Shown here: positions 1 to 64,000 of the stretch, piece by piece
Numbering within the stretch: position 1 is the first letter of the stretch
Layout of the letters: every line of letters starts with the position of its first letter
Assembly (NCBI GenBank): GCA_030068145.1
Contig: JAPJBO010000462.1
Coordinates: forward strand, 62,001 to 126,000
Length of the DNA: 64,000 nucleotides
Origin: Diplonema papillatum
Lineage: Eukaryota; Euglenozoa; Diplonemea; Diplonemida; Diplonemidae
Direction of reading: 5' to 3'
The notes under the pieces: model-generated
Databases searched by the model: none
What the model was told of the DNA's origin: nothing
What the model saw: only the letters and a program-made list of their open reading frames with translations
Position numbers and translations under genes: made by a program

Positions 1-74
1 TCTGAGTCTGGCGTTATTGTGACGTTACGTAGTCACAGCTCAAGTCGTGCTGAGACTTTGCCCGCTAGTCTGTC

Positions 75-1120
75 TTGTGTTTAAGAATCAGGCAGACGCG
101 CGTGGAATGGAGACAGGTAGGACGGCGACGTTGTGATGTGGTAAGACGGGCTCGATTCGTAGTGTGCACGGTTGATGGACGCGTGCACCTGCGCGGCGTT
201 GGCCGCCGCCGAGTTGCCGACGGCCGCCTGCGCCGCGGCGACGGCGTGGCCCTGGTTGGCGTGGGCGGCCCTCTCGTTGGCCCTCGCCGCCGCGTACCGG
301 TTCTCCTGCGCGTGCAGCCGGCGCCGCGGCCGCGGTCACCTGCGCCCGCGCAGCCTGTCTGCTAGTCTGGCTTTTGTCAAGTCTGGACCCACTACTCTAA
401 CTTTGTTGAGTCTGCAGCGCAGGTCGCACGTCCTCAAGCCACTGTCTGGACACAATAGTCTGAGTCTAACCCTAATATGCTCTTGTCTGAACACACTAAT
501 CTGAGTCTGGCGTGCACAGCTGAAGTCGCACTGAGACTTAGTCTGCTTGTCTGGTCGGTCTGGTCGTGTGTTGCAACATCAGTGCAGACGCGCGTGGAAT
601 GGAGACAGGTAGGACGGCGACGTTGTGATGTGGTGAGACGGGCTCGATTCGTGGTGCGCACGGTTGATGGACGCGTGCACGTGCGCGGCATTGGCCGCCG
701 CCGAGTTGCCGACGGCCGCCTGCGCGGCGGCGACGGCGTGGCCCTGGTTGGCGTGGGCGGCCCTCTCGTTGGCCCTCGCCGCCGCGTACCGGTTCTCCTG
801 CGCGTGCAGCCGGCGCCGCGGCCGCGGTCACCTGCGCCCGCGCAGCCTGTCTGCTAGTCTGGCTTTTGTCAAGTCTGGACCCACTACTCTAACTTTGTTG
901 AGTCTGCGCAGCGCAGGTCGCACGTCTTCAAGCCACTGTCTGGACACAATAGTCTGAGTCTAACCCTAATGTGCTCTCGTTCAGTTTCGTGGTCTGAGTT
1001 TACTCTGAGCTGTCTGAACACACTAATCTGAGTCTGGCGTTATTGTGACGTTACGTAGTCACAGCTAAAGTCGCACTGAGACTTAGTCTGCTTGTCTGGT
1101 CGGTCTGGTCGTGTGTTGCA
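75..1120 (-). repeat. Two truncated copies of the Ala/His-rich gene 3' region
   Basis: Two copies of the 3' part of the gene at 1124-1711 lie here, with anchor motifs near 93 and 585 matching one near 1130. Each keeps the C-terminal coding stretch (minus-strand SINRAHHESS to RAAHANQ region) and then breaks off at a GCGCCGCGG junction where the full copy continues. The spacers are themselves repeated and rich in TCTG-type words. The copies lack the upstream exon part and are probably non-functional duplicates. Confidence 0.75.
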
Positions 1121-1123
1121 ACA

Positions 1124-1711
1124 TCAGTGCAGACGCGCGTGGAATGGAGACAGGTAGGACGGCGACGTTGTGATGTGGTGAGACGGGCTCGATTCGTGGT
1201 GCGCACGGTTGATGGACGCGTGCACGTGCGCGGCATTGGCCGCCGCCGAGTTGCCGACGGCCGCCTGCGCGGCGGCGACGGCGTGGCCCTGGTTGGCGTG
1301 GGCGGCCCTCTCGTTGGCCCTCGACGCCGCGTACCGGTTCTCCTGCGCGTGCAGCCGCGCCGCCTCGTGCGCCGCGGCCGCGGTCACCTGCGCCCGCGCG
1401 GCGTTGGCGGCCGCTTCGTGCGCCGACGCGTGCGCCAGGTCGGCCTCGCTCCGGCGGTACTCTCCGTGGGCCACCGTCGCGTGGACCACCGCGTTGTCCC
1501 TGCCGAACCGTGCCGACGCCTCGTGGGCGGACGCGGCTGCGAAGTCGGCCTTGCCGTGGATGGACCGCGCCCGGTTCGCTTCCAGCTCGGCCGCCGTCGC
1601 GTTCGCGACGCCGTTCGACGCCGAAAGCGCCGCCGACGCGTCCGCAGCGTGCGCCTGCTGCATCCGGTGCTGGTGAACGGCCACGTTCGCGTTGTTCGAC
1701 GCGACCTGTTT
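1124..1711 (-). CDS. Ala/His-rich repeat protein, terminal exon (partial gene)
   Basis: This is an open minus-strand exon of about 195 codons with a stop at 1124-1126. The protein is mostly Ala, His, Asn, Arg and Glu in short repeated blocks such as AHEAAANAARAQ, with no hydrophobic core or signal peptide. It would probably form an extended helix or coiled coil. A likely 3' splice site (CGAAACAG before GTCGCG) sits at the upstream edge near 1711, so the exon continues a gene whose earlier exons lie at higher coordinates. It is related in composition and phrasing to the gene at 4308-5192. I recognise no family. The opposite strand is also open, which is expected for such GC-rich sequence, so the strand choice rests on the splice-like edges, the shared exon copies and the simpler amino-acid composition. 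Confidence 0.5.
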   Translation of the reverse strand, partial: KQVASNNANVAVHQHRMQQAHAADASAALSASNGVANATAAELEANRARSIHGKADFAAASAHEASARFGRDNAVVHATVAHGEYRRSEADLAHASAHEAAANAARAQVTAAAAHEAARLHAQENRYAASRANERAAHANQGHAVAAAQAAVGNSAAANAAHVHASINRAHHESSPSHHITTSPSYLSPFHARLH

Positions 1712-3434
1712 CGTGTGAGAATCTTAGCTCCACAATATAATTTAGACAGCATACTATGCTGTATAGTCTGCCTTTCATACATGCTTGATGCTAGCATCAA
1801 GTCTTCTTGAAATAAGCCTCAAGCTACAAACCTTCAGCGTGCGCCTCTTATCTTTTCTTTCAACGACTTGATGCTAGCATCAAGGAGTGTGTTGAAGATT
1901 TGTAGCGTTTCTTTGAGGATTATAGGGCTAGTCATTTTGACAGTTGTGAGGGGGTGGTAGTAAATGCAGGGGTTGTAGCAGCAGTAGCTTGAACATGATG
2001 ATATGCAGCAACAGTCTGTGACGGGACTGCACCAATCGCTAGCGACTATATCGTTTTATTACCTGCGGTACTCTCCGTGGGCCACCGTCGCGTGGACCAC
2101 CGCGTTGTCCCTGCCGAACCGTGCCGACGCCTCGTGGGCGGACGCGGCTGCGAAGTCGGCCTTGCCGTGGATGGACCGCGCCCGGTTCGCTTCCAGCTCG
2201 GCCGCCGTCGCGTTCGCGACGCCGTTCGACGCCGAAAGCGCCGCCGACGCGTCCGCAGCGTGCGCCTGCTGCATCCGGTGCTGGTGAACGGCCACGTTCG
2301 CGTTGTTCGACGCGACCTGTTTCGTGTGAGAATCTTAGCTCCATAATATAATTTAAACAGCATATTGTGCTGTATAGTCTGCCTTTCATACATGCTTGAT
2401 GCTAGCATCAAGTCTTCTTGAAATAAGCCTCAAGCTACAAACCTTCAGCGTGCGCCTCTTATCTTTTCTTTCAACGACTTGATGCTAGCATCAAGGAGTG
2501 TGTTGAAGATTTGTAGCGTTTCTTTGAGGATTATAGGGCTAGTCATTGACAGTTGTGAGGAGGTGGTAGTAAATGCAGGGGTTGTAGCAGCAGTAGCTTG
2601 AACATGATGATATGCAGCAACAGTCTGTGACGGGACTGCACCAATCGCTAGCGACTATTTCGTTTTATTACCTGCGGTACTCTCCGTGGGCCACCGTCGC
2701 GTGGACCACCGCGTTGTCCCTGCCGAACCGTGCCGACGCCTCGTGGGCGGACGCGGCTGCGAAGTCGGCCTTGCCGTGGATGGACCGCGCCCGGTTCGCT
2801 TCCAGCTCGGCCGCCGTCGCGTTCGCGACGCCGTTCGACGCCGAAAGCGCCGCCGACGCGTCCGCAGCGTGCGCCTGCTGCATCCGGTGCTGGTGAACGG
2901 CCACGTTCGCGTTGTTCGACGCGACCTGTTTCGTGTGAGAATCTTAGCTCCATAATATAATTTAAACAGCATATTGTGCTGTATAGTCTGCCTTTCATAC
3001 ATGCTTGATGCTAGCATCAAGTCTTCTTGAAATAAGCCTCAAGCTACAAACCTTCAGCGTGCGCCTCTTATCTTTTCTTTCAACGACTTGATGCTAGCAT
3101 CAAGGAGTGTGTTGAAGATTTGTAGCGTTTCTTTGAGGATTATAGGGCTAGTCATTGACAGTTGTGAGGAGGTGGTAGTAAATGCAGGGGTTGTAGCAGC
3201 AGTAGCTTGAACATGATGATATGCAGCAACAGTCTGTGACGGGACTGCACCAATCGCTAGCGACTATTTCGTTTTATTACCTGCGGTACTCTCCGTGGGC
3301 CACCGTCGCGTGGACCACCGCGTTGTCCCTGCCGAACCGTGCCGACGCCTCGTGGGCGGACGCGGCTGCGAAGTCGGCCTTGCCGTGGATGGACCGCGCC
3401 CGGTTCGCTTCCAGCTCGGCCGCCGTCGCGTTCG
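1712..3434 (-). repeat. 609-bp tandem array carrying copies of the Ala/His-rich exon
   Basis: Equivalent points recur at 2003, 2612 and 3221, a period of 609 bp with very few differences. Each unit holds about 254 bp of the exon (for example 2063-2316), bounded on the minus strand by an AG acceptor (CGAAACAG) and a GT donor (CCGCAG then GTAATAA), plus about 355 bp of intron-like DNA. That DNA includes an inverted motif (TTGATGCTAGCATCAAG) and the dispersed motif TTGAACATGATG...GCAGCAACA. The exon length is not a multiple of three, so chained copies would shift frame. The third copy is cut off at 3438 by a minisatellite. Confidence 0.85.
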
Positions 3435-3454
3435 CGACAAATTTAGATTTAGCA

Positions 3455-3793
3455 GAACTGGGGTTCGGCAGCAAACAGCGAGAACTGGGGTTCGGCAGCA
3501 AACAGCGAGAACTGGGGTTCGGCAGTAAACAGCGAGAACTGGGGTTCGGCAGTAAACAGCGAGAACTGGGGTTCGGCAGTAAACAGCGAGAACTGGGGTT
3601 CGGCAGTAAACAGCGAGAACTGGGGTTCGGCAGTAAACAGCGAGAACTGGGGTTCGGCAGTAAACAGCGAGAACTGGGGTTCGGCAGCAGACAGCGAGAA
3701 CTGGTTTTCGGCAGTAAACAGCGAGAACTGGGGTTCGGCTGTAAACAGCGAGAACTGGGGTTCGGCAGTAAACAGCGAGAACTGGTTTTCGGC
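3455..3793. repeat. 27-bp minisatellite
   Basis: About 13 head-to-tail copies of a 27-bp unit containing GAACTGGGGTTCGGCAGTAA and CAGCGA. Because 27 is nine codons, the array is open in several frames; the plus strand would read ELGFGSKQR repeatedly. A few units differ at single positions (GGTTTTCGG, GGCTGTAAA). It interrupts the third Ala/His exon copy and I treat it as non-coding. Confidence 0.9.
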
Positions 3794-4307
3794 ACTCAAC
3801 CTGGTGATTCGCACCTAGGCATGCACCATCCTGACTGTCTCGGAATTGTGTGTATTTCGAGAAAGTTGGAAACGTGGATTTGCCTGGATGCGTTTCGTGA
3901 TTTTCTGCCGATACTTATATTATACAGCAGGAATTGGCAGCTAGCTTCTGGCCTCATCGCACTCGGTCTCGGCTTGGGTCATCGAGTTCATTCTTCATCA
4001 GAAAGGGAAGGAAGGAGAGAAGTCTGACAGAAGCCTGATAACTTGCTTACAAGCGAGGGGTGAAGTTACGATGTTTTCGGGATAGCGACGGGGTTATTTA
4101 ACCTTGTAACGAGTGTTCGGTATTCGTCGGATATATTAATCGTCTAAGATCTGCGATCTTATACGACAAAAAAAAAATCAGTCTCAGAAGACCCACCTCA
4201 ACCCACCCGAATTCTCCTGTTGTAAGCTCGGGTGGTGTGTTCATCCTGCCACGCGCTTTTGCTCCAGTTCCTGCCGTGTACTAAAGTATTAGAAGATCCT
4301 GACAGAC
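3794..4307. other. Intergenic or intron DNA, no gene seen
   Basis: Nothing recognisable is encoded here. The stretch at 4235-4290 (TCATCCTGCCACGCGCTTT and following) has a relative at 14600-14640, so it belongs to a dispersed repeat. Confidence 0.6.
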
Positions 4308-5192
4308 CTGATGCCCCGCGGCGCACGCCCTCGAGTTCTGCAGGTGCGCGTTGGCCTCGGCCCGGGCGGCCGCTGCCGCTGCGTTCGCCACCTCCGCATC
4401 CCTGCCCGCGTTCGCGAGCGCAACGTTGGCCGCCTTCTCGGACGCGATCGCTTCGCGCGTGCGCGCCGCGGCGCCCGCCGCCTCGTTGGCGGCCGCGACT
4501 CGGCGCATTTCAGCGGCGGCGGCCGCCGACTCCGTCGCGGCAAGCTTCTGCTGCGCCGCGGAGAGCAGCGCGTTGGCTTCATCGACGGTGTGCGCCGCCG
4601 CCGCCTGCTGCGCCACCGCCTGGTTCGCGCGGCCGCCCATCAGCCCGGCCCGGTCGGTCTCCACGTGCGCAACCACGTGCCTGTTGGACACGTCGCACTC
4701 CTGCCCGTGGTGCTTCACCGCCGAGACAGCGTAATCCCGGTCGGTAGACGCCGCCCGCGCCGCGGCCGCGGCATGCCCCGCCGCCGCGTGTGCGTGGGCC
4801 GTTTCGGCGCCGGTCAGGTTCGCCTGCGCGGCGTGCATCGAGCCTGCCCTCACGCTGTGGTCCGCCGAAGCGGCACCCACCCCCGCCGCGGCGGCCCCGT
4901 GGACCGCCGTGGCGTGGGCTGCGTGGACGCGCCTGTTGGCTGCGAGGTGGGCCTGGTGCGCGGCAGCGACTTGGTTCGCGTTCGCGTCGGTCGAAGCGAG
5001 GATCGCGTGGCGCGTCGCGTCGGTGGCGTGCGCGCCGAACAGGTGGGCGCGCGCGTGCGCGTCCGAGGCGACGACGCGGGTGCCGGCTTCGTTCGCGGCG
5101 TGCATCGCGCTGCCGGCCGCGTGCACCGGGTCCCGGACAATCACAGAGCGAGGGCTGGCGAACGTCGTCGCGACAGTCGGGATGAACACCAT
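4308..5192 (-). CDS. Ala/His-rich repeat protein, first exon
   Basis: This minus-strand exon starts with ATG at 5192 (MVFIPTVATTFASPRSVIV) and runs about 295 codons to a likely donor (GCATCAG then GTCTGT) at 4308. Without splicing it would stop at 4281. Apart from the first 20 residues, it is built of Ala-rich blocks with regularly placed His, Asn, Glu and Arg (such as AAHQAHLAANRR), like the exon at 1124-1711. There are no Cys pairs, no membrane segment and no recognised domain. A structural or cytoskeletal coiled-coil role would fit the composition, but that is inference. A truncated duplicate lies just upstream at 5600-6003. Downstream exons were not identified with confidence. Confidence 0.55.
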
Positions 5193-5214
5193 TTTTGTTT
5201 TTTTTTCGTGAGTG

Positions 5215-5340
5215 AAAGTTTTCGTGAGGATGGGACAGAAAATACTGAGTGTGTTTTGTGGTCAGCGAGAGCGGTTTTTTGGCAGTTTTCGCGAGGATGG
5301 GACAGAAAATACTGAGTGTGTTTTGTGGTCAGCCAGAGCG
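5215..5340. repeat. Short direct repeat upstream of the Ala/His gene
   Basis: Two adjacent copies of a segment of about 68 bp containing TTTCGTGAGGATGGGACAGA and TGTGTTTTGTGGTCAGC, directly upstream of the start at 5192. They could be part of the promoter or 5' untranslated region. That rests on position only. Confidence 0.6.
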
Positions 5341-5500
5341 GTTTTTTGGCTAGTAGCTTGAACTTGCTCGGCAGCAGCTAGTAGTAATTTGTAGTAGTTT
5401 GAACTTGATTTGCAGCAACAGCTCGGCAGCAGCTAGTAGTAATTTGTAGTAGTTTGAACTTGATTTGCAGCAACAATCTGTGTGACGATGGACACTACGA
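5340..5500. repeat. Dispersed motif TTGAACTTGATTTGCAGCAA in tandem
   Basis: Two to three partial copies of a unit of about 60 bp (GCTCGGCAGCAGCTAGTAG and TTGAACTTGATTTGCAGCAA) end in CAATCTGTGTGACGATGG. The same motif, as TTGAACTTGAYATGCAGCAA then CTGTGACGAT, occurs near 2000, 2609, 3218, 14662, 16175, 16467 and 16747. At all of these except 14662 it lies beside partially duplicated gene ends. Confidence 0.75.
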
Positions 5501-5599
5501 CAGTAGACTAGTAGTGGTAACTAGCGGTTTTCGGTGGGTGTTGTGCTTGTTCGTTTCGCTGAGGCTTGCCTTTCGTGGTGTGCCGCAGGGTGCCTTCCC

Positions 5600-6003
5600 T
5601 CAAAGCGTATCATCTGCAGACGGCGGATTCCCTGTGGGCAGACGCTGCCCGCGCCGCGGCTGCGGCGTGGGCGTGGGACGTTTCGGCGCCGGTGAGGTTC
5701 GTCTGCGCGGGCGTGCATCGAGCCTGCCCTCACGCTGTGGTCCGCCGAAGCGGCACCCACCCCCGCCGCGGCGGCCCCGTGGACCGCCGTGGCGTGGGCT
5801 GCGTGGACGCGCCTGTTGGCTGCGAGGTGGGCCTGGTGGGCGGCAGCGACTTGGTTCGCGTTCGCGTCGGTCGAAGCGAGGATCGCGTGGCGCGTCGTGC
5901 GCGCCGAACAGGTGGGCGCGCGCGTGCGCGTCCGAGGCGACGACGCGGGTGCCGGCTTCGTTCGCGGCGTGCATCGCGCTGCCGGCCGCGTGCACCGGGT
6001 CAG
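5600..6003 (-). pseudogene. Truncated duplicate of the Ala/His-rich first exon
   Basis: This matches the gene at 4308-5192 over roughly 4740-5115, with small deletions: the block between GCGTCGT and GCGCGCCGAAC is shortened and the middle of the exon is missing. It lacks both the start region and the 3' part of the exon, so it is a broken copy. Its lower edge is next to the motif at 5460-5500, the same arrangement seen for the other partial copies. Confidence 0.75.
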
Positions 6004-6452
6004 ATACGGGAGTAAAGCGGAGCAGTGTTTGCATTCAAACGATTCAAGTGCGGTGGCAGCAGAAATTGTCAAGCCGTGACACCATTCGGATGATGTGTAC
6101 CTTTCGCAAAGGTGGCATCTCAGTGTGGGGTACAGCGGATTATGAGCCGTCAGCGGAAAATGACAATTGCAAAAAATACTCGAGGGACTGCCTTGTGCTC
6201 ATTTCGAAGGAGGCTAGAGGGGGAGAAAACAATACAACTACAAAGTGTGGTGTGATCGGTATAACCATGGGGTACTACGGGGGAACTACGGGGAACTGGC
6301 CTTGGGGTGTCCTTTTTTTTTTTGGTGGTTCTTGAGGGGCATAGGTCTCATGTTTCCCTCAGACTGCGGGGGCTTTGGAGTTAGTTAAAGGGTTTGGGGC
6401 TTTTTGGGGGTGTTGGTGGACAGGGGCGCCAGGGGTCTTCAAACCGGCGCGT

Positions 6453-6810
6453 TTAAATTTAGGGAAAACGACAAAGTGGATTCTATATAACTGGATTACG
6501 ACAAAGTGGATTATAATCCACTTTGTCGCCAATCCACTTTGTCGCCTAATCCACTTTGTCGCCCCGTATGACGGACCTAAGCTCACTTTTGATGGTTTCA
6601 ATGAACTCAAACAGCTCAAAATAGTCACTTTCCCTGTGGGAACTTTTTGTGAAAGGGTCCCCCTATATAATTCATGCCGGTTGTCAGAAGCGACAAAGTG
6701 GATTATCAAAAGCGACAAAGTGGATTATTACTGGATTATAATCCACTAATAATCCACTTTGTCGTAATCCAGTTATATAGAATCCGTTTTGTCGTTGACC
6801 CTAAATTTAA
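6453..6810. mobile_element. 358-bp MITE with CGACAAAGTGGATTA motifs
   Basis: The ends are TTAAATTTAGGG and its inverse. The inverted arms, about 65-70 bp each, share TTCTATATAACTGGATTACG. The motif CGACAAAGTGGATTA or its complement recurs about nine times, including in the interior. The terminal TTAA at each end could be the target duplication or part of the repeat; this cannot be separated. No coding capacity. Confidence 0.8.
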
Positions 6811-6861
6811 CAGAGAAGCATTGCATAATAAAGCTAGACAGCTTTATGAAATGCTTCTCTG
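6811..6861 (+). other. Perfect two-part hairpin
   Basis: A 12-bp stem (CAGAGAAGCATT with AATGCTTCTCTG) encloses a second 8-bp stem (ATAAAGCT with AGCTTTAT) around a 4-nt loop. It sits between the MITE end and the 317-aa gene, 137 bp before its start codon. It could be a transcript structure or an element end. No terminator T-run follows. Confidence 0.6.
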
Positions 6862-6997
6862 TGTTCTAACATCTGCTGCTGTAGCCTAAACGAAATGTGA
6901 CCCCAATACGATGCAATCGCCTTACAGGTGACTTTTGCATCCGGAATCTCAAGCGAGCTCGAACTCTAAATAAAGCGCAAATCATCTCTCTCGTAAA

Positions 6998-7951
6998 ATG
7001 ATCGTTTCCATTGAACTGGCTACAAAAGAAAGTACCCAAATAAAGGCACGAAACAAAATTCAAAAGCGTAAAATGCAATTCTGTATCGGCGTTACGTTTC
7101 ACTGCTTTACGAAATATCTCCAAGTCCGCACGACGGAAGAGCGTGAGGAGAACGACAACAGCGAGACCGAAGAAAGCGACACCATCGACCTGAAGGAAGA
7201 AGACATGAAGTACAACGCCGACTTTATGACTAACGGCTCGCTGCAAACGTTCCACGAGTCCACAATACGGCCGCACCTGCTGGAATGCGGAAACCAGCTT
7301 GCAGAAAAGAAAGACGCTCCTTTCCTTAGGGGGGCTACCGGTGTCGCACGTCGCTGGTTTTATAAGGAGCGCGACGACGAGACGGAAGTGCTCAACGACG
7401 CGGGACTACAAAAGGTCGTCGAAAAGAAGTTGAACCTCCATATAGTGGTCCGTTTGGAGCTGAAAAAGCACTCGGCAAAGCACGTCCGAAAGCACCTGCT
7501 AACACACGACGCGGAAGTGCACGACAACTCATACACATCGCGGGCGGACAGTAGCTCGATGATTACGAACAAGTTGGAGGAGGCGCTGTGTGACAGGTTC
7601 GGCAAGGTGGGGCTGAAGTTCGGACCCTCTTGGGTGCTTTGTATTTGTGGCACAAAGGTCAGCAACCCGCCGGACAGGCTTTCTGACGGGACGTCGTTTG
7701 TACGACACGGTTGTCGATGCCCGAAGTTCGCCAAGAAGCTGTCAAAGAACGCGAAAGCAGACCTAAAAGCTTTCAGAGAAAAAGAAGCTGCTAAAAATAA
7801 GAAGAAGGTGGCGGCCAGGAAGGATCTCACAAGGGGCATGTCCGAACAAGAAAAGGCCAACGCCAAAAAGATGTTTGAAATGGTTGGCTTCAAACGAAAG
7901 GCAGACGAGGAAGCAGAGGTCGAGAACCCACGCAAAGAGGCAAAAATCTAG
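6998..7951 (+). CDS. Unrecognised basic protein with CxC-CxC zinc-like motif
   Basis: The gene has an ATG start and 317 codons with no interruption. The N-terminal third is acidic (EEREENDNSETEESD). The centre is mixed alpha/beta with no family I know. At about residues 215-241 there is C-I-C-G and, 20 residues later, H-G-C-R-C, a plausible metal-binding set (C215, C217, C239, C241). The tail is strongly basic (KNKKKVAARK, GFKRKADEE), suggesting nuclear location. It lies 212 bp upstream of a second long gene on the same strand, and both sit inside the candidate element. The start of the next open frame looks like a splice acceptor, so the two could be exons of one gene. The pair may encode mobility functions, but no catalytic motif proves it. 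Confidence 0.7.
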   Translation: MIVSIELATKESTQIKARNKIQKRKMQFCIGVTFHCFTKYLQVRTTEEREENDNSETEESDTIDLKEEDMKYNADFMTNGSLQTFHESTIRPHLLECGNQLAEKKDAPFLRGATGVARRWFYKERDDETEVLNDAGLQKVVEKKLNLHIVVRLELKKHSAKHVRKHLLTHDAEVHDNSYTSRADSSSMITNKLEEALCDRFGKVGLKFGPSWVLCICGTKVSNPPDRLSDGTSFVRHGCRCPKFAKKLSKNAKADLKAFREKEAAKNKKKVAARKDLTRGMSEQEKANAKKMFEMVGFKRKADEEAEVENPRKEAKI

Positions 7952-8172
7952 CTTTCTGGTGATAGCCTCCATCGTAAAGGCATTTCTTTTTTTGTGTGTT
8001 CCCGACGATCAATTATAGTTTTTTGTTGTCTCAATTCTCTTTTGTTCTGGATGTCCATTGGAAGCGACGGCCTGTCTATCCGGCGGCAACTCGGGTATTC
8101 GACTAGCTGACGAAGAGAAATTAACGTTTGTAATGTCGGTGTGTTCAAAACCAATGCAGGGGTTTGTTGCAG

Positions 8173-10524
8173 GAAAAGGAACGAGAGCGAGTCAGGAAAG
8201 CCTGGAACAACGGGGAGATGAAGATTGACGTTACTTTCGTGAAGCCGTGTGGAATGCGCCATGAAGGTTTTCTCGTCGAGAATGCTGACTGGAACGCTAT
8301 CGTAGGACTTGCGAAGTCGGTTGGCTACGCGCTTGCTGGGACATATGTGCGCCTCGCTACCGGCCCCCCTTCAACAGTTTGTCTGGCCGACTGTCCTGTT
8401 GTTCTCAGAGAGGACTTGTGGAAGCTCAGTTGCGGCCATTGCGTGCTTGTACCAGTCCTCGACAAGAATCGCGCTGTGGTGACGGACGGCGGAGGCCTGG
8501 CCGACGGAGAACTGCGAGGTATCGTAGACAGCCTGATGGCGGAAGATGTCAAGATCCGACGCATACCCCGGGTACTCCTCATTATCCAGCGAGTAAAAGT
8601 GAGTCGTTTCAGGGTTGAGCGAGCATGGCAGAGCAACCTGGTTGCGCGTGATATCTCGTTTTTGTGTGCCATCGAAGACAAGGATGTCGCCTTGCAGCAC
8701 GATAGCACACCTGTTAACGAGAATTGGCATGCAATCCACTTGACAGCAACTTGGATGCAAGGAACATCACAAAGGCACCATTTCCTGAAGGCGTGCCTTT
8801 CAACCGTGCACGATGGCAGCATGGTGGAAGACGCAGTGACAGAAATCTGTTGCTACTTCTCGTCTCTCACGCAAGAACTTCGAGGGCTTGGCGTTCTCGG
8901 CCCTGATGCCTTTTTCGAGCAAGACCGCTTCTGCTGTATGTTTACGGACCGCGGAGCAGGTGTGGGGGGCCTCAAACAACCCCGGGTATACGAACCAGTG
9001 CACAGGTTGCATCGGACGATGAGCAGGGTTGTGACCGAGCTCAAGATTGGGAAGGAGATGACGTTCCTGTGTGCAGCAGCGAACGACGTGGCATCTTCAC
9101 CTGCATTTGCTGTATGGCTGCGGGAACAGGGCGGCCCGGAGTTGAAAGGTGTGTTGTGGCAGAGGGCGACGACAGGGAGATTCGGAACGTCCTGGGCAGC
9201 CGCGTGGTCTCTATCATGCACCGTTGGTCAGAAGACCCTATTGGGATGGTACTTGGACTTCCTCGGCAGCTTTGATGAAACGACAGAGTATTCGAAAAAA
9301 AAGAAGAATATCGTCATGTACCTGACTCCTCGTGGTACCCAGGAGCGCTTCCGTCGAATAGGTTTAGCATTTGAGATCATTGCATATCCGGCGTTGAGGC
9401 GAATCTGGCAGTACGCTGGGGAAGAAGTACTCGACGACGACTTTACTGCCGGCTTTGCCAGCGATTTGATGGCTACCCTGGGTCTCTATTTCACAAAAAT
9501 TCGAACTGGAAAGGACATTTTCGGGAATCCGCTGTGGATGGAAAAAGCGAGACGAGGTGTGACATTTCCTACGAAGGCCCCGGAAGTAAAGTTTGTGTGC
9601 CAGCGGAACTCCGTTCAGCAGTTCATTCGGCGTATGAAAGCCCACTTAGACGCGGCTGGCTCTATTGCGAGCTATTACGGAGGTCCCGGCGTGCAGATGC
9701 CAACCATTAAACCCATAGACGAGGCAACAGATTCAGCTTTCCTGTCTTCTGTTGCCCACAGGTTTGCCTGCGGCATTGTTGCAGAGCTGACCATGTACAG
9801 CAAGGCAACAGCGGATACCCCAAGACCCGTAAAGCTAGGACCGAGTCTCATAGAGGGCACCGTTGGATCCATGAAACGTCACCTGCAACAGCAGACAAAC
9901 ACGCGCATCCGCGATGAATGCATCAGGGCAAAGCTATCGAGCACCAACGCTCACCTGAGCATTCACCAGCCCTACCCAAAGACAATTCAGCAATATGCTG
10001 CGCAAAGGATAGAAACTATCCAGGCGAGGAAAGACCGATGCGGTTTGCTGAAGTTGACCCACTACAAGGCGAAGCAAGTTTCTCATGACGACAGGAAAAA
10101 GTGGCAGGCAGAACGCAATGACTTCATCAAAAGGATTCCTTGGCGATTCGATGCAGACAGTCATTGGCGAAAGGATGCGCTTGTGCAGCAAGCTGAACGG
10201 CGAGGTATCAAGTCCTGCCAAAACTGGAGCAAAGACAAGCTTGTGTCTGCATGTCAGGAAGCTGATGAGAAGTTGCTTCTTGACGAGCTAAAACAGCACG
10301 CCCTTGCCCGAAGCATGCGATTCCGGGCTAATGTTGTTGCTGGCAAGTTGCTCCATGACCTGGAACAGAAGGATGCAAAAACCGAAGAACCCGAGGCTTT
10401 GCCGCGTCCGAGGTCTCCCTCCCGGCAGCGAAAGAAGCAACCCCAAGAAGACGAGCCCCCCCTGAAAAAGGTGCGCTTCGAGACAGCTAATAGCGAGGAT
10501 AGTGAAAGCAGCGAGGAGATGTAG
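8173..10524 (+). CDS. Unrecognised large nuclear-type protein, candidate transposase
   Basis: This is an open frame of about 780 codons. Its upstream edge is TTTGTTGCAG, a good splice acceptor (exon from 8173); the first in-frame ATG is at 8218, giving 768 aa. No family is recognised. Visible features are a region with scattered Cys/His (residues about 60-130), a conserved-looking stretch with D, E and Trp in the middle, a helical segment IEGTVGSMKRHLQQQ near residue 550 that resembles the last acidic helix of some DDE transposases, and a C-terminal tail with alternating basic and acidic runs (PSRQRKKQPQED, PLKKVRFE) typical of a nuclear signal. GC content and codon use are more moderate than in the host exons to the left. 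Position inside a possible inverted-repeat element suggests a transposase, but this is inference. Confidence 0.7.
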   Translation, partial: EKERERVRKAWNNGEMKIDVTFVKPCGMRHEGFLVENADWNAIVGLAKSVGYALAGTYVRLATGPPSTVCLADCPVVLREDLWKLSCGHCVLVPVLDKNRAVVTDGGGLADGELRGIVDSLMAEDVKIRRIPRVLLIIQRVKVSRFRVERAWQSNLVARDISFLCAIEDKDVALQHDSTPVNENWHAIHLTATWMQGTSQRHHFLKACLSTVHDGSMVEDAVTEICCYFSSLTQELRGLGVLGPDAFFEQDRFCCMFTDRGAGVGGLKQPRVYEPVHRLHRTMSRVVTELKIGKEMTFLCAAANDVASSPAFAVWLREQGGPELKGVLWQRATTGRFGTSWAAAWSLSCTVGQKTLLGWYLDFLGSFDETTEYSKKKKNIVMYLTPRGTQERFRRIGLAFEIIAYPALRRIWQYAGEEVLDDDFTAGFASDLMATLGLYFTKIRTGKDIFGNPLWMEKARRGVTFPTKAPEVKFVCQRNSVQQFIRRMKAHLDAAGSIASYYGGPGVQMPTIKPIDEATDSAFLSSVAHRFACGIVAELTMYSKATADTPRPVKLGPSLIEGTVGSMKRHLQQQTNTRIRDECIRAKLSSTNAHLSIHQPYPKTIQQYAAQRIETIQARKDRCGLLKLTHYKAKQVSHDDRKKWQAERNDFIKRIPWRFDADSHWRKDALVQQAERRGIKSCQNWSKDKLVSACQEADEKLLLDELKQHALARSMRFRANVVAGKLLHDLEQKDAKTEEPEALPRPRSPSRQRKKQPQEDEPPLKKVRFETANSEDSESSEEM

Positions 10525-11142
10525 CGCAGAAACGTCACAGGTTTGCAGACTGGGTTATTTCATCAAGATGTTGGAACCGTTTGACCGTCGAGATCCCACA
10601 AATTTCGCTTTCCAATTTCCGGAGGACGTGTGCCGTCTTGTTTTTTGGTCGTTTTATTTTGTTTTTACGCAGTGTCTTCTTCTTCATCCTCTTGGCTTTC
10701 CGACCTTCGTGGGCCAAATATCATCAGAATTGTCCACATTGTGTGACAGAAAGGTGCAAAGTCGCTAGGAAGTGCTCGCCAAGATCAAGAATCACAGCCC
10801 TGAAGTACTCAGCAAAAACTGAAAAAGCAAAAAAAAAAACGACACCCCCCCCCCTGGTTGAACTACGGGGGAACTACGGGGAACTGGCCCACCGACCACA
10901 CCAAAGTGGGTCTTTTTGTTGAACGCTTACGCCCGCCACTAAACCCAGGGTTACCTGTGTTTCGTGTGGGCTACAGCACATTTACCTCCTTTGATCTATC
11001 GCAACTGGCAGTCTCCTCAAGCATTTCCTACACTGATCCCTGATTCAAAAAAAAAAAAAAAAACCACCCAATTCAAAATACATGCTACAAAAACACAGAC
11101 AACGAAACAGGCTCGGGGACTTTGCCCAAACACGTTTTTTTG
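10525..11142. other. Intergenic, no gene seen
   Basis: Contains the right edge of the candidate element (near 10850), a copy of GAACTACGGGGAACTGGCC and an A-run at 11047-11063. No open frame here looks coding. Confidence 0.6.
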
Positions 11143-12147
11143 CACTTTTTTTGCACCAGGCTACTGCCAGGCCTTACGTTCAGCATGCTAAACGTACTGA
11201 TTTCAGCACGTTAACTCTTTTAGTTTATCTTTTTACACAAATGAATCAGTACGTTATCAGCACACATCTTGTGTCCAAGATGCCACCTGAAGGCCACCCA
11301 AGCAGGCCCATGCAGGTCTTTCGAAGAACTGGTGGAGGAGGGAGCAAGCTGGCTTGGATGCCTGCACATGACAGGCATACCCGTTTCTTCGGGCTTACGC
11401 GAGTGGGGGAATTGGGTGTATCATACCGTTTTTTTCGGCTCGCTACGCGAGCCGCAGAAGGGGATGATGAATACTCCATTACTTCGATGACCGCCATAGA
11501 GGTCCACATATGATATGATCATTCATCAGAGTGCAAGAGACAAGTTACCACAGTCCGGAACGCAAAACAGACATAGCATGCCGTGTGGCTCGGCTCGATT
11601 TCTTCGTTCGATGAAGAACTATTCAGAAATGTTCTGTGACCAAGCTTGGAGCCTCTGAAGGTCTTAGCTTTATATTGGCAAGCGTTGACATAACGCCATT
11701 CGAGTTCCTGTTGGAACTTGCGCCCGACAACTTCCGATTGTGATGATGGTAATGATCTTAGCGGCAGTGCTGGTACAACCTCCTCAGCACAGACGACAGA
11801 ACGAAAGCGAAAGCGCGAAGAGTCCGACATTCCTCAGTCCGAAATCTTTCACCCTCTCAGTGTAGCTACGATCCAAAACGGGTGCAACAAACAGGGGGAA
11901 AAAGTGCAAAAAACCGTAAATAGGATCTTGGATTCTGCCCAAAAAGAGCGTAAATAGGGCCACACGTGTCAAAATACATCCTACAAAAACACAGACACAA
12001 AGAAACTCTGTCGCTGCCGCGGACCTATGCAGACAAGCTCCGAACCCCTGTCGGGGAAAAAGGTGAAAAACGACGCAATGCGCTGCCTCTGCTCAATTCA
12101 GTTTCGTGAGAGCGTCGGGCTGTTTAAGCTCTGTAATCCAGGGCCTA
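11143..12147. repeat. 1005-bp direct repeat, copy 1
   Basis: Begins CACTTTTTTTGCACCAGGCT and ends CTGTAATCCAGGGCCTA. The second copy starts exactly 1398 bp later. I count only about half a dozen substitutions between them, so they separated recently. The unit has no terminal inverted repeats and no long open frame. It contains a strong hairpin CGGCTCGCTACGCGAGCCG near 11436. It could be a non-autonomous element or a segmental duplication. Confidence 0.85.
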
Positions 12148-12540
12148 TGGCAGCGCTTCGGTCCGGAGGAAGGTCTCTGCCTCCTGTACAAGCCGGAGCT
12201 GGTGGAGAACGACGTCGCCGCGTTGAAGAAGCTCTTCACGGGCGTGCACGGCCTGTTCATTGACGAGATGTCGATGCTCAGAGCATCGGAGCTGTCGTTG
12301 GTGGAGCGGCGCCTGCGCTTGGCGACGGGCTTGCCGCTCCCCTTCGGGCGGAATCGCCGTCATCCTCGTCGGCGACTTCTTCCAGCTGCCTCCCGTCAAG
12401 GGCGTGCGGCTGTTCGCACGGGCGGCGGGCGGCAAGCCGCACGAAGACCGCAACATCGGCGACTTCGCGCTGTTCGAGCTGGGGCAGCAGCACCGCGTCG
12501 ACTCCGGGGCACCCGGCGCGCAGGCTCACATCGACCGCAT
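12148..12540 (+). pseudogene. Pif1-like helicase fragment, motifs II-III
   Basis: Translation gives FIDEMSML (Walker B type, near 12258) followed, after a one-base frame change near 12345, by ILVGDFFQLPPVKGV (near 12365-12400). These are helicase motifs II and III of the Pif1/RecD-like family, which unwinds DNA using ATP and also occurs in Helitron proteins. The Walker A part is absent. The frame change and the flanking 1005-bp repeats mark this as a broken gene. It continues in sense after copy 2 at 13546. Confidence 0.8.
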
Positions 12541-13545
12541 CACTTTTTTTGCACCAGGCTACAGCCAGGCCTTACGTTCAGCATGCTAAACGTACTGATT
12601 TCAGCACGTTAACTCTTTTAGTTTATCTTTTTACACAAATGAATCAGTACGTTGTCAGCACACATCTTGTGTCCAAGATGCCACCTGAAGGCCACCCAAG
12701 CAGGCCCATGCAGGTCTTTCGAAGAACTGGTGGAGGAGGGAGCAAGCTGGCTTGGATGCCTGCACATGACAGGCATACCCGTTTCTTCGGGCTTACGCGA
12801 GTGGGGGAATTGGGTGTATCATACCGTTTTTTTCGGCTCGCTACGCGAGCCGCAGAAGGGGATGATGAATACTCCATTACTTCGATGACCGCCATAGAGG
12901 GCCACATATGATATGATCATTCATCAGAGTGCAAGAGACAAGTTACCACAGTCCGGAACGCAAAACAGACATAGCATGCCGTGTGGCTCGGCTCGATTTC
13001 TTCGTTCGATGAAGAACTATTCAGAAATGTTCTGTGACCAAGCTTGGAGACTCTGAAGGTCTTAGCTTTATATTGGCAAGCGTTGACATAACGCCATTCG
13101 AGTTCCTGTTGGAACTTGCGCCCGACAACTTCCGATTGTGATGATGGTAATGATCTTAGCGGCAGTGCTGGTACAACCTCCTCAGCACAGACGACAGAAA
13201 GAAAGCGAAAGCGCGAAGAGTCCGACATTCCTCAGTCCGAAATCTTTCACCCTCTCAGTGTAGCTACGATCCAAAACGGGTGCAACAAACAGGGGGAAAA
13301 AGTGCAAAAAACCGTAAATAGGATCTTGGATTCTGCCCAAAAAGAGCGTAAATAGGGCCACACGTGTCAAAATACATCCTACAAAAACACAGACACAAAG
13401 AAACTCTGTCGCTGCCGCGGACCTATGCAGACAAGCTCCGAACCCCTGTCGGGGAAAAAGGTGAAAAACGACGCAATGCGCTGCCTCTGCTCAATTCAGT
13501 TTCGTGAGAGCGTCGGGCTGTTTAAGCTCTGTAATCCAGGGCCTA
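12541..13545. repeat. 1005-bp direct repeat, copy 2
   Basis: Nearly identical to 11143-12147 in the same orientation. It sits between the two helicase pieces and shares both end points (CACTTTTTTT start, GGGCCTA end) with copy 1. Confidence 0.85.
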
Positions 13546-14172
13546 CGCGCGCCCGGGCCAGCTGGTGATGGTCCCTCCGCCGAAGTACATCATCGTCGAT
13601 GTCAACGGCAAGCAGGTTCCGTCGAGCGGAGTCGGGGGAGCGAAGAGCCGGTGAAGAAGATGGGTAAGCCGCTCAGGTCGGCCCTGCACAACTAAAAGGT
13701 CCTTCCTGGGTGGGCCTTCACGTTTTGGCGTTGCCAGGGGCTCACGCTGAGGAACGTCGTCATCGACCTCCATCGGCGCCTCGGCAAGATCACGTTCGAG
13801 GCGTTTTACGTCGCGGTCTCCCGGGTCAGGTCGCCGGAGAACCTGTACCTCCTGCCGGAGAGGGAGGAAGGGGCGTTCGACTGGTGGCGAAGAAGACGCC
13901 GCCGCCGGACCTCATCGCGTGGCTCCGTTCTCGATGTCCCGGCCGGTATCCGGATGTCCCGCAGCAGAAGAAGGCGGCACCGAAGCGGTCTTCGGCTCCC
14001 GCCAGGAAGAAGCCGGCGGCGAAGCTCTCGGTCGCGGCGAAGCGCGCCGCCTCCGACCAGCCCGCTCAGCGAAGCGCGCCGGCGGCCCTGGCAGGACCTA
14101 CACCGGTCCGAGCAACGAGGCAGAAACTCTGCCTCGGAGTGCGGGTGGAAGATCTTGACGCACTTATGTTAA
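13546..14172 (+). pseudogene. Pif1-like helicase fragment, C-terminal motifs
   Basis: The first 130 bp encode PGQLVMVPPPKYIIVDVNGK, resembling the segment before the last helicase motifs, and then stop. From about 13711 another frame reads FWRCQGLTLRNVVIDL and FYVAVSRVRSPENLYLLP, the final Pif1 motifs (V and VI) with the conserved SRVRS. Near 13890 the frame changes again: either a basic Arg-rich tail to a stop at 14172, or a more normal Lys/Ala tail (KKTPPPDLIAWL and on) ending at about 14183. Several frames and missing parts show a decayed gene. Confidence 0.75.
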
Positions 14173-14183
14173 GCCCTCACTGA

Positions 14184-14325
14184 CACTCGTTTCCGTGCTG
14201 GACGGAAACTGCGGCCCGGCCGGTTGGACGGCGTGAGTGGTCTTCGTGGTCGGTTCGGCACACCGTTCGGTTCCGTGCTGGACGGAAACTGCGGCCCGGT
14301 ATTCAACGACATGAAAACCCCCCGA
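14184..14325. repeat. Duplicated hairpin TTCCGTGCTGGACGGAA and a GC-rich stem
   Basis: TTCCGTGCTGGACGGAAACT with GCGGCCCGG occurs twice, near 14191 and 14271; each copy can fold as a 6-7-bp stem. Next to the second is AACCCCCCGAGGGTTTTT near 14307, another short stem. No gene is attached. Confidence 0.6.
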
Positions 14326-15867
14326 GGGTTTTTGCGGTGCGTGTCTCGTCGTGCATTTAGTGGTCACGTGATTGCTGATGTGAGTCGCGTGCTCTTTGTA
14401 ATCCCCCTAACGGACGGAGGACATGCATTTATTATAGTCCGACCCCGAGCTGGGAGCTTCGGGACCTGGGCGTCCAGGGGGATTGTTGCTGGCCAAAAAA
14501 GAATAGGAAGGTGAGACTTACATTATTTGATCCTGCTGGGTTTGGTCTATACATGAAACCCCGCCTCATTCCAAACTCTTCTGGTGCTGGTTCGGGAAGG
14601 TGCTCATCTTGCCATGCGCTTTGCTCCAATTCCCACAGTAGTAGTAGTAGTAGTAGTTTGAACTTGATATGCAGCAACAATCTGTGACGATATAGAGATT
14701 CCTCATTTTGACCTAATAAAACTCTTGAGTTTGACCCCAGGCACTTTCTGCGCCTGGGCAACCCCCTTCTCCCCCTCCGTACGTAAGGGGTTGAGTCTCG
14801 CTCGGTGGTTTCCTCCGGAAGGAGACTGCGTACAAAAGGAAAAGCTTGAAGAGCGAGATACTGGTAGCAACGAAGACTAGGGGAGCGCAATCCGGATGAC
14901 TGAGATCTGACTCTAAAGGAAGTTGGTAGTGCCGCAAAGTTCAGCGCGTGGTAACGACGCGCGTGGAAACGCGCGCCCTGTATGCGGGCTGCCATGAACA
15001 CATAGCAGAGAAGTCGCTGTGCCGTTGTAAGCGGCATGCGAGGTGTGTGGTCAATGTTGTCCTCGGGTCTTGAGCCTGACCGTATTTAGGTGAAGCACAG
15101 GAGACGCACTGGAATCGATCCAGAGAAAAGAGAAAAAGGCCGCTCCTGGTCCAGGAACGTGACGGTCAACCACAGCTTGCAAAGCTTGAGTCGGAGGCAG
15201 CACAGTGCCACAACCCCGTCCGCTCTGCCCTGCGGCTGACCGTCTCGACGAGCTTGTGTTTCAGCGCGAGCGCCAAGCCCCAAGGTGCGCCAAGCCTTGA
15301 TGCTTTAGTTTGGGAAATCGGTAGCCACTTGACCGGTAGGCCCGTGGCTCTGCAGTACCGCCGAACACGTGAAGCTTGGCTCCCGTGTAGCAGGCTTACC
15401 CTGGTACCTGCGCGTCGAAATCGATCCAGAAGAAACTAAAAAACAGTCACAATGAGAGTAGCTGTAGAACCTTTTGATGATGCGCGGCCAGGTGAAGCAA
15501 GCCTGCTGCCACCTGAACTTCTCCGGCAAAAATAATTAGAGCGGGCAGCTTCACGTCGCAAGACAATATTGTGTGTAACGTGTAGTAGACACGTGGGAGG
15601 CATATAGCTGTAAGTTATCGACCGGTCCTGCTTGCAGAGGCTCCAAGGAGGGAGCAGCTTTCCGATCCAAAAGGAGAGAGTGTGTGTGTGTGGGTGAGAG
15701 AGAGAGAGAAGGTGGGCCGGGCTAGATTCGGGGTGGCTCCCTGGGAGGGACAGGGACGAGGTTCGTCACGCCTTGGCAGTCCCAGGGCCTCTCCCCACCC
15801 ACCTGTTTGTGTTCTCGTGGCCCCCGCTACCGCGCCGACCTTTCCCGAGAACACATAAAACAAGTCG
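14326..15867. other. Gene-poor stretch with dispersed repeat
   Basis: Contains an (AGT)n run with TTGAACTTGATATGCAGCAA and TCTGTGACGATA (14638-14695), preceded by a relative of the 4235-4290 sequence. There is a short GT/GA microsatellite at 15676-15711. No convincing exon was found; the longest frame (minus, 15037-14432) runs through the repeat and the AGT run. Confidence 0.6.
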
Positions 15868-16890
15868 TCGTTTGGGTTAGAATGCAACAGAGGCGATAAT
15901 CTGCATCGCCGGTGTCGCGGTTATCTCTTCGCACGCGATGTGTCATGCCTTCGCTCTTCAGTGTTGAACGTCGCATTCAGGCGCGCGTGGCGCTTCGGTT
16001 TTCCTCCTTGGACTGCTCGTCCAGCTGCACTGGTTGCGCGTCGATAGCTGCTTCATTCTGTTTGCGCTTGGGCGATGGCCGTGTTTGTCTTATTGACGGA
16101 GGTGTACACCCCCCGGTGTATGTATCATGTTTTCGCCTATTTAGCTCGTCTTGATGAAGCTAGTAGTCGTCGTTTGAACTTGACATGCAGCAACAACCTG
16201 TGACGATAGACTGCACAAGCCGCTGCAGACTACCTCTTTGCACGTGTCGTGCCATGCTTCGGTCGCTTCTCGCCCCGCGTACTACGCGTTTGTCTCCGGT
16301 GCACGCCCTCGCAGCGCTAGTCGTTCGATCCCAACAGGAACGGGTGCGAGCGCAAGTCGTCGCTTGGGATAGTATGCAAAGAATCTACGGCGACCATTTT
16401 CGCCGGCGTATGTGTCATGCTTTCGCCTCAAAGGCTCGTCTTGATGAAACTAGTAGTAGTCGTTTGAACTTGACATGCAGCAACAACCTGTGACGATAGA
16501 CTGCACAAGCCGCTGCAGACTACCTCTTTGCACGCGTCGTGTCATGCTTCGGTCCGTACTACGCGTTTGTCTCTGGTGCACGCCCTCACGCAGCGCTAGT
16601 AGTTCGATCCCAATAGGAACGGGTGCGAGCGCAAGTCGTCGTTTGGGTTAGAATGCAAAGAATCTATGGCGACAATCTGCTTCGCCGGCGTATGTGTCAT
16701 GCTTTCGCCGCATTAGCTCGTCTCGATGAAGCTAGCGGTAGTCGTTTGAACTTGACATGCAGCAACAACCTGTGACGATTGACTGCACAAGCCGCTGCAG
16801 ACTACCTCTTTGCACGTGTCGTGCCATGCTTCGGTCGCTTCTCGCCCTGCGTACTACGCGTTTGTCTCCGGTGCACGCCCTCACGCAGCG
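15868..16890 (-). repeat. Partial tandem duplications of the kinase gene 3' end
   Basis: Three to four units of roughly 290 bp precede the kinase stop codon. Each contains the minus-strand sequence for the last residues of the kinase (DDLRSHPFLLGSND) or its immediate surroundings, then a common tail with GCCGGCGTATGTGTCATGC, and the dispersed motif TTGAACTTGACATGCAGCAA then CCTGTGACGAT at 16175, 16467 and 16747. The earliest unit (15868 on) keeps only the tail. In these copies the kinase body is replaced by unrelated sequence, so they are not functional. Confidence 0.8.
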
Positions 16891-19800
16891 CTAGTCGTTC
16901 GATCCCAACAGGAACGGGTGCGAGCGCAAGTCGTCGACGGTCGCTCTGTCGTCGGGGTCTTCGTGCAGGCACGAGGTGACGAACCGCGTGACGACGGGGT
17001 ACAACGACGTGGGAATGACCGGGTGCAGCTCCCCCTGCGACAGGGCGTAGGCGAAGCGGTAGGACTGGTACTCCCTCGCCTCCGCGTCGTACGGCACGGC
17101 GCCGGTGAACAGCTCGCACACGATAACGCCGAGCCCCCACACGTCGCTCGCCTTGCAGATCCGGCCGCGGGCGGCCTCGGGCGACATGTACAGCGGCGTC
17201 CCCGCGAACTTGCGCGAATCGCTCGCAAACTCCGACAGCTTCGCGCTGGTGCCGAAGTCGGCGAGCTTGCACCGACCGTTGCCCATCGTCAGCACGTTGT
17301 GCGGCTTCAAGTCCCGGTGCACGACATTTTGCGTGTGCAGGAAGTGCAAACCTTCCACGATGTCGATCGCGAACCGGCAGATCGAAGACCCGGGGAGCAG
17401 CCTGCGTGCATGGGGTGCAAGGTTCTTCGCCGGAGTGCCCCTTGAGGGGGACGTAGCAAGAAAAGTCCCAACACTACTCTTTCCGCACAGTAGCGGTAGT
17501 TCATTCGCGAACCCCCAACTACTGAACGAAAGGTGCCACGGGAAAATGCCAGAAGCCGCTGCTTCAACGGCTTCGGTGCAATGCTGATCCATGTGGTCCA
17601 TGCACTTAAAAGTTCCCAGTGCACAACGGCTCTATCACGTGGGCGGCCCTGAGATTTCCCTCCCTCAGGTGAACTGATTTGCTTTTAACCGTACTGCAAC
17701 CTATTCAAAAGTTCAGACACGACACTGCCCCTCGTGCATACTTGATGCTTGCATCGCGCCATATTCGAAGATGCGAAATAAGAGAAGCTGCAGGGAAGAA
17801 CTCAGTCAAAGGGTGGTCCTGGCCTTCACGCATTAGTTTACTTGCAGCTTGATTCGACCCGAACAAGATCGGGTCTGTTTTCCACCCTTCTCGGGGGTCT
17901 TGCGGCTTCCGGACAGTCTGCCACTCCTTAGCAGCGGCATCGGAGCTCCAGTTTTCGAACAGTGCTGCCGTGGGCCGGCCAGGCCCGAGAAAGATATGCG
18001 ATGGGGGACTGCGCTTTGTTTCCGGAGTGTCTGCCGACTCCGCTCGCATTTTAAAAGATGGGATGGGGGACGGTCAAAAGGAGGCATACCCAGGGCCGAA
18101 CTCATCGAGCAGTGTGGCGAGCGACCCTCCGGCCAGGCACTCCATGACGATCTGAAAAGGTGAACTTTGAGTATTCGGGAACACAGCTTGCCTACTCTGT
18201 GCGTCCTTGAAACACGTTTTCGCTTGCGATTGGAGGCCTCAGCGGTTCGGTGCTTCCAGGATGATAAAGCGGAAGTCAAAGATTACGGGTTTAGAGCAAG
18301 GCTGCTACTTCTTGAAATTGACGGAATGACACCACCAGACCGTAGAGTACGCGGCATAATTGACTCAACGCGGGGAAGTTTACTAGGGACGACGATCTCA
18401 AGGATTGACAGATTGGGTTTTACGAAGTGGTCCGTCTTCAAAACTTGATTTTACGAAGTGACCCATCTTCAAGACTTGACGTTACGAAGTGTGTGGTGAT
18501 GCATGGCCGCTCCTGGTTGGGGTGGTTTGTTGGTGGCACACCATGATGAACCCGTCGGCGACGACGGAGGCGAGGTACTGCACGATGTTCTCATGGCGGA
18601 GCTCGTGCAGGAGCGACGCTTCCTTGATGAAGTCGTCGACCTGCTTCATGTGGACCTGCTGGCCGCGGCGCCCGCGCGCGGTCGGCTGGAACCGGAGACC
18701 CGGCAGCGGCACAGTCTTGATGGCGACCAGCGACCCAGCCGCGTCCATGCCGAGCCACACGCTGCCGAAGGCGCCCTGGCCGAGCAGTTTTTCAGCCCGG
18801 TGCCAGACGCGCCGCTTCGGGTCGGCGAACCGCTTCGGCGGCTGCGACGGCGGCGCGGCCTTCGCGGCGCTCGGCACCAGCCCCCACGCGCTCAGCTGGT
18901 GGATGTTGGCGTCGAGCTCCGCGTCCTTGATCGCCCCCCGCAGCGACCGCTCCACGTCGACCGACGTCGCCAGCGGACCCGAATCCCGCGCCTCCCCCCG
19001 GAACGACTGCTCGCGCGCAGCCTCGCTCAGCGCCGGCGCCGCCGACGCGCCCCCCGACATCACCGAGTCCCTGTGGTGCGCGGACGGCGCCATCGACGTC
19101 GCCCAACTCGCGGCCACGGAGTTCCTCGCGATCGAATCGCAGGAGTCACGCCCGATCAGCGAGCAAGCCCCCGGGCCTTCCCACTCGATGAACTTCCTCG
19201 ACAGCCGTTCCAGCCCGTAGCCTCCGGAGGCCCCGGGCCCCGACAGGTCGGACGAGTCCTTCCTGACGTCGACGGACGAGCGACTCTTCAGCGGGTTGCC
19301 GCCGGTTGCGAGGTTCCCGTCGCGGTGGTCCTGCAGCTGCGAGCACCACTGCACCATCCGCAGCGCCTGCGGGTCGGTCGGCGAGAGCGACAGGCACTTC
19401 GAGAAGAAGTCCGCCGCGACCGAGAAGCTCTGTTTCCGGTACGCGGAGAACCCCTTGAGGAAGAGGCTGTTGCACTCGATGACCCACGACCGCGCATCGC
19501 TCCGCCGCCCGATCAGCTCGTACACTTGCTCCTCCCTGTTCGCCGGCGGCGTGCGGGACCCGGGGAAGAGGAAAGCGGCTTCGGACGCGTCGCAAGACTC
19601 GTCCCACGACACGACGTCCACCGGGCGCAGCACGTAATTGTGCCGCACCGCCTCGTGCGCCTTTTCGCTGATGAGCGCGAGGGCGTCGAGCTTTCGAGCG
19701 AGGGACAGCAGCATCGCGGCTTTTTTGGGGCAAACGCTCCTCGCGACGGCGGCGGGCGCCGCGTAGGTCGCCGCTTCGGGCTTCGCGGACGCGTGCAACC

Positions 19801-21655
19801 CGGACGCGACGCCGCAGTACACCCAGCTGCCCTGGAGGCCGTCTGCCTTCGAGAGCTGCGCGTGGAGCGCGAGGGCGCAGATACAGGCCTGCTCGGCGTG
19901 CTGCCGGCAGTACCGCTCGGTGTTGAACTCCACCGTGAAGTCGTTCCCGACGCACGAGCTCGCGACGCCGCCGAACGTCGCCGCCGCTTCGAACACGGCG
20001 GGCAGCGCCGAGCACACGTCGGCGAACCTCGCCGGAGACAGGTGCCCCGCGAGGAAGGTCACCGCCTTCGGCGGCGAAAAGTGTAACACCCGCAAAGTGT
20101 TGTGCCCGGCCCACGGGGCCGCCGCCGCGTCGAGCTCGCCCCAGTCGCTCGAGGTCTCCGCGTCGTCGACCGCCTGCGAAGACCGCTTTTCGCTCGCCCT
20201 CGACGTCCGCCGCCGGCTCTGCCGCACCCGGTGCAGAACGTGCTCCGCCGCCGCCGCGTCGAGGCCGCCGGCGCCGAACGGCACCCACCGCCCCTTCGCC
20301 ACGTCGGCGTCGGCGCCCGTCACCAGCCCGGCCGCGAGCGCCAGCCGCCGCAGCTGCCGCGTCTTCGTCCCTTCGACGCGCCGGAGCAGCGCTATGAAAG
20401 TCAGCACCCCCGCGGCCCGCACCACCAGGGTCGCGGCGGCGTGCTCGTGGACTTCCCCCGGGCCCGGCGCGCACGGGTCGGGTCTTACAGCGGTGTAATA
20501 GCAGGAGCTTCGTAAGAGGCCGAAGGCAATCCACTGGTCCACCGACTTCGCGACGCACCAGCAAAGCGTGGCGACGGCCAGCGCGTTGCCGGCCGCGGGC
20601 AACTCCCAGAGCGACGCAGCGACCGCGAGGCTCAGCAGCAGCACCCACGCCTCGTGCGCGCCGCCGGACAGCGCGTCGATCGCGACGACGCAGCCGGCCG
20701 AGACCGCGAGGGCCACCGACCCGCCCCACCGCACCACCCGCGGATCGAAGCCCGGGGGCTCCCGCAGGAACCGCCGCCAGCGCTCGGCCGACGACTTCCG
20801 CACGGCCGCCGCCGCTTCGCGGTCGTTTCGGGCGGCCTGCCGGGACTTGAGGCGGGCGCCGAGGAGGCACGCGAGCCACACCGCGGCGGCGGCGACCGCT
20901 GCCGCGGCCTCAGCGGGGCGGGCGCGCGCGGCGGCGCTCGCGAGCAGAGCCGCAAACGCGGAAAAGTGCACGGCGGAGAGCCAGCCGGAGTTTTCCTCAG
21001 CGGCGAACGCGCTCGGCAAGGGGCGGGCGGAGGCGAAGAACACGCGGAGCCCGCCGCCGGGAGGCGGCGCGCTGAGGGCGAGGGGGAGCAAGGACACGCT
21101 GGAGGAGTTCGAAAGGCGGCAGCCGCTGTGTTCGGGGTTGAGGTGCGGGTTGGGCGGGGCGCTTTCGAAGAGCCTCGGGCCGCGGGGAGCGGCGGCGGTG
21201 CTGTCGCCGCGGCGGAACTCGGGCGACGTGCACGAGGTGGGCGGGTCGTGCGCGGTCGAGTTCGCGTTGTCGCTGGTCAGCTGCGAGCGCAGCGTGTGGC
21301 TCTTTGCCTCCGCGGCGGCGGCGGCGCGGCCCGACTTGCTGGCCCCCTCCGCCTCGCCCAGCCGGGCCGCCCACGCGGCCCGCACGCCCGGGTCGGTCGT
21401 GTGCATGACGGCCTGCCCGGCGCTCGTCGTAGGAGATACGGGCTCCAGCCGGCAGCGCGGCGACCCCAGCTTCACGAAGCAGACCCCGCCCGCCTCCTCC
21501 GCGTTCGACAGGTCGCTCGCGAACGGAGGCGGCGCCTGCAAAACGCCCGGGCCGACGGCCACGCCGGTGTCTCCATCGGCGACAGATAGCTGCGATTTTA
21601 GAGTTAAAGTTCGTTTGAAATTCCGGGGGTTTAGGGTCTCCGTGTGACCGTTCAT
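16891..21655 (-). CDS. Membrane protein with cyclase-like, TPR-like and MAP3K-like kinase domains (3 exons)
   Basis: Exons on the minus strand: 21655-18542, 18151-18090 and 17401-16891. The donors are ATG/GTGTGC and GG/GTATGC, the acceptors TTTTCAG/ATC and GCACGCAG/G. The joins keep frame and give 1228 aa. Residues 1-220 are low-complexity. About 223-425 hold several membrane helices. About 523-690 resemble a class III nucleotide cyclase (FGGVASSCVGNDFTVEF, then WVYCGVASG), but the first metal Asp position reads AGH instead of AD, so it is probably inactive. About 725-775 is a TPR-like helix pair. From 958 there is a protein kinase: GQGAFGSVW, VAIK (K980), E1012, HRDLKPHN (D1089), DFG (D1107), SPE, and SDVWGLG, nearest to MAP3K/STE11 kinases. 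All key kinase residues are present, so it should be active. It is probably a membrane signalling kinase; whether it binds a nucleotide is unknown. The start codon at 21655 is the first in frame; further upstream exons are possible. Confidence 0.85.
17402..18541 (-). other. Two kinase-gene introns with the 62-bp middle exon between
   Basis: Intron 1 is 18541-18152 (390 bp) and intron 2 is 18089-17402 (688 bp). The exon between them, 18151-18090, encodes IVMECLAGGSLATLLDEFGP, the kinase hinge and next helix. Intron 1 contains short repeats of TTACGAAGTG near 18420-18490. Confidence 0.8.
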
Positions 21656-23533
21656 GAATGGGTTCTCTTAGAGCAAGAAAGGGCTATATGGTTACGGGTT
21701 GTATATTTAGTGCACGCTTTCGTTATGGGTTATGGCTAGCCATGTCCGGGACTGTTTGTGACCGACACCAAGTACATTCCTTCGTGGGGTGTAGTCTTGG
21801 GCCCCCCACGTTCTACATGTTGTTTGGAGTGTAAGTTCACTTAGAGATCCGGGGTTGTATAGTCCTTTAAGGTGACGTCTACTAGTGTGCGTATCGTATC
21901 TGCGGGTAGTGGCAGTACGTGTGTTTGTGCGTTGCAATATTGGGTTGTAGCTCACTTTTTAGCTGTCATTGTCATAATTTATTGTGGTTTAAACATAGTA
22001 TTATGATGATCATTGACTTGCTTTTATTTGCTTTTTGACTTGCTCATTATCCGCCTTTGTCGTAAGCAAATAAAGGCGAATAAAAGCAAATAAAAGCGAA
22101 TCAAAGCAAAACAGCCAGGTTTCTGGGGGTAAAAGTGATTTTGTCCGGGAATGAGAGAGTCGCAAACCAGCGTCAAAGCCGGCCAAGCGCAAGAAGGAGG
22201 GGTGCGGTGAAGGAGAGGAGGAACCTCCAGAAATTGTTTCCAGCTGTTTTTTTTGTACATCTCAAACGCTTCTTGTGCGTTTTGCAGGCAACGTGAGTTG
22301 TCACACCGTTCGCGCGGGTGTGACTGGCCTCGACTTCACACGCTACTCAAAACGAAAATGTTTTGCGGGGCCGCAGCCCCACCTGTCCATGACCACGCTT
22401 TGCAACTTGGAGATTGCCCACTCGGACGACTTTGATGGAGTTGTCAATGCACTCCTGCGTGTTCGTTCTAAACCGCCTGTCCGCTGTCATACCCGGGTTT
22501 CGATTCTTCTTGGCGCTTTATTTCTGTGATTATCTCTCCAAATTTCAACCAGATCAGCTGGTTCAAGAGCCGCTTCTGTCGGTGGGGCCTGGGTTGAGCT
22601 CTTTTACTGGCGATTGTGAATGCGCTGAGTACCCAACGTTCGGTTCTCTAGAAGCTACGTGAATAGCTTCTTCCCGAGGTCTCCACGTCCAAGATTTCGG
22701 CCACATCGAGGAAAGAGACCTGCTTCGCGCGTAGTAGCTGTTTGCGTGAGCTCCGACAAAGCAGATCCAAGCGATGACATTTCCGTGCACCGGTCGCCTC
22801 CAGTCCGGGCCTTGATTGCTAAAAAGGGTTCTGCACGCAGACTCCGCCGCCTCCACACAGGATAGTGGTGGACCAAGGCTTCAGCTCCGCTGCCCGTGGG
22901 AGACCTTTCCCGCCGCGTCTGCCCAGGCTATTCGGTAGGGTTTAGGGCATCACCAACCATTCTTCTGTTCATGGCCGGGTGCTTTTTACCGTCACCCCAG
23001 AAGTAGCCTATCCAGCTTCTTCTTTATCGCCGCCGCTCCTGCTTTGGGCCATGGACATGAAGCCTGCCAAGCTCGTCCAGATGCCGGCGGTAGCAGGTTT
23101 GCATAAAATCAAACAGCCCTGATGCGCGGCCTTCTTCACGCTTCGTCCTGCGACTCTGTGCCTAAAAAGCAGAACATTGCAGGACAAACAAGGACTGGTG
23201 TACGGTGACCTGTTTCCTCGGGTTGGAGGTGGATGGCTCCTCCGAATGACGCGCGTCAATCTCTGTCGCCACGTACCTCCCAGATACGCAGCAAAGCCCC
23301 TTCTTGTTGTCACCCAACCATATGGTGTAAAGTTCACTGCGGAATCGTGACCAGCGGATTTCACTGGGTGTCAGCAGCATATCAACCATCCATCGGCTCG
23401 TCCACCAACCACAAATCCAGCAGAGGTGACCAGCCCCACGAAAGTATCGCGGAATAGGTGCCTGTACCGTCTTTACTGCGGTTCGCCAAGTAATTGCATC
23501 GTTCACTGCACCCCGTGCCACAACAAACACCAT
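21656..23533. other. Gene-poor region upstream of the kinase gene
   Basis: Holds a cluster of TTTGCTTTTATTTGC and GCAAATAAAAGC words at 22018-22116 that recurs near 23535-23600 and 24580-24680. A minus-strand frame starting with ATG at 23533 (MVFVVARGAVNDAITW, 123 aa to 23162) has a plausible composition and could be an exon, but I recognise nothing in it. Confidence 0.5.
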
Positions 23534-23593
23534 TATTTGCTTTGATTTGCTTTATTCTCGAGCGAATAATAAGCAAATAAAGACAATAATAAG

Positions 23594-23790
23594 CATTTAT
23601 TCGGCAAGATAATTTCCGTTTATTTTGCCGAGGTGTCGGTTTTAGTCCCGAGGGAGGCCCGAGGGGGGGTTTGCAACCCCGAGCCACGAGCGGAGCGAGT
23701 GGCGAGGGGTTGCAAACCCCCCCGAGGGCCTCCCGAGGGACTAAAACCGACACCGAGGCAAAATTGGCGGAAATTATTGCCGAATAAATG
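23594..23790. mobile_element. 195-bp fold-back element
   Basis: Two arms of about 90 bp are near-perfect inverse copies, running from ATTTATTCGGCAA inward through GTGTCGGTTTTAGTCCC and GGGGGGGTTTGCAACCCC to a centre CCACGAGCGGAGCGAGTGG. Mismatches concentrate where both arms read CCCGAGGG. The structure can extrude a very stable hairpin. It is non-coding and probably a fold-back MITE. Confidence 0.85.
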
Positions 23791-23829
23791 ATTTTATTGG
23801 GAAAACTAAATTCCCGAGGATGGAAAGAA

Positions 23830-24020
23830 AACCACACTGCTTTGCAGTTATGTTGGTGTCTAGCAGAACGTTGCGTAGCAAATGTGCACGGCAGAACGTT
23901 GTGTAAGACGTTGAGCATATTGCTTTGCAGTTACGTTGGTGTTTAGCAGAACATTGCGTAGCAGAACGTTGTGTGTCTGAGCCATTGCGTAGCAGAACGT
24001 TGTGTAGGAGTGGAGTTGTT
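23830..24020. repeat. Short repeats with GCAGAACGTTGYGTA
   Basis: Five or so irregular copies of TAGCAGAACGTTGCGTAGCA and GCTTTGCAGTTAYGTTGGTG in direct orientation. Function unknown. Confidence 0.65.
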
Positions 24021-24337
24021 GTAAGTGACGGGTCACAGATCAATGTGCCTGGTTGTTCTGCTGCAACTGGGGGAGTCCCGGCAGGTTGACGTTGTAGTTC
24101 ACAACATACGATGCTGCTTGCATGGGCGCACTGCACAGGTGCTGTCGTGCTGGGTAGGACTGCTGGATAAGCGCTGCGGACAAGTGCTGCGGTTTTCTTT
24201 CTGCGAGGTCTTGATATGGATCAGAAAGGATGAATTAGACTCAAAACGAGCTCAAAACACGCGATTTCACTCACCACAGGGAGAAAAAAAAATTTGCGAG
24301 GGGTCTCCCCTACAGATTTCTGCCTACGACCTTATTC

Positions 24338-24437
24338 TGCGCCGCCAGCTATTTTCAGTCGGAAAAATATACGAATTTATTTCCCTAGGGACAATAAATT
24401 TCATTTATTTGTTTCGACTGAAAATAGCTGGCGGCGC
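24338..24437. repeat. 100-bp inverted repeat with 24-bp arms
   Basis: TGCGCCGCCAGCTATTTTCA with GTCG is repeated inverted at 24414-24437, with an AT-rich loop between (AATTTATTTCCCTAGGGACA). It is surrounded by AATAAATT-type words shared with the fold-back element nearby. Confidence 0.75.
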
Positions 24438-24579
24438 AAAATAAATTCCGAGATCGGAAAAAATAAATTCGTTTATTTGTCCGGCCTGTGCAAACACAAC
24501 GGAATCCTGTCAAAAAATAAACGAAATTTATCGTCACGCTCCTCAAGCCATTTCCACCAGCGGGAATTTATTTTTCCCA

Positions 24580-24690
24580 ATAAAAGCAAATAAAAGCGAA
24601 TAATAGGCAAATAAAAGCAAATCTGATTTGCTTTTTCTCAAAAAGGTTGATTTGCTCATTATTTGCTTTGCTTGCATACTATGTTTAAAG
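24580..24690. repeat. GCAAATAAAAGC cluster
   Basis: Direct and inverted copies of AGCAAATAAAAGCGAATAAT, similar to clusters at 22018-22116 and 23535-23600. The three may be ends of related elements. Confidence 0.6.
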
Positions 24691-25059
24691 GTTTCGGCGT
24701 TTTAGGGTTTCCGGTCGGCCATTGAGCTGGGAGTCGGGTAATGAAAGGGGCGTAGACATATTTGCGCACTTTGTAATCATGGCTGCCGACACTTAGAACT
24801 ACCGATGGGTGGGAAGATCCTGCTTCGTCAAAAAGTCGACTCCGGACAAAAGGCTTTGGTGCGGTAGAACATTGGGTGGACGCTCCCCGGGGGGCTCACC
24901 GCTGGGTTTGGCTTGCTTCTTCTTCTTTGTTTCCCTTTTGCGCCGATGCGGCCGACTTATTTGACCTTCCGTCGCTGCTCGCTTTGCTTTGGGAACGGAT
25001 GAACCAACCCAAGCCCGGCAGCTGGTAGAGAAAGACACCCCACTTGTAAACCGGCATAC

Positions 25060-25831
25060 GATGGATACGACCAGCTGCGACTTCTTCGGGATACCGACAG
25101 CGAGCTCGTACGACAGCGAGTTGCGGAGAAGGGCGGCAGATGTGTCGGACGCGTTCGAAGCGAAGACGACGAGGGAGTCGGATACGAGGACGAGGGAGAG
25201 GGGCACGGGCTCAGCTGCGGTTTGCGACATGCGGGTGAGCGCGGCACCCACGGCATCGGCGACGAGTTCAGGGGACGCGGTGCGGTCGAGGACGCGCACG
25301 GTGCTGGACAGGGTCTCCGCCATGCTGGTGTGGCGGCGGTTCGCGAGGCCCGGGAGCGAGCCCTCGGCCAGCAGCGGCGGGCTTTCCCCCTGCAAAACGC
25401 TCCTCGACCGCAGGGTGTCGCCCGTGGGCATGCAGGCCAGAGGTAAGGGGCAGCCGTCTTCGCTGAGGCTACCGAAGCTACAGTGCATGAAGGCATCCCT
25501 GGCCGGTCCCCCGCACGGGACCACCGGGCTCAACCTATAGTCCTGCGACCCCTCACCGCCTTCCACTGTAATACCGGCGGACACCTCGTTGTCTACGCTG
25601 CTACTTATCGTCACGTGGGCACGCTTCGACGCCGAAAGCTTCCTAAACGCGCCTTCCAGGATCACCGTGTAGCTCCAGTGGCACGCAGCAGATCCGTTGC
25701 TGCCGGAGCTGGGGAGCATGCCCGTTTTCATCATCCCGGGCTCCCCGGCATACTGCACCTCGGCACCCCACGCCCGGCAGCACTGCTCGGCCGCCATCCG
25801 ACAGGCGAATGCGAACCTTGCATCCGCGGCG
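25060..25831 (-). CDS. Internal exon of an unrecognised host gene
   Basis: Minus-strand exon bounded by an acceptor (TTGACAAAG before CGCCGCGG, 25831) and a donor (CCATC then GTATGCCGG, 25060), about 257 codons. A stop lies immediately before the acceptor in the same frame, which supports an exon edge there. The protein (FACRMAAEQCCRAWGAEVQY at the start, ending SYELAVGIPKKSQLVVSI) has mixed composition, several Cys, one segment ending in LSLVLVSDSLVVF, and a Ser-rich middle. It matches no family I know. GC content resembles that of the kinase gene. The next exons on either side were not found. Unspliced, the frame would run from ATG 25797 to 24799 with a basic tail. Confidence 0.5.
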
Positions 25832-26986
25832 CTTTGTCAAGGGTACTGGAGACTCCTGACGAACCCGAGGAGTCAGGCCACACGCACCGTTGTTATGAAA
25901 AACACGGTAGCGCAGATTCAAAACCGGGAAAGTACGAATGGGTGGCCACGCTCGAGCCCTTCCGACACCTCAGGGCGGCTCTGCAAGTCCGTCACCCGTC
26001 TTTAGAGTCCCCACGCACCTTTCCCACCTTAAATGTTGAGAGCTCGATAACGAAACGCCAGACGGGTCAACAGGCACTTTGCTACCTTCCTATGGCAGAA
26101 GCCGGGTCGGTGTTTGGTTTCTACCTCCAGCAAAGTGGCTCTGAGTCACCACACTTTTCTTCCTAAGTTGTGCGCAGCCATCTTCCGAGACTACAGGTAT
26201 GCTAATAGCTCTGTCGGGCCAACCCCACATTTTGTGGTCGGGCGAAAGCCCAGGGGCACTTTTTGTAGTGTAGATGTAAATGTTGCCAACAAGCAAAAAA
26301 AGAGAGTGAAAACAAGAAAGTTGAAGTATGGCTAAAGAAGAGCTGTTAAAACGGAAAAGAGGCTGATCAATGGTTTCTCAAGGCCGCGGTTTGGTGTAGT
26401 GTTTTGTGAACCAGCACACTCTGCCACCCTGTGGGTGCGCTTTGCTTTGCTGGCGCTGTGAAGAGGACGGCTGAAGCGCCGCTCCTCCTGGCTGGTGTGG
26501 ACTAGTTTCTGTTGTCTCAGTGCACTCAGCATTGGTCGGACCCGGTGCAGGTGCAACTGGTGCAGATACGGCTGGTATGTCAACCTGTGGGTTGTTCTGT
26601 GGCACTTCTTCCTTGACTTCCACCGCATCCAGTGCAGGGGATGAACGTCGGCCAGGCGGCAAAAGAACGGTCGTGGGAGTGCCGTGTGATATCGAAGGAT
26701 GAGCCGGAGGTGACAGAAAATTTTTGCCACAGGGAAGGGGGCTTGTGGCAGCCAAGCGTTCATAGCGATGTTGCTTTTCGATCCTTCGATGTTGACTCTT
26801 CCTAACCCAGACAAGCAGAACTGTCTAAGGGCACCCACTAACACTCGACCGGACAGGTTGGGTTGACCAAACAACAATCAATATCGCGCCGAAGGCGCGA
26901 AGAAAAAATACACCACCCTGCAACAAAACCCTGGATAGCCCTTGGATAACCATTGGATAAAGCCTGGATAATAGCAATTTTTTAAC
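25832..26986. other. No gene assigned
   Basis: A minus-strand frame at 26755-26378 encodes a Pro/Ser/Thr-rich low-complexity stretch (PAVSAPVAPAPGPTNAE) that might be part of an exon. No domain or splice support was found. GGATAA words repeat near 26935-26972. Confidence 0.4.
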
Positions 26987-28590
26987 TGGTGTGATCCATA
27001 TGCCCGGTGCAAACCCGGCACAAACCCGGCACAAACCCGGAAAAACTCAAGGGGGGTCCGATTTTTTATTTTGCACCACCCTTCAGGTTATGGCAGCTAA
27101 ACCGACTACACCAGGGTCCTGTCGAGTAAAAACCAACACCAATAAATATGTAAGGCGGCACCGAAAGTGTAAGTCCACCGCAGAAGGTACCCGGAGTGCT
27201 TTGCCATTGCAGCGCTGAATACACACCTGACAGACAGGAACCACTATTTTCCAAAGCCTCCAGAGGGCAAGCCCGGTTGTGCTTGACACAACGGACTACA
27301 ACCGACCACCAGCCAGCAATTGCCTCCGATACTACGGGAACCGAGGAGCCTAGTACAAGCAGATTAACCCTCTGCCCTCGCTGTTTCCAAATGAAGCATC
27401 ATTTCCAAATTCATGTGTCATGCTGGCTCTTGCCGGATGCTAGCGAGCGAGCTTCGTTACTTCACCACCGCGCCGTAGCCTCCCTTGTGCCCTGGGTTCC
27501 ATGATTGGCTGTTCTCGGCCGGTATGCCCGAGTCGGTGTTTCCTCGTCTTACACTTCTTCTTCGATTGTTTAACCCCAACGTCCGGGTCTGCCACTGGTG
27601 CAGCCCCGTTTCTCCGCTCCTCTGTCTCTTCTGCTTCACCTCATGTTTCTATCCGGGCCTGCCTGCGCTTCCAGTCCGCTGGGTATTGTTCCTGGGGGTG
27701 AATCTTCCATTTCGGGTCGCCGTTTTCGAGCGACCTGCCTGAGGTACGGCACGCTCTTTCGCTAGCCATCTTGCCTGCTCGTAGAACGGCCTCGAATGCC
27801 TGCATTTGCGGCATTCATCGTCTGCATCGATGTTCTGCATCCGTGGTACGTGCTTACTTTTCAGTCGACAACTGCTGCTCCCGACACATTGAGCTAATGC
27901 TGACTCCACTGCAGAACGAGTGGTGACCTGTCTCTGCTAATTGCGTGACGCTTGTTTGCACGCAGTTGCGCGTCCACGAACGCCACGCACCCATGCTCGG
28001 TAGCCATTCCTCCCAGCTGCCGGGGTTGTTGGTACCCGCATTTTGGAGTGCATCGAAACCCCTGCAGAGCTCAAACAGCGGCTTGGTCAGCCACCGTTTG
28101 AAAGGATGCGGAACCAAAGGTAGCAGTCTGCTCAGGCCATCTGACAGCACCTTCTAGGCGAGGGAAAACCGGTTGTACTTGATGGGCTGGGAACCGCCCG
28201 TCCGAACCGCTTGTTGCCGACTTCTGTTCCGATGGCACAGCCGAGCGGGTTGAGCGTGGGAACTTCTGTCCCTCGTTCTGATCCGATGGAGATGCTTGCT
28301 TCTCTTTCTGTTTTCCAAGCTACGGAAGGGGCCTCAAACCGACAAGATACCGAAGCCCGTAGGCTGAACATGACAGAAGGGCGAGGGACCGCAAAGAGCG
28401 GGACAAACCCCCACGAGCACCAGACGATCATGAAACGTGGCAAAATCCACCGCGAAGCCTGAAATCTCCGTGACCAAGGGTGCTAGCGGGTGCTGGGGAG
28501 ACAAAAATAAAAAACCCGGACCCCCCCCCCGGTACAAACCCGGCACAAACCCGGCACAAACCCGGAAAAACTCCAGGGTGGATCACACCA
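26987..28590. mobile_element. 1.6-kb element with TGGTGTGATCCA ends and TTAAC duplication
   Basis: The ends TGGTGTGATCCA (26987-26998) and TGGATCACACCA (28579-28590) are exact inverses, flanked on both sides by TTAAC (26982-26986 and 28591-28595). Inside each end is a direct array of CAAACCCGGCA units followed by CAAACCCGGAAAAACTC. No intact transposase was found. Several short minus-strand frames (about 28150-27650) may be decayed coding sequence, unrecognised. TTAA-type duplication is typical of piggyBac and Kolobok elements, but the ends do not match known termini. Confidence 0.75.
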
Positions 28591-30703
28591 TTAACGCCAC
28601 TACTTTTAATGTTCGCGGAATTTCCGGAAAACCCCGGCTGTATAATAGGTCTACCCCCGTCTACCCCCCCTTTATTATCCTAGGATAATAGGTCCCCCTG
28701 GGTAGTAGGTCTACCCCCCCTTTAGTAAGCGGTCGGTTTTTTGAAGTCTCCGTTTGACTTGAGGCGGGGAGGATTTTCGTTAAATTTGGGAGTTGAATCC
28801 CACGGTCCGGGTTTTTTTCGCCGTGATTTGGGAATGGGCCATTTGCATCATTTGCTTTCAGATCTGCCCGAGTTCGAACCCACCCCAGGACACTTTTCCG
28901 GTCGAAAATGGTCTTTGGAATTTGTTGGTTTTCGGGGTCTCGTGTGCCCCAAAATTGCGTTTTTTGCAGTGTTTCTCACTGAGACTCAGTCGCGGGTTTT
29001 TGGTCACCCCGGTCTACCACGCCCGAACTTTGCTTCGCCAGAACTTAGCTTCACCAGAGCTTAGCTTCGCCCGAACTTTGCGCGCACCAGCGGGAAAATG
29101 TCACCACAACTTTTGCCAAAACCAGAGTCCACTGTTTGTGCCCATTTTTGCAAAAATGGCCCAGGGCCAGGCTTGAAATCAGTTCCGCCGAGGCACACTT
29201 TTGCCCACGTTCATGCGACGAGGGAACCAAAATTTCCTTGGGGCGCAAAACGCGCCAGGCCGCAGGAGCCACACGCGAACTTTGCTTTGCTTTGCCCGAA
29301 CCTTACTGTTTCCCGAACTTTAACTGCTGCCTCTAGTCTCGCTGGGCGGTCTGTACCGGCGCACATGTACTTCTTAGTTTTGCCCTCAGACCACAGCGCA
29401 CGAAGGCGCTTGAAACAACGAGATTCGGTCAACTTTTTCTGTTTCATGAAATGAACTGCAGCGGTCCCTGTTCTCTGTGGCCGGCCATCGGCGCGTGACT
29501 TGACGTTTAACCCATGAAGTTGGCATTCGGCCTGCCGCCGCCTGAGCCACTTGCCCCTACAAGAAACTGAAATGAGCGAGGAAAAGAACGTTGGGGGCTT
29601 TAGCCGAGCCTTGAAGACCGCGCGGGACATTCTCCTTCAGGTAAACACTGTGTGTATACTCCAAAGTTCCCCAACCTCGAAAGCAAGACTGTTCAAGACT
29701 GAGTGAAACACACAGTAGTGAAACACTGGAGAGAACCCCGAGGTGAGTGAAACTTGACGGAGACCCTGAAGTCCCACGATGGCTATCCCTGGAGTTCCGG
29801 GTTCTGTGCACTAGAGCACCATTTGAGCGAGCTATCGCGGCCGACTTGGTTTCACTATATCTATCTTTAGCTGGACGTTCCATACATGCGCACCAACTGG
29901 ACCGGTCCAAGTAAACCGAGGTGAGAAGTTCCGGTGGCGACCAGCAGGGCGAGTGGAGGGTGGATAAAAGCACTTACTCCCTTCCTACGCATGAAGCGGC
30001 TTCATGCGAGCCTACAAGGAACTTTCTAGGTTCCGACGGCGTGCAGGCAGCTAAGCAGCTTGTCACGGAAGCAGCAGGTGGGGTGATCTGTTCGGTCACA
30101 TGCGGTCAAATGTTCCTTGGAAAGTAACACGTGTTGCGCAGCAGCTTCCGCCGCTTTCTCACCCGCTACCACTGCAGCCTTTCGGCGTGTTGACACCAAA
30201 ACGGAAACCGCGAAGTGTGCGTCACAGGTTACGCAGGTAAATCGAACATTGTGTTCATGGCGATGAAGAAGAACAACAGACCTGTAGGGGGTTTCTTGTG
30301 TTACCACAGCTCCCGACCAGAAGGCAATATAGACGGTTGACCTTTGGTCTTAGCGAACGCTTGTATGCACGGGCGGTGGAAACCGACGAGCACTGACACT
30401 TGATCACCTAGCGTGATTATCTTCGTGCGGCTTCGTTCCTTTTGTGACTGGTTTGGAAAGGCAACTTCCACTCCATTTTATCTTTCATTGCACGATGAAA
30501 AACTTGTGTTGCAACTGACTGCCAGGTACGGTACGGGGCAGGTCAATACACGACACCACACTCGACGTACTTTCTCCGTGAGTTGTGTGGTGTGTTTGTG
30601 CTTCGATTCGGCTTGCGTGTTCAGGTGTCCGCTGGGCGTACTAGCACGCCGCAACGCAAGAAGAGCATCCGAGGAAGGTAAGGGCAAGGGAGAGGAGCAG
30701 TAC
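28591..30703. other. Gene-poor region
   Basis: Contains a small palindromic stretch around TATTATCCTAGGATAATAGG (28673-28692) between copies of GGTCTACCCCC, and at 29020-29090 three or four copies of CGAACTTTGCTTCGCC-like words. No convincing exon was seen. Confidence 0.5.
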
Positions 30704-32255
30704 CTGCAACGAAGTGCATTTTCAAGGCCATCGAATTCTTCGCGAGGCTCGAGTTGAGCGATGCCGCGCAGGCGAGGGATGTTATGTAAAACTGTATTTG
30801 GTTCGGAATTTCATCGCTCTAACAATAAATGGTTCCTTGATCGCAGAAGGCTGGATGGGCAGGGCTAAAAGTAAATTCAGGTCTGACTGTTTTCTTGTCG
30901 CTTATGCTCAAGCAAGCAAAGCCTTTCGGGGATGGAAGAGAGAAGAAATGTGTAGTTTTCTTGTTGTGACACGTTTGAAGGGCAAACCTGGCCCAGCAGG
31001 CCTCCGTAAATCACGGACGACAGATCAAGCACCAGCGACAGGGCAAGAACGCCGAACTGACTCTGGCTGCCCCACTCGGAAAGAAGCACTGGCACGGCAG
31101 CGTCGAAGACCGCTCGAGGGTTGTCACCGAGGCTGTCAAAAACAACTTGTCCCTGTAGTGATGTGTCTTTGTTCTGAACGGGACGGCCGAGCAACCCCTC
31201 TCTCGAACTGGGTTTTTTCTGCGTCCGTAAAAAAAATATTTTGGGTCCAATCAAAAACACTTTCTCTTCTTGCCGTTCTGCTGTCCATCTTCATTTCAAA
31301 GCACAAGACATATCCAGATCCGGATTCCCACGTCGGCGTTTTGGGCAACGCCAAATGTAACGCACTGATAAGGCTCCAGGATTGCGAAGGACTTGAAGCA
31401 GGCGTGTTTGAAACATACGTCGACGTCGTGCTTCTGTGGTTTCGCGATCTGGCCGAGAATCTGTCGGAACTCGTCCCGCCTCTCCTCCTGGTCCTTCCCG
31501 GCGACGAAGAATGATCGCTGCACCTGAACCAAACCGAGGCCGATGCACATCACAACTGCCGCGATGCGGTTGTTGTAAGGGGACAATACTTGGGAGTCTG
31601 GGAGAATATGCCCGAGCAATGCCGTGATGATCACTGTGAAAGCTTCGGCCACAAGCGTCCCGATAAAAACGGAGGCGGTCGCGTTGGGCATCACAGAGGT
31701 AAGAGCAAAGGTGGTGAAAAAGGAGTGCCCTCCAAGGCTCAGACTGACCACAACGAGCGCGGATACCAGTGTGGCGCCAGCTACGCCGCACGAGGTGGGA
31801 TTATAGAGGGTGGTTTTGCTGACCGGATCCTTCGCTGCCACTGCATCTGAGGTGACGTCTGGCAGCTTAATCACTTCGTACACCTGATTTGCAAAGGAGC
31901 CCCCGCACTTGCCCAGAGGGCCACCGAACGTGGGGTCTTCGGGCTTTCCACCGGCACACGGCTTGGTGCACTTGTCGCTAGGCCCGAGACCATCGCCTTT
32001 TGTGCTACCGCAAAAACACTGGTTCCCGTCCTGCAGTGCGATGTACTTCGTAGTCTGCTCCTTTTGCAGGCAGTGATTCTTGCAACTGAGCACTGTCATG
32101 GTGTCGTCGTCAAACTGGTCCTTTCCAAACTGCCTTCCGGGTGATTTGTCTTTGAAGCAGCCCGAGAAAGCTAGGGAATACTTCGGGAAAGCATCTTCGG
32201 CTTGCACCCCTAGCAGCAAGGTCGTGTATGCGAAGAAATAGCGGATCGGCCTCAT
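30704..32255 (-). CDS. WSC-domain protein with ZIP-like membrane segments (at least 3 exons, 3' end unknown)
   Basis: Exon 1, 32255-31419, begins with ATG and a signal peptide (MRPIRYFFAYTTLLLGVQA). Residues about 28-128 form a WSC domain: SGCFKD, spaced Cys residues, YIALQDGNQCFCG and the final KCGGSFANQVYEV, a carbohydrate-binding fold. After a membrane helix comes LSLGGHSFF and GTLVAEAFTVIITALLGHIL, resembling the His-containing helices of ZIP metal transporters. The donor is GTATGT. Exon 2, 31152-30988 (acceptor CTACAG, donor CAG/GTTTGC), is in phase and adds 55 residues with another membrane helix. A possible exon 3, 30791-30704, adds FYITSLACAASLNSSLAK, also ZIP-like. A surface membrane protein that may move metal ions is the likely product. 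WSC assignment is firm; ZIP is moderate because the usual second His motif is changed. Confidence 0.75.
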
Positions 32256-34222
32256 GAAGCCAGCATGTAACGTGCCAGGGATTGAGGAGAGGGGGGAGAA
32301 AGCCTATTATTAAAGTAAATGCACAGCAAAAAGCTGCACAAAGGCTTCGTTGCCTAATTGACTTGACGCTCTTGCAATTCATCGAGGGAAATTCACTAGA
32401 CATAACGGACACCTATCAGGATTCCTGTTGGTTGGGCGGGGAACGGCGTTTACCCAGGTGAGCTGAGGGCACCATCACTTCACCCACGAGGCCTTGTGAG
32501 CTGTTCACCACCGCGACTAAGCGATTGCGACACTGATTATCTAGCCTTGTTCTGAGCCAGTCCGCAGCAAAATGGACGGTAATTCTGGCGGTTTTAATTC
32601 TGGCGGACAGCGAAATATGCCAGTTAAATTACCTCCCTCGAGATGGGTCACTCGGAGCTGTGGTTCCCTTCTCATTCCGCCAATTTAACGTATGTTAAAT
32701 TTTCTTTGAGAGGCTCATGTCTTCAACCTTTCAACCTACGGATTCCCATTCTCCCAAACAGGGGTTCCTGTCAACTGGTTTCACTTCCTGTAACTGGTGA
32801 GCAGAGCATTGGATGCGAGCCGTCACCAAACCCAGAACTTGTCGATGGGAAAAGGGGGCGGTTGAAAGGGAGACTTGACGTCCGCATTTGAAGGACCTGT
32901 GTCATTTATTTTCAACAAAAAAACGGCGACTTTAGATGAGTATCTGGCTTCGTACATGCTCACAGGAATAACCTTGTATTAAACGACGTATACATGCGTT
33001 GTTCGTCCGTGTGTGGTTAACCTATGTTTTTTGACAGAGTCCCATTCTCTGGGCGCTACCCGAGCCACACCCAGGGAAGGAACTGTACGAGAGGTTAACA
33101 TGCCTGGTAGCCGCTCCTTCCCTGAGTGGACCCTCATTCCCGAGCACGATTCCCTGAACACCTGGGGTGCTGGAGGCGTAGGTGCCCTCGAGGAGGTTCT
33201 AGTAGGCACTCCCGATTTGTTGTGCGAGCCTCCTCCTCGAGTGTCGCGCGATGGTGTTGCCGTGAGGGCATCCCTCTGCGCAGTGCAGTGGGTGCGGGCC
33301 AAGAACCGGGGCCTGTGTGGTTGCTTCGCTTGACTCAGACGGGGGAAGAGGACGGCTTCAAGGCTCCGTTCAACGTGGTGAGGGCTATCCTGGCCGGGAA
33401 CAAATCGGGCTACGCGCTCAGTGACCCGTTGTAGAGGATCAGGGCATCGCCGCCCTGCAGAAGAGTCTCCTTAGCCCCGAACGGGGGAGCCCTTGGGTCC
33501 AGCTCAATGGAGGGTGGTCTTCTTGGAGGTAGAGCCCGAAGGCCAACCCAACGCGGGGCTCCAGCTGCTCGCGCTTGTTTCGCACCTCGAGCATGCAATC
33601 GGACATATAACTGGTTCCTACTATCTCCCGCCCACGGTGCTCGCAGGAGTCAGCGGGGACGCCTCGTACAGTACTGCCCGAGTCATCCGGGCAAAGAGCT
33701 TCTGTACACGAGTTACCCGTCCTTTTGCAAGGCGTTGATCGGAGGGGCAGGAACGAGAGACGCTGAGCGAGGGACACCGTCACAGCGCAGCCGCAGGCTC
33801 TTCAGCACCCAGTGCCAGGGAAGGAGGCTGCTATACGCCAAATCTTCCGGCTTTGCAGGACATTAGTGACTGGGCTACGGAGTCGATGGCCCGTCACTCC
33901 AGCACACAAGCTTCTGAAGGAGCCGGATTGCGTAGAGGTGGTGCCGTTCTACAATCCCAGCAGACTGAAGCTTCTGCATCGTAGGTTCGAGAGCGTTACG
34001 TCCCCGGTGAGCCAGGAGGCGCCGCCACGATGCAGGAGAAGGAGCTGACACCAGGGTCTTAGGCAGCGTCGCTCTGACCCTTATCGTGGCGCCCTCTAGT
34101 CGTCAGAAGGAAAGGGTCTGGGCACCTGCGGTCATGTTTTCTCCTTCGAGTCGGCGACCCCGTCGGGCAGAAAAATACAGCTCCGGGCTGTGGGGTGATG
34201 CCACAGCGAAACCGGGGTTCAA
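32256..34222. other. No gene assigned; possible decayed coding DNA
   Basis: Between about 33040 and 34060 the plus strand has fairly even GC and several overlapping frames broken by stops, as expected for an old coding sequence or transposon remnant. I could not recognise a protein family. The rest is featureless. Confidence 0.4.
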
Positions 34223-35460
34223 TCATGAATCACAAGGTGCCAAAGAAATGAAAAATGGTGAAGATGACTGTATCATAATATTATGCAGAGCCTGAAAACC
34301 TTGACTCGCTGGAGAGTTCGTCGGATGAGGAGTGCGAGGGGTCCGAGGAAGAGCCAGAGGATGTGGAGGCGGGGTGCACCGTGGACTCAGCATGTGCGTG
34401 GGAGAACGGGTGCAGTGCGAGAGAGTTCGCGGGCAGGTGTGGACCCAGCGACCAGGGTCGCTGGTCCAGTTTTGGTGGATCCAGGTCGCTGGGTCCAGTT
34501 TTTTCAAGTTCAGGCAATGGCCTGAACTTGTTGCCGAAATCCAGCGCAGAAGGGAGGCTATGCGGAAAAGTGGCTTCCTCAGGGCGTGTACCCTCCACAA
34601 AATCGTGCCAGCCAGCCGCCACCACAGGCGCCGTTCGAATGCCCCGTGGACATCTATCTGGTCGACTACCGAGACAACCTTGGCCACCCAATCTCCATTC
34701 ATGCGCCATTGTTTATCCACAATTATGACGATTAAACTCCAAACCCAAGGCGCCCAATGATGTTTCAGCTTCGGCGGAGCACTCACCGATCACTGCGGAG
34801 TATCGGGCGCAAAGAGCGACGAGGCTAACTCTAGTTCGGCGACCGTGTTTCCCACGAGCACTACGTTGTCCAACCAAACAATAGGCGAAGTCTCTGACGG
34901 ACGAGTTGCCTCCGTCGCTAGAGCGCTCGCTACACTTTGCCCCAACTGCGGAGCAGGACGGTACCCCATAGCTAAGCGGCGCATCCAGTAGACAGCACTT
35001 CCGACTCGGAAATGGTCTGGTGCCTTCGGGCAGTAAGAACTGGAAAAACCAGCTCTTGAAATCGTACTGCCCAGCGAAGCGACCCTGCAAGATGGTGTCG
35101 ACAATATCCCTGTACGAGGGGAACTTGCATGCAGGCAAGGGCAGATGTTTCATGGCGTCGTTCAGGCGGTTAGTCGCCAGAATAAAGCGGAGACGACCGG
35201 CAACCTTATTAGGCACACAGAAGGCCGGGTGGAAAACGCACCCCACCCGATTCCTCGGAGCCCCCTCGGCGACATGACCGGTGATGAGTTGGTCAAGCAA
35301 CGGCTGCAAGCGCATGTTCGGCGGGCCGATCGAAGGCTCGAGAGAGACGACGCTTTTCAAAAAATTCGGATCAATCCAGCGAAAGTTCTCGCATAGGCGC
35401 GGGAAGTCTGCGAGCAGAAGTTCCGTATGCAACGCTGACTGTGGAGCCCCGTCGATCGTG
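34223..35460 (-). pseudogene. Reverse transcriptase of a tyrosine-recombinase retroelement, frameshifted
   Basis: The minus strand encodes FCVPNKVAGRLRFILATNRL (finger region), then GQYDFKSWFFQFLLPEG (the Asp-containing motif A). After a frame change near 35040 comes AMGYRPAPQLGQSVASAL, then PIVWLDNVVLVGN in place of the usual YxDD motif, then, after another frame change near 34780, RLAGTILWRVHALRKPLFR, the region after the palm. At least two frame changes mean the enzyme is dead. The family copies RNA into DNA for element movement. The upstream neighbour is a tyrosine recombinase on the same strand. Confidence 0.75.
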
Positions 35461-35557
35461 CCTTCGTACGATGCCTTGGGAATTTTCGGCAGGCCCGAGC
35501 CCCATTCCCACCACGACCAATCGTAGTCGTAGTCCTGCAGTACCGACCAGAGTCGCT

Positions 35558-36285
35558 TCATCGGGTCCGCTGCACGGTGCGGGTCGCATCGAGCGATTTC
35601 TGGGTAGGACCCCAGAACGCGCGGGAGATGTAGTTTCGCGACGAACTTATCGTGCGGTGTCTTCCCAGCGATTTTGCTGCTTGCTCGCCCAGAATGCTGG
35701 CCACCGAATTCAGTGCCGCATGTCGAACAAAGCGAGTCGAGACACCCAGTCTCGTCTTCGTGAACGCATTGTAGCGCTCGTAGGTCAGACCTTCGAAGAT
35801 TCTCAGGGTTGGCTCGGCAGGAATCGACTGCAGCCACTGGAGGAAGACAGCGGACAGGTGTCCGCTCTTCGGCAACAGAAGAGACTGTCCCTCGGACTCG
35901 GGGTCCGTCTTCCCTCCCACCATCGTCACCATGAAAGTGCCCGGTGGCACATCGAGGCGATCCAACTGCACATGTTGGCGCTCGAGCAGTTTCAAGTCCA
36001 CCCAACGGGCACCCAGAGCCAGCTGTAGGGCAGGGCTGCGGCGAAGATTGGCTCCGTTCTCAACGTAGCCATTGCGCTGGTCCTGACACTGGGTAGCTGT
36101 TGAAACCGATTGCACTTCAGTTTCAGAGCTCGGCTGTAAGCCTCGAACGGACTTTTCAGCGACATGTGGTAGTATGTCATGTACTGCCTTGCCGAAACCA
36201 CCGAGATCTGGTCCGAAGACCTCAGGGTTTGGAGCCACATGAGGAGACACTCCTCGTGGCTGAACCATAGCAGATCACAAGCTGA
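35558..36285 (-). pseudogene. Tyrosine recombinase of the same retroelement
   Basis: The first part (residues such as SARQYMTYYHMSLKSPFEAY) is in one frame, and near 36030 the sense moves to another, continuing LALGARWVDLKLLERQHVQL, MVGGKTD, GVSTRFVRHAALNSVAS and LGRHRTISSSRNYIS. These fit the Arg, Lys, HxxR-like, H and Tyr order of tyrosine recombinases. It lies upstream of the reverse transcriptase, the order known from VIPER/TATE-type elements rather than classical DIRS1. The 5' end abuts the repeat array at 36288. Confidence 0.7.
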
Positions 36286-36287
36286 GA

Positions 36288-36560
36288 TTTTGGCCTGAAC
36301 AAGAAATCTGAGATTTTGAGCCTGAACAAGAAATCTGAGATTTTGGCCTGAACAAGAAATCTGAGATTTTGAGCCTGAACAAGAAATCTGAGATTTTGAG
36401 CCTGAACAAGAAATCTGAGATTTTGAGCCTGAGCAAGAAATCTGAGATTTGGCCTGAACAAGAAATCTGAGATTTGCAAAATCTGAGATTTTGGCCTGAA
36501 CAAGAAATCTGAGGTTTTCTGGGAACAAGAAAAAAAAAAAAAAATCTGAGATTTTGAGCC
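36288..36560. repeat. Tandem array of TCTGAGATTTTG and GCCTGAACAAGAAA
   Basis: About nine units of 27-31 bp, AAATCTGAGATTTTGAGCCT then GAACAAG, with variants lacking GA. The core AAAATCTGAGATTT is shared with the array at 60730-60990. An A-run is at 36528-36543. Confidence 0.9.
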
Positions 36561-36568
36561 TGAACAAG

Positions 36569-37560
36569 ATGCAGGGCACCGGTGTGGAAACCACCAGGTG
36601 GGCATTGAGCAAGACGGGTATCGACCCCCTGGTTGGTAACTTTTTCCCGCTGGTCCGTGTAGCTGACCTTTTTCGACGAATTTTTGCTCGCGATCAGCTC
36701 CGATGAAAAGAACTGTGAAAATTAGACCCGGAAACGAAAAAGTATGTGCGTGGTTCGTGGGTCCGTGCAAGATGCAGGGCACCGGGCGTGGAAAACACCG
36801 CCGGCACTGGTGTGCATTGGGAAGGACGGGAATCGATCCCCTGGTTGGCGACATCTTCCTGCTGGTCCACATAGCAGACCTTTTCCGACGAATTTTTGCT
36901 TGCGAACAGCTCCGATGAAGAGATCTGTGAAAAATAGACCCGGAGACGAGAAACTATGTGCGTGGTCAGTAGTTTTTACAATTTGCAGGGCACCGGGCGT
37001 AGAAACCACCAGCCTGACCAGGTGTGCATTGAGCAGGACGGGTATCGATCCCCTGGTGGTGGCATTATGTTGCTGGTTCACGCAGCAGACCTTTTTCGAC
37101 GACTTTTTGCTCGCGATCAGCTCCGATGAAGAGATCCGTGAAAAATAGACCCGGGAATCAAACACTACGTGCGTGGTCCGTGGGTTCTTACAGGATGCAG
37201 AGCACCGGGCTTGGAAACCACCCGGTGTGCATTGAGCAGGACGGGTATCGATCCCCTGGTGGTGGCATTATGTTGCTGGTTCACGCAGCAGACCTTTTTC
37301 GACGACTTTTTGCTCGCGATCAGCTCCGATGAAGAGATCCGTGAAAAATAGAACCGGGGACCACCCAGTATGTGCGTGGTTCGTGGGTCCTTACGAGATG
37401 CAGGGCACCGGGCGTGGAACCAGGTTTGCAGTGGGAAGGACAGGAATCGATCCCTGGCTGGTGACATTTCCCGGCTGGTCCACCGTGACTCCACGTGGCA
37501 GACTTTTTTCGAATTCTTGCTCGCAATCAGCTCCAATGCGAGAAATAGACCCCGAAATGA
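36569..37560 (-). repeat. Tandem repeat of about 205 bp with pol III-like boxes
   Basis: Five units start near 36569, 36771, 36982, 37194 and 37397 (GATGCAGGGCACCGG). On the minus strand of unit 2, TGGACCAGCAGG (36858-36869) resembles a tRNA A box, and GGATCGATTCC (36829-36839) a B box flanked by a 3-bp stem. Only 18 nt separate them, less than in a tRNA. It could be a tandem tRNA-like SINE; no intact tRNA is present. Confidence 0.75.
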
Positions 37561-37819
37561 AAAGGATTGTTTGTGGTGCGTCGGGTTTTCCCAGGCTCTA
37601 CGATACAAGTCTACCAGCATTGTTAGCAGAGACTGCCACACTGCAGCAAGCCAGGCCCAGGTCCAGTCCCACTGTGCAGTAGTCTACAGGGGGGGAAGCC
37701 CGATGAAGGGGGGGGGGCCAGTGATGATAAAATTCCAAATTTTTTTCAAAAAAATCAAAAAAATCAAAAAAATCCAAAAAATTCAAAAAATTCAAAAAAT
37801 TCAAAGTGTCACCAATACC

Positions 37820-39820
37820 TCAGTGCCAAGATGATTGGCTTGAGGAATCACTGCCGTCATCGCCGCCCAAAACGTCGGTGGCTACATCATCAACTTCGAT
37901 CGGTGACTGGGAACTTCCAGGACCCGGTGTCTGTCTTGCTTCCTCTGCCAGCTTCTCCTCATCCCACCAACAGTTTTCCGGAGGTGTGCGCGGGTGCAAG
38001 TTAGTGTGCACAACACACATTTGGTGCATTTTCTGAGCCAGGAGGCGGTTGCGGCGACCGTGGGAAAGCCACTGCATACTAGAGAATGCGCGTTCCACGT
38101 CCGCAGAACTCGCTGTGATGGCGGTCACCTCTGATGCAACTTTGGCAAGATTGGACGTCCTTGTTCCCGCTACGACTTTCCACCATGCTTCGGGAGACCT
38201 CGTGCAGGCAAGGAGTTCCAGTTCTTCCTTGTCATCGGCGAAGACGCCAGTACCACTCGAAAACTCCAGCAGCTCGGAAGCTGCAGCCACCCCAGCAACC
38301 GACTTGATGTAGGCCTTCGCGATCTTTCGCGTTTCAGGTTCGATGGCGTAGTCCGTGAGGATTCTGAGGGGTGACTTCTCATCTGGTGGCTGCGATGGCT
38401 TTCCAAGTGTCGACCCCATGCGCGGCGTGAGCACAGTTGCGGCACTGATCCAGCCCCCTTCGTGCTTCCGGTATTTTGCGATCCTGTCCTCGATTTTCGC
38501 CTTTACTGCCTGCATTTTCGTCCTCGTGAGTGCGGTAGGCATCGTTCCGGCACTTTCGTCACATGAGGCCTTCACAAACATGAGAGCAGGAATGATGTAG
38601 GCCGCTCGAGCGTTCGTTGACTGCAGCAAACTAACTGCCAGCCCGATAGCTTGCATGAAGGGTTGAAGTGCGACGAATTGGGTCCACATGTTGCCTTCTA
38701 GCAGGGTAGCGATACCAGGGCAGAGAAGACACGCATGCTTGTCTTCTTTCATCAAGAGAAGCGTTACGCGCTCTTCGGCGACTTGCGCCCACGTTTCTGA
38801 CATGGTAGTCCAGCGGGTTACCGCAGGAAGCACAAGCTTCTTGGACCGCGTCGACTTCTCTTCGTACAGTTTCGACAGATACTCCGTGTTTCGAATGCTT
38901 GCAACAACACTTGTTACCTGAGCAGCGACAGGATGGAATTCGTTCGGTGATTCCTTTCCCTTCGACTTGCGAGTGCCAACGCAGTCGTTGGTGCAGCGAG
39001 CGACGCTGTGCGGACCACAGACGAGCGTCTTCATCTTCGGAAAGTTTACTGCAAGTTTCTTTGCTGATGCCACTGCTGTCGAATCGCCGTCCGTCACAAC
39101 GCAGATTGTCTTCTTCAGCAGGTCTTCGTCGCACTGGCGGAGGTGCGAACACAATTCATCCGAAGTGTGGCTCTTGCGGGTCAGTACACCTGCGTCAATT
39201 ATCAGGCTCTGCATCTTGTTGGTTCCGGCAGTTGCCGCGAGAATGGCAAAGACCTTCTCCTTCCGTGCACTCTGCCAAGCGTCGCACTGAATGATGAGTT
39301 GTTCAGCACTGCTCAGCGAAGCGATGAGTGGGTCGGCAACCTCCTTGTAGACTTCGTTTAGGACACGAGTACCGAGTGTGTGCCGGCTTGGCAAGTCAGA
39401 TTTCTTCAGATTCGGCCGTATACTTTGCAGGAGCTGAAGCAATAGCGGATCTTCAACCGTGCTGAACGCGTGTCCGCTGGCGAAGACAAATCTTCCAGTC
39501 GCTTTCTCGAGGTGTGTCTTTTCGCATGCTGTGACGCCGGGAAGGGCTTCTATCCTCCGCTGCTTTGGATCAACAACGCTAGCCCCTGCTGTCGATGCTG
39601 CAGCAGTCGGTAGCTTCCTCTTCTGGCCACACGTGGTGTCACCTGCTTTGGTTTGCACCTCCGGGGTTGCTTTCGTGCACTGTGCCAGATGGGCCCGCAT
39701 CCGAGTTCCGGTCACACAGAAGATGTCCTCTCTGCAGTGATGGCACTTCGCAGCGTCTTTTCCACCCTCGGAAAACGACGTGAAGTGTGCGCGACTCCAG
39801 CATTGTTGACGGCCAGGCAT
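37820..39820 (-). CDS. hAT transposase, BED finger and DUF659 type
   Basis: The first ATG is at 39820 (MPGRQQCWSRAHFTSF); the frame extends further upstream only into the MITE. It gives 666 aa. A BED-type zinc finger (KCHHC, then H and C 20 residues on) lies at about residues 22-50. The central region matches the hAT/DUF659 core: LIIQCDAWQSARKEKVF with the first Asp, then CVVTDGDSTAVASAKKL with the second. The C-terminus has the hAT dimerisation region with SSADVERAFSSM and an Arg-rich follow-up. No stop or frame break is present, so it may be functional. It would bind its own ends and cut and paste the element at 37719-40244. Confidence 0.9.
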   Translation of the reverse strand: MPGRQQCWSRAHFTSFSEGGKDAAKCHHCREDIFCVTGTRMRAHLAQCTKATPEVQTKAGDTTCGQKRKLPTAAASTAGASVVDPKQRRIEALPGVTACEKTHLEKATGRFVFASGHAFSTVEDPLLLQLLQSIRPNLKKSDLPSRHTLGTRVLNEVYKEVADPLIASLSSAEQLIIQCDAWQSARKEKVFAILAATAGTNKMQSLIIDAGVLTRKSHTSDELCSHLRQCDEDLLKKTICVVTDGDSTAVASAKKLAVNFPKMKTLVCGPHSVARCTNDCVGTRKSKGKESPNEFHPVAAQVTSVVASIRNTEYLSKLYEEKSTRSKKLVLPAVTRWTTMSETWAQVAEERVTLLLMKEDKHACLLCPGIATLLEGNMWTQFVALQPFMQAIGLAVSLLQSTNARAAYIIPALMFVKASCDESAGTMPTALTRTKMQAVKAKIEDRIAKYRKHEGGWISAATVLTPRMGSTLGKPSQPPDEKSPLRILTDYAIEPETRKIAKAYIKSVAGVAAASELLEFSSGTGVFADDKEELELLACTRSPEAWWKVVAGTRTSNLAKVASEVTAITASSADVERAFSSMQWLSHGRRNRLLAQKMHQMCVVHTNLHPRTPPENCWWDEEKLAEEARQTPGPGSSQSPIEVDDVATDVLGGDDGSDSSSQSSWH

Positions 39821-39849
39821 GTTAAGTGAGTTTGTGATGTGTGACTTAT

Positions 39850-40062
39850 CATGCAGGGTCAAAACCTTGAGTCTTTTTGGAAATGGCCAAAAAAAAAATT
39901 CCGGAAAAAAAAATGGGTTTTTTGAATTTTAAAAGTTTGGAACAAACTCTGCAGTAATTTTTGAGGAAGTTGAGCAAAAAAAAATGTTTCCAAAAAAAAT
40001 TTTAGGGCTCCATCGGCCCTGCGGGAGCGTTTTAAAAAGACACAAGGTTTTGACCCTGCATG
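39850..40062 (-). mobile_element. MITE family CATGCAGGG, copy a
   Basis: Family description: about 212 bp, ends CATGCAGGGTCAAAACC and inverse, inner 28-bp TIR ending TGTGTCTTTTT. One side then has AAACGCTCCCGCGGGGCC and the other GGCCATTTCC. The centre has TTCCTCAAAAATTACTGCAG and AAAATTCAAAAAACCC. No coding capacity. Strand + here means the CGCTCCCGCGG side comes first. This copy has the TTAT duplication and lies inside the hAT element. Confidence 0.95.
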
Positions 40063-40344
40063 TTATAGTGTGTTCCTGGGTGGTGGGGGCAGGGTAGATG
40101 CAGGCACAGATCCTATACCTGGCCGTTGTAGTTGGTCACTGTGGCATGCTGATTTTTTTGAATTTTTTCACCTTCAAAAAAATCAAAAAAATCAAAAAAA
40201 TCAAGGTCAAAAAAATCAAAAAAATCCAAGGCCTCACAACACTGGGGGGGGGGGTAGCACGGTGTGAACCTCATGCTGATCATCTGCCTGAAAAATCCCG
40301 GAAAACTGCACAAAATCCGAGAAAATAGTGACTTTTCCGTTGAA

Positions 40345-40420
40345 AATGCTCAGTCAGCTATTTTAGCTATTTAGCTATTTTCAGCTATAGCCAGCTAGCT
40401 ACAGCTAGCTATAGCTAAGT
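40345..40420. repeat. AGCTAT/AGCTAGCT simple repeat
   Basis: A run of TAGCTATTT and AGCTAGCTATAGCT immediately after the truncated hAT coding piece at 40415; it may mark the deletion point. Confidence 0.8.
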
Positions 40421-40879
40421 CTCACACTGGTGACAGGCACATCGGAAAGCAAATATGCCGTGATTCTTTGCATATTTGAGTGTCTCGAACATCAGTTTCT
40501 CGACACTTTCCTCCCCTTCATCAGTGAAGTCAATTCCCAATCCGCGAATTTCAAACTCGAAGGAATCGGGTGACAGGGAAACCCCGAATGCTTCTGCATC
40601 ACTGATGAGGTCCTTCATTGCTCTCAACATAGCAGATGCGTTGTCTGCCACAATAGCGAACACATTGAGACTTCCGCGATCGCGAAGCAGTGCGATCGTA
40701 TGATCCAGCTTGGAACAAATAGTCTGAGCGTTCGCTGATGCTATTTCAACGTTTTTAAGAAAGAAAGTTGAGGCACCGTTGCTCACAGCAAATCCCAAGA
40801 AAGTTCTTCCACGAACAGTGGCACCATCGATGAGCAGGAAGACGTCTGCACCCCGATTCACCGCAAAGAACATTTCTCT

Positions 40880-41405
40880 CACTGGTAGCAGTGAGAGAAA
40901 CTTTTTTCTCTCACTGCTACCAGTGAGAGAAACTTTTTTCTCTCACTGCTACCACTTTTAACAACTCACTGGTCCCAGTTTTTTTCTCAATGGTACTGTA
41001 CTGGTACAGTGGCGGCCAAAAAAGCCAAAAAAAGCAACGGTTTGGCCCGAGAACGCTTCCTGTGAGTTTTGATTTTTTGAGACAGAAAAAAACGCCCCGA
41101 GGGACGTCGAGCCGGAGCGAACCTCTATGGTGGTGTGGAAACCTGGTAGTTCGGAAAAACTGCTGCTTGTGTGAGAAAAATAGTCACTCACTGGTAAAAA
41201 TGCTCGAAACTCAGAAAAAAACCTCACTGTTCGTTCGTTTTTTTTTATCGGGTTTCGGGGGCCTTGTGTGAGCCCCTCGGGGCTGGGAAATGCCTCTCGA
41301 CAGAAAAAAACGCCCCTCGGGGCTCACACAAGCAGCACAAGGCCCCTCAACCCGATAAAAAAAAACTCACTACCAGTTTTTCTCTCATTTTGCCCAGTGA
41401 GAGAA
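40880..41405. mobile_element. Fold-back element with TCTCTCACTGG repeats
   Basis: The ends are CACTGGTAGCAGTGAGAGAA and CCCAGTGAGAGAA. Three copies of the palindrome TCTCTCACTGCTACCAGTGA lie at the left side, and an inner inverted pair AGCCCCTCGGGGCT with TTGTGTGAGCC near 41253-41335. The CACTGG ends suggest a hAT-derived non-autonomous element. Inner parts include AAAAAACGCCCC twice. The exact duplication could not be fixed. Confidence 0.7.
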
Positions 41406-41501
41406 CGTATATTCTTCTGTCTCAGCAGCAAAATCTCTGGTTTCCCGGACAAGCTCTTTTGTCCAGAAGCGCTGCTTGGCAAGGCCAGTCGGGTTCAGTA
41501 T

Positions 41502-41714
41502 CATGCAGGGTCAAAACCTTGTGTCTTTTTAAAACGCTCCCGCGGGGCTGATGGAGCCCTACAAAATTTTTAGGAAAAAAAAAATTTTGCTCAACTTCCT
41601 CAAAAATTACTGCAGAGTTTGTTCCAAACTTTTAAAATTCAAAAAACCCCATTTTTTTTCCGGAATTTTTTTTTTTCCCATTCCCAAAAAGACACAAGGT
41701 TTTGACCCTGCATG
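41502..41714 (+). mobile_element. MITE copy b
   Basis: Full length, GTAT duplication (41498-41501 and 41715-41718), inside the hAT fossil. Confidence 0.95.
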
Positions 41715-41738
41715 GTATCGATCGGAACAGTGGGGTAT

Positions 41739-41951
41739 CATGCAGGGTCAAAACCTTGTGTCTTTTTAAAAACGCTCCCGCAGAGCCGATGGACCCCAAA
41801 AAAAAAAGTTGGAATTTTTTTTTTTGGCTCAACTTCATCAAAAATTGCTGCAGAGTTTGTTCCAAACTTTTAAAATTCAAAAAACCCATTTTTTTTCCGG
41901 AATTTTTTTTTTGGCCATTTCCAAAAAGACACAAGGTTTTGATCCTGCATG
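41739..41951 (+). mobile_element. MITE copy c
   Basis: Full length, GTAT duplication (41735-41738 and 41952-41955), inside the hAT fossil, 24 bp from copy b. It has TTCATCAAAAATTGCTGCAG in the centre. Confidence 0.95.
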
Positions 41952-41981
41952 GTATCCATGATCGAGTTCGGCAGGCCATAC

Positions 41982-42193
41982 CATGCAGGATCAGAACCTT
42001 GTGTCTTTTTAAAACGCTCCCGCGGAGCCGATGGACCCCAAAAAAAAAAGTTGGAAAAAAAATTTTTTGCTCAACTTCCTCAAAAATTACTGCAGAGTTT
42101 GTTCCAAAGTTTTAAAATTCAAAAACCCCATTTTTTTTCCAGAAATTTTTTTTTTGCCATTTTCAAAAAGACACAAGGTTTTGACCCTGCATG
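41982..42193 (+). mobile_element. MITE copy d
   Basis: Full length, ATAC duplication (41978-41981 and 42194-42197), inside the hAT fossil, 30 bp from copy c. The left end reads GGATCAGAACC. Confidence 0.95.
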
Positions 42194-43239
42194 ATACTCA
42201 GAGACGAGAAGTGCAAGTCGACGAGTGAACAACATTTCGTTCCAAGGAGCCACAGCAGCGGAAGAGACTGCACCAGACGCACGCGCTCTTCGAGGAGACT
42301 TAGGATGCCGCTGAATGCTTGTCTTCCCGATTTCCTTCTGGCAGATATTGCATTTTACGACCTTGTTCCCATTGGTCTTTGTGCAAACGGGCCCGCATAA
42401 ATAGCCGCGTCCCACTCCGCTGGCTATTTTGGAGGAGTACTCAGTCACATACTCTACAATCGCAGGGAGTGGCTTAGACACAACGGTGGCAACAGAGGCC
42501 GAACCCGCCGCGGCTGCAGTACTTTCTCGAGTGTTGTCATTACTCGCGGTGTTTTCGCTCAACTGTGCATCTTCAGCCAGTTCAGGTACTTCGGGACGAT
42601 GCGAAGCTTGATCCGTTGACTGGGCCTGGTCCTCACTCTTTCCGGCTGCTGCTTCAAGCTCTGTCAAGTGACGTTGCAGGTCCCTCATGCGAGCAGATTG
42701 GTACGGACGGACTTCGTTAACGAACCCAGCGAAGCTGTTGTTTGTCTTGTGGCAGGTTTCACAGATGTCCATGCCGCAGTGACCCTTGATTTTCGGACAC
42801 GAAAAACGAGCACCATCGACTGCGCCACATGCATCACACTCCCACAACCTCCAGTCCCGTCCCCTTTGCGTCTTCAATTTCTCAAGGGCGAGTACCACAA
42901 ACAGCTCTCCGCATAGGCACCTTCGCTCCTCAGGCTCAGCCTCCTGTGACTCTGACTCTGTGTCTGACGCTGTACTACTCGACTCTTCACTTGGAAGGCG
43001 GCGTTTTTTCCTTCTCGCCTGGTCAGGGTCTGCAGTTTCCTGCTGACGACAGGCATGGCACTTGCAGTGTGCACCAGCAATAATAATAACAGGAACACCC
43101 ACATCACGAAGTGTTTGGCGATCATTTTTTAAAGTTAAAAACTTCTCTTGAGGATTCTTGATAAATTCGGCAAGTCCTGTAATTTTGCAGATTTGAGAGA
43201 GATATGGCAATGAACCTATCGCATGCTGGCAGCTACGTT

Positions 43240-43392
43240 GCGGATTTCGGTCAAAAATTTTGGGTCAAAATTTTTGGTCAAAAATTTGGGTCAAAAATTT
43301 TGGGTCAAAAACTTTGGGTCAAAAATTTTAGTCAAAAATTTTGGGTCAAAAATTTTGGTCAAAAATTTTGGGTCAAAAAACTGGGGCAAACC
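43240..43392. repeat. (GGTCAAAAATTTTG)n array
   Basis: About ten irregular units of 13-15 bp directly upstream of the hAT fossil's first readable codon. A related GGGTTGAAAATTTTG series lies at 54850-54985. Confidence 0.9.
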
Positions 43393-43500
43393 CGTACGGG
43401 GTCCGTACGGGGTCCGTACGGGGTCCGTACGGGGTCCGTACGGGGTCCGTACGGGGTCCGTACGGGGTCCGTACGGGGTCCGTACGGGGTCCGTACGGAC
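43393..43500. repeat. (GTACGGGGTCC)n array
   Basis: Ten copies of an 11-bp unit after CTGGGGCAAACCC. The inverse array (GTACGGACCCC) occurs at 55116-55240 in front of the Merlin transposase gene. Open in all frames, hence the GSVRGPYGVRT-type frames, which I reject as genes. Confidence 0.95.
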
Positions 43501-43653
43501 CCACAAAGGATTGTAATTGTAATCCCTGCCATTTTCCCCTTCTGTTCGAGTCAAGGCAGCGACGTCGAGTAATTTCCCATGCAACCGTCCTGTTCCGCTT
43601 TTAGCCAGTTTAGACAGTTTAACGTCGTGTCCAGGACCTTAGTGGAGCCAAGA

Positions 43654-44077
43654 GGCATGTGTAACATACAGAGAGGCTCTCTGTATTTTACATTTTTAGC
43701 AAAAAAAACGCTAAAAATGTAAAATACAGAGAGCTCTCTGTATTTTACATTTTTAGCGTTTTTTTTGCTAAAAATGTAAAATACCATGCAGGGTCAAAAC
43801 CTTGTGTCTTTTTAAAACGCTCCCGCGGGGCCGATGGAGCCCTAAAAAGTTTTTTGGAAAAAAAAAAATTTGCTCAACTTCCTCAAAAATTACTGCAGAG
43901 TTTGTTCCAAACTTTTAAAATTCAAAAAACCCATTTTTTTTTCGGAAATTTTTTTTTTGCCATTTCCAAAAAGACACAAGGTTTTGACCCTGCATGATAC
44001 AGAGAGCCTCTCTGTATGTTACATTTTTAGGCTAAAAATGTAAAATACAGAGAGCCTCTCTGTATGTTACACATGCC
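43654..44077. mobile_element. Merlin-type MITE, with a nested CATGCAGGG MITE
   Basis: The ends GGCATGTGTAACATACAGAG and inverse are flanked by a perfect 8-bp duplication AGCCAAGA (43646-43653 and 44078-44085). The element, without its insert, is about 210 bp of alternating ACAGAGAGCCTCTCTGT and AAAATGTAAAATA palindromes. GGCATGTGTAA is also the end of the full Merlin element at 54572, so this is probably mobilised by it. Copy e of the other MITE family sits inside. Confidence 0.9.
43785..43996 (+). mobile_element. MITE copy e
   Basis: Full length, ATAC duplication (43781-43784 and 43997-44000), nested in the Merlin-type MITE. Confidence 0.95.
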
Positions 44078-44335
44078 AGCCAAGAAGAAGAAGAGAAGGC
44101 GCCGTCAATTGAGGGCGTAGCAGTTAGACTGGCTGTCGGTCTCTTGTCTCCGCACTGCTTCTACGCGCTTCGTACAGGAAAGGGCGCCACTCCTTCAGGT
44201 GCAGGCGCGACCGTAAGGACCGTTGCCCGACAGTGTCTGGTTGCATGTGCCCACAGAGCTCGCTTGTGGGGGGAAAATCTTAGGTTAATGTTTAGGCAGA
44301 GCACTGCCTCTCTGGGGGTGTGGCTACTGGCAGCT

Positions 44336-44744
44336 CTTCGGTTAGAGTCGCGTAGAGCATTTCCATTACAAAAAACTTCGGTTAGAGTCGCAAGCCATTT
44401 TCATTGAGAAAAACTTCGGTTAGAGTCGCGTAGAGCATTTCCATTACAAAAAACTTCGGTTAGAGTCGCAAGCCATTTTCATTGAGAAAAACTTCGGTTA
44501 GAGTCGCGTAGAGCATTTCCACTACAAAAAACTTCGGTTAGAGTCGCAAGCCATTTTCATTGAGAAAAACTTCGGTTAGAGTCGCGTAGAGCATTTCCAT
44601 TACAAAAAACTTCGGTTAGAGTCGCAAGCCATTTTCATTGAGAAAAACTTCGGTTAGAGTCGCGTAGAGCATTTCCATTACAAAAAACTTCGGTTAGAGT
44701 CGCAAGCCATTTTCATTGAGAAAAACTTCGGTTAGAGTCGCGTA
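44336..44744. repeat. 78-bp dimeric tandem repeat
   Basis: Five copies of a 78-79-bp unit made of two related 39-bp halves. Both begin CTTCGGTTAGAGTCGC, then one has GTAGAGCATTTCCATTAC and the other AAGCCATTTTCATTGAG. The alternation is strict, as in a young dimer-based satellite. Confidence 0.95.
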
Positions 44745-44745
44745 G

Positions 44746-44953
44746 CATGCAGGGTCAAAACCTTGTGTCTTTTTAAAACGCTCCCGCGGGGCCGATGGAG
44801 CCCTAAAAATTTTTTTGGAAAAAAAAAAATTTGCTCAACTTCCTCAAAAATTACTGCAGAGTTTGTTCCAAACTTTTAAAATTCAAAAAACCCATTTTTT
44901 TTCCGGAATTTTTTTTTTGGCCATTTCCAAAAAGACACAAGGTTTTGACCCTG
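44746..44953 (+). mobile_element. MITE copy f, right end truncated
   Basis: Starts CATGCAGGG directly after the 78-bp array and ends GACCCTG without GCATG, joining GCGGCGGTCCC. Confidence 0.9.
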
Positions 44954-44974
44954 GCGGCGGTCCCGATACCGTCT

Positions 44975-45171
44975 CATGAGACCTTATCGATACCTTTTTT
45001 GCCCATTTCTGGGTTGCGCCCTTATCTCGACCTTTTTGGTCCGTTTTTGGGTTGCGCCCTTATCTCGACCTTTTTGAGATGCGCCCTTATCTCTACCTTT
45101 TTGAGCTGCGCCCTTATCTCTACCTTTTTTGCCCATTTTTGGCTTGTTCCCTTATCTCGACCTTTTTTGGG
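44975..45171. repeat. CCCTTATCTCGACCTTTTT repeats
   Basis: Four to five units of 40-55 bp with GCCCTTATCTCGACCTTTTT and GCCCATTTTTGGGTTGC. The inverse (AAAAAAGGTMGAGATAAGGG) occurs three times at 46903-46983. Confidence 0.85.
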
Positions 45172-45268
45172 GGAAGTTGAGCAATTTTTTTTTTTGCCAA
45201 AATTTTTTTTTGGGGTCCATCGGCCCCGCGGGAGCGTTTTAAAAGACACAAGGTTTTGACCCTGCATG
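45172..45268 (-). mobile_element. MITE copy g, half
   Basis: Only the CGCTCCCGCGG-side half remains (GAAGTTGAGCA to GCATG, then ATATGACCCC). It is broken in the MITE centre by the 44975-45171 repeats. Confidence 0.85.
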
Positions 45269-45409
45269 ATATGACCCCTATATGAAACCTATATGACCCC
45301 CATGTGACCCCTATATGACCCCTATAAATTTTTTCGGATTTTTTCCGGGAAATTTTTTTTCGGATTTTTTTTTTGGCCCGAAAATTTTTCGGAATTTTTC
45401 GGATTTTTT

Positions 45410-46530
45410 TTTGGGTCACCTACCTTAGGGGCCTAAGAACAATTTTTAATGACCTTAGGGGCCTAATCGGGGACCTTTAGGTCCTCAAAATGATTTACAA
45501 ATTTGTTGCCCATTGGGAACTTGTGCCGAAAATGTACTTCTCAAAAAAAAAAAACTCCAAAAAATTTCCAAAAAAATTTCCAAAAAATTTCCAGAAAAAT
45601 TTCCAAAAAATTTCCAAAAATTTTTCCACAAACTCACAGGTGGGACGTCAAAGGAAGAGAAGACCACTGCTGATTGCTGCACACCACGTAAAACACACAT
45701 AACAATGATTGAATTGACAAGCAAAGTGAATTTGCGTTCAAAGTGCAGAAAGCCGATGAACTTCCCCCAAGGCTCCACAAGGGTCATCCCACCCTATTCC
45801 GTTTTGTTAATGCCTGATCCATATGAGATTTGAGAGTGCAAGTTCACTTAGAGAACCGAGGTTTCGGAGGGAATAGCACTCGACAGGCAAACACACCAGG
45901 AATTCAGGGACTGTCTCTTTGTCTGCTCTGGGGCATTATTCTTCTACCGGCCGGTTCTTCAACCTGCACCGACCTGGAGCAAGTTTTCGAACTTTCTGGA
46001 TGTTTTTCGGGCACCCTGTTGTGTTGGGTGCTAGTTGTGGGGTTGTTTTGTGGCTGCATTTTCGGTTCCTGAAGGATTTTAGAGAATTGCACTCTATACA
46101 GGTGAACCCTCCTGTTTTCACATTCTGTGACTGTGGCCGTTCTTCGAGCCTAATGTTCGCGTCCTGCTTAACCCCCGCCTCCTGTTGTTGGTTCTGTGTT
46201 CTTTCAAATTTTTTTCGAAATTTTTTTCGAAATTTTTTTCGAAATTTTTTTCGAAATTTTTTGACAAGTACATTTTCGGCACAATTCCCAATGGACAACA
46301 AATTTTAAATCATTTTGAGGACCTAAAGGCCCCAAAATGCATTTTTCGAATTGTTGACAAATTTTGCCCAGTATTTTGTGCAGGCATTGTACTTAGCGAT
46401 TTTTGAGCATGTTCGTATTTTTCCCCCGGGAAAAACAAATTTTTAAATCATTTTGAGGACCTAAAGGTCCCCGATTAGGCCCCTAAGGTCATTTAAATTT
46501 GTTCCTAGGCCCCTAAGGTACTTTTCTCTT
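45410..46530. repeat. Inverted-repeat structure with ACCTTAGGGGCCTAA
   Basis: The left arm (about 45415-45610) contains GACCTTAGGGGCCTAATCGG, TTTAGGTCCTCAAAATGATT and TGTGCCGAAAATGTACTT, then AAATTTCC units. Its inverse appears on the right at about 46195-46520, where the part AAATCATTTTGAGGACCTAA is present twice. The middle (45620-46190) is ordinary DNA without a recognised gene. It looks like a non-autonomous element or an inverted duplication. Confidence 0.75.
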
Positions 46531-46539
46531 TTTTTTTTT

Positions 46540-46875
46540 TGGCCCAAAAATTTTTCGGAATTTTTTCGGATTTTTTTTTTGGCCCGAAAATTTTTCGGAC
46601 TTTTTTCGGATTTTTTTTTTGGCCCAAAAATTTTTCGGAATTTTTTCGGATTTTTTTTTTGGCCCAAAAATTTTTCGGAATTTTTTCGGATTTTTTTTTT
46701 TGGCCCAAAAATTTTTCGGAATTTTTTCGGATTTTTTTTTTTTGGCCCAAAAATTTTTCGGAATTTTTTCGGATTTTTTTTTTGGCCCAAAATTTTTTCG
46801 GAATTTTTTCGGATTTTTTTTTTGGCCCAAAAATTTTTCGGAATTTTTTCGGATTTTTTTTTTGGCCCAAAAATA
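46540..46875. repeat. 40-bp tandem repeat TTTTTCGGAATTTTTTCGGA
   Basis: Eight units of 40-41 bp (GGCCCAAAAATTTTTCGGAA then TTTTTTCGGATTTTTTTTTT). Two related units are at 45330-45412. Confidence 0.95.
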
Positions 46876-46984
46876 TTTTCGGGAAAATTTGGTCACAATC
46901 CCAAAAAAGGTAGAGATAAGGGCGCAACCCCCAAAAAAGGTAGAGATAAGGGCGCAACCCCCAAAAAAGGTCGAGATAAGGGCA

Positions 46985-47095
46985 AAAATTACCGCAGAGT
47001 TTGTTCCAAAATTTTAAAATTCAAAAAACCCATTTTTTTTCTGGAAATAAAATTTTGGCCATTTCCAAAAAGACACAAGGTTCTGACCCTGCATG
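46985..47095 (+). mobile_element. MITE copy h, half
   Basis: Only the GGCCATTTCC-side half remains (AAAAATTACCGCAGAG to GCATG, then ATAT). It starts at the same centre position where copy g is broken. Confidence 0.85.
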
Positions 47096-47152
47096 ATATA
47101 GGGGTCACATGGGGGTCATATAGGGGTCATATAGGGGTCATATAGGGGTCCT
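47096..47152. repeat. ATATAGGGGTC repeats
   Basis: Five units of the inverse of the ATATGACCCC satellite, between MITE half h and the 251-bp satellite. Confidence 0.9.
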
Positions 47153-47154
47153 AT

Positions 47155-50100
47155 GGAGGCAGACGACTGTTTAGTGTTGCAAACGAATCACGAACACACT
47201 GAAATGGGTCTTCCACACACTGAAATCAAGTGCTCCTAAGCAGACGAACTGTGAGTGTTGCAAACGAAACGTAAATGAACTGAAATAGGGACCTCATACG
47301 CTGAAACCGACTGCGAACAATCTGATCGATCTCTCTTAATAAAAGATTAAAGCGCCGAAGGCGCAACCACCCAATCAAACTTTGCACACACAATTGCGAC
47401 TGTTCCAAGGCAGACGGCTGTTTAGTGTTGCAAACGAAACATGAACACGCTGAAATGGGTCTTCCACACACTGAAATCAAGTGCTCCTAAGCAGACGAAC
47501 TGTGAGTGTTGCAAACGAAACGTAAATGAACTGAAATAGGGACCTCATACGCTGAAATCGACTGCGAACAATCTGATCGATCTCTCTTAATAAAAGATTA
47601 AAGCGCCGAAGGCGCAACCACCCAATCAAACTTTGCACACGCAATTGCGACTGTTCCAAGGCAGACGGCTGTTTAGTGTTGCAAACGAATCACGAACACA
47701 CTGAAATGGGTCTTCCACACACTGAAATCAAGTGCTCCTAAGCAGACGAACTGTGAGTGTTGCAAACGAAACGTAAATGAACTGAAATAGGGACCTCATA
47801 CGCTGAAACCGACTGCGAACAATCTGATCGATCTCTCTTAATAAAAGATTAAAGCGCCGAAGGCGCAACCACCCAATCAAACTTTGCACACGCAATTGCG
47901 ACTGTTCCAAGGCAGACGGCTGTTTAGTGTTGCAAACGAAACATGAACACGCTGAAATGGGTCTTCCACACACTGAAATCAAGTGCTCCTAAGCAGACGA
48001 ACTGTGAGTGTTGCAAACGAAACGTAAATGAACTGAAATAGGGACCTCATACGCTGAAATCGACTGCGAACAATCTGATCGATCTCTCTTAATAAAAGAT
48101 TAAAGCGCCGAAGGCGCAACCACCCAATCAAACTTTGCACACGCAATTGCGACTGTTCCAAGGCAGACGGCTGTTTAGTGTTGCAAACGAATCACGAACA
48201 CACTGAAATGGGTCTTCCACACACTGAAATCAAGTGCTCCTAAGCAGACGAACTGTGAGTGTTGCAAACGAAACGTAAATGAACTGAAATAGGGACCTCA
48301 TACGCTGAAATCGACTGCGAACAATCTGATCGATCTCTCTTAATAAAAGATTAAAGCGCCGAAGGCGCAACCACCCAATCAAACTTTGCACACGCAATTG
48401 CGACTGTTCCAAGGCAGACGGCTGTTTAGTGTTGCAAACGAATCACGAACACACTGAAATGGGTCTTCCACACACTGAAATCAAGTGCTCCTAAGCAGAC
48501 GAACTGTGAGTGTTGCAAACGAAACGTAAATGAACTGAAATAGGGACCTCATACGCTGAAATCGACTGCGAACAATCTGATCGATCTCTCTTAATAAAAG
48601 ATTAAAGCGCCGAAGGCGCAACCACCCAATCAAACTTTGCACACGCAATTGCGACTGTTCCAAGGCAGACGGCTGTTTAGTGTTGCAAACGAATCACGAG
48701 CACACTGAAATGGGTCTTCCACACACTGAAATCAAGTGCTCCTAAGCAGACGAACTGTGAGTGTTGCAAACGAAACGTAAATGAACTGAAATAGGGACCT
48801 CATACACTGAAATCGACTGCGAACAATCTGATCGATCTCTCTTAATAAAAGATTAAAGCGCCGAAGGCGCAACCACCCAATCAAACTTTGCACACGCAAT
48901 TGCGACTGTTCCAAGGCAGACGGCTGTTTAGTGTTGCAAACGAAACATAAACACGCTGAAATGGGTCTTCCACACACTGAAATCAAGTGCTCCTAAGCAG
49001 ACGAACTGTGAGTGTTGCAAACGAAACGTAAATGAACTGAAATAGGGACCTCATACGCTGAAATCGACTGCGAACAATCTGATCGATCTCTCTTAATAAA
49101 AGATTAAAGCGCCGAAGGCGCAACCACCCAATCAAACTTTGCACACGCAATTGCGACTGTTCCAAGGCAGACGGCTGTTTAGTGTTGCAAACGAATCACG
49201 AACACACTGAAATGGGTCTTCCACACACTGAAATCAAGTGCTCCTAAGCAGACGAACTGTGAGTGTTGCAAACGAAACGTAAATGAACTGAAATAGGGAC
49301 CTCATACGCTGAAATCGACTGCGAACAATCTGATCGATCTCTCTTAATAAAAGATTAAAGCGCCGAAGGCGCAACCACCCAATCCAACTTTGCACACGCA
49401 ATTGCGACTGTTCCAAGGCAGACGGCTGTTTAGTGTTGCAAACGAAACATAAACACGCTGAAATGGGTCTTCCACACACTGAAATCAAGTGCTCCTAAGC
49501 AGACGAACTGTGAGTGTTGCAAACGAAACGTAAATGAACTGAAATAGGGACCTCATACGCTGAAATCGACTGCGAACAATCTGATCGATCTCTCTTAATA
49601 AAAGATTAAAGCGCCGAAGGCGCAACCACCCAATCAAACTTTGCACACGCAATTGCGACTGTTCCAAGGCAGACGGCTGTTTAGTGTTGCAAACGAATCA
49701 CGAACACACTGAAATGGGTCTTCCACACACTGAAATCAAGTGCTCCTAAGCAGACGAACTGTGAGTGTTGCAAACGAAACGTAAATGAACTGAAATAGGG
49801 ACCTCATACGCTGAAATCGACTGCGAACAATCTGATCGATCTCTCTTAATAAAAGATTAAAGCGCCGAAGGCGCAACCACCCAATCAAACTTTGCACACG
49901 CAATTGCGACTGTTCCAAGGCAGACGGCTGTTTAGTGTTGCAAACGAATCACGAACACACTGAAATGGGTCTTCCACACACTGAAATCAAGTGCTCCTAA
50001 GCAGACGAACTGTGAGTGTTGCAAACGAAACGTAAATGAACTGAAATAGGGACCTCATACGCTGAAATCGACTGCGAACAATCTGATCGATCTCTCTTAA

Positions 50101-50860
50101 TAAAAGATTAAAGCGCCGAAGGCGCAACCACCCAATCAAACTTTGCACACGCAATTGCGACTGTTCCAAGGCAGACGGCTGTTTAGTGTTGCAAACGAAA
50201 CATGAACACGCTGAAATGGGTCTTCCACACACTGAAATCAAGTGCTCCTAAGCAGACGAACTGTGAGTGTTGCAAACGAAACGTAAATGAACTGAAATAG
50301 GGACCTCATACGCTGAAATCGACTGCGAACAATCTGATCGATCTCTCTTAATAAAAGATTAAAGCGCCGAAGGCGCAACCACCCAATCAAACTTTGCACA
50401 CGCAATTGCGACTGTTCCAAGGCAGACGGCTGTTTAGTGTTGCAAACGAATCATGAACACGCTGAAATGGGTCTTCCACACACTGAAATCAAGTGCTCCT
50501 AAGCAGACGAACTGTGAGTGTTGCAAACGAAACGTAAATGAACTGAAATAGGGACCTCATACGCTGAAATCGACTGCGAACAATCTGATCGATCTCTCTT
50601 AATAAAAGATTAAAGCGCCGAAGGCGCAACCACCCAATCCAACTTTGCACACGCAATTGCGACTGTTCCAAGGCAGACGGCTGTTTAGTGTTGCAAACGA
50701 AACATGAACACGCTGAAATGGGTCTTCCACACACTGAAATCAAGTGCTCCTAAGCAGACGAACTGTGAGTGTTGCAAACGAAACGTAAATGAACTGAAAT
50801 AGGGACCTCATACGCTGAAATCGACTGCGAACAATCTGATCGATCTCAATAAAAGATTAA
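47155..50860. repeat. 251-bp satellite, about 15 tandem units
   Basis: Equivalent points recur every 251 bp (47226, 47477, 47728 and so on to 50489). Each unit has GCAGACGGCTGTTTAGTG, CTGAAATGGGTCTTCCACAC, ATCTGATCGATCTCTCTTAA and GCGCCGAAGGCGCAACCACC, the last with an inverted GCGCCGAAGGCGC core. Units fall into two types (AATCACGAACACACTG or AAACATGAACACGCTG) that often alternate. The period is not a multiple of three, so the repeated 60-84-codon frames are not genes. Confidence 0.97.
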
Positions 50861-51072
50861 CATGCAGGGTCAAAACCTTGTGTCTTTTTGATAGTGGCAA
50901 AAAAAAAATTTCCGGAAAAAAATTGGGGTTTTTGAATTTTAAAAGTTTGGAACAAACTCTGCAGTAATTTTTGAGGAAGTTGAGCAAAATTTTTTTTTTC
51001 CAAAAAAATTTTTAGGGCTCCATCGGCCCCGCGGGAGCGTTTTAAAAAGACACAAGGTTTTGACCCTGCATG
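50861..51072 (-). mobile_element. MITE copy i
   Basis: Full length, TTAA duplication, inserted in a 251-bp unit between GATTAA and AGCGCCG. Confidence 0.95.
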
Positions 51073-51326
51073 TTAAAGCGCCGAAGGCGCAACCACCCAA
51101 TCAAACTTTGCACACGCAATTGCGACTGTTCCAAGGCAGACGGCTGTTTAGTGTTGCAAACGAATCACGAACACACTGAAATGGGTCTTCCACACACTGA
51201 AATCAAGTGCTCCTAAGCAGACGAACTGTGAGTGTTGCAAACGAAAGTAAATGAACTGACATAGGGACCTCATACGCTGAAATCGACTGCGAACAATCTG
51301 ATCGATCTCTCTTAATGAAAGATTAA
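51073..51326. repeat. Satellite unit between two MITEs
   Basis: One 251-bp satellite unit, slightly diverged (CGAAAGTAAATGAACTGACA), starting and ending at the same TTAA. Confidence 0.9.
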
Positions 51327-51539
51327 CATGCAGGGTCAAAACCTTGTGTCTTTTTGAAAAATGGCCAAAAAAAAAGTTTCGGAAAAAAAATGGGCTTTTT
51401 GAATTTTAAAAGCTTGGAACAAACTCTGCAGCAATTTTTGAGGAAGTTGAGCAAATTTTTTTTTTTCCAAATTTTTTTTTAGGGCTCCATCGGCCCCGCG
51501 GGAGCGTTTTAAAAAGACACAAGGTTTTGACCCTGCATG
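51327..51539 (-). mobile_element. MITE copy j
   Basis: Full length, TTAA duplication, same orientation and same satellite position as copy i, but about ten differences from it. Confidence 0.95.
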
Positions 51540-52115
51540 TTAAAGCGCCGAAGGCGCAACCACCCATTCAAACCTTGCACACGCGAGATCTTATGAATCA
51601 ACGAAAAGCGAGCGAAAAAGAGCGTGTAAAACCCGGGAAAAGTCAGAAAGACAGTCGGCGAAAAACTTGGAAAAAAGACGGGAAAATACGACCATCAAGT
51701 GCTCCAAGGCCAGACGACTGTATAGTGTTGCAAACGAATCGCAAGCACACTGAAGTTGGGACTCCCACACTGAAATCAAGTGCTCCTAGGCAGACGAACT
51801 GTTAGTGTTGCGAACGAATCGCAAACACGCTGAGATCGGGACCCCACACACTGAAATCGACTGAGATCAACCTGAGCGATCTCTCTTAATAAAAGATTCA
51901 AGCGCCGAAGGCGCAACCACCCAATCCGACTTTGTACACACGAAACAGAGATAAAAGTGAGCAAAGAAGAGCGTAAACCCGGAGGACGTCGAAAGAAACA
52001 GTCGGCGGAAAACTTGGAAAAAAGTGGGGAAAACACGCTCCAAGACCAGACGACGAGCCTATGGACATCGTGGTAGGTCATGCTCAACGACCGAAGGTTC
52101 GCCGCACGGTTCACG
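51540..52115. repeat. Diverged satellite copies
   Basis: One to two older relatives of the 251-bp unit with added sequence (AAAGCGAGCGAAAAAGAGCG, GTCGGCGAAAAACTTGG). The same older form occurs inverted at 59100-60300. Confidence 0.8.
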
Positions 52116-52119
52116 GTAT

Positions 52120-52332
52120 CATGCAGGGTCAAAACCTTGTGTCTTTTTAAAACGCTCCCGCAGGGCCGATGGAGCCCTAAAAATTTTTTTGGAAAAAAAA
52201 AATTTTGCTCAACTTCCTCAAAAATTACTGCAGAGTTTGTTCCAAACTTTTAAAATTCAAAAAACCCAATTTTTTTCTGGAAATTTTTTTTTTTGCCATT
52301 TTCAAAAAGACACAAGGTTTTGACCCTGCATG
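52120..52332 (+). mobile_element. MITE copy k
   Basis: Full length, GTAT duplication (52116-52119 and 52333-52336). It lies just upstream of the first Merlin gene. Confidence 0.95.
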
Positions 52333-54571
52333 GTATGACTCCCGTTCTTTTTACTTGGCGCACACAGTTTTTGCTAATGCACAGATCTTAAGAAATCTTT
52401 ACTAAGAAAGATTGCCAACTTCAGTGTTTCATTGCAACGTTAACCACTCGTTCTTGGAGGAAACCGCCCTGAAGCAAGTGACTTCAATGTGGGTAAAACT
52501 ATCAGAGCGTCAGGGCAACCCCCATCTTGTTCGTATCTCGACCCGTTTCCATCACAGGCCAACAGGACGGTGGCCTTGCAGCCCAACGTAGGCTGCTGTA
52601 CACCGGCTCGAAGCAGCAGAGGCGCCGGTGCAAGCCGGAAGTAGAGTTCGGACCGATTCTGGCCGACCCAGGAGCACTTGTCATCTTCTTGATGACGTAC
52701 GACATCCTGCCTCGCCAAGTCACGTGCACGTGTGGCAGGACGTTGAAGACGTGGATACTGGGTGGAAGGGATGGGGCATGCCAGAAGGGGTGGCCGTACT
52801 GGCATTGTGTTTGCCGGGACAAGGGAGTCTCTGGTGGCACATGGGTTGCAGAGACTCTGCGGGTCCTGACACCAAGCCCGACTCCCGCAAAGAAATCCAC
52901 AGCCCGAGAGACTACCGAGAAAGAACAAAAAGAGTGCGAAAAAAAAGCAAACGCGGCAAGAATGAAAATTACGTGCGCGCAGTTTTCCACCAAGCTGTGG
53001 GCGTTTTTTACCGGGGCCAAGGATACAACGGCCAACACCCTTTTTTTTAACAGTAAAACGAACCACGCGAGCCTCAGCCGCTGCTTTACAAAAATTGCAA
53101 AGGACGATGTTCGCAAGACCGAGGCGCAATTCCTCCCGCTTGGTGGTCCCGGCCGCATACTCGAATTAGACGAGTTTTCGATCGGGCACCAAAGCAGAGG
53201 CACAGGCAAGGATCGTGAGTTTTGTTACTTGCGATACATCGGGATTGTAGAACGGGGGGCCTCGTTCTTCGTGGTGCGTGAACTGCCAGCAAAGTGGCAG
53301 AGTCTCCTGGACAAACCGTCGAGTTGCCGTCGGGGATGGGAAACTTTACAAACCCACCCTCGTTGAAAAAACTCGTGATCCCTCCTCCTCCTCCGATCTC
53401 AAATGCAGAGTTGAGAACCATTCTCGATGAAGGGATCGTTGAGCTAGGTACATCAGAAGCCCCCCTGATGTTAACAACCGACGGTGCCCAGGCATACCGG
53501 AGCCTTTTGGATCCTCTATCGCCAAACTTCTACTGGAATGATGTAGAGGAATCCAAAACAAAGGTTCGTTATGCCTGGGTCAACCACGGAAAGGAGGAGT
53601 GGACGAGCAAGTGGACGGTCTGGTTGCTAACCGACGAATTTTCGAGGGAGGTTCACAACCACGAGACCGACCTCTTACAGGCAATCCACAAAGGAGATCT
53701 GCAAGGAAAGCATACAGAATCAATCAAACGAAACTATGTGGAAAAGAATTTTTTGGCAGGGACCCAGAAGGGGGACGGCACCTGGGGCAATTTAAAGAAA
53801 GTCATCAAGGAACGTTGTGCCACAACTGCGACTAAGTACCGCGCGCTTTGGCTCGCGGAGTGGAAGATGATCAAAGGCGACAAACGCGACATCTTTCACG
53901 AAGGCTTGGTTGCTGTGGGTGAAGCTTTCGAGCGGGCCGCACACGAAAGAGATGTAGCCAAGCTTAAGCTAAGGGTGCAAACGTTGTCGGCTAAGACTCA
54001 GCGTATGACGCAGAAAAAGCGTTCATATGCGGATCTGGAAGAAGAGAACCGCCGCCTGCGTGCCGAGATAGCTGTGCCTGGCACACCTCAGTCTTCTGTC
54101 CTCACTTCTTTCCCACTAGGAGGCCCAGATTCCCGTGCGGTCAGTGCTGAGTCTGTTAGTTCATCTTTTCGGGTCTTGGCAGAAATACCACTCCAAGCAG
54201 AGACACAACCAACTGTAGTCGGCGACAATGTGCTGGAACTTGACGAGACAGCAAAACGAGCAAAGGCTGAGATAGAGAGCCTGGATAAATTCATCAGAGA
54301 GGTTGGGCTGACCGGAGGTGAGAGGCCGGCCACAGTTTCCGCTCCGTCAGTTCCACAGCACGAGGGGTCCAAAACACCCAAGCGGAAGTCTGGGAGCTGG
54401 TCAGTGTCACTGGAATCCTGCCCACCCCTGACACCTAGGACAGAAGCCCGCTGGGACGACATGTTCGCCGCGCGTCACCACTTAGAAACGGCGGACAGCT
54501 CCGTCCTTTTGCCCGACCCTGCCAACGTCAGTACAGCGGCCAGTAGTCCGCACCAAGAAGCAGAGGGCCCT

Positions 54572-54848
54572 GGCATGTGTAAAGTATGCGTAGCATACCT
54601 ATACTTAACATTGAACCGCCCAAAATCGTGGTTCAATGTTAAGTATAGGTAATTACCTATACTTAACATTGAACCGCAAAAATCGCGGTTCAATGTTAAG
54701 TATAGGTAATTACCTATACTTAACGCTGAACCCATACCTATACTTAACATTGAACCACAAAAATCACGGTTCAATGTTAAGTATAGGTAATTACCTATAC
54801 TTAACGCTGAACCACCAAAAACCATGGTTCAGAGTTAAGTATAGGGAA
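54572..54848. repeat. Left terminal repeat, tandem hairpins
   Basis: Four palindromes of 50-55 bp (TACCTATACTTAACATTGAA, a short loop and the inverse), separated by AATTACC. It mirrors 57673-57953. Confidence 0.92.
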
Positions 54849-54849
54849 T

Positions 54850-54979
54850 GAAAACTTGGGTTGAAAATTTTGTGTCAAAAATTGTAGATTTGAATTTTTT
54901 TGGGTTGAATTTGTTGTCAAAAATTTGGGTTGAAAACTTGGGTTGAAATTTTTGGGTTAAAATTTGGGTTCAAAATTTT

Positions 54980-55021
<42 letters not shown>

Positions 55022-55250
55022 ACTGGGGCAAACCCGCTCTGATCCACGCCTAGTGTCATGCGTGGGGACAAGGGTGACCAGTTTTCTGTCTAGGACCCTG
55101 TGAGGACCCTGACCCTGTACGGACCCCGTACGGACCCCGTACGGACCCCGTACGGACCCCGTACGGACCCCGTACGGACCCCGTACGGACCCCGTACGGA
55201 CCCCGTACGGACCCCGTACGGACCCCGTACGGACCCCGTACCCCACAGAC
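54850..55250. repeat. Upstream region with GGGTTGAAAATTTTG, (TG)n and GTACGGACCCC arrays
   Basis: Contains irregular AAATTTGGGTTGAAAA units (54850-54985), (GT)18 at 54983-55018, AACTGGGGCAAACCC, and about 11 copies of GTACGGACCCC (55116-55240). The last two features also occur beside the hAT fossil at 43380-43500. Location just before the gene suggests a promoter or transposase-binding role; this is inference. Confidence 0.85.
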
Positions 55251-55356
55251 CCCAGACCTGTGTTTTGCCAACTAGTATACCTGTCATCACTAAAACCAAC
55301 CACTATTCATCTTGAAACCACCAGGAATACACTTGAGAAAAAGCAACAAAACAAAC

Positions 55357-57309
55357 ATGTTTGCCCTCTTTGGGTTGCTGATGTTCCTGGCCTGGCTGCC
55401 AGGTGGTGAAGCAGCTAATGGAAGGGGAATGAAAAGAAGGCATCCAGACCCAGCTGGTCCACCTCCTTTGCAACTCCCCCTGGCTGAAGGTGTTGCACTG
55501 TCAAGGGTCAAAAAAGAAGAAGAAGAAGACGATGAAGAAGAAGAAGACGATGAGCCTGTCCCTGTTGCAAAACACAGGCAGAGAGCAAAGCAACGCAAAG
55601 TAAGCTCTGTTGCCATGAAGAAGAAGGAGAAGACAGAAGCCTACAGCGGTGTGTTCCGGAAACGGGTTGAAGCAAAGCCGAAATTTGGAGTTCTGCAGCT
55701 CATCCGGCAGGGAGATGCTGCAATGGCAGAAAAACTGCAGGAGTACGGAATCATACCTGCTGTCACCTGCAAGTGTGGCAGGGAACTGACTAACATGGTT
55801 TGGAAAGGAGCAAACACCACCCGGCAGCTCAACTGGCCTGTCTTCTTTTGCAAGCACTGTCACCTATCGTTCTCAACAGCAGCTATTCTCAGCACAGCTC
55901 TTGGCATATCAGACAAAGGAGGCCCACTCAAGGTCACTCTTGGTGACTTTTTCTGCTTGGTACTTGGGTTTGTTTTTGTTGCCAAAAAAGCATTGACACA
56001 CGCACTTTGTTCGTTTACTCGCCAGACCGTCTGTAAATGGGAAGCAGGATTCAAGTGCATTGTTGGTGGTGAGGTTGAGCAAATGGAAGCTGCAAACCTT
56101 CCTTTGGGAGGTCCTGGGGCAATAATTGAGATTGATGAGTTCTCAATTGGGGGTAGAGTGGTGAAGGACAAGACAGGAAAACCAGTTGGATATGAATACC
56201 TGCGTTTTGTGGGTATTGTTGTCAGGGGCACCCCCTACTTCTTAATTCGTGAGCTACCCCGGAAGGTGCAAAAACTTGTCAACCCTGATGACACTGTAGC
56301 AAGTCCATCAGGACACAAGGACTTTACCAACAAAAAAGGACACCCTGTTGCGCCACCACCACCCCCGATTTCAAAGGAGGAGTTCAAAGCCCTCCTTGAT
56401 GAGGAGGTTTTGGAAATTGGAACCCCAGAAAACCCGTTGTGCATTGCTACAGACGGTGCTGCCACTTATCGTTCAATGCTTGATCCAGCATCGGCTTCGT
56501 TCTACTGGGGGGAACACAAGCACTGTGTGAACTATGCTTGGGTTAACCATGGGAAGGAAGAATGGTGCAAAGTTGTTGAAGATGATGACACCCCTCCTGT
56601 TGAAAACTGCCTTGCAGAGACATGTGTTGCAGAAATCCTTTCGAAGGTGTCTGAGCCTTCTGAACCTGGTTGCCCCACTGCTGCAGGGGGGAACTTCTCA
56701 CCCATGTACCGGGACAAGAAGTGGATTACAGGTACCCAGAAGGCAGATGGTTTGTGGAAGCATCTTAAGACTACTCTTAAAACCAAAAACTGCAAGAACC
56801 GCAGCAAACCATCTGAGATTCTGATGAATCAGTGGAGGCTGATGAACACAGGTCTTGACCTAGTGCACCTTTTTCTCTGTGCTTTGGGGAAAAAGATTTC
56901 ACAGATGGAACTGGTGGTCCAGGCTGAAGCTACTGAGGTAGAACAACAAGCTGTTGAGTTGCCACCACAGCCTGACACCTTGCTGCAGCTGCTGGCACAG
57001 CCCGGCATGTGTGACCAGATGCTATCCCAGCCTGGGGTGCGTGACATGTTGATGCAAAGACTTGCCCAGGAAAAGCCTGAGTCTGATGATGAAGGCAGCC
57101 AAGAGAGCCCAATTGTTGACCCACAACAAAATGTGGACAGCAGCCAGTACAATCCTTTTGTATTGCCTGCAACCCAAAGGGAGGAAGACAATGATGACCA
57201 GCCTAGTGTCCCAATCTTTGTTCAGCCACAAGGACAGCCACAGAACCAAGGAGCTGTGTACAACCCATTTTCTGGTCGCAGGAGGCTGCAGTTGAGAAGA
57301 CCACAATGA
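55357..57309 (+). CDS. Merlin-like (ISXO2/IS1595-type) transposase 2, intact
   Basis: The frame is open from 55312. The first ATG at 55357 gives 650 aa; an ATG at 55429 (MKRRHPDPAG) is an alternative that avoids a hydrophobic start (MFALFGLLMFLAWLPGGEA), odd for a nuclear enzyme. An acidic then basic stretch (EEEEDDEEEEDDE, KHRQRAKQRK) serves as a likely nuclear signal. Zinc motif: CKCGREL then WPVFFCKHC. Catalytic core: IEIDEFSIGG (D260), IATDGAATYR (D366), AWVNHGKEEW, and GTQKADGLWKHLKT (D464 at the third acidic position). The tail is Gln/Pro-rich. There are no frame breaks, and the flanking element has perfect ends and duplication, so recent activity is plausible. It should cut at the element ends in the nucleus. 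Confidence 0.93.
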   Translation: MFALFGLLMFLAWLPGGEAANGRGMKRRHPDPAGPPPLQLPLAEGVALSRVKKEEEEDDEEEEDDEPVPVAKHRQRAKQRKVSSVAMKKKEKTEAYSGVFRKRVEAKPKFGVLQLIRQGDAAMAEKLQEYGIIPAVTCKCGRELTNMVWKGANTTRQLNWPVFFCKHCHLSFSTAAILSTALGISDKGGPLKVTLGDFFCLVLGFVFVAKKALTHALCSFTRQTVCKWEAGFKCIVGGEVEQMEAANLPLGGPGAIIEIDEFSIGGRVVKDKTGKPVGYEYLRFVGIVVRGTPYFLIRELPRKVQKLVNPDDTVASPSGHKDFTNKKGHPVAPPPPPISKEEFKALLDEEVLEIGTPENPLCIATDGAATYRSMLDPASASFYWGEHKHCVNYAWVNHGKEEWCKVVEDDDTPPVENCLAETCVAEILSKVSEPSEPGCPTAAGGNFSPMYRDKKWITGTQKADGLWKHLKTTLKTKNCKNRSKPSEILMNQWRLMNTGLDLVHLFLCALGKKISQMELVVQAEATEVEQQAVELPPQPDTLLQLLAQPGMCDQMLSQPGVRDMLMQRLAQEKPESDDEGSQESPIVDPQQNVDSSQYNPFVLPATQREEDNDDQPSVPIFVQPQGQPQNQGAVYNPFSGRRRLQLRRPQ

Positions 57310-57672
57310 TTCTTTATTTTTTTCCTTTTCTTCCTCCCCTGTTCATTCTGTTCAGAATGGGTGTTTCTTAGCACCATCCCTGATCTGCAGTAAAAAAATA
57401 CCAAAAAAAAAAAAACACATTGAGACAAAAAAAATACCAAAAAAAACAAAAAAAAACAGAAAAAGGGATCCTCTCCCCACCAAAAAAAACCAAAAAAAAC
57501 CTTAAAAAGAGAGGGGTGGAGATTAGGGGGGCTGGCTATGCCGCAAGTCCTCGACACTCCACCTGAAAAAAAAAAACGCGCCACGTAGTCTACCACCCTC
57601 TTGAGGCTCTGGTGGTGAGGAAATGTCTACCATGCAGGGTCAAAACCTTGTGTCTTGTCATGCTACACAATC
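57310..57672. other. 3' region of the Merlin element
   Basis: Shows A-rich simple sequence (AAAAAAATACCAAAAAAAAC and similar, 57395-57510) and no gene. A 26-bp MITE end lies at 57631-57656. Confidence 0.7.
57631..57656 (+). mobile_element. MITE scrap (copy l)
   Basis: Only the terminal 26 bp (CATGCAGGGTCAAAACCTTG then TGTCTT) of the CATGCAGGG family, without the rest. Confidence 0.8.
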
Positions 57673-57953
57673 AATTACCTATACTTAACGCTGAACCATG
57701 GTTTTTGGTGGTTCAGTGTTAAGTATAGGTAATTACCTATACTTAACATTGAACCACCCAAAATCGCGGTTCAATGTTAAGTATAGGTATGGGTTCAGCG
57801 TTAAGTATAGGTAATTACCTATACTTAACATTGAACCGCCCAAAATCACGGTTCAATGTTAAGTATAGGTAATTACCTATACTTAACATTGAACCACGAT
57901 TTTGGGCGGTTCAATGTTAAGTATAGGTATGCTACGCATACTTTACACATGCC
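57673..57953. repeat. Right terminal repeat, tandem hairpins
   Basis: Inverse of 54572-54848, with one extra hairpin or half-hairpin compared with the left side. Confidence 0.92.
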
Positions 57954-58089
57954 AGGGCCCTGCCCCCCAAGTGGACCCTGAGCTGCGACAGTGACTGCTC
58001 CGCCCCTCCGCTCTGACGATCACCGGAAAGCACGAGCCCTCGAAGAAAAGTAAGAACGTCGAACTTAGAAAAACAAGTTGTCACTGTAA

Positions 58090-58300
58090 CATGCAGGGTC
58101 AAAACCTTGTGTCTTTTTGAAAATGGCAAAAAAAAATTTCCGGAAAAAAAATGGGATTTTTGAATTTTAAAAATTTGGAACAAACTCTGCAGTAATTTTT
58201 GATAAAGTTGAGCCAAAATTTTTTTTCCCAACTTTTTTTTTTGGGGTCCATCGGCTCCGCGGGAGCGTTTTAAAAAGACACAAGGTTTTGACCCTGCATG
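58090..58300 (-). mobile_element. MITE copy m
   Basis: Full length, GTAA duplication (58086-58089 and 58301-58304). Confidence 0.95.
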
Positions 58301-58304
58301 GTAA

Positions 58305-59040
58305 CAAGTCTTGAAGAAAGGAGATAAACGTAGAGTTGTCAACAATGAAAGCAAAAAGGCAGCCTTCGTCATCGGCCTTCGTCATTCTCTCAGCTATGTC
58401 GTGTCCACTGGCTCAGAGGACGAAAAACAAGCCGCCAACCCAAGAAGAACGAAAGTCGTAGTTCGTGTCTGTAACTGTTGACCCACCCAGGACCCAAGAA
58501 GAACGAAAGACGTAGTTTATGTCTGTAAAAGAAGTCACTGTCAACCCACCAGCCTGGTCCAGAGGACGAAAACCAAGCCCCCAACCCAGGACCCAATGTC
58601 TGTAAAACAAGTCTCCATGTTTACCCGAGCCTCACAGGAAGCAATCCAGAGAGGCAGGATTCTGTTCCAACACTAAACTAAGATTCCTCCCACCCTTCCT
58701 CGTCTTGACATCACATCTTTTCTCCCCAGTTGAACAGCTTCGTAAAAGCAACTCCTTCTTCGCTACTCGCTATGCTACACTACATTCATTATTTCTGCCA
58801 CACGCTCGATAGCACAAACAAAGAAATACATAGTTACTCACTTTTCCACACTTTTGTTCTTGTTGCGCAGCCAGCTACGATGAAGCAGGACAAGCCGGTT
58901 TGTAGGCTACAAGTGCTCCATTCGCTTGGAGGATGGTAAACCAACCCCAACTCCACCACACAGGAATGTGAACAGAGAAATAAACGCTAGACAACACCTC
59001 CACATCGCAAACAGCGCCGGCGATGGAGTCTTGTGGCAGC
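58305..59040. other. No gene; imperfect repeats
   Basis: AGAGGACGAAAAMCAAGCC, CAAGAAGAACGAAAG and GACCCACCCAGGACCCA recur two to three times at 58410-58600. No exon seen. Confidence 0.6.
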
Positions 59041-60540
59041 TACAGGTACTATTTTGACTTCTTCTGGGTTTCCACGCTCTTTTTCGCTCGCTTTTTCGCT
59101 GATTCATAAGATCTCTGTTTCGTGTGTACAAAGTCGGATTGGGTGGTTGCGCCTTCGGCGCTTGAATCTTTTATTAAGAGAGATCGCTCAGGTTGTTCAC
59201 AGTCGATTTCAGTGTGTGGGGTCCCAATTTCAGTGTGTTTGCGATTCGTTCGCAACACTAACAGTTCGTCTGCCTAGGAGCACTTGATTTCAGTGTGTGG
59301 GAGTCCCAACTTCAGCGTGTTTGTGATTCGTTTGCAACATTAAACTGTCGTCTGGCCTTGAAGCACTTGAAGGTCGTTTGAGTGTCGGGGCAGCACAACC
59401 CTGATTCGTGGGCTACAAGCGGTGTTCGCATCCACTCGCTTGGAGGATGAAACCCAACCCATCACCACACAGGAATGTTGGAAGCAGAGAAGCCGCACCA
59501 GAAGCGGTATGGGAGTCATTGCCGATCTGTGGAAGGTTCAGGTACTTTTTGAAGTGCACTTTTCGCTGATACAATATGCAAGAACCATACAGGACATTGA
59601 AACAGCCTCGGAAACGTGCCGGCCTTAGTTCTTGTTGGCTGATCAGTGGTATGCCGTAGCATCTTTTCGTGCACTTTCCCGCTGATTCCCTGTTGTCGTG
59701 TACAAAGTCGGATTGGGTGGTTGCGCCTTCGGCGCTTCAATCTTTTATCAAGAGAGATCGCTCAGGTTGTGCTCAGTCGATTTCAGTGTGTGAGGTCCCA
59801 ATCTCAGCGTGTTTGCGATTCGTTCGCAACACTAACAGTTCGTCTGCCTAGGAGCACTTGATTTCAGTGTGTGGGAGTCCCAACTTCAGCGTGTTTGCGA
59901 TTCGTTTGCAACACTATACAGTCGTCTGGCCTTGGAGCACCTGCATCTCGTGCTTTCCCCCGACGGGGTTTCCGACTTGTTCCGGTTTTACAAGCTACTT
60001 TTTGCTCGCTTTTCGTTGATTCATAAGATCTCTGTTTCGTGTGTACAAAGTTGGATTGGGTGGTTGCGCCTTCGGCGCTTAAATATTTTATTAAGAGAGA
60101 TCGCTCAGGTTGTTCTCAGTCGATTTCAGTGTGTGGGGTCCCAATCTCAGCGTGTTTGCGATTCGTTTGCAACACTAACAGTTCGTCTGCCTAGGAGCAC
60201 TTGATTTCAGTGTGTGGGAGTCCCAACTTCAGCGTGTTTGCGATTCGTTTGCAACACTAAACAGTCGTCTGGCCTTGAAGCCCTTGAAGGTCGTTTGAGT
60301 GTCGGGGCAGCACAACCCTGATTCGTGGTTGGAAGCGGAGAAGCCACCCCCAGAAGCGGTATGGGAGTCATTGCCGATCTGTGGAAGGTACTTTTTGAAG
60401 TGCACTTTGCGCTACAATATGCAAAAACCATACAGGACATTGAAACAGCCTCGGAAACGTGCCGGCCTTGGTTCTTGTTGGCTAAACAGTGGTATGCCGT
60501 ATACTTGAGCTCAGCGTGTTTGTGATCTGTTTGCAAGTGC
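59040..60540. repeat. Diverged, inverted relatives of the 251-bp satellite
   Basis: Three blocks (about 59110-59370, 59690-59945, 60025-60280) contain GGTTGCGCCTTCGGCGCTT, TTTTATTAAGAGAGATCGCT and GATTTCAGTGTGTGG, the inverse of the main satellite with about 10-20 % change. They are separated by TGGGAGTCATTGCCGATCTG and CATACAGGACATTGAAACAG segments that are also repeated (59510-59620 and 60360-60470). Confidence 0.85.
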
Positions 60541-60729
60541 TCAAGTGCAAACTGCTACTATTACGGCCGTGAAGCGCACACCGGACACAAAGCAAGACGA
60601 CCGCATGACACGACACGTGCAAAGAGTTCTAAGGTCGATAGCGGCTTTGTGCAGTATCGTCACAAGCGCCTGGTCTTTTTTAGCCACTCGCCCAACCCAC
60701 TCACTCACCCACCCACACCAATCCACCCC

Positions 60730-60992
60730 ATCACTCATCTCAGAAAATCTCAGATTTTGCAAACGCGAAATCTCAGATTTTGCAAAATCGAAAATCTCAG
60801 ATTTTGCAAACGCGAAATCTCAGATTTTGCAAAATCTGAGATCGGCGAACCCAGAAATTTTTTTTGCTGGGCCAAATCTCAGATTTTGCAAACCTGAAAA
60901 TCTCAGATTTTGCAAATCTCAGATTTTGCAAATCTCAGATTTTGCAAAATCTGAGATTTTCGATTTTGCAAAATCTGAGATTTCGCATTTGC
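60730..60992. repeat. AAATCTCAGATTTTGCAAA array
   Basis: About 13 units of 16-21 bp in both orientations; the core AAAATCTGAGATTT is nearly self-complementary and is shared with 36288-36560. Confidence 0.9.
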
Positions 60993-61083
60993 AAAATCTG
61001 ACACCCGCCCCCCATATGACCCCTATATGACCCCCATATGACCCCCATGTGACCCCCATATGACCCCCATATGACCCCCATAT

Positions 61084-61417
61084 CAGTGTGGGCCCTGTGC
61101 CGATTGTGCCGAATGTGCCGAAAAAAACGTGCCGGGCACCTGTGCCGGCACGATTTTCGGCACACCGGCACAACGAGGCGTCATAGCAAAATGGTACCAA
61201 AATTATACCACCTCGATACCATGAACATAGCTAAAAGTGGAAGTCGACACATCACGAAGATCCAGTTTTCACAATTTTCAGTTTTTTTTTGGGGGGGACC
61301 CCCCCCCCCCATTTTGCTATGACGGCTCCTTGTGCCGATTGTGCCGCTGTGCCGGCACAGCGGCACGCGGCACACTGTGCCGGGAGTGTGCCGCGTGCCG
61401 GCACAGGGCCCACACTG
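61084..61417. mobile_element. hAT-like MITE with GTGCCG repeats
   Basis: The ends CAGTGTGGGCCCTGTGCCG and inverse are of the CAGTG type, flanked by CCCATAT on both sides (uncertain because the host is a tandem repeat). The arms carry GTGCCGGCAC microsatellite-like words and an inner inverted pair CGTCATAGCAAAATGG. Confidence 0.8.
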
Positions 61418-61457
61418 CCCATATGACCCCCATATGACCCCTATATGACCCCCATAT

Positions 61458-61669
61458 CATGCAGGGTCAAAGCCTTGTGTCTTTTTGAAAATGGCCAAAA
61501 AAAAAATTCTGGGAAAAAAATGGGTTTTTTGAATTTTAAAAGTTTGGAACAAACTCTGCAGCAATTTTTGAGGAAGTTGAGCAAAAATTTTTTTTTCCAA
61601 AATTTTTTTTAGGGCTCCATCGGCCCCGCGGGAGCGTTTTCAAAAGACACAAGGTTTTGACCCTGCATG
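61458..61669 (-). mobile_element. MITE copy n
   Basis: Full length, ATAT duplication, in the 10-bp satellite. Confidence 0.95.
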
Positions 61670-61728
61670 ATATGACCCCTATATGACCCCTATATGACCC
61701 CCATATGACCCCTATATGACCCCCATAT

Positions 61729-61922
61729 CATGCAGGGTCAAAACCTTGTGTCTTTTTAAAACGCTCCCGCGGGGCCGATGGAGCCCTAAAAAATTTTTTG
61801 GAAAAAAAAAATTTTGCTCAACAGAGTTTGTTCCAAACTTTTAAAATTCAAAAACCCCATTTTTTTTCTGGAAATAAAATTTTTGCCATTTCCAAAAAGA
61901 CACAAGGTTCTGACCCTGCATG
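61729..61922 (+). mobile_element. MITE copy o
   Basis: ATAT duplication. About 17 bp (TTCCTCAAAAATTACTG) of the centre is missing. Confidence 0.95.
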
Positions 61923-62014
61923 ATATGACCCCCATATGACCCCCATATGACCCCCATATGACCCCCATATGACCCCCATATGACCCCCATATGACCCCTA
62001 TATGACCCCCATAT

Positions 62015-62225
62015 CATGCAGGGTCAGAACCTTGTGTCTTTTTGGAAATGGCCAAAATTTTATTTCCAGAAAAAAAATGGGTTTTTTGAATTTTAAAATT
62101 TTGGAACAAACTCTGCGGTAATTTTTGCGGAAGTTGAGCAAAATTTTTTTTTGCCAAAATTTTTTTTGGGGTCCATCGGCCCCGCAGGAGCGTTTTAAAA
62201 AGACACAAGGTTCTGACCCTGCATG
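62015..62225 (-). mobile_element. MITE copy p
   Basis: Full length, ATAT duplication; belongs to the subtype with GGTCAGAACC ends and AAATTTTATTTCCAG. Confidence 0.95.
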
Positions 62226-62433
62226 ATATGACCCCCTATATGACCCCCATATGACCCCATATGACCCATATATGACCCCTATATGACCCCACATGACCCC
62301 ATATGACCCCTATATGACCCCATATGACCCCCATGTGACCCCTATATGACCCCCATATGACCCCCATATGACCCCTATATGACCCCCATATGACCCCTAT
62401 ATGACCCCCATATGACCCCCATATGACCCCTAT

Positions 62434-62644
62434 CATGCAGGGTCAAAACCTTGTGTCTTTTTCAAACGTTCCCGCGGGGCCGATAGAGCCTTAAAAAATT
62501 TCTTGGAAAAAAAAAAATTTTGCTCAACTTCCTCAAAAATTACTGCAGAGTTTGTTCCAAACTTTTAAAATTCAAAAACCCAATTTTTTTCCGGATTTTT
62601 TTTTTTGCCATTTTCAAAAAGACACAAGGTTTTGACCCTGCATG
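62434..62644 (+). mobile_element. MITE copy q
   Basis: Full length; flanks CTAT and ATAT, a one-base difference. Has AAACGTTCCCGCGGGG and GATAGAGCC. Confidence 0.93.
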
Positions 62645-62667
62645 ATATGGACCCTATGACCCCATAT

Positions 62668-62879
62668 CATGCAGGGTCAAAACCTTGTGTCTTTTTGAAA
62701 ACGGCAAAAAAAAAAATTCCAGAAAAAAATTGGGTTTTTTGAATTTTAAAAGTTTGGAACAAACTCCGCAGTAATTTTTGAGGAAGTTGAGCAAAAATTT
62801 TTTTTTCCGAAAAATTTTTCAGGGCTCCATCGGCCCCGCGGGAGCGTTTTAAAAAGACACAAGGGTTTGACCCTGCATG
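62668..62879 (-). mobile_element. MITE copy r
   Basis: Full length, ATAT duplication. Confidence 0.95.
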
Positions 62880-62938
62880 ATATGACCCCTATATGACCCC
62901 CATATGACCCCCATATGACCCCTATATGACCCCCATAT

Positions 62939-63150
62939 CATGCAGGGTCAAAACCTTGTGTCTTTTTAAAACGCTCCCGCGGGGCCGATAGAGCCTTAAA
63001 AAATTTCTTGGAAAAAAAAATTTTTGCTCAACTTCCTCAAAAATTACTGCAGAGTTTGTTCCAAACTTTTAAAATTCAAAAACCCCATTTTTTTTCTGGA
63101 AATTTTTTTTTTGCCATTTCCAAAAAGACACAAGGTTTTGACCCTGCATG
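62939..63150 (+). mobile_element. MITE copy s
   Basis: Full length, ATAT duplication; shares GATAGAGCC with copy q. Confidence 0.95.
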
Positions 63151-63165
63151 ATATGACCCCCATAT

Positions 63166-63379
63166 CATGCAGGGTCAGAACCTTGTGTCTTTTTGGAAAT
63201 GGCCAAAATTTTATTTCCAGAAAAAAAAAATGGGATTTTTGAATTTTAAAATTTTGGAACAAACTCTGCAGTAATTTTTGCAGAAGTTGAGCAAAAAAAA
63301 TTTTTGCCAAATTTTTTTTTCGGGGTCCATCGGCCCCGCGGGAGCGTTTTAAAAAGACACAAGGTTCTGAACCTGCATG
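63166..63379 (-). mobile_element. MITE copy t
   Basis: Full length, ATAT duplication, only 15 bp from copy s; GGTCAGAACC subtype like copy p. Confidence 0.95.
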
Positions 63380-63503
63380 ATATGACCCCTATATGACCCC
63401 TATATGACCCCTATATGACCCCCATATGACCCCCATATGACCCCTATATGACCCCCATATGACCCCAATATGACCCCATATGACCCCCATATGACCCCTA
63501 TAT

Positions 63504-63714
63504 CATGCAAGGTCAAAACCTTGTCTTTTTGAAAAAGGCCAAAAAAAAATTTCCAGAAAAAAAAATTGGGTTTTTGAATTTTAAAAGTTTGGAACAAACT
63601 CTGCAGTATTTTTTGAGGAAGTTGAGCAAATTTTTTTTTTTCCAAAATTTTTTTTAGGGCTCCATCGGCCCCGCGGGAGCGTTTTAAAAAGACACAAGGT
63701 GTTGACCCTGCATG
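63504..63714 (-). mobile_element. MITE copy u
   Basis: Full length, ATAT duplication; left end CATGCAAGGTC. Confidence 0.95.
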
Positions 63715-63871
63715 ATATGACCCCATATGACCCCTATATGACCCCCATATGACCCCCATATGACCCCCATATGACCCCCATATGACCCCTATATGACCCC
63801 TATATGACCCCTATATGACCCCTATATGACCCCTATATGACCCCCATATGACCCCCATATGACCCCCATAT

Positions 63872-64000
63872 CATGCAGGGTCAAAACCTTGTGTCTTTTT
63901 AAAACGCTCCGCGGGGCCGATGGAGCCCTAAAAAAATTTTTGAAAAAAAAAAATTTTGCTCAACTTCCTCAAAAATTACTGCAGAGTTTGTTCCAAACTT
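63872..64000 (+). mobile_element. MITE copy v, cut by the window edge
   Basis: The first 129 bp of a further copy following CATAT. Confidence 0.93.

Follow-up and report, generated by a model that had tools for sequence, protein, structure and literature searches.

The window, the whole stretch of 64,000 bp analyzed here from Diplonema papillatum (GenBank assembly GCA_030068145.1, contig JAPJBO010000462.1, positions 62,001–126,000), contained a DNA transposon of 3,382 bp at positions 54572–57953, located between two copies of the 8-mer AGGGCCCT and inside the transposase gene of a larger element (Table 1). The inverted ends of the inner element started with GGCATGTGTAAAGTATGCG and were 93% identical (261 of 280 columns), and its transposase frame, at 55357–57306, encoded 650 aa with no stop. 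Elsewhere in the window, a 680-aa open frame on the minus strand (37823–39862) contained a hAT dimerisation domain (E 7.6e-08), and another minus-strand open frame (31299–32255) contained a WSC domain (E 9.1e-13).

Table 1. Features of the nested transposons, in coordinates of the window.
Feature	Position	Strand	Basis
Outer (host) transposon copy containing the inner one; starts GGCGGCGGTCCCGATA, right end missing	44953..60658	+	last similarity to C211 near 60658
Site where three other host copies contain ~360 bp, among them the exon 1 start codon, that the window copy lacks	52038..52048	+	
MITE-like repeat at the putative splice donor of the host transposase	52120..52332	.	
Host transposase, putative exon 2, as far as the insertion; three other copies lack its 7-bp deletion near 53306	52558..54571	+	
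Left target-site duplication AGGGCCCT	54564..54571	.	directly outside element end; single copy in three empty sites
Inner transposon, 3,382 bp	54572..57953	+	
Left terminal inverted repeat, series of ~58-bp palindromes	54572..54849	+	
11-bp tandem array GACCCCGTACG, length varies among copies	55111..55241	.	
Inner transposase, 650 aa and stop	55357..57309	+	
Codons of the signal-peptide-like start, residues 1–21	55357..55419	+	sequence; dN/dS; kept in sister families
Right terminal inverted repeat	57674..57953	-	
Right target-site duplication AGGGCCCT	57954..57961	.	directly outside element end; single copy in three empty sites
Host transposase frame, last ten codons and stop	57962..57994	+	joined-flank frame

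The host frame read ...GAG GGC CCT up to position 54571, with a codon boundary at the end of the left duplication, and resumed at 57962, after the right duplication, for ten codons before a TGA at 57992–57994. These boundaries and the continuation of the frame agree with the preliminary description of the locus, which had also recognized the inner transposase as intact. Since AGGGCCCT is its own reverse complement, the window alone would equally accommodate an 8-mer belonging to the element. The 8 bp were nevertheless identified as a target-site duplication, and a place within the element was ruled out, because other copies of the inner element were flanked by other 8-mers and because empty host sites held a single AGGGCCCT. 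These empty sites were found in all three further host copies (C1520, C211, and C25), located at other places in the assembly, each with the same bases on either side of one AGGGCCCT and with no insert. Both the empty site and several near-identical copies of the inner element, which the preliminary description had proposed to look for, were thus present, and the flanking 8 bp were not constant among the copies. It is highly improbable that AGGGCCCT belongs to the element ends, or that the nesting resulted from segmental duplication or an assembly error without any transposition. The palindrome would extend the inverted repeat perfectly, and two of the insertions were each assembled in two or more contigs (C711/C2889 and C1068/C1746), as such an origin would allow, but the varying 8-mers and the three empty sites argue against it, and two of the empty-site host copies (C25 and C211) had their own, different duplications and are therefore independent insertions.

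The three further long host copies, obtained from a search with the host sequence, showed 99% identity. The outer element, with ends starting GGCGGCGGTCCCGATA, was flanked on both sides by CTCGGCGA in C25, where it was 8,232 bp long, and by TGGGCCAT in C211, where the last bases of the right end were slightly different; contig C1520 stopped short of the right end of its host copy. Because the host copies occur in different genomic contexts and, in C25 and C211, between duplications of their own, the host is likewise a transposon, similar in general build to the inner one. In the window, it is broken in four ways besides the insertion, through the loss of ~360 bp, a MITE-like repeat, a 7-bp deletion and a missing right end, for which no exact-pattern match was found in the rest of the window or in the next 5 kb. 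The inner insertion itself cost the host transposase only its last ten codons. Among the other host copies, C25 also had a frame break, and C211 and C1520 had an open stretch of 711 codons. The earlier view of a recent insertion into a relative was borne out by the duplication, the empty sites and the 33% identity of the inner and outer transposases over 484 columns, except that the host gene is also broken independently of it. The nested insertion is by itself ordinary, though documented unusually well. The MITE-like repeat (~216 bp, ends CATGCAGGGTCAAAACC) was abundant, occurring at 52120–52332 with GTAT on both sides, at 58088–58303, at 44742–44953 and at many other places in the window and in related loci. 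In L039 (minus strand), such a repeat was located inside a related transposase frame, which stayed open through it.

The search for further copies covered the 271-Mb assembly (2,910 contigs), with only the best candidates scored. Among the matches listed, there were eight full-length copies of the inner element, with 97–100% identity, at seven sites. Six of these sites were flanked by AGGGCCCT, GTTGGACT, AAGAAGCA, TCTTTGAA, TTCGGTGT, and GTCTCTTA, respectively, the GTCTCTTA site being found in two contigs; the seventh was that in C148. Searching for the terminus pattern with up to two mismatches yielded 60 termini, and 12 distinct two-ended sites were obtained from fetched flanks, with ACAAGGTT, ACCCCAGA, TCAGGGGT, ATTGTTGT, and CTTCTTCT as further 8-mers. 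A perfect 8-bp duplication was read directly at 11 of the 12 two-ended sites, and at the twelfth (C148) when the site was read as a composite. The full copy in C148 had unlike 8-mers at its own two ends; TGTCTCGG was present both at its left end (271860) and at an additional right end (280969) (C148:271860-280969; L004, L098), which explains the lack of a matching duplication at the copy itself. What moved may have been a composite unit (macro transposition), made up of the full copy, the additional right end and several kilobases of intervening DNA.

Several other loci were rearranged or needed separate treatment. Two right-type ends in C834, with the complementary 8-mers CATGGTAA and TTACCATG, were each treated as a one-ended site. 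C711 and C2889 seemed to be inverted relative to each other, but this was rejected, as L007 was merely given in the other strand. The copy in C1253 (L035) was rearranged, with two right-hand parts in inverted order, and was still located between two copies of TCAGGGGT. In C931 (L031, L032), a member of the inner family was located inside a sister-family transposase with ACCCCAGA on both sides, and this arrangement occurred again 9,035 bp along the contig, sharing its left flank with the first, as though it had been duplicated.

Sequence divergence among the copies revealed recent multiplication of the inner family. The window copy differed from the copies L002, L004, and L003 at 3, 4, and 6 positions, respectively, over 3,332–3,370 aligned positions, and from the rest at up to 14; its private substitutions among ten aligned copies numbered at most two, adjacent to each other and beside the tandem array. 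The single insertion assembled in both C711 and C2889 differed between these contigs at 4 of 3,282 positions, so that the inner copies are about as similar as two assembled versions of one locus. The 650-aa frame was kept in at least ten assembled copies at eight sites (the best 68 of 633 candidates being scored), and four of ten full-frame copies reached the identical-protein score. The frame is also under constraint, with core dN/dS values between sister families of 0.10–0.14 (six pairs). The insertion is recent and the inner family probably active, and we infer from these sequence data that it may still be moving at present.

Both ends of the inner element consisted of runs of near-perfect ~58-bp palindromes, with nine occurrences of TACCTATACTTAAC and eight of GTTAAGTATAGGTA in the element, and the left end as single-stranded DNA had a predicted fold of -96 kcal/mol vs. 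-22.5 for shuffles (z = -20). The palindromic repeats are putative transposase-binding sites. In the proposed mechanism, the transposase would bind these repeated sites in the long ends and cut the element out by a cut-and-paste chemistry that three conserved aspartates would perform, after which the excised element would be joined to staggered target cuts 8 bp apart; filling in of these cuts would then produce the 8-bp duplication.

Searches of Pfam, NCBIfam, and PHROGs gave no meaningful match to the proteins. The DDE_Tnp_IS1595 model (PF12762) matched neither the proteins nor their cores, and no match was found in the whole genome at E-values up to 10, in a search whose control was detected in 1 of 14 genomes. 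No relatives were found in plasmids, viral contigs or prokaryote contigs, and a sequence search of the PDB gave nothing of note (best E 0.035). The structure model (AlphaFold, single sequence) was unusable, with a mean pLDDT of 38.8.

Profile comparison was more informative. Six family members compared by hhalign with nine annotated IS1595 transposases (11 were fetched and 2 left out of the alignment) gave a probability of 95.6, an E-value of 1.2e-8 (for a single comparison) and a score of 71.2, whereas the reversed control scored 12.9 and 100 column shuffles reached at most 29.1; the probability was 93.7 when 16 IS1595 sequences were used. When IS1595 sequences were used singly, 12 of the 16 scored above the best of 13 negatives (19.07) and four did not, with a probability >50 for only two, both from Acidiphilium; one other transposase family, ISAs1, stood among these negatives, with a score of 18.05. 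The profile alignment spanned zinc-ribbon-like cysteines as well as the first two aspartate motifs; its end, at residue 402, fell short of the putative third acidic residue. Residues D260, D366, D464, and K471 were invariant in the six members. D464, in the motif TQKxDGxWxxLK, lies beyond the profile alignment and was paired by visual inspection with the IES-W region of IS1595 members, and the third acidic residue is apparently D. Cysteines C138, C140, C165, and C168 were invariant in five members and aligned to the IS1595 zinc ribbon, forming a putative zinc-ribbon-like motif.

Homology to IS1595 in the wide clan sense is supported by this profile comparison. An origin of the transposase in another DDE/D superfamily (hAT, Mutator-like or undescribed), the likeness to IS1595 being convergent or spurious, is unlikely. 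It would accord with the absence of a PF12762 match in Pfam, with the low scores of most single IS1595 members and with the long repeated ends, which are known from Mutator-like elements too; it does not sit well with a profile score so far above the controls across the zinc-ribbon-like part together with the first two aspartate motifs. Moreover, the hAT C-terminal dimerisation domain was not matched in the inner transposase by the same Pfam library that detects one at 37823–39862 of the window. The name Merlin, used for both elements in the preliminary description, fared less well than the relationship behind it: the family fails the usual domain test, and the profile comparison supports a distant relationship to IS1595. 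Given the lack of a Pfam or NCBIfam match, the zinc-ribbon-like cysteines and the apparent D as third acidic residue, its membership of Merlin proper is unproven, and the family was filed as a distant lineage of the IS1595/Merlin clan.

The inner protein started with a signal-peptide-like segment (MFALFGLLMFLAWLPGGEAANG), a feature also found at the starts of three sister families (MLALLGVLLFLLTWTPGCEAAN, MKMLVLILLLLFLVWIPGCEAAE, and MLALFGLLLFFLTWVPECEAAN). In the outer family (MQAAVLLLFLLLVLCIHGAPAEE) and the L020 family (MSLAQLIAAMAILLACDAEARK), the hydrophobic segment was located on an upstream open stretch resembling a separate first exon; in the outer family, removal of a putative 226-nt GT-AG intron would place it in frame with the remainder of the protein. 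Altogether, the segment was found in six of the seven related families examined, with none in the 1.5-kb flank of the L008 family. Each hydrophobic start preceded a PP[LV]xLxxxEG motif, then an acidic stretch and a basic HxQRxKxR cluster. Codons 1–21 had dN/dS values of 0.12–0.48 (six pairs, with few changes), which are below 1 yet indicate less constraint than in the core. The structure model placed a helix at residues 2–12, although the model was unreliable overall (mean pLDDT 38.8). A signal-peptide-like segment is odd for a nuclear enzyme, and none of the papers listed in our literature search described a signal peptide on a transposase. Tentatively, and with a good deal of doubt, these transposases might be made with a cleavable secretory signal peptide, and control of transposition might then involve routing of the enzyme into the secretory pathway, or a decision between this pathway and the nucleus. 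If confirmed, such a conserved signal peptide on an enzyme of mobile DNA would represent new biology.

The surroundings of the inner family were screened with the family profile at 34 sites, 12 two-ended and 22 one-ended (five with only 350 bp of flank), leaving 7 of the 60 termini outside the screen. A transposase frame of the same superfamily was found at or abutting four sites (the window, C711/C2889, C931, and C701:49085); at C834:52417, part of such a gene was located no more than 700 bp away, though not at the site. At C711/C2889 and C931, the joined flanks formed one open frame across the site. If 1% is assumed as the base rate, four of 34 sites in or abutting a related transposase gives P = 0.00036, and three of 33, when the window is dropped, P = 0.0044. 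The landing excess in related transposase genes is suggestive but not proven. That the inner family prefers such genes, so that the nesting was targeted and not due to chance, appears rather unlikely: the base rate is an assumption, with P = 0.028 for three of 33 at 2%, and the candidate counts for superfamily genes are loose (633, of which 68 were scored, and 778, of which 61 were scored). Furthermore, insertions in dead repeats survive better, the insertion positions within genes differ, and the test was devised post hoc, once the data had been seen.

Judged from translations, some of the other sites fell within a tyrosine-recombinase-like frame, LINE-endonuclease-like frames or the MITE-like repeat. 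An endonuclease-like LINE frame on the minus strand of L105 (C602:48320-49050) contained DVEQNPGP, which resembles a 2A peptide.

Overall, the locus very probably reflects a single insertion of a young, intact, autonomous transposon of a distant IS1595/Merlin-like lineage into an older, otherwise decayed copy of a related transposon. According to Lopes et al. (2021), the Merlins described so far have D-D-E catalytic residues without an N-terminal zinc domain, inverted repeats of 24–462 bp, ends starting 5'-GG and target-site duplications of 8 or 9 bp (PMC8101967). The inner family has in common with Merlin the 8-bp duplications, a single transposase gene, internal tandem repeats and aspartate motifs matching IS1595 (PMC8101967). 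Ends starting with GG were also found here, in the inner element (GGCATGTG..., with inverted repeats of ~280 bp at 93%, inside the range given for Merlin) and in the outer one (GGCGGCGG...). Compared with those Merlins, the inner family differs in lacking a DDE_Tnp_IS1595 match, in its zinc-ribbon-like cysteines and apparent third D, and in a transposase of 650 aa with a signal-peptide-like start.

Divergence of this kind has a precedent in Sy.m_F1 of Symbiodinium microadriaticum, a divergent family that the same authors accept as Merlin despite a very weak domain match (2e-01) (PMC8101967). Compared by description only, it shares with the inner family roughly its size class (2.57 kb in Sy.m_F1), complex repeats towards the 5' end, the very weak domain match and varying duplications that show recent movement, whereas a conserved DDE motif is reported there (PMC8101967). 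With bacterial IS1595 insertion sequences, for which 8-bp duplications are described (PMC8101967), the inner family shares these duplications and, by the profile match, the zinc-ribbon-like cysteines and first two aspartate motifs. It differs from them in being eukaryotic, in a protein about twice as long and in its long palindromic ends. The lineage has many families in this genome, yet is invisible to the domain model that was used for mapping Merlin across eukaryotes. Its combination of Merlin-like ends with IS1595-like zinc-ribbon cysteines implies that surveys may have missed a branch.
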